Source: a virus
Virus record (IMG/VR): IMGVR_UViG_3300009786_000122
Span: 1 to 20,007 of that record
Length of the DNA stretch: 20,007 nucleotides
Reading direction: 5' to 3' (one strand)
The translations under genes were made by a program, and so were the position numbers. This document shows, in pieces, positions 1 to 20,007 of the stretch. How positions within the stretch are numbered: position 1 is the stretch's first letter; each line of letters begins with the position of its first letter. Under the pieces are notes generated by a model. It saw nothing but the letters and a program-made list of their open reading frames with translations. It searched no databases and was not told the DNA's origin.

Positions 1-678
1 GGCTCGTGACACTTTGTCCTTCATCACCGCTCTTTGCGTTTCTGGGGCCGCCTCTGCCAAGGCTCTGGCTTCTACAACATCATTCCGTAGATCTTCGGGC
101 AATTGGTTCAATGCCTCTTCTGGTGTGAGGCCAACTCCCGCTGCTTCCCTGAAGAATAGATCCGAATCGCTAATGGTGGGCATCGGGAGGCCAGCCTCTT
201 GCCACCCGTAATACGTATCATCGAACGCCTTCCTTCGGGCTTGTAGCTGCTGCGACTGCCAACCTGTTTCCCGTGTGGCAAGTTCCGATGGGGAAAACTT
301 GTAAGAGATTTGTGTCGGATCGTCAAGACTTGGCGTGAGTCTGCCCTCGTTCCAGTCTTCGAGCCCGGAACTCAGTGATTTCAGCTGCGCAGCGTCTTCA
401 CGGGATAGATTAATAGAGCCTGTGGGGCCACCCTCCGCATACGCCAAGTTACTCAGGTATCTATCCCGATCCACTCGTCTGCGATCGAGAATCCGATCGT
501 CTTCTCCGGCTGCCAACCGACTCTCTTGGTTTTGTAAGAACCCGAGTTGCGCCTCCAGGCGGTTCTCAGAGGCATCTTCAAATTTGTCGGCACGCCGCTG
601 TCGAATTCTTCCGGTTACGGCATCCGCAACACTGCCAATTCCCTGCGCTGCGCCACCGACGTAGTCGTACCATGCCAT
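1..678 (-). CDS. Virion-associated protein candidate, C-terminus cut by window edge
   Basis: An open frame runs from an ATG at 678 through 226 codons to base 1 without a stop, so the C-terminus lies outside the window. The start is supported by AAGGA (685-689) six bases upstream. The protein begins MAWYDYVGGAAQGIGS, then continues as a charged, Arg/Glu/Gln/Ala-rich and probably helical chain. No signal peptide, clear membrane segment or catalytic motif was seen, and no family is recognised. Its Gly/Ala-rich start followed by a Gln/Asn/Glu helical stretch resembles the layout of the N-terminus of the 677-residue protein just upstream, so a related internal-virion or tail-associated role is inferred from position and composition only. 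The AT-rich 46-bp gap before it holds no convincing terminator. Confidence 0.8.
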   Translation of the reverse strand, partial: MAWYDYVGGAAQGIGSVADAVTGRIRQRRADKFEDASENRLEAQLGFLQNQESRLAAGEDDRILDRRRVDRDRYLSNLAYAEGGPTGSINLSREDAAQLKSLSSGLEDWNEGRLTPSLDDPTQISYKFSPSELATRETGWQSQQLQARRKAFDDTYYGWQEAGLPMPTISDSDLFFREAAGVGLTPEEALNQLPEDLRNDVVEARALAEAAPETQRAVMKDKVSRA

Positions 679-724
679 AACTAATCCTTTATTCCCGCGA
701 GATCATAACGTTTGTTAAAGTAAT

Positions 725-2758
725 TTACAGCCATCCCATCGAACTCGCTTTCTGGATCATCTCCATTACTTCCTCGTATTTATGCCGATTCGAATACTGC
801 AACATAAATTTACTAAGCTCAGATTGAGACATCTTCTGATATTCGGCAAATCGTGGAAGAATCTTCTGGGTGAATTCTTTCAGAAAAGTTTCTTTACCTA
901 TACGCAGACCTTCTTCGCCTAATCCACGGGACAAATCAAGAGGACCAGTTGTAGCGGGTTGCCCGAGTCGACGGGTTGTCAGATTTCTGGCTGCGGCTAT
1001 CATGGCTGGTGTGAAGTGGAGAAGAGAGGCTCCTGTGACACCAGCTGCCGCTCCAGCGCCTGCTATCACGCCAGCGACCTGAAGGGATTTTCCAATGCGC
1101 GCATTGTCTTCCGGCGTAAATTGCTGAAGTCGGCTGGTTTCCGCTCCCGATGCTTGATCCTGGGCTTTCTGTTGATAAAAGTCGCCTATGTGTCCAAATG
1201 TTCTCGGCACAACCCCCTGCCCGAGTTGCGCGATGTCTGGCCGTGTCATACTGAGCCATTCCTGAGATCCAGGCGGCGAGCCGAAGGCCGGGTTATTGGC
1301 GGGGGCTTGGTCATAGATCCGCTGCTGATTTGGAGGGAGGTCGTAGTTCGCGATAATACGGTTGGGCGTCGCCGGGGGCCGAACAGCCTGTTGCACTGCT
1401 GTTGCGGGGGTCTCTGCCACTACTTCTGCTGCGGGCCCTTGCACTACTGGTGCGGTGGGGGCTTCCCCTCTCCCCACGGCTTGTATTTGTGCGGGGGTGA
1501 AGGCTTGGTATCGTGCGGCTTGCGCGCTAGGGCTAAAAGGCCCGGACGTTATTTGGTTGGGCAAGAACTTCGCGAGGTTGCCCTCCATTGTCCCAGGGGA
1601 GAAGTTTGGGTGAAAAGGTTGTGTGGGATCACCAAAGATTTGCCCGGAGGGTGTAGGCGCCGGAGCGCCCTGGTAGCCTGCGTTCCCAGGCAGGAACTGT
1701 GAGCCTGCTCGCAGCGCACTGCCCACGTCTCCGCTAAATCCCCCAGAGGCAATAGAGGCAAGTGCTCTGGGATTCAGAATGCTCCGCTGAATGGCCGACA
1801 TGGCAGATTCTCCAGCGACTTTTCCTGCGACATTTTTGGCACCCCCGGCAAAGCCCCCCGCTGGGATTCCTCCGAGTATGGCAGACATGATATGATCCCG
1901 TTTCGATCCCCCGGAGGCTGCGCTTCCGAGGACTCCCAAGCCAGCTCCAATCGCGCCTTGCGCAGCGAGGGATAAACCACCCGTAAAGGGAGCTAACGCA
2001 AACGGGGCGGCGATGGAGGCTATTTTGATAGCCTTTCTCCACCAGGGAGTGCCTTTTTGCTCTTCAACCGCCGGGTCGGGGGGAGGGGGTTGTAGCGACA
2101 ACGCCGTCGCGGCATCCATTTGCTGCGCGAGCATCGCCGACATGGATGCTTCGCGTGCCGTGCGAGCCGCCGCACGAGATCGTGCGAACTCCGCGACTTG
2201 CCGATCGGCCTCTGCTGCACCTGCGCCAAGGCCATAGTTACTCATGGCGTTAAACTGTAAATTCGGATCGACATTCGCGAGGGCTTTCCGTCGTTCCCCA
2301 ATAGACGTGGACGTGGCCATGTCTCCATAGGGGGTGAGGTCGAGTCCTGCGAGAGGATTGATTACGCCGCCATACGCCGTGGGTAACGGCGCGTTCGCAT
2401 AGTTTGCGCCCGTGGTTCCCAATAATTTTTGCTGCTGGACAAAGCGTTGCTCTTGCCCCAAGGGCATTGCGCCCAGCAATCCCGTGGCGCGCATATCCTG
2501 GTTCTGCGCAAGATCCCCGGTGAAGTTAAACGAATTCGCCCGCGCACTTGCTTGGCGATTGTAGTCTTGCACCTTCCGGAGATAGAGGGCGTTCTCCTCG
2601 TTCTGCTGTGCTCTCGCGGCATCGCCCTCGCGTTGGGCGGCGCCCCCAAACATACCGCTGACGCCACCAACGAGCTGAGATGCGGCTTTAGTCGCCGCGG
2701 CCCAGTCTTCGCCAGTCCAGTCCGTCGTAAATTCTTTTACTTGACCCTTTATCCCCAT
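725..2758 (-). CDS. Large internal-virion/ejection-type protein candidate with hydrophobic segment
   Basis: This 677-residue protein starts at ATG 2758, four bases after the previous stop, with only a weak AGGGA upstream. The first 220 residues are Gln/Ala/Asn/Arg-rich and probably helical. A Pro-rich linker (about 222-230) is followed by WWRKAIKIASIAAP and a long hydrophobic Gly/Ala stretch (about 239-284) that could enter a membrane. The motif RDHIMSAIL (287-295) recurs in related form in the next three genes upstream. The middle is Pro/Gly/Ala-rich and disordered-looking, a second Gly/Ala-rich hydrophobic patch (about 560-585) follows, and the C-terminal 80 residues are charged and helical. 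No lysozyme, transglycosylase or peptidase signature was found. Large helical proteins with membrane-active segments downstream of the nozzle gene in podoviruses are often ejected with the DNA. That role is inferred here from position, and the family is not recognised. Confidence 0.85.
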   Translation of the reverse strand: MGIKGQVKEFTTDWTGEDWAAATKAASQLVGGVSGMFGGAAQREGDAARAQQNEENALYLRKVQDYNRQASARANSFNFTGDLAQNQDMRATGLLGAMPLGQEQRFVQQQKLLGTTGANYANAPLPTAYGGVINPLAGLDLTPYGDMATSTSIGERRKALANVDPNLQFNAMSNYGLGAGAAEADRQVAEFARSRAAARTAREASMSAMLAQQMDAATALSLQPPPPDPAVEEQKGTPWWRKAIKIASIAAPFALAPFTGGLSLAAQGAIGAGLGVLGSAASGGSKRDHIMSAILGGIPAGGFAGGAKNVAGKVAGESAMSAIQRSILNPRALASIASGGFSGDVGSALRAGSQFLPGNAGYQGAPAPTPSGQIFGDPTQPFHPNFSPGTMEGNLAKFLPNQITSGPFSPSAQAARYQAFTPAQIQAVGRGEAPTAPVVQGPAAEVVAETPATAVQQAVRPPATPNRIIANYDLPPNQQRIYDQAPANNPAFGSPPGSQEWLSMTRPDIAQLGQGVVPRTFGHIGDFYQQKAQDQASGAETSRLQQFTPEDNARIGKSLQVAGVIAGAGAAAGVTGASLLHFTPAMIAAARNLTTRRLGQPATTGPLDLSRGLGEEGLRIGKETFLKEFTQKILPRFAEYQKMSQSELSKFMLQYSNRHKYEEVMEMIQKASSMGWL

Positions 2759-2761
2759 GGT

Positions 2762-3769
2762 TTAATACGTCCCTGCTTGTTGACGAGTTCGATTTAAGAA
2801 TTCCTGATTGATCGTTGCTCGTTGCTTCTCCAGGAATTGATAATATGATAAGTTTTCGTTATGACGTGCTTGTTCGGCGGCTAGATTTTGCGCGTTCCAG
2901 CCTAACGTCCCGGACTGCGTTAAGGAGGCGGCTTGCCGCAAGAAATTTTCGTTCTGTGCGCGTACTTGATTATTGGCACTAAAGATTGCCATCATCCGAC
3001 CTGAGTCGCCTTGGGCAATAGCTTCTTGCATTTGCAACGCGGCAGTGGTGTCAGCACGATTTTGCTGCGCCGCCTGAACCGCAATATCACGTCGCCCCGC
3101 AAGAAGTTGACTATTGAAGTCGTTATTATTATTTTGTAGCCCTTGTCGCGCACGTCCCCCGAGGCCACTCATCCCGCCACGCAACAAATTTTGATCAAGT
3201 TGTGCACCCTGCTGTGCACGTTGGGCGTTTAAGAGTTCCTTCTGCTGCTCAAAGAGCTGGTCCTGCTGAACTTGGCCCATCGTTTCAGGCTTCGCCAAAA
3301 TGGCGTTCATCAACCGATTGCGCTGATCTTCGCCTACACCGGTAAACTGTTCGGCATACTGGGGTTGATAGCTGGAGTAATATGCCGAAGGCCGTTCTGG
3401 CGTCGAGAATTGCGAGCGTTCGGGTGTGGGGTAGCCTGGATAGGCACCGTTAGCAGTCTCTCCGCCACCCTCTCCGCCAGCCTCTCCGTTGCCACCACCG
3501 TCGCCACCATCCCCACCCCCAACTTCAGGAGCGCCACCGGGCGTATTCGTGGCACGTCCTTGTAAGTTTGTTCGGAGATTTCCCCAGTGTCCCAGCTCGC
3601 CGCCCTGGTTATACCAGTCGTCAAGTTCTGCTTGGTCGGCACCACGATTCAGCTGTGTTTGATACTGATTCTGTACCGTGTTATCAAAGAGTGCGCGGTC
3701 GCCAGATTTGCCAAGAGACGCCCAATACCCCTCATCATTTTCCGCGTCTTGAAATCCATCAGTGGGCAT
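2762..3769 (-). CDS. Gln/Asn/Ala-rich virion-associated protein candidate
   Basis: The start is set at ATG 3769 because GGGAG (3778-3782) sits eight bases upstream. The in-frame TTG at 3784 would overlap the previous gene and has no better ribosome site. The resulting 335-residue protein is acidic at the N-terminus. It then has a Gly/Glu/Asp-rich linker (about residues 78-103), a Tyr/Pro-rich patch (about 110-142) and a long Gln/Asn/Ala/Arg-rich, probably coiled helical C-terminal half. RNRLMNAIL (150-158) marks the transition into the helical half and matches a motif in the neighbouring genes. There is no signal peptide or membrane segment, and no family is recognised. The gene order and composition suggest an internal or tail-associated structural protein, which is inference. 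Confidence 0.82.
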   Translation of the reverse strand: MPTDGFQDAENDEGYWASLGKSGDRALFDNTVQNQYQTQLNRGADQAELDDWYNQGGELGHWGNLRTNLQGRATNTPGGAPEVGGGDGGDGGGNGEAGGEGGGETANGAYPGYPTPERSQFSTPERPSAYYSSYQPQYAEQFTGVGEDQRNRLMNAILAKPETMGQVQQDQLFEQQKELLNAQRAQQGAQLDQNLLRGGMSGLGGRARQGLQNNNNDFNSQLLAGRRDIAVQAAQQNRADTTAALQMQEAIAQGDSGRMMAIFSANNQVRAQNENFLRQAASLTQSGTLGWNAQNLAAEQARHNENLSYYQFLEKQRATINQEFLNRTRQQAGTY

Positions 3770-3773
3770 GAAA

Positions 3774-4529
3774 TTATCTCCCAAAGAGCCGACTGGCCCC
3801 GCCTAAGATGGCCGATTGGACCTGATTCCGTGGCTGAATATTCTTTTTCCCGCGCTTCGGCGCTTTCTTTTTTCTCGTGCCTTGTGCGGTGGATGCAGCA
3901 GCGCCCATTGCGGGGCCAACCCAATCATACTGGGGCTGCTGTTGCGGGATGGGCGTCTGATACGCAGCATTCCCAAGGGCTGCTCCCTGAGAGAACGGAG
4001 CAATCGTCCCAGCATTCCCAAGGGCTGCTCCCTGAAGATTTGCAAAAGATGCTTGTCTCTGCTGCTCGGCCTGCCCACGGAGCGCTTCATACTGCGAATA
4101 TTGAGCTTTTATCGCCTTCTTCTGCTCAGGAGTGATTTGCCCGCCGCCTACGGGAGTCTCGTCAACGAGCCCACGGTTTGTGCCGCCCCCAGCTCCCAAA
4201 CCGGAATAAAAAATATACGGATTCGGACCACCATAGATCCCGTCTTCGTTGAGAGGAGGTGATCCGGGCGATGGCAAGTCTTGCCTGGGTCCAGTGTTGG
4301 GGTCGAATGGCCCGCCATCGTAGATAGGACCGTTGAAGAGCGGCGGTGTAGCTTCGTAGGCAAAGTTGGGGTCACCCTGGCCCTTGGCGCGATTCTCCGC
4401 TCGTATGGCGCGTTCGTACATTTCCCGTGCTTGGTCGGTTCTCGACAAATACTGTCCGTAGTTCGGGTCGCCCTGCGGTCGGCCATACGGACCTAATCCG
4501 TCAGTACGTGGGTCGTATCTTTGTGACAT
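3774..4529 (-). CDS. Gly/Pro/Gln-rich virion-associated protein candidate with basic tail
   Basis: The start is ATG 4529, embedded in TAATG with the previous stop and preceded by a perfect AGGAGG nine bases upstream. An in-frame start at 4562 would ignore this site. The 251-residue protein begins MSQRYDPRTDGLG and is rich in Gly, Pro, Asn, Tyr and Gln. A helical Lys/Gln patch lies around residues 125-155. A 15-residue tandem duplication starting QGAALGNA follows (about 157-186), encoded by a 25-bp exact repeat at 45-bp spacing. The C-terminus is strongly basic (RKKKAPKRGKK) and ends with RNQVQSAIL plus nine residues. The KKKAPK block and the AIL motif both recur in the adjacent upstream protein. 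Its function is unknown, and nucleic acid or partner binding by the basic tail is only a possibility. Confidence 0.82.
   Translation of the reverse strand: MSQRYDPRTDGLGPYGRPQGDPNYGQYLSRTDQAREMYERAIRAENRAKGQGDPNFAYEATPPLFNGPIYDGGPFDPNTGPRQDLPSPGSPPLNEDGIYGGPNPYIFYSGLGAGGGTNRGLVDETPVGGGQITPEQKKAIKAQYSQYEALRGQAEQQRQASFANLQGAALGNAGTIAPFSQGAALGNAAYQTPIPQQQPQYDWVGPAMGAAASTAQGTRKKKAPKRGKKNIQPRNQVQSAILGGASRLFGR
3778..3782 (-). promoter_or_regulatory. Ribosome binding site deciding ATG 3769
   Basis: GGGAG on the minus strand lies eight bases before ATG 3769 and overlaps nothing competing. The longer frame would begin at TTG 3784, upstream of this site. This argues for the shorter 335-residue protein. 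Confidence 0.7.
3966..4035. repeat. 25-bp exact direct repeat at 45-bp spacing (two copies)
   Basis: Copies at 3966-3990 and 4011-4035 are identical over 25 bases, starting AGCATTCCCAAGGGC on the plus strand and separated by 20 bases. The spacing is a multiple of three, and the repeat encodes two copies of QGAALGNA in the minus-strand protein. This is an in-frame tandem duplication inside a gene. With only two copies and a coding context, it is not a CRISPR array. Confidence 0.9.
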
Positions 4530-5146
4530 TAGACGTTTCCTCCTAGTTGCTGTTGCATCCACGCAATGGCGGAGGCAGGGTCATTACCACCCGGAGCGCC
4601 CATAGGTCCGGGCATCATCTCCGTCGATGGCATGGGGCCCATGGGGGGCAGGGGTGGTGGTGGTGGTGCCATTCCGGCCATCATCGGATCAGGCGGTAAT
4701 CCCATGGGAGGAGGCCCTGGAGGGGGCCCCATCGGTGGGGGCCCCATCGGCGGTCCAGCCATCATGGGCGGGGGCCCTGGCGGTGGGGGGGCCATCATCG
4801 GTGGACGTGGCGGTCCAGGATCGAGAATGGCATTCTGAATATGGTTATACTGCACCTGCGAGGGGAAATTTTTTGGAGGGGGTGGTGGCGGGGCATTTTT
4901 CGCCGCCTGCCCCATCGGAGAGATGTAGAGTGGGGGAACGCCCATTGCCGACGGACCCTTTGGCGCTTTCTTTTTGGGTTTCCCGGCGCCGCCTGGAGGC
5001 GCTTGTGGCACCGGTTCCTGCCCAGGGGCCACCGGACGTGCAATCATTCCGTATCCGGGTCCACCGGCTGCGTCGGCGGCACGAGACATATTGGGTTGTC
5101 CAAAACCCATTGGGGAGAGATTGTTGGCTTGGAGTCCTGGGGGCAT
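4529..5146 (-). CDS. Proline/methionine/glycine-rich low-complexity protein
   Basis: The frame ends in TAATG with the next gene. I place the start at ATG 5146 (205 residues, GGA seven bases upstream), which overlaps the DUF5675 gene by 103 bp. Other possible starts are TTG 5158, ATG 5089 and ATG 5047, the last forming an ATGA overlap with that gene's stop. The N-terminal repeat of SPMG phrases (LSPMG near the start, ISPMG near residue 75) argues that the upstream part is translated. The protein has a KPKKKAPKG block (about 55-63), YNHIQNAIL (100-108) and then about 70 residues of PP, PPM, PPMG and PPPGPP repeats, closing with a short helical tail. It should be disordered or polyproline-II-like. 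No family is recognised. Position suggests a virion-associated role, by inference. Confidence 0.75.
   Translation of the reverse strand: MPPGLQANNLSPMGFGQPNMSRAADAAGGPGYGMIARPVAPGQEPVPQAPPGGAGKPKKKAPKGPSAMGVPPLYISPMGQAAKNAPPPPPPKNFPSQVQYNHIQNAILDPGPPRPPMMAPPPPGPPPMMAGPPMGPPPMGPPPGPPPMGLPPDPMMAGMAPPPPPLPPMGPMPSTEMMPGPMGAPGGNDPASAIAWMQQQLGGNV
4539..4544 (-). promoter_or_regulatory. Consensus ribosome binding site deciding ATG 4529
   Basis: A perfect AGGAGG on the minus strand lies nine bases before the ATG of the TAATG junction. This is one of the strongest ribosome sites in the window and places the start at 4529 rather than at the in-frame codon at 4562. Confidence 0.8.
4598..4819 (-). repeat. 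Coding low-complexity proline/methionine/glycine repeat
   Basis: The codons of the proline-rich protein form an imperfect short-period repeat, visible on the plus strand as recurring GGGGGCCCCATCGG-type units and GGTGG runs. The encoded units are variants of PPMG, PPPMM and PPPGPP. The pattern is seen directly in the sequence. The plus strand is open through here because the repeat avoids stops in several frames, so overlapping plus-strand frames here are not evidence of genes. Confidence 0.8.
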
Positions 5147-5526
5147 ATTGTAATCCAATGTGGGCCGCGTGCCTCTTCAAGGGCGGCGAGTAAGGGGATA
5201 AACGCGAGACGGGATTGCGAGACCCCGGTTGCTGTGCGTCCGAATCCTGGAAGAATGCACCCACTGGTATCGGCAATGGTGTTGCCGGAGTGGATGCGAA
5301 TGCCCGTAAAATTCGGGACTTTTCGTAAGATGGGTAAGCGTCGTTTGAATCGTGGTGAATGGGTCACTTCCACCAGATACCGCCCATAGGGAATGGCTGT
5401 CTCGTGCTTAATCTTGACAGGTCGCATCGCATCTTCTAGCGTAAAACAATGAAACCGTTCATTGATGTACAGTCGACCAAACGTGCGATTCTGAATCGTT
5501 GGTTCACGTTCCAGTCGCAAGTCCAC
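5044..5526 (-). CDS. DUF5675 family protein in lysis region
   Basis: This 160-residue protein starts at GTG 5526, four bases after the previous stop. The opening DLRLERE...TFGRLYI...FTLED, followed by IPYGRYLVEV and GIRIHSGN...DTSGCILPG, matches what I know of the DUF5675 family, common in phages and prophages. His79, Asp86 and the Ser88-Gly89-Cys90 trio are the conserved-looking polar residues. Their order recalls the His/Ser-Gly-Cys centre of YkuD L,D-transpeptidases, but the spacing is shorter, so enzymatic activity is an inference. The family domain should end near residue 127, and the last 30 residues overlap the start of the proline-rich gene. It follows a holin-like gene, so a role in cell-wall modification or lysis is possible. 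No signal peptide is visible. Confidence 0.85.
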   Translation of the reverse strand: MDLRLEREPTIQNRTFGRLYINERFHCFTLEDAMRPVKIKHETAIPYGRYLVEVTHSPRFKRRLPILRKVPNFTGIRIHSGNTIADTSGCILPGFGRTATGVSQSRLAFIPLLAALEEARGPHWITICPQDSKPTISPQWVLDNPICLVPPTQPVDPDTE

Positions 5527-5529
5527 GCG

Positions 5530-5802
5530 TTACTCAGACACAACGTGGATCGCTTGATTGGTAATTGTGCGCAAGGCAATATTCCCGATGCCCACAATCA
5601 TGCTCGTAATCCCAGCTGGGATCGGAAGTACGCCACTCAATTCAATACATACCGTCACGACGTTAAACCAGAAGGTCTTACTGAGAAATAAACTTTTTGT
5701 GATCACGTTATCAGCCCTTTCGTATGATGCAGATGCCGCTGTAAAGAGTGCCAGCAATTTACTTGCTTTTTTATAGATTTTATAGATCCGAAAGATATTC
5801 AC
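5530..5802 (-). CDS. Holin-like small membrane protein
   Basis: A 90-residue protein is read from GTG 5802, one base after the previous stop, with GGA a few bases upstream. TTG 5814 is an alternative start with no visible ribosome site. After a basic helix (NIFRIYKIYKKASK) comes SKTFWFNVVTVCIELSGVLP (about residues 41-60) and a second hydrophobic segment, ITSMIVGIGNIALRTIT (65-81). The phrase SKTFW-N-(hydrophobic)-LP-(hydrophobic)-NI-LR is typical of small phage membrane proteins annotated as holin-like. Two possible membrane helices, the size and the position before DUF5675 support a holin or holin-accessory role in the inner membrane. The exact family is not certain. Confidence 0.75.
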   Translation of the reverse strand: MNIFRIYKIYKKASKLLALFTAASASYERADNVITKSLFLSKTFWFNVVTVCIELSGVLPIPAGITSMIVGIGNIALRTITNQAIHVVSE

Positions 5803-5803
5803 G

Positions 5804-6001
5804 TTATCCAGCAATCAAACGATCGAGTTTTTCGTCTATAGAATGTAACTTGTCCGCATTTTGTTCCAGCCGTTCATCTAATCGACGATAACGTTCGGAA
5901 CAGACCGCTTCGTGCACGTTCACGCGCCCTTCTAAGCGCACGAGCCAGATCACGACGGACACGGCTGGCACCCCAATAGCCACAAGCAATAACATTTCCA
6001 T
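5804..6001 (-). CDS. Small membrane-anchored coiled-coil protein, probable lysis cassette
   Basis: The 65-residue protein starts at ATG 6001 (ATG 5995 is an equally possible start two codons in). There is no clear Shine-Dalgarno, and the gene starts three bases before the upstream stop ends. One N-terminal membrane helix (about residues 3-22) is followed by a charged amphipathic helix, RLDERLEQNADKLHSIDEKL, with heptad-like spacing. A membrane anchor plus short coiled coil is common among small lysis-cassette proteins such as XhlA-type or spanin-like partners. No lipobox is present, so an outer-membrane spanin is unlikely. The assignment rests on topology and its place directly before the holin-like gene. 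Confidence 0.75.
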   Translation of the reverse strand: MEMLLLVAIGVPAVSVVIWLVRLEGRVNVHEAVCSERYRRLDERLEQNADKLHSIDEKLDRLIAG

Positions 6002-6003
6002 AA

Positions 6004-6195
6004 CTATTCAGAATCTGGTGGATAAGTAAACGAACCATCTGCATTTTTATGTGCTCCTGCTTGCGCGGTATACCATGTGTCTTCATCCACTTCGACATAG
6101 CCGCTTGGGAGTTGCGGGGGCGTATTTGATCGATACCGGCATGCCTTGTTCACGTCGTCGGCGTCATCGAGTTCTATGGAGTAGAGGGTGTGCAT
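6004..6195 (-). CDS. Small acidic protein of unknown function
   Basis: The gene encodes 63 residues from ATG 6195, joined to the upstream gene by a TAATG overlap and preceded by GGAG eight bases upstream, which makes translation likely. The protein is acidic and soluble, opening MHTLYSIELDDADDV and containing a Tyr/Trp-bearing segment (VEVDEDTWYTAQAG) and a Pro-rich end. No domain is recognised. It sits between fibre-like genes and the lysis cassette and could belong to either group. Confidence 0.7.
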   Translation of the reverse strand: MHTLYSIELDDADDVNKACRYRSNTPPQLPSGYVEVDEDTWYTAQAGAHKNADGSFTYPPDSE

Positions 6196-6500
6196 TAGTA
6201 ATACTCCAAGACATAAAAGCTATATTTGATACTTCCTGCGCCATTGTCTTGATTTGTTGAAACTACGATTGAGGCTGTGGTTGTATTGGTAATGGTCCAG
6301 CCTGCATCCAAACTAAATTCATTTGTTTCTTCCATACCATTTGTGTTGCCGCCAAATCGCGTCTGGATCATGATGGCTTTGCCAGCATCCGTGAGGGTAG
6401 TCCCAAACGTCACTGTTTTGGTGCCTTCAAACCCATCAGCAACCGCTACTGAACCGGATGAATATTGAACTGACCGAATCGTACTTGGGGCGTAACTCAT
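6195..6500 (-). CDS. Small beta-rich virion-surface protein candidate
   Basis: A 101-residue protein starts at ATG 6500, ten bases after the preceding stop, with AAGAG just upstream. The sequence alternates hydrophobic and Ser/Thr/Gly residues, for example TIRSVQYSSGSVAVADG and ASIVVSTNQDNGAGSIKYSF. It reads as a single beta-sandwich domain without signal peptide or membrane helix. Small all-beta proteins in this position after the tail hub are often tail-fibre or decoration components. No family is recognised, so the role is inferred from context. Confidence 0.75.
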   Translation of the reverse strand: MSYAPSTIRSVQYSSGSVAVADGFEGTKTVTFGTTLTDAGKAIMIQTRFGGNTNGMEETNEFSLDAGWTITNTTTASIVVSTNQDNGAGSIKYSFYVLEYY

Positions 6501-6509
6501 ATAAGGCTC

Positions 6510-7130
6510 TTAAATGATGTGCCAGTTGCTGCCGTCGCAGACCATACTGAGTGTTTGATAACGTTGCGAAAAAGCCTGTGTCGTGGCACCATCAATCGTT
6601 TCGGAGGCATTCCCATCGATGGTCACCGTGGCGCTCGCCGATGTGAGTTTGACATGCACGGTATAGCCGGTTTTTCCGCTTGCCGCAAACAGGTTTACGG
6701 TGCTGGTGCCGGTGCAATTAATGAATTGCGTGACGCCATTACTGGCCGTGACTGCGATCGTGCCACTGCCGCTGGCAACAAAAGTGATGGTATCTGGAAT
6801 CGCGGTCCAGGCTCCATCACCACGGAGATAGTTTCCACTGCCTGGGCTTCCGCTGCCCAGTCGAGCGACAGCGACCGTCCCAGAGGCTACAGCCGTGCCG
6901 TTTAATGCAGTCACCGCAGCCCCATTGACGGCGAGCAGAGTTCCCCCTGCTCCTACGACGGCGCTGATATCAACACCATCAACCGTGACGCCCGCTGAAG
7001 CAGTCAGATTGCCTGTCAGCGCGTCACCACGTTTGTCCACGCCATTTAGGACTTGGGCGAAATTTGAATTGACCTGCGCAGACAGAATATCCGTGCCTGC
7101 ACTAAAGGTAAATGGGACAGTTAGGGCCAT
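6510..7130 (-). CDS. Tail-fibre-like protein
   Basis: The 206-residue protein starts at ATG 7130 directly after the upstream stop (TAAATG). The N-terminus, TVPFTFSAGTDILSAQVNSNF, resembles the start of many phage tail-fibre and virion-surface proteins, in which a short helix precedes a fibrous region. A Gly/Ala/Val-rich middle includes LRGDGAWT, a turn phrase frequent in fibre repeats. The C-terminal 80 residues (KTGYTVHVKLTSASATVTIDG ending QTLSMVCDGSNWHII) look like the compact beta-structured tip domain common in such proteins. A host-contact or tail-appendage role is likely by family resemblance, but the receptor is unknown. The ribosome site is weak, so translation may be coupled to the gene before it. 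Confidence 0.8.
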   Translation of the reverse strand: MALTVPFTFSAGTDILSAQVNSNFAQVLNGVDKRGDALTGNLTASAGVTVDGVDISAVVGAGGTLLAVNGAAVTALNGTAVASGTVAVARLGSGSPGSGNYLRGDGAWTAIPDTITFVASGSGTIAVTASNGVTQFINCTGTSTVNLFAASGKTGYTVHVKLTSASATVTIDGNASETIDGATTQAFSQRYQTLSMVCDGSNWHII

Positions 7131-7463
7131 TTAAGTGCGCTCAAGGAAAAGAAGCAATCGGGTGGAATAATTGGCTACCGTAGACCGAAGAACGATATAG
7201 CCAGTACCCCAGGCCAGGGTGGCGGGGTCATTAGACTGGTACAGATGTGCCACAGTCTCCGTACCAGCATTATACACAGTTCCTGGGGTAATGTCAAGCC
7301 ATCGAACCGCATTCAAATCATTTGGATTCAAAATGGTATACGGAATAACATGATCTCCGGCAGCCACGGCAAAGGTAACATCGACATATTCATAGCGTTT
7401 ATAGGGGAGGGATCGCCGCAGGGCGGCATCACGAAGCAGAATCGTGATGTCGTGTTTAGGCAT
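7131..7463 (-). CDS. Small tail-associated protein candidate
   Basis: The 110-residue protein starts at ATG 7463, inside the last codons of the nozzle gene (8-bp overlap), which suggests translational coupling. It opens MPKHDITILLRDAALRRSLP and then reads as a beta-rich fold (VDVTFAVAAGDHVIPYTI, TGYIVLRSTV). There is no membrane segment or signal peptide, and no family is recognised. Its place between the nozzle/hub and the fibre-like gene suggests a tail-assembly or fibre-attachment protein, which is inference. Confidence 0.75.
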   Translation of the reverse strand: MPKHDITILLRDAALRRSLPYKRYEYVDVTFAVAAGDHVIPYTILNPNDLNAVRWLDITPGTVYNAGTETVAHLYQSNDPATLAWGTGYIVLRSTVANYSTRLLLFLERT

Positions 7464-9642
7464 AATAACGATCGCCCAACATGCGTGCCATGATGGCCAA
7501 CTTTTGTACTATTAATTCACGGCCAGGGGTGTAGACGAAAATGACTGGACGCAATGCGGTTCCACTTCGACCAACAGAGAGCCGTTGTTTGAGACTCGCT
7601 GATCCCGTCCATGTCGCCGCATCCCAGTCTGCGGTATCCCACAAGGATTCTCCCAGGACACTATTTGTGACTGGTGTGGAGACATCTTCATCAAATTCTA
7701 ATTGGGTGGACACATAGGCATCGGCAATGCCGAAGGGCGCGCTGAAGTGATAATACAAGCGGTCAAAGCGTTTACGAAGAAAGGGTTGATCGAAGTCCAT
7801 CCATCGCCCATAGAAACGAAAGTCCGGGCTACCAATGTAATAGGTATACGTTGTGCTTAAGACTAACGGGGTGACGGCTGTCGCGAGCGTCAAGGCACTC
7901 GCGGTATTGCTGGTAATGCGCACGCGATCAACAGGAAGATAATCTCCATCTACAATAACCACATAGCGATTCGCTAATCCCGATCCTGTGGTATAAAATC
8001 CCGTTCCAGCAATTTCGGTAATAGACGTAGCCACAGGAATGAATTCTCCCGTCAGCGTCCCTGAGGGCACCCCGTCATTTTTATAGCTGGTACTAAAGTA
8101 GAATAACTGTCCGTAATAGCCGCCCAGATACAAACTTGTCTCCGAGCTTGTATTGACCGCTGTGGCAAACGACGCCGCGTCAATCGTGCTCCAATAGGAC
8201 GCTTCAAACCGTCGTAACGCGTAGTTAAAGACAATCATCCGATCGTTGATGGACGATCCCAGGCTCGATACAGACCAGACAATACGATCAGCCGTGGGGT
8301 CATGCCCCGCATAGATAAAGGCACTTCTTGTGCTATTCAACTCGGTGGTCACGGCTGAGAGGCCGAGAAGCATTTGCCCAACGCGATTGATATCCGTGCC
8401 GTCATAGACGACCGGTCCGACCGCACGGTCCCACCACGCAATGTTTCCCGGCATGCTGACAATGGAATTCCGACTCGCACAGCCAATCGTGAGGTCGATG
8501 GGTTTGAGTGTCCACGTTTGTGGGTCGTTTCCGTAGAGCCCCCACGTGCCCGTCGTGAGGAAGATCATTAGCAACTCATCAGAATACTGATGGAGTCCTA
8601 TGATTTTATCCCCTTCCCCGGTTTCAATGGGCTCAAAATTATTCGTGCCAAAGTTATCTGCTTGGTCTTGTTTTGACCAATAGATATTTCGTCCATCTGC
8701 ACAGATTAAGCGTCGCCCAAATGCCGTCACATGGGTAATCGTGCTTGCCGGAGGATCGTTTTCTGAGGTGGACGGTGCCACCGTTGTTTGTGCGGCAATC
8801 GTGGCGGCACTTAAATCAAGATATGCCGCTGTCGTGGCAATCGGAATGTTCCCATCGGTTACAATATCCGCGCCTGCAACATTTTCAAAGGTCAAGACTT
8901 TATAGAGTTTCGACTGTGTGGTCTGCCGACGAATGAAGATACGCCAATGTGTATATTGCGCCGTCTCTGCTGTACTGGGCGAAATGGTGACACTAATACG
9001 ACGATTGGCCCCGCCCAGGGTGACGGTTTTCAGCGTGGAGGATGAGGATTCTCCTCCAGATGTACTGTTGTAGGAGGTCACCGTCACATCATAGGTTTCG
9101 GCAGGCATCGAGTTTCCGCCAGTAATGGCGGTATTCTCTGCGGTGACCCAACTGGCAATGGGGCTCAACCCCCACGGGACATACGTTTGGTTGACCAGCG
9201 ATCGTCGTTCACTCGCGTCGTTCACCAGGAAGAGGCGATTATCTAAGACGGTCCCATCCACAGGCGATGTGCCTGCGCTAAAACAGAGACTCGCTGGAGC
9301 GGGAAAATTGGTGGGGGGAGCAAACGCCGCGGTGAGGGTATCGTTTGACTGCCGGTAATACAGCTTGCCATCTGCGGTACACAGCGCCACGTAATTGGTG
9401 TAGGCCGATCCGGTATTGTAGGAATAGGGGGCTTGCCAATGAATGGCGGGAGACGAGGTCAGGGCCGTGGTATTAACGGTATTGAGCCCAGGACGCGTGC
9501 CGATCGACGTGCGCCCTAACCCTGATTTGACAAACGAGGTATTGATGCCCTTTGAAAACGCGTTCTCAGGAATCTGATCCCCATCTGTTGACGTAATAAC
9601 GCCTGACGCCCAGTCAACAAATTCTTTATAGCTGTCAGCCAC
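7456..9642 (-). CDS. Tail nozzle/hub-like protein (P22 gp10/T7 gp12 type role)
   Basis: The 728-residue protein starts at GTG 9642, overlapping the adaptor gene by 8 bp. The sequence is beta-rich throughout with no membrane helix. The N-terminal 160 residues contain propeller-like phrases (VALCTADGKLYYRQ, TVLDNRLFLVND). A beta-sandwich-like insertion, YDVTVTSYNSTSGGESS..., lies around 184-250. The stretch 310-420 is the most informative: RRLICADGRNIYWSKQ, EGDKIIGLHQYSDELLMIF and GNIAWWDRAVGPVVYDG follow the pattern of phage DNA-stabilising hub and nozzle proteins that close the short tail. Position directly after the adaptor gene fits this role. It is longer than P22 gp10 and closer to T7 gp12 in size. 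The functional call is by motif pattern and order, not by a recognised exact homologue. Confidence 0.75.
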   Translation of the reverse strand: MADSYKEFVDWASGVITSTDGDQIPENAFSKGINTSFVKSGLGRTSIGTRPGLNTVNTTALTSSPAIHWQAPYSYNTGSAYTNYVALCTADGKLYYRQSNDTLTAAFAPPTNFPAPASLCFSAGTSPVDGTVLDNRLFLVNDASERRSLVNQTYVPWGLSPIASWVTAENTAITGGNSMPAETYDVTVTSYNSTSGGESSSSTLKTVTLGGANRRISVTISPSTAETAQYTHWRIFIRRQTTQSKLYKVLTFENVAGADIVTDGNIPIATTAAYLDLSAATIAAQTTVAPSTSENDPPASTITHVTAFGRRLICADGRNIYWSKQDQADNFGTNNFEPIETGEGDKIIGLHQYSDELLMIFLTTGTWGLYGNDPQTWTLKPIDLTIGCASRNSIVSMPGNIAWWDRAVGPVVYDGTDINRVGQMLLGLSAVTTELNSTRSAFIYAGHDPTADRIVWSVSSLGSSINDRMIVFNYALRRFEASYWSTIDAASFATAVNTSSETSLYLGGYYGQLFYFSTSYKNDGVPSGTLTGEFIPVATSITEIAGTGFYTTGSGLANRYVVIVDGDYLPVDRVRITSNTASALTLATAVTPLVLSTTYTYYIGSPDFRFYGRWMDFDQPFLRKRFDRLYYHFSAPFGIADAYVSTQLEFDEDVSTPVTNSVLGESLWDTADWDAATWTGSASLKQRLSVGRSGTALRPVIFVYTPGRELIVQKLAIMARMLGDRYYA

Positions 9643-10576
9643 GCGGGATAAATCTCGTAAAGGTCGGGCGCCCTCCCAAAGATCGTGCTTGCTGATAGGT
9701 CATCTTGAGGGATTGGTCTAACTTTGATAACCGTGCACGCCAATAGGCTTGTTCATCGTCCGTCGCTCGACTATACCCCTGCATCGCCGTTAATGCTTTG
9801 AGCACCAGGATGTCATCATGCGATTCAGGCAAATCTGGAATATCATTGTCTTTCACCAAGTAACGGGGTTTCCGGTAAAAGCGATACTTGATGGTGCTAC
9901 TCCCCGCTGGCGTACCAATAATTTCCATCATCCTATATTGCCGACCAAATTCGTCGGCATTCAAAGCCAGCAATGTATCAGACCCGGAGGTCACCGTGAC
10001 AAGACGAGCCCAGCTTGCGCCAATCTTTGTAATATCTAATACCACCTCAAACGATGTTGAAGATGTCAGCGTCGTCCACGGCGCACCAGAACTCACCGTT
10101 TCGTTGACGTAATCTCCGCTCCCATCAATACCGGATACGATGATTTGATTACTCGCGGATTCCGTGCCCCCAGTTGTGGCAATCGCCACCACTCCAGTTG
10201 CTGTTGGCTGCTTTTTGAGCTTGGAAATACCTGCCAACATAAATCTGATGGGTTCCGTCGGCGTGGCATTATCCCAATCGGCTCCCGATTCAAGTAATGA
10301 CTTGGCCGGGATCTCTTCGAGATAATCTTCTGTATTGGGGTTGAAAAAGTAGAGGGGCTGGTCAAACTCGGGATGCAACGCATACGCCGATTGGCCAGAG
10401 ACCACCGAGAGGGACTCGGTGCGGGGCCACAACATGAAGTCATAGCGATCTTCATGGAGCAGCTGCTGGTGTTGCTCGTTAATAGAATTTGAGACGAGGT
10501 CTCTGAGTAATCCTGTATCCGAGCCATCCGCCATCCATTGCAGGACCGCGTCTTGGAGTTGCTTGAAGGTCCGCAT
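9635..10576 (-). CDS. Head-to-tail adaptor/connector protein
   Basis: The 313-residue protein starts at ATG 10576, seven bases after the previous stop, with AAGG close upstream. The N-terminus is a helical segment, FKQLQDAVLQWMADG to VSNSINEQHQQLLHEDRYDFM, as in connector proteins that dock under the portal. A beta-rich insertion (about 110-205, Ser/Thr/Gly-rich) follows. The C-terminal part, YRFYRKPRYLVKDNDIPDLP then ESHDDILVLKAL and a long Arg/Gln/Lys helix (231-300), is the pattern seen in many podovirus adaptor (T7 gp11/tail tubular A-like) proteins. Its stop overlaps the nozzle gene start, consistent with co-translation of two interacting tail proteins. The central insertion is larger than I would expect for a minimal adaptor. 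Confidence 0.8.
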   Translation of the reverse strand: MRTFKQLQDAVLQWMADGSDTGLLRDLVSNSINEQHQQLLHEDRYDFMLWPRTESLSVVSGQSAYALHPEFDQPLYFFNPNTEDYLEEIPAKSLLESGADWDNATPTEPIRFMLAGISKLKKQPTATGVVAIATTGGTESASNQIIVSGIDGSGDYVNETVSSGAPWTTLTSSTSFEVVLDITKIGASWARLVTVTSGSDTLLALNADEFGRQYRMMEIIGTPAGSSTIKYRFYRKPRYLVKDNDIPDLPESHDDILVLKALTAMQGYSRATDDEQAYWRARLSKLDQSLKMTYQQARSLGGRPTFTRFIPRG

Positions 10577-10582
10577 CGGACC

Positions 10583-10957
10583 TTACTCTTTGAAGTAGGT
10601 GATTTCGACGGGAATCGAGGAGGCAGCGAAAATCTTCAATTTCTTGATGTTCTCATAGCCTTCCAGCAACACGATGTCCCCTGCGGCCAGGGGCGTCCCA
10701 ACCGACGCGGACGGCGTCGTTCCTTCAAACGTGAGGTAGATGGCTCCACTGGAATACACGAGCGCGGAAAGCCCTTTCCCGCCATACGGGGGAAGACCCT
10801 GCGAGGCGCCATCCGTACTCGTCATGACCGCGCTTCCGGCAATCACGTTATCAATGGTCGCCGTTGTGGGAGACACCACTGAGTTGTTTGGAGTCAATCG
10901 TTCACGGCCATAGGCCTTTTTATGATTGAGCCCAATAAGATTGATAAATGCTGACAT
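10583..10957 (-). CDS. Small structural protein candidate
   Basis: The 124-residue protein starts at ATG 10957, with GAGG seven bases upstream lying in the end of the preceding gene and a gap of only three bases. The N-terminal 30 residues are polar (GLNHKKAYGRERLTPNN). The rest is beta-rich, with SALVYSSGAIYLTFEG and AAGDIVLLEGYENIKKLKIF, and appears to form one compact sandwich domain. It has no membrane helix, signal peptide or metal motif. It lies between the zinc-ribbon gene and the adaptor, so a head-completion or minor-capsid role is likely by position. The family is not recognised. Confidence 0.78.
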   Translation of the reverse strand: MSAFINLIGLNHKKAYGRERLTPNNSVVSPTTATIDNVIAGSAVMTSTDGASQGLPPYGGKGLSALVYSSGAIYLTFEGTTPSASVGTPLAAGDIVLLEGYENIKKLKIFAASSIPVEITYFKE

Positions 10958-10960
10958 GGA

Positions 10961-11512
10961 TTAGCCTCGAAACTCTTTCCCGGTATACCCCACCTGGGGA
11001 ATTCCGGCAATGCGGGAAAAATCATCGCGTAGTTTGTCTGATGTGTCGTTTACTACTGACTGTCCCAAGCGTGATTGGTGTGCCAAGTTGTTGGCTAAGA
11101 CCCGTGCATTCAGCCGTTGTGAGGCTCCACGTTCAGGGTCCAGTTTTTTGAGATGCTCAATCAACGTGTCATTGAGAGGGAAATACCCCGCAATCACGCG
11201 ATGTTCGCGTCCGTGTAATTTGCAGGACGCACACGAGATTTCTCGAATCTCCGCAACCGGCACGGATAAATCTTGTGCACACCGCGGGCACGGCATTTTT
11301 GTCCCTGGTCGTATACTAAATAAATAGAGGTATCCATCGCGTTGGCGAATCCCGGCATCGTCTTTACTGCTGCGTATAGGCCCATCATGTGCGCCACGCC
11401 GAACCCGTTGTTCAACTTGAAATTCTGATTGCGCCGAACTCCATCGTAAGCGTATTCTCCCTTGAAACTCGTGTTCAAGACGCTTCGTAAATCCTGCCGG
11501 AACGGTATACAT
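10961..11512 (-). CDS. Zinc-ribbon-containing structural-module protein
   Basis: This 183-residue protein starts at ATG 11512, seven bases downstream of a strong GAGGAGG site. The N-terminal region is basic and aromatic (RIRLRWSSAQSEFQVEQRV...DGYLYLF). A four-cysteine pair, CPRC at 75-78 and CASC at 94-97, has the spacing of a zinc ribbon. The C-terminal 80 residues are helical and charged (LIEHLKKLDPERGASQRLNAR). It follows the intrinsic terminator after the decoration-like gene and precedes the adaptor group. Zinc ribbons in phage proteins bind nucleic acid or stabilise a fold, and the choice cannot be made here. I have a sense that proteins with a similar RLRWS/EWxVEQ start occur in other phages, but I do not have a name for them. 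Confidence 0.82.
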   Translation of the reverse strand: MYTVPAGFTKRLEHEFQGRIRLRWSSAQSEFQVEQRVRRGAHDGPIRSSKDDAGIRQRDGYLYLFSIRPGTKMPCPRCAQDLSVPVAEIREISCASCKLHGREHRVIAGYFPLNDTLIEHLKKLDPERGASQRLNARVLANNLAHQSRLGQSVVNDTSDKLRDDFSRIAGIPQVGYTGKEFRG

Positions 11513-11519
11513 GCGTGTC

Positions 11520-11525
11520 CCTCCT
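11520..11525 (-). promoter_or_regulatory. Strong ribosome binding site after the terminator
   Basis: AGGAGG, within GAGGAGGG, lies seven bases before ATG 11512 and immediately after the terminator U-tract. It would give strong initiation on transcripts that read through the terminator. Confidence 0.75.
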
Positions 11526-11527
11526 CG

Positions 11528-11560
11528 AAAAAAATGGAGTGGACCCTACGGCCCACCCCA
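11528..11560 (-). terminator. Rho-independent terminator downstream of decoration-like gene
   Basis: Read on the minus strand, an 11-bp stem (arms 11550-11560 and 11535-11545, two G-U wobbles) with a four-base loop is followed directly by seven T residues (11528-11534). It begins eight bases after the stop of the 132-residue gene. This is a textbook intrinsic terminator and the only one of this quality that I see in the window. Because the downstream tail genes have no evident promoter of their own, partial read-through or antitermination is inferred. Confidence 0.88.
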
Positions 11561-11568
11561 CCTCAGTC

Positions 11569-11967
11569 TTACGACTCCTGTACGATCGTGCCATTCTGGG
11601 ATTGGATATACCACCCATCTGTGCCATCGCTGATCAACGTAAATCCATCACCCACGTAATCTGCCGCGGTCGCAAAGTAGATGTCTTTATCATCTGTCGC
11701 CGTGACACCTGGAGCAATAATTTTGTCAACGGAGGCTGGAGAGACCCCATGCCCCGTGCCACTCGTCGCGGCAATGTTCACAATAAAGTGATAAAAAATA
11801 CCTTTCTGTGATTTCTGCACTGCCGGGAGTGTGAAGAGAAGCGCCGTCGCGTGATTCCACGCGAAGGTCTTGCCAGAATCGCCAGCGGTGAGCGTCGTTG
11901 CTGCCGCTGCCGCGGTAAAATCTCCTCGTTCTGATCGAGGAAGTTTGAGTGCTTTTGCATTTGCCAT
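11569..11967 (-). CDS. Capsid decoration-like or head-stabilising protein
   Basis: The 132-residue protein starts at ATG 11967 with a consensus AGGAG seven bases upstream. It is beta-rich and Gly/Ala/Thr-rich: TTLTAGDSGKTFAWNHATA, KGIFYHFIVNIAATSGTG, DIYFATAADYVGDGFTLIS, ending DGWYIQSQNGTIVQES. No membrane segment is present. A small soluble beta protein directly after the major capsid gene is the usual place for a decoration or head-stabilisation protein, though the fold also resembles small fibre tip domains. It is separated from the capsid gene by a hairpin and followed by an intrinsic terminator, so it may be transcribed mainly with the head genes. Confidence 0.72.
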   Translation of the reverse strand: MANAKALKLPRSERGDFTAAAAATTLTAGDSGKTFAWNHATALLFTLPAVQKSQKGIFYHFIVNIAATSGTGHGVSPASVDKIIAPGVTATDDKDIYFATAADYVGDGFTLISDGTDGWYIQSQNGTIVQES

Positions 11968-11991
11968 TCGGAATCTCCTGTAGGAAGGAAT

Positions 11992-12020
11992 GAAGGAAGG
12001 GGGGGTTAGCCCCTTCCTTC
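11992..12020 (-). terminator. Strong hairpin directly after the major capsid gene
   Basis: An exact 11-bp inverted repeat, GAAGGAAGGGG at 11992-12002 and CCCCTTCCTTC at 12010-12020, encloses a seven-base loop, 16 bases after the capsid stop. The minus-strand transcript continues with a C/U-rich tract, AUUCCUUCCU, rather than a run of U. It may therefore be a weak terminator or a 3'-end stabilising or processing hairpin. T7 places its late terminator at the comparable position after the capsid gene. Confidence 0.6.
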
Positions 12021-12036
12021 AGAAGAGAGTGGAGGA

Positions 12037-13275
12037 TTAGCTCCAGACCTCGTTGATACCGAGCAGCGCACCATTCTGGTTCCGCGCCTTGCACATCAGT
12101 TCCTGATAAACAAACGCGGTTGCGCCGTAGGCGTCCACGTCGCCACCACTGATGCGGTAGAAGACCGACCCGTCCTTATCCATAAAGTCGAGTGGCGCCA
12201 TCTGTGCCAAGCTCAGCGAGCTTGGGGTAATCGCAAAGATCGCATTGCGTCGGCACTGCACGTCAGCTACGATCGGCTTCCCGTTGTAGGTCACCGCTTC
12301 CCAGCCACCGTCCAGCTTCATGACGTTGTAGAAGACACGCTCATCCTGGCACAGCTTGACATACGTGTCGCGCATGGCCGGATGCACATGGAACATCTTC
12401 AAATCCGATTCGTCGATGTTCGACTCGGTGATGATTCGACTCACCAACTGCTGAATCAGCGGGAAACTCAAGTCCTGCTTACTCGCATCGCTTCCGAGAA
12501 TGACGGCCTTCCAATCGGGGTAGGTCGCCACCGGCAAGCCGTGCAAGCCCCCAGCCAAGAGGGTTGGGTTCGATGCACTAATGACGGCCTGGAGGCCGGT
12601 CATCTCGTTGCCAAGCGTATCTTCCAGCACCAAGTAATCGCCATCTGCTGAGCCAGAGACAGTCCCTGTCCAGGTGACGGACGTGGTGGCCGTGGAGACC
12701 GCCCCACGCGTAACTACGATGGAATTACCCAAGACTGTCGCGTTATCCGACGCGTCAATGAGATCGCACGTCAGTGCCCCCGTGGGCAGCTGTGTGGTGC
12801 CATTGCCAAGACCGTCATCCACTGGCGCTGGCGTCGCGTTATCGGCGCCGGTCCAGTAGGCCAACGCGCCCGTGCCGTCACCGTTGAGCTGACGGTTGAT
12901 CCCACGCTTGGTATCCGTCATGACATACTTCATTTCGGCTTCCAGCGCCTTCAAGAATGCGCCCTTGTTGGACTTCGTCGCGGCAATCGCCTTGCCGGAG
13001 ACGTTAATTCTCGAATAGAGCTGCTTCACGGGAACGACCGCCCTCACAAAGCCCTGCTGACCGGCAGTCGGCAACGTCGCGCCTTCGGACTTTCCGATCG
13101 CCGCTGCGTTGTTTCGCGTCCGGTGCACCGCGACAACAAAGTTGCCACCTTCGACCGGGGTAATATCTTTCTCAATCGCCTTGAGAAGTGGGGTCGCATT
13201 GTTGAGCATCTCCTGCAACGCGGGTAGGTAGACCTCTTTTAGAATCGGGGTTGCGGCAGTATAATCAAATGCCAT
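12037..13275 (-). CDS. Major capsid protein (HK97-fold type)
   Basis: The 412-residue protein starts at ATG 13275 with GGAG ten bases upstream. The N-arm includes VYLPALQEMLNNATPLLKAI. The probable E-loop (43-98, GNFVVAVHRTRNNAAAIGKS) leads to a long spine helix (about 103-130, GAFLKALEAEMKYVMTDTK) ending NRQLNGDGTG. A beta-rich, Thr/Ser/Gly-rich insertion (about 150-250) follows. The C-terminal A/P-domain part has MFHVHPAMRDTYVKL, VTYNGKPIVADV, PLDFMDKDG and YQELMCKARNQNG, the familiar pattern of HK97-fold coat proteins in podo- and siphophages. It follows the scaffold gene, as expected. No N-terminal protease-like delta domain is present, consistent with a separate scaffold. Confidence 0.9.
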   Translation of the reverse strand: MAFDYTAATPILKEVYLPALQEMLNNATPLLKAIEKDITPVEGGNFVVAVHRTRNNAAAIGKSEGATLPTAGQQGFVRAVVPVKQLYSRINVSGKAIAATKSNKGAFLKALEAEMKYVMTDTKRGINRQLNGDGTGALAYWTGADNATPAPVDDGLGNGTTQLPTGALTCDLIDASDNATVLGNSIVVTRGAVSTATTSVTWTGTVSGSADGDYLVLEDTLGNEMTGLQAVISASNPTLLAGGLHGLPVATYPDWKAVILGSDASKQDLSFPLIQQLVSRIITESNIDESDLKMFHVHPAMRDTYVKLCQDERVFYNVMKLDGGWEAVTYNGKPIVADVQCRRNAIFAITPSSLSLAQMAPLDFMDKDGSVFYRISGGDVDAYGATAFVYQELMCKARNQNGALLGINEVWS

Positions 13276-13291
13276 AATTTATAAACTCCAC

Positions 13292-13306
13292 GCGAACACG
13301 GTTCGC
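13292..13306 (-). promoter_or_regulatory. Hairpin upstream of the capsid ribosome site
   Basis: An exact 6-bp inverted repeat, GCGAAC and GTTCGC with a three-base loop, lies a few bases upstream of the GGAG of the capsid gene. There is no U-tract, so it does not look like a terminator. It could limit or protect capsid mRNA, which is inference. Confidence 0.45.
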
Positions 13307-13312
13307 ACGATA

Positions 13313-13328
13313 GACAACCTTAGTTGTC
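13313..13328 (-). promoter_or_regulatory. Hairpin carrying the scaffold stop codon in its loop
   Basis: GACAAC and GTTGTC form an exact 6-bp stem around a four-base loop that contains the TAA stop of the scaffold gene. It lies directly upstream of the second hairpin in the 44-bp scaffold-capsid gap. A role in setting the scaffold-to-capsid ratio is possible but unproven. Confidence 0.4.
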
Positions 13329-14324
13329 AAGGTAAGCAGCAGCTCGCTGTTCCAAACTCTTCCAATCAAGCTTGCCATCCTTCCGCATAAAACTTCCGGG
13401 TTTGGTTTGCTCAGATGGGGGAACAGGCGAACCAGATGGTGGTCCCATTTTGGCACGGGCCTTCGCGACCTCTTGCCGTTTGATGTGATCCGTACTTGTA
13501 GCCCGTACCCGATCAGACCATTCCTTCGCCACTGTTTCTGTGTAGTCAATGGCTTGGTCAATAGACTGTGGGTCAAGCTGTGCAACTTGGTATCGAATAG
13601 ATTCTTCTGCGTAGGGAATAACATCCCGCAGAAATTTATAATCATCCTTTTCCAACGTCGCATTAAGTCCAGCCGTAAATCGATGCGCATCAGCCTGTTG
13701 AATCTGTTCATTCTTCAGCTCTTGCCCAGCGTTCTGCAACTGCGACATAAATTGCTGCTGCTGCTGAGTTTGCTGTGTCGAGAGCTGTTGCTGAAACGCG
13801 GCGAGTGATTGCTGTACTTCTCCGAGCGTGGCAATCTCATTTGGATCAGATGGTTTCTCCGATGTCACGTCCTTTGTTGGACGAGCAGCGGTTTGCATTT
13901 GCTCCTGCGCATAGGCAATCATTTCTGCCTGTCGCTGGAGTTCAGCAGCCCGTTGCGTAAACACCTGTTCCGCTTCCTGACGCTGTTGGGACAGCGTTTG
14001 CATACGTCTTGTAAACGCAGCTTCTCGTTGAATCCCGCCCTTGTATTCCGCGTAGGGGACGGTTTCTTCGACGCCATCAATTTTGACACGCACAAGCGCA
14101 TCGTCAGGAATATCTACAACTTGATCATGAGATCCGGTTACAGTCGGTGTGCCTGCAAGTGCCGAATCCGGGAGGTCAGAGGGTGCAGATGTGGCAACAT
14201 CCTGGAGCGGTTCCGCCGTATCCGCTGTCGGATCTGCCATATGTTCCATTGCTTTCTCATGGAGTGAGTTGAAGTCAATGGTTGAGGGTTGCAACGAATC
14301 GGGAGTGCTAATTACATCAGACAT
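13320..14324 (-). CDS. Capsid scaffold (head-assembly) protein
   Basis: I set the start at ATG 14324 (334 residues, MSDVISTPDSLQP). The frame stays open to GTG 14354, but neither start has a clear ribosome site and the upstream ten residues look non-native. The N-terminal 80 residues are acidic and disordered. Then VRVKIDGVEETVPYAEYKGG and FTRRMQTLSQQRQEAEQ (about 78-120) match a phrase common in phage scaffold-type proteins. A long Gln/Glu/Ala coiled-coil region follows (about 105-215), with a poly-Gln patch near 183-191. The C-terminus is basic with a helical end (KLDWKSLEQRAAAYLDN), as scaffold proteins use a basic tail to contact the coat. The position directly upstream of the major capsid gene agrees. 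No protease motif is visible. Confidence 0.85.
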   Translation of the reverse strand: MSDVISTPDSLQPSTIDFNSLHEKAMEHMADPTADTAEPLQDVATSAPSDLPDSALAGTPTVTGSHDQVVDIPDDALVRVKIDGVEETVPYAEYKGGIQREAAFTRRMQTLSQQRQEAEQVFTQRAAELQRQAEMIAYAQEQMQTAARPTKDVTSEKPSDPNEIATLGEVQQSLAAFQQQLSTQQTQQQQQFMSQLQNAGQELKNEQIQQADAHRFTAGLNATLEKDDYKFLRDVIPYAEESIRYQVAQLDPQSIDQAIDYTETVAKEWSDRVRATSTDHIKRQEVAKARAKMGPPSGSPVPPSEQTKPGSFMRKDGKLDWKSLEQRAAAYLDN

Positions 14325-14468
14325 ACAAAAACGCGAGCTAGTGGCGAAGAACACGCCGTGCTAGAAACCCATCCTCTGGCTGCGCGGCCACTAAGGAGGG
14401 ACATCATCGAAAGGTGGGGAAAGTCTGTCAGGATGATGCCACTGACCTGGACTTACGCCGGGGCTCGG
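14325..14468 (-). other. 144-bp non-coding gap upstream of scaffold, possible structured leader
   Basis: This is the longest gap without a convincing gene. It holds a 7-bp inverted repeat, TAGTGGC (14339-14345) and GCCACTA (14387-14393), and a second one, CATCATC (14402-14408) and GATGATG (14432-14438). A TGGC/GCCA hairpin (about 14377-14390) overlaps the first. No U-tract was seen. The gap may separate the portal-side and capsid-side transcription units. Confidence 0.5.
14403..14431 (-). promoter_or_regulatory. Weak sigma70-like promoter candidate before scaffold
   Basis: On the minus strand CTGACA (14426-14431, five of six to the -35 consensus) is followed after 17 bases by GATGAT (14403-14408, four of six to the -10). 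It lies in the one sizeable gap of the window, upstream of the scaffold and capsid genes. A match this weak can arise by chance, and it overlaps an inverted repeat. Confidence 0.25.
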
Positions 14469-15386
14469 CTAGGCTACGCGTGCCCCGTAGAGTTCGTTCA
14501 CAATAAATTCTTTTAGCATGGCGTCTTCTTGACGCCGTTGCTTGTAATAGATATCCACTGTGCCTGTGATCGCAACACTGCTGGGAGCGGACTCCAGGGA
14601 GAAATCAAATTCGAACTGATTCGTCCCGGTTGCACTTAGCCAGATCGGGTCTGTCGTTTGCGCAACGCGCCCTTGCGCCCAGTGTTTGCCCTTCACCTGT
14701 AACGGTGGCACAACCACCGTTTTCAGCTTGACCCGCGCAATCGATTGTGCGAGAACGTCTCGGTAATCTAACGCGGGTGTCGCTACTGTGGGGACTGGAT
14801 CGATAACGGGGGTTGTGGCTCCCGTTCCGGCTGGTGGTTGGCCAAGTTCTTCAAGGATCGCGTTGCCGCGGTTGACAAACTTGGTGTATCCGGCAAGATC
14901 GACAACATTGTGTCCACCTTGCTGCCGTCTTGATGCTGCGGTAGTGGTTCCCGTTGCCGCTACAAGAGACGCACTTGAGTCAAGTGCGACAACAGCATTA
15001 TACCCTGTTGATGATATAATGTCAAGCGACGATGCGGCCCCTGTGAGCGCGCCTGTGGCACTAAAGGTTTCAAGGCCTGTCCCGGCAAGGATCGCCGCCG
15101 AGGTCGTCAGGGCTCCAGAGGCACTAAAGGTCTCTACAGCAGTCCCTGCGAGACTGGCAGCGGCGCCCGTCAGTGCGGCGGTCGCACTAAATGTCCCTAG
15201 CCCTGTGCCACTGACACTGGATGCGGCGGTGGTGAGCCCGACGGTGCCATGTGTCGCTGCATTGATGCCTGTCGCCGCTAAGGCGGGAAGTCCAAACCCT
15301 TGCGCGTCAAGTTTAAATTCGTTTAATCGGGCGGTATCAAATAGTGCCCGAGTCGAGGTGCCGACAGCCGCAGTTCCTTCTGCCAC
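14469..15386 (-). CDS. Repeat-containing virion protein candidate
   Basis: The 305-residue protein starts at GTG 15386, the only start codon after an in-frame stop upstream, and lacks a clear ribosome site. Residues 44-127 are about four tandem 21-residue Ala/Thr/Ser/Gly repeats, with TFSATGALTGAASSL as a typical unit. A Pro/Thr-rich linker (about 180-205) follows. The C-terminal region (about 205-290) is beta-rich (IARVKLKTVVVPPLQVKGKH, FEFDFSLESAPSSVAIT) and ends in a charged helix (QEDAMLKEFIVNELYG). The gene has no internal Met until near the end. Repeats plus a compact C-terminal domain suggest a fibrous or surface protein. The family is not recognised. An antisense frame is open here because of the repeat composition. 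Confidence 0.72.
   Translation of the reverse strand: MAEGTAAVGTSTRALFDTARLNEFKLDAQGFGLPALAATGINAATHGTVGLTTAASSVSGTGLGTFSATAALTGAAASLAGTAVETFSASGALTTSAAILAGTGLETFSATGALTGAASSLDIISSTGYNAVVALDSSASLVAATGTTTAASRRQQGGHNVVDLAGYTKFVNRGNAILEELGQPPAGTGATTPVIDPVPTVATPALDYRDVLAQSIARVKLKTVVVPPLQVKGKHWAQGRVAQTTDPIWLSATGTNQFEFDFSLESAPSSVAITGTVDIYYKQRRQEDAMLKEFIVNELYGARVA
15006..15257 (-). repeat. Tandem 63-bp (21-residue) coding repeats
   Basis: The core GCACTAAA recurs at 15058, 15121 and 15184 on the plus strand, exactly 63 bases apart. The encoded units T65-E85, T86-E106 and T107-T127 share TFSA[T/S][G/A]ALT. A degenerate copy precedes them (44-64). The repeat is in frame, so copy number could vary without breaking the gene. 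Confidence 0.8.
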
Positions 15387-15417
15387 TAGACGAGTTCACG
15401 AACGGTGTTGCCGTGCG

Positions 15418-15603
15418 TCAGGGTGTCGTCCATGTGTCCGTCGCTGGGTTATAGACATCGCCACCCTGCACCGGCGGTGACACGCTGGTCGTGTCGATAA
15501 ATAGATAGCTCGAATCAGGCTCAACTGGCATGTCGGCGTCGATCCCGACCCATGTCGCGTAGCACACATAATCGCTGGTTTTGGTTTGCGCTTGTGTTTT
15601 CAT
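15418..15603 (-). CDS. Small protein of unknown function
   Basis: The 61-residue protein starts at ATG 15603 in an ATGA overlap with the preceding gene, which argues for coupled translation. It is acidic with Tyr, Trp and Cys residues (SDYVCYATWVGIDADMP) and ends GGDVYNPATDTWTTP, a phrase like those at the ends of small fibre or linker domains. No membrane segment and no recognised family. Its retention in a tight operon supports a real gene. Confidence 0.65.
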   Translation of the reverse strand: MKTQAQTKTSDYVCYATWVGIDADMPVEPDSSYLFIDTTSVSPPVQGGDVYNPATDTWTTP

Positions 15604-16232
15604 GCGAGTAGCTCTTTCTCTTTCTCTGCGTGCGGCAGTAGTGCCGCTTGTATATCGACCGCATCGTCATCGAGCGCACGTTGAATGCCCTCTGTGACGT
15701 GCGCTGGTGCGCCGGTCAACACCCAACGACCGTTCTCTAGCGTCAATTTACCGTGGATAGACCCATGGAAAGGCTCCAACGCGGTGCCGGTAATATCCAT
15801 TATGGCCTTCTCCATTGTTGGCCGAACAAATCGGGACGAACTCTGATTTGCGTCGATCTCTAGGCGTGATCGGTCCACTTGAATGTATTGCCGCATCTGC
15901 GCCGATTCGATTCCCGCACTGACGGTATCCCAGCGGTGGAAATGCTGATCGCCAATCGGCCAATGGAATTTGGTCACATCCACGCACACCGCACCCCCGT
16001 TGGGACAGTCATCCCACGCCGCCAAATCCCAGCAATGTTCATTCGTCTCGTATGGCGATCCTTCAGGTGTGATCATGCGCTGCGCGTCTTGTAGCCACGC
16101 ATTTAAGCCAATCATTCGCGCATCACCGACTTGCGCTAGTAGATGTGTCGGCGGTGACGGTAGTCGGCCCCTCCACTCACCAAGCCACTGTCCGTCGTCA
16201 AGTCGAAACCAGCACAAATGCCGCCACGTCAT
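15600..16232 (-). CDS. Protein of unknown function in the portal-scaffold block
   Basis: I place the start at ATG 16232, in a TGATG overlap with the upstream stop and with AGGA nine bases upstream, rather than at the in-frame ATG 16268. The 210-residue protein is Trp/His-rich (MTWRHLCWFRLDDGQWLGEW, FHWPIGDQHFHRWDTVSAG). It appears to have a soluble N-terminal domain, an amphipathic middle and a charged C-terminal helix (ALLPHAEKEKELLA). Cys residues are scattered and form no clear metal site. It differs in composition from the beta-rich neighbours, so it may have an enzymatic or chaperone role. I recognise no family. Confidence 0.75.
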   Translation of the reverse strand: MTWRHLCWFRLDDGQWLGEWRGRLPSPPTHLLAQVGDARMIGLNAWLQDAQRMITPEGSPYETNEHCWDLAAWDDCPNGGAVCVDVTKFHWPIGDQHFHRWDTVSAGIESAQMRQYIQVDRSRLEIDANQSSSRFVRPTMEKAIMDITGTALEPFHGSIHGKLTLENGRWVLTGAPAHVTEGIQRALDDDAVDIQAALLPHAEKEKELLA

Positions 16233-16645
16233 CAGAACAGTTCCTGAATCACCCAGCCAGCCGTGCATGTTCCCAGCGGGTCGTAGAACCGCAGCCGCGT
16301 CATCGTCAACGTCGTCGTGCCGGTGATCGCGATTCTCGCGAGGGTCTGTCCGTCAGGCACATTGGTGTCATTGCCATAGGCGTACCCCAGATACCCCTCC
16401 TTGCTCTGGGTGAGGCTCACCGATGCGATAGTGGCCGTCGCTGTCATATCGGTAGTGCCGTCAACTAACGAGACCGTGCCTCGCTGCGTTGCACTTTCGA
16501 GGACACTGTAGCTACCGGCTGTGAGGCTAAAGCCTGTTTTGTCGCTGACCGCGGCGGTGAAGCCCGTTTTGGTATTTACTTCTACTAAACGATTTGCGAC
16601 GGGCTGTTGCGTCCAAAGTTGGTTCGCACTTATCCCCGACTTCAT
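16232..16645 (-). CDS. Small beta-rich virion protein candidate
   Basis: The 137-residue protein starts at ATG 16645 within an ATGA overlap with the upstream stop. After a short helix (SANQLWTQQPVANRLVEVNT) the chain is Thr/Ser/Gly-rich and beta-forming (VSDKTGFSLTAGSYSVLES, RGTVSLVDGTTDMTATATIA, TTTLTMTRLRFYDP). No membrane helix or signal peptide. The sequence looks like a one-domain decoration or fibre protein. Tight coupling to the next and previous genes suggests a fixed stoichiometric group. No family is recognised. Confidence 0.75.
   Translation of the reverse strand: MKSGISANQLWTQQPVANRLVEVNTKTGFTAAVSDKTGFSLTAGSYSVLESATQRGTVSLVDGTTDMTATATIASVSLTQSKEGYLGYAYGNDTNVPDGQTLARIAITGTTTLTMTRLRFYDPLGTCTAGWVIQELF
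16242..16245 (-). promoter_or_regulatory. Ribosome binding site deciding ATG 16232
   Basis: AGGA on the minus strand, nine bases before the ATG within the TGATG junction, supports the start at 16232 instead of the upstream in-frame ATG 16268, which would overlap the previous gene by 37 bases. Confidence 0.6.
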
Positions 16646-17010
16646 GGGGTCACTCTCATCACATAGCCAGATAGGACGATCACATTCCCCGTCACGGCGA
16701 AGGCCCTGACCGTGAGGGCGGCGCTTCCATTGCCCAAGAGAATCTGGCCGTCCACGACAAGTGTATGCCCAGTTTTGGCCGTAATTGTCTGCACAATGTT
16801 TTGGTCAGGCACCGTGGCCCCGCCGAACTCGACCGTCAAGACGACATCCGCCGAGTGCCCGTTGTAGGCCCAGATCGACAAACGGTCGATGATTGTGGCG
16901 CTAGTGCCGGTCGTGTGGATCAGTGTCCCAGCCGTCGAAGTCGCGACGACCTTGACACCTTGCCCTTGAGTGCTGCCGCTGAACGGGATAAGTGCTGTCG
17001 CATTTGCCAT
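16642..17010 (-). CDS. Small beta-sandwich-like structural protein candidate
   Basis: The 122-residue protein starts at ATG 17010, four bases after the previous stop, with GGTGG eight bases upstream. Alternating hydrophobic stretches such as GVKVVATSTAGTLIHTTG, ADVVLTVEFGGATVP and GHTLVVDGQILLGNG indicate one all-beta domain, ending VIVLSGYVMRV. The pattern is common among small phage proteins annotated only as structural or hypothetical. A head-decoration or collar role would fit the place after the portal, by inference. Confidence 0.75.
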   Translation of the reverse strand: MANATALIPFSGSTQGQGVKVVATSTAGTLIHTTGTSATIIDRLSIWAYNGHSADVVLTVEFGGATVPDQNIVQTITAKTGHTLVVDGQILLGNGSAALTVRAFAVTGNVIVLSGYVMRVTP

Positions 17011-17013
17011 TAG

Positions 17014-17292
17014 TTAGTCCACCATCGCTTCAATTTGGAGAAAGTCATTTCCGCCTGCGGCAGCCGATGTCCACGCAGAGCCTGAACTGGTGAGCACATT
17101 TCCAGATGTTCCTGGGGCAATGCGCCCTAGCTGTGTTGCGCTGGATGCGACGATCACATCCCCCGTCGCTTGACTTGCGATCGAGACGGCTCCGGCATAA
17201 ATGGCAACTGGATTTGCAACGACATCGGCATTCCAAATCGTTGCCGTCACCGCATCACCTGATGATCGTGTTGAGGGGGGATTATAGGCCAT
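17014..17292 (-). CDS. Small fibre-like protein
   Basis: The 92-residue protein starts at ATG 17292, seven bases after the previous stop. It opens PPSTRSSGDAVTATIWNADV and has ATGDVIVASSATQLGRIAPG followed by TSGNVLTSSGSAWTSA. This G-D-hydrophobic ... L-x-R ... G-x-x-G-x-x-L ... W pattern is the repeat found along many phage tail fibres. Here only about one and a half units are present, so it could be a short fibre, a spike base or an eroded fibre fragment. The final QIEAMVD is a short helix. It is unusual next to the portal. Confidence 0.7.
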   Translation of the reverse strand: MAYNPPSTRSSGDAVTATIWNADVVANPVAIYAGAVSIASQATGDVIVASSATQLGRIAPGTSGNVLTSSGSAWTSAAAGGNDFLQIEAMVD

Positions 17293-17298
17293 ACGCTC

Positions 17299-17706
17299 TT
17301 AACCCTTATTTTCGGTATACGTAAAGGCGGTGATGCTTACCGCAGACCCCGAGCTAATGGCGACGGAATTCAACACCATATCTGCCGAGGATGTGCCGAC
17401 CGTGCCATCAAACACGACTGATGAGCCATCCGATTTGAGTGTGCGAAACCATGTCGCCGTCCCTGTGGCATCGGCACTTGAGTCTGACGTAATCGCTCCA
17501 GCTGTTGAGACCCCACTTGACGACGATCCAAATGCGGTGGACGCAAATCTCAATTCGGCCAACAGGGTATTCCCGGACAGGGCAGTATCTGCCGTGGAGG
17601 GCTGTGTTCCCGTGTAAATACGAATGTAGCCTGTGTTTAACAGTGCGCACACGGCGTCGCCACCCGCGACGACGGCTGCGTTAGATCGCTTTGGATTTAG
17701 AGCCAT
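17299..17706 (-). CDS. Small virion-structural candidate following portal
   Basis: The 135-residue protein starts at ATG 17706, sharing TAATG with the portal stop. AAGGAG lies ten bases upstream, near the end of the portal gene. The N-terminus (PKRSNAAVVAGGDAVCALLN) is a short helix leading to TGYIRIYTGTQP, and the remaining 100 residues are Ser/Thr/Gly/Ala-rich beta strands ending VSITAFTYTENKG. I recognise this SNAA...DAVxALLNxGxxRIYxGTQP opening as a recurrent phage hypothetical found beside structural genes, but its function is not known to me. Translational coupling with the portal suggests a portal-proximal or head-surface role. Confidence 0.8.
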   Translation of the reverse strand: MALNPKRSNAAVVAGGDAVCALLNTGYIRIYTGTQPSTADTALSGNTLLAELRFASTAFGSSSSGVSTAGAITSDSSADATGTATWFRTLKSDGSSVVFDGTVGTSSADMVLNSVAISSGSAVSITAFTYTENKG

Positions 17707-19922
17707 TAGGATGTTTCTCCTTCAGAAGACAGCCCGACCGGTTGTGGTTCAATACCTTCAATCAGGCCCGTGTCAGGATTTCGTTTCACGGTGTAGCGCA
17801 CCGGGATTCGTAGATCGTTATTAATAACCGTTGTGGCAGGTTGCGTCGACAACGGCGGAATTTCTAGGTCGGTTGGCGGTTCCAGTTCAAGAGAAGGCTC
17901 AGGTAAAATCGTGGACAGCATTTCAATAATCGCCGGTTCTAGCCCAAATTCACGACTCATCATTTTGGCGTCATCCGGGTTGATATAGCACAGATGCACT
18001 AAGGTATGAAAGACATTCATGGCCCACTGGGTATGTTCCCATGATGCTGTTTCCGTGGACTTGAACAAGTCAATGTGCGCATCCCAATGGAGTTGATGGT
18101 TTTCCCACGGTTGGGGTTTCGGCAAGCGCCCATTTTCCAACATCGTAATGTTTTCGAGCTGGGCTTGTTCCTGATCTCGCTGATCACGCTCAATTTCGAA
18201 TTCACTAAAGGACATCTGGAGCATGTCCTGCACACGCTTCTGTGTTTTGGGATCTGGGGGCGGGCCAAAGAGTCCTTCAGTAAACATCTGACGAATTTGG
18301 TCCATCCTGGCGGTGCGCAGCTGCGGCATCATCGTATCGGGTTCGATACTGATGTCGGCATGCTCGTCAATCGTGGCCCGAGAAAATTCATAAATTTCCG
18401 GGATGTTTGACCTGCCTGCGATGGAGACCATACGTGGTACGTCGTAGAACTCCTTCATCAAGTGCCGCACTTTGACATAGGCTTCCTCCAGCGCCATCGC
18501 ATTCCGTTGGATCGTGGGACCATGGACTTGATCGGCGGCTTCCTGCAACAAGGAGGTCTGGAATCCTGAGGATGCACCACCTGCACCGCCCATCGCGGAT
18601 GGGTAGATCAAGGTGATATCGTCCATCTCCTTCCGAATCATTTGGAGGATATTCCACGCATCCCCAATGACGGACGCGGGCTGCAAGAACATTGGCATAG
18701 GGATTCCCGGAATCCAATTCACGTTCAAGCGTTCTCCCGCCTCGGAGGTATACGCATCGTCTGAGAGGTTCAACTGCTTGGGCACCACGAGCTTCGGGAA
18801 GAAGTGCATGGCGAGATTCTCGCCCATCTTCGAGCGATATTCGTTGTATTCCGACTGCAAGCCAATCATGCGTTCCACAAACGCATCAGGCCAGTATTGC
18901 CCAGGGGCCGCGTCATCGCAGAGTTCCACAAAGGGATACGGATTCCGTGTCAGGTGCGTAAAGTTTCCAGGAATCGATTCCTGCTTGTGCAGCAGTCTAT
19001 GTCCAGCGACCACGATGTAACAACCATGCTCATATTTGGCATTGGGGGCAATAAATCGCTCAATCATCAGCGCATGCGTCGGCAACGTGTCGTCGGTATC
19101 AACCGCACTCCGACTTGCCATCCCCTGTTGCCGTGTGCCCAGATCGGCAATCTGACGCTGGTAGAAAAAGAGATCGATGTCTCCTGATTCTGCGGGGATC
19201 GCTCCCTTCTCTAGGCCATACTTCTTTTCAATCTCGTCACAGGGCTGTAAGCGCACTCGCAAGATTTCTGGCTGATTCGCCATCATATCAATGCCGGGAT
19301 CTGCTGGCAGTATTTCAAATGCCGAACAAAACTCGACTTCGACTTCGCCCGTGATGGGTTCAAGCTTTGAATCGAGCTTGGTTGGAGCATGTGAGATGGC
19401 ATCTTCATCCCAGCGTATCGACCAGAACGCTTTTCCGGTCAGGGGCACCCATTGCATGGCTTGCACCCACTTCGAGCGCAGCGCCGCCTTCCGGGTGTAA
19501 TACTGAAGAGCCTTTTGCGAGGCATTCGCATTGAAGATGTCTTCTCGGTCTGTTGTCGCAGGGACCACCGTGGGATTCGGTGGAATCCTGGTGTATTTGG
19601 CGACACGCGCCACATACTTCGGCTTAATATGGTTAATTCTGAACCGTTTCCGGTGGGCAGGCTCGCGTTTGACCTCTAATCGGCTCAGATCGGCGTTCCA
19701 TCGCACATCGGGGAATCCCCGCAGCGCAGACGCGTTCAAATACCACTGCACCTCATACGGACGGCGCAACTGCCGTCGTGTATCATACGCATTGATGGTT
19801 TCGGTGACAATCGTGGCTTCTTTTAATGCTTTCTTATCAGAATCCGCTTTTGTCGTTACGGGTTCTCCGTCTGTGACGGGCCCTACCAGCTCAATCTTCT
19901 TTGGCGGTGTCTCGTCAGGCAT
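17706..19922 (-). CDS. Portal protein
   Basis: The start is placed at ATG 19922, with AAGGG seven bases upstream and an 8-bp overlap with the previous frame. The GTG at 19940 would add six odd residues. The 738-residue product fits large P22/T7-type podovirus portals, which form the dodecameric ring at the DNA entry vertex. Supporting stretches are RRPYEVQWYLNAS and the Arg/Lys-rich KRFRINHIKPKYVARVAKY, then NPYPFVEL...QYWPDAFVERMIGLQSEYN (327-360). Next come EMDDITLIYPSAMGGAGGASSG, the long helical stem region and a Gln/Glu-rich C-terminal helix (ERDQRDQEQAQLE). A Pro-rich acidic tail may be flexible. The proline/acid N-terminus is probably disordered. Its position at the head of the structural operon agrees. 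Confidence 0.9.
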   Translation of the reverse strand: MPDETPPKKIELVGPVTDGEPVTTKADSDKKALKEATIVTETINAYDTRRQLRRPYEVQWYLNASALRGFPDVRWNADLSRLEVKREPAHRKRFRINHIKPKYVARVAKYTRIPPNPTVVPATTDREDIFNANASQKALQYYTRKAALRSKWVQAMQWVPLTGKAFWSIRWDEDAISHAPTKLDSKLEPITGEVEVEFCSAFEILPADPGIDMMANQPEILRVRLQPCDEIEKKYGLEKGAIPAESGDIDLFFYQRQIADLGTRQQGMASRSAVDTDDTLPTHALMIERFIAPNAKYEHGCYIVVAGHRLLHKQESIPGNFTHLTRNPYPFVELCDDAAPGQYWPDAFVERMIGLQSEYNEYRSKMGENLAMHFFPKLVVPKQLNLSDDAYTSEAGERLNVNWIPGIPMPMFLQPASVIGDAWNILQMIRKEMDDITLIYPSAMGGAGGASSGFQTSLLQEAADQVHGPTIQRNAMALEEAYVKVRHLMKEFYDVPRMVSIAGRSNIPEIYEFSRATIDEHADISIEPDTMMPQLRTARMDQIRQMFTEGLFGPPPDPKTQKRVQDMLQMSFSEFEIERDQRDQEQAQLENITMLENGRLPKPQPWENHQLHWDAHIDLFKSTETASWEHTQWAMNVFHTLVHLCYINPDDAKMMSREFGLEPAIIEMLSTILPEPSLELEPPTDLEIPPLSTQPATTVINNDLRIPVRYTVKRNPDTGLIEGIEPQPVGLSSEGETS

Positions 19923-20007
19923 TTGGCAACCCTTCCCCACGTAACATGTGCTCCGCTATGGAGGGAAGCATGACATCCCACTCTTCCGCTTCCCGCGCTT
20001 CTTTCAA
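19915..20007 (-). CDS. C-terminal end of an upstream gene (terminase position)
   Basis: A frame entering from the right edge gives 30 residues, including AREAEEWDVMLPSIAEHMLRG and ending GLPNA, then TGA at 19915-19917. It overlaps the portal start by 8 bp, the same style of junction as elsewhere in the window. The helical, acidic composition looks like a real protein end. The gene directly before a portal is usually the large terminase subunit, but these 30 residues carry no diagnostic motif, so the identity is inferred from order only. Another frame is also open over this short stretch, which lowers confidence. Confidence 0.5.
   Translation of the reverse strand: MKEAREAEEWDVMLPSIAEHMLRGEGLPNA

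Follow-up and report, generated by a model that had tools for sequence, protein, structure and literature searches.

Background

How podoviruses select their ejection proteins into the head is not settled. In bacteriophage T4 the internal proteins IPI-III are described as carrying propeptides, identical or similar to one another, which act as capsid-targeting sequences (PMC9026906). For P22 the scaffold has been proposed as the docking site of the ejection proteins, and no signal is named in the part of that paper available to us (PMC12005531). SU10 is reported to have five ejection proteins, one of which has transglycosylase activity (PMC9509320). In the available part of a 2022 review on ejection proteins the word "motif" occurs in a reference title only (PMC8954989), and in a literature search over titles and the beginnings of abstracts, with few subscription journals, no paper was recognised that describes a shared motif of the kind reported below. 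Were a short sequence to recur through most of such a cluster, it would offer an address tag open to testing.

Gene layout of the window

The window is a whole virus record of 20,007 bases (G000), and a longer record of 51,118 bases (G001) matches it at 99.7%. Its predicted products comprise a P22-type portal, a scaffold-like protein, a major capsid protein, an SU10-type adaptor and a nozzle-type protein, as in the head and tail region of a phage of the short-tailed type. The genes considered here are the following.

17706-19940, minus strand: P22-type portal protein, from family searches; candidate partner of the motif
13320-14354, minus strand: scaffold-like protein (phrog_3927); candidate partner of the motif
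12037-13275, minus strand: major capsid protein, used for finding relatives
9635-10576, minus strand: adaptor (Pfam SU10_adaptor)
7456-9642, minus strand: nozzle-type tail protein, upstream of the D-A block (phrog_511, phrog_3287, virion structural)
4529-5158, minus strand: gene D, 209 aa, Pro-rich, with an N-terminal NNxxPxGxGQ element and the AIL motif
5096-5125, minus strand: NNxxPxGxGQ element of D, close to the N-terminus; relatives retain it in D or in fused DC genes
3774-4562, minus strand: gene C, 262 aa, overlapping D and B
2762-3784, minus strand: gene B, 340 aa, Gln/Ala-rich, with homologues in six relatives
725-2758, minus strand: gene A, 677 aa, Ala/Gly-rich
1-678, minus strand: gene E, truncated at the left edge of the window; the complete protein in G001 has 291 aa

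The name "nozzle" rests on position and on comparison with SU10. A few small genes separate the nozzle-type gene from D, which is followed, still on the minus strand, by C, B, A and the truncated E; in G001, where E is complete, the order is D-C-B-A-E-F. Gene F encodes 1360 aa and carries a transglycosylase domain at its C-terminal end (Pfam SLT, 73 bits), and this end has PHROG matches to lytic tail and internal virion proteins. None of the window proteins D-A matched a Pfam or PHROG family at E 0.001, and this holds for the ejection families of P22 (gp7, gp20, gp16) and T7 (gp14-16); the A protein of G011 reached 16.2 bits against P22_gp7, where the cut-off is 28. Because the block stands between the nozzle-type gene and the transglycosylase protein F, A-D are probably ejection (internal virion) proteins. 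Both features by which we recognise an ejection cluster, the position after the tail genes and a transglycosylase-bearing protein, were found.

The shared motif

A previous sequence-only reading of the window had proposed that four consecutive and otherwise dissimilar genes share one nine-residue motif. We recovered all four 9-mers, one per gene, and they are the sole matches of the proposed pattern in the six reading frames of the window. Together with a further copy in A they are:

4823-4849, minus strand: AIL motif of D, YNHIQNAIL, aa 104-112 of 209
3804-3830, minus strand: AIL motif of C, RNQVQSAIL, aa 245-253 of 262, 9 residues before the C-terminus
3296-3322, minus strand: AIL motif of B, RNRLMNAIL, aa 155-163 of 340, on the N-terminal edge of the core conserved in B
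1874-1900, minus strand: AIL motif of A as first proposed, RDHIMSAIL, aa 287-295 of 677
1775-1801, minus strand: second copy of A, MSAIQRSIL (SAIQRSILNPRAL), with counterparts in relatives

Codons do differ between the copies, as had been noted, except for the Ala codon, which is GCC in 4/4, and the motif does stand at a different place in each protein. The absence of the motif from the gene at the left edge also agrees with our data: E and F, counted as decoys, are not among the four top decoys of G001, though both proteins should also be packaged.

The fullest form of the motif, taken over relatives as well, is [R/Y]-[N/D]-x-[L/I/V/T]-[Q/M]-x-A-[I/V]-[L/M], and Pro or Gly follows within 3 residues in 23/23 listed sites, these sites having been picked by eye. 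Some copies lie in the middle of the protein, others among its last residues (2-9 before the C-terminus in G001_C, G011_D, G011_D2 and G023_D); in all, four copies stand at C-termini and the remainder in linkers or at a domain border, and an extra copy of G004_C is near the N-terminus (aa 4-12).

In gene A the copy first proposed turned out not to be the conserved one. In the five other A genes the place of RDHIMSAIL is taken by a generic glycine-rich stretch, and the copy is not retained: it is 0/9 identical in G003, and G004_A has at this place a weak SGGLKGAIL that is equalled by 10 decoy ORFs. It nevertheless scores well in the profile tests and is the better-scoring copy of A, although unconserved. 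The site SAIQRSILNPRAL at 1775-1801, which had been overlooked, has counterparts in G003, G011 and G023, so that it is present in 4/6 A genes.

Genes B and D can be compared directly between G001 and G003. In B the motif is 7/9 identical, with 12/30 identical residues upstream and 22/30 downstream, the linker in front of the motif being less conserved than the motif itself and the core behind it. The D homologue of G003 is 58% identical and its motif is YNRIQSAIL (7/9 identical; 14/30 upstream, 18/30 downstream). As for gene C, D and B are adjacent in G003, with no gene between them, and in a comparison of block proteins (E up to 1) window C had no match to the C family of the relatives, whose members in G004, G011 and G023 carry YxxTQxAI after a conserved domain; the motif of window C scores at p_shuffle 0.001 against a profile built with its own genome and family left out.

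Tests within the window genome

The best shared 9-mer of proteins A-D scores 150 and corresponds exactly to the set first proposed. Once words containing fewer than 6 residue types were left out, 0/100 global and 0/100 local shuffles reached 150. Without this complexity filter the result held for global shuffles (0/100) and failed for local, 30-residue ones, at least 5/100 of which reached the score. Among 48 sets of four consecutive G001 genes the A-D set ranked first, with z 5.8 (from 12 shuffles for each set). In the same ranking another set, of small ORFs containing Arg/His-rich words, came to z 5.7, so z alone is not proof of a motif, and window-only statistics would by themselves leave doubt. 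In G011, G023 and G004 the best de novo shared 9-mer is not the AIL motif.

The motif in related genomes

Relatives were found with alignment scans of the capsid protein and of B, together with searches within the records. Six related records contain B together with some of the block: G003, G004, G007, G008, G011 and G023, with capsid identities of 90%, 82%, 67%, 62%, 86% and 80%, respectively. Allowing at most 2 mismatches to the original pattern, 6 of the 7,196 block words in these relatives matched, vs 1 of the 147,841 other words; with at most 3 mismatches there were 16 block words vs 38 others. The 6 block matches at the stricter setting are G003_D, G003_B, G004_B, G011_B, G011_C and G011_D. 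Four of them belong to homologues of window genes and have the motif at the corresponding place, and the more telling ones are G011_C and G011_D; the latter has the NNxxPxGxGQ element in common with window D, yet carries the motif at its C-terminus. Since pattern matches are concentrated in the same block of the six records, the relatives settle that the motif is real and common to the gene block of this uncultivated clade.

It had been suggested to see whether matches of a profile of the four 9-mers with their flanks concentrate in the block; a profile of the 9-mers alone gave uneven results. In G003 the B, D and A sites came first to third; in G011 and G023 one block site came first (D and A, respectively); in G008 two other A sites were 4th and 7th, and in G007 the DC and B sites were 6th and 8th. 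In G004, whose tiling had lost block genes, no D-A site was in the top ten. Broader leave-one-out profiles and the original pattern with mismatches were used after this profile.

The training sites of these broader profiles were picked by eye, and only held-out scores count as evidence. With profiles trained on other genomes, 17/25 block genes scored above every decoy ORF of their own genome, a count in which the G001_A site is the unconserved copy and the G007_B and G008_A sites are not among the aligned ones. With both the own genome and the own family left out, 15/25 block genes reached p<0.05 by shuffling, and in 12 of these the scoring site is the aligned one; the 10/25 that did not are G004_D, G004_A, G007_DC, G007_B, G008_DC, G008_B, G011_A, G023_D, G023_B and G023_A, which include both fused D/C genes. 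Genes of related genomes are not independent, and combined Fisher values are no true probabilities.

G011 has a copy in each gene of a run of five (D, D2, C, B, A), that of A being weak. A relative found later, L091, has AGYMRRAIL in D, YQRTQAAIL in C and RNRVLQAVI in B, its C and B being 78 and 80% identical to those of G023. The motif is absent from a protein of L089 that has the C-family domain. We also observed that the N-terminus of the adaptor resembles the motif, with FKQLQDAVL at 10541-10567 of the window (also in G023) and YKELQDAVL in G011; it is the second-best decoy in G011 and G023, where some decoy must rank second, and we regard it as a lead only.

Four distant loci running past the tail genes (L018-L021) contained no word at 12.5 bits, and L017, a locus ending at the capsid gene, contained one word of at least 12.5 bits. 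An unrelated word on the opposite strand of the L026 capsid gene scored 18.2 bits. Single proteins C, A and nozzle as queries returned near-identical records and one remote 23-residue match only, and a scan with the A family returned no new record. The GenBank phage records gave no match for the whole window (near mode), the nozzle, TerL, A, G011_C or G011_B as queries; distant relatives only were found for the major capsid protein (13 records) and the portal (12), most of them in phages of Arthrobacter, Microbacterium and Cellulosimicrobium. F matched 712 records and, among the matches listed, almost all were on the transglycosylase end. Searches of solved structures with profiles of B, C and A gave nothing convincing.

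A second shared module

The proteins D2, C and B of G011 have in common another module of about 50 residues, 50-60% identical (E 5e-10 to 4e-14). An HMM was built from these three and G023_C, and the four training proteins rank first in its results; beyond them it found G003_B (E 9e-5), G001_B (0.012), G023_B (0.39) and G023_D (0.72), followed by decoys, and among these non-training matches only G003_B is significant. The stretch concerned in the window is:

3560-3670, minus strand: module-like stretch of B, weak (E 0.012), with a sub-threshold DUF4214 match

Window B matches DUF4214 (PF13946) weakly in its N-terminal helical stretch, at 17.5 bits and below the cut-off of 23.2, and no match to this family was obtained for the G011 and G023 modules. 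Where module and motif are both seen, the order is module, linker, AIL. No module match was obtained for window A, D or C. Over 21 residues around the motif, G001_D and G003_D are 52 and 57% identical to G011_C, with E values of 0.48 and 0.11 only. From these alignments the D-A block is evidently modular, and part of the motif sharing may have come through shared descent.

Possible explanations

What was computed is the shared motif, its concentration in the block and its recurrence in relatives at different positions. The amphipathic pattern of the motif was recognised by inspection. In single-chain models of B and G011_C, whose mean pLDDT is 48-49, B is predicted to be largely helical with low confidence; the B copy and the G011_C copy at aa 204-212 lie in short predicted helices, also of low confidence, and coil is predicted for the other copy of G011_C (aa 66-74), so that a helix is predicted for 2/3 modelled copies. 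Position, amphipathic pattern and these predictions would suit a docking peptide. It is thus possible to hypothesize, and we give it slightly less than an even chance, that the motif is a short amphipathic helix that docks to a common partner, and that the set is packaged and ejected together. Each block protein would be held in the immature head through its AIL helix to a putative common partner, which could be the scaffold, the portal barrel or a core ejection protein, and joint docking would lead to co-packaging and co-ejection of the set. The scaffold and portal are candidates solely by analogy with P22 and T4. The place of A-D inside the virion, the helical state of the stretch, its binding to a partner and the choice of that partner are all matters that we infer. 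Of the functions first suggested, a common docking or packaging helix fits the recurrence in the relatives' block and the low-confidence helices. Several results speak against docking: the 10/25 block genes below the strict threshold, the unconserved better-scoring copy of A, the different de novo 9-mers of G011, G023 and G004, the coil prediction in G011_C, the lack of E and F among the top decoys, the L089 protein without the motif, and high scores of unrelated words.

The main rival, in our opinion possible although rather unlikely, is that small modules were duplicated and shuffled and that the AIL helix is one such inherited module, beside the helical one of about 50 residues, with a local structural role and no common partner. 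The module of G011 D2, C and B, the reach of its HMM to G003_B and, more weakly, to G001_B, G023_B and G023_D before any decoy, the constant order of module, linker and AIL, and the alignment of the D motif segments with that of G011_C are all what such a history would leave; against it, A has the motif and no module match, and window D and C are likewise unmatched. A docking role and shared descent are mutually compatible. It is also conceivable, with a distinctly small probability, that AIL helices of different proteins bind one another, a mixed helical bundle holding the pre-ejection core together; the amphipathic pattern and the largely helical B would suit this, but the models that give the helices have the low mean pLDDT reported above.

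Two further explanations seem to us very improbable. Chance similarity in low-complexity, Ala/Gln-rich proteins could draw on the unfiltered local shuffles that reach the observed score, on the small-ORF set at z 5.7 and on the unconserved copy first proposed for A; it is already disfavoured by the held-out tests, which gave enrichment in genomes not used for training, and 0/200 filtered shuffles reached the score. A proteolytic maturation site, cut as the head matures, had also been put forward and we judge its chances equally slim. In its favour are the short sequence common to co-assembled proteins and a small window protein (16232-16645) with a sub-threshold match to a PmbA/TldD metallopeptidase domain (18.5 bits, cut-off 20.9). 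However, four copies are 2-9 residues from the C-terminus, where cleavage would take off few residues only, and the scan of window head genes, which covered most but not all small genes and in which several genes match no family, turned up no prohead protease family.

A broader claim can be considered, which we regard as speculative and doubtful: a helix of 9-12 residues, mid-protein or C-terminal, might be a transferable internal cargo tag of podoviruses. By the same doubtful extension it would address any bearer to the ejection machinery. A phage could then swap or add injected proteins by moving the tag. The motif would help to annotate ejection genes missed by family models, and might serve for loading foreign proteins into phage heads.

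Comparison with known systems

As in P22, T7 and SU10, the block follows the tail genes and consists of several consecutive genes, one of them with a transglycosylase domain; it differs from the ejection proteins of these phages in that window A-D have no family match at E 0.001. The T4 capsid-targeting sequences are alike in being a short sequence common to different internal proteins, which in the present block are putatively co-packaged. They are N-terminal propeptides removed by the gp21 protease, whereas all four copies of the window, and likewise the second one of A, are internal or close to the C-terminal end. With this difference T4 appears, by analogy, to be the closest precedent for a short sequence common to internal proteins.

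Relatives of the probable ejection-cluster genes

A helical module of about 50 residues is common to the neighbouring genes D2, C and B of the related phage record G011 (L075), where it is 50-60% identical. Gene B of another related record, G003, gave a significant match to this module; weaker matches came from other B genes, the one in the window (3560-3670) among them. The C-family domain is also present in a protein of a different phage record (L089 6428-7402; 67% over 129 residues), and the AIL motif is absent from this protein.

Concerning gene A, the following homologue was found in G003:

L041 12206-13315: A homologue, 369 aa

The similarity of this homologue to A extends across an in-frame TAG. 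In the protein of L006 (G002) the similarity to A is limited to a stretch of 23 residues around EQKGTPWW; judged by eye, the end of this protein resembles an S74-type chaperone.

AIL-like words and the capsid region

At the adaptor N-terminus a word resembling the AIL motif, FKQLQDAVL, occurs in the window (10541-10567), and such words (FKQLQDAVL or YKELQDAVL) hold the same position in G011 and in the related record G023. Another word, QSQIQQAVA, is carried by the scaffold-position ORF, directly upstream of the capsid gene:

L054 4329-5438: scaffold-position ORF
L058 1938-3086: scaffold-position ORF
G011: scaffold-position ORF

With the AIL profile QSQIQQAVA scored 14.8 bits, and the ORF of G011 is the highest-ranked decoy (ORF outside the block) of that record; this may reflect no more than Gln/Ala-rich composition.

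In the related record G008 a stretch of about 0.56 kb, apparently an intron or a homing-gene insertion, interrupts the major capsid gene (L045 2803-4594); an ORF (3906-4439) lies inside this stretch. An 85% identical capsid protein is encoded on a 3.7-kb contig (L071); the genome to which this contig belongs bears the title MAG Proteobacteria bacterium, which points only weakly to the host group.

Gene overlaps

Provided that the listed starts are correct, D and C overlap by 34 bases (window 4529-4562) and C and B by 11 bases (3774-3784), overlaps that would be similar to those of tightly coupled genes.
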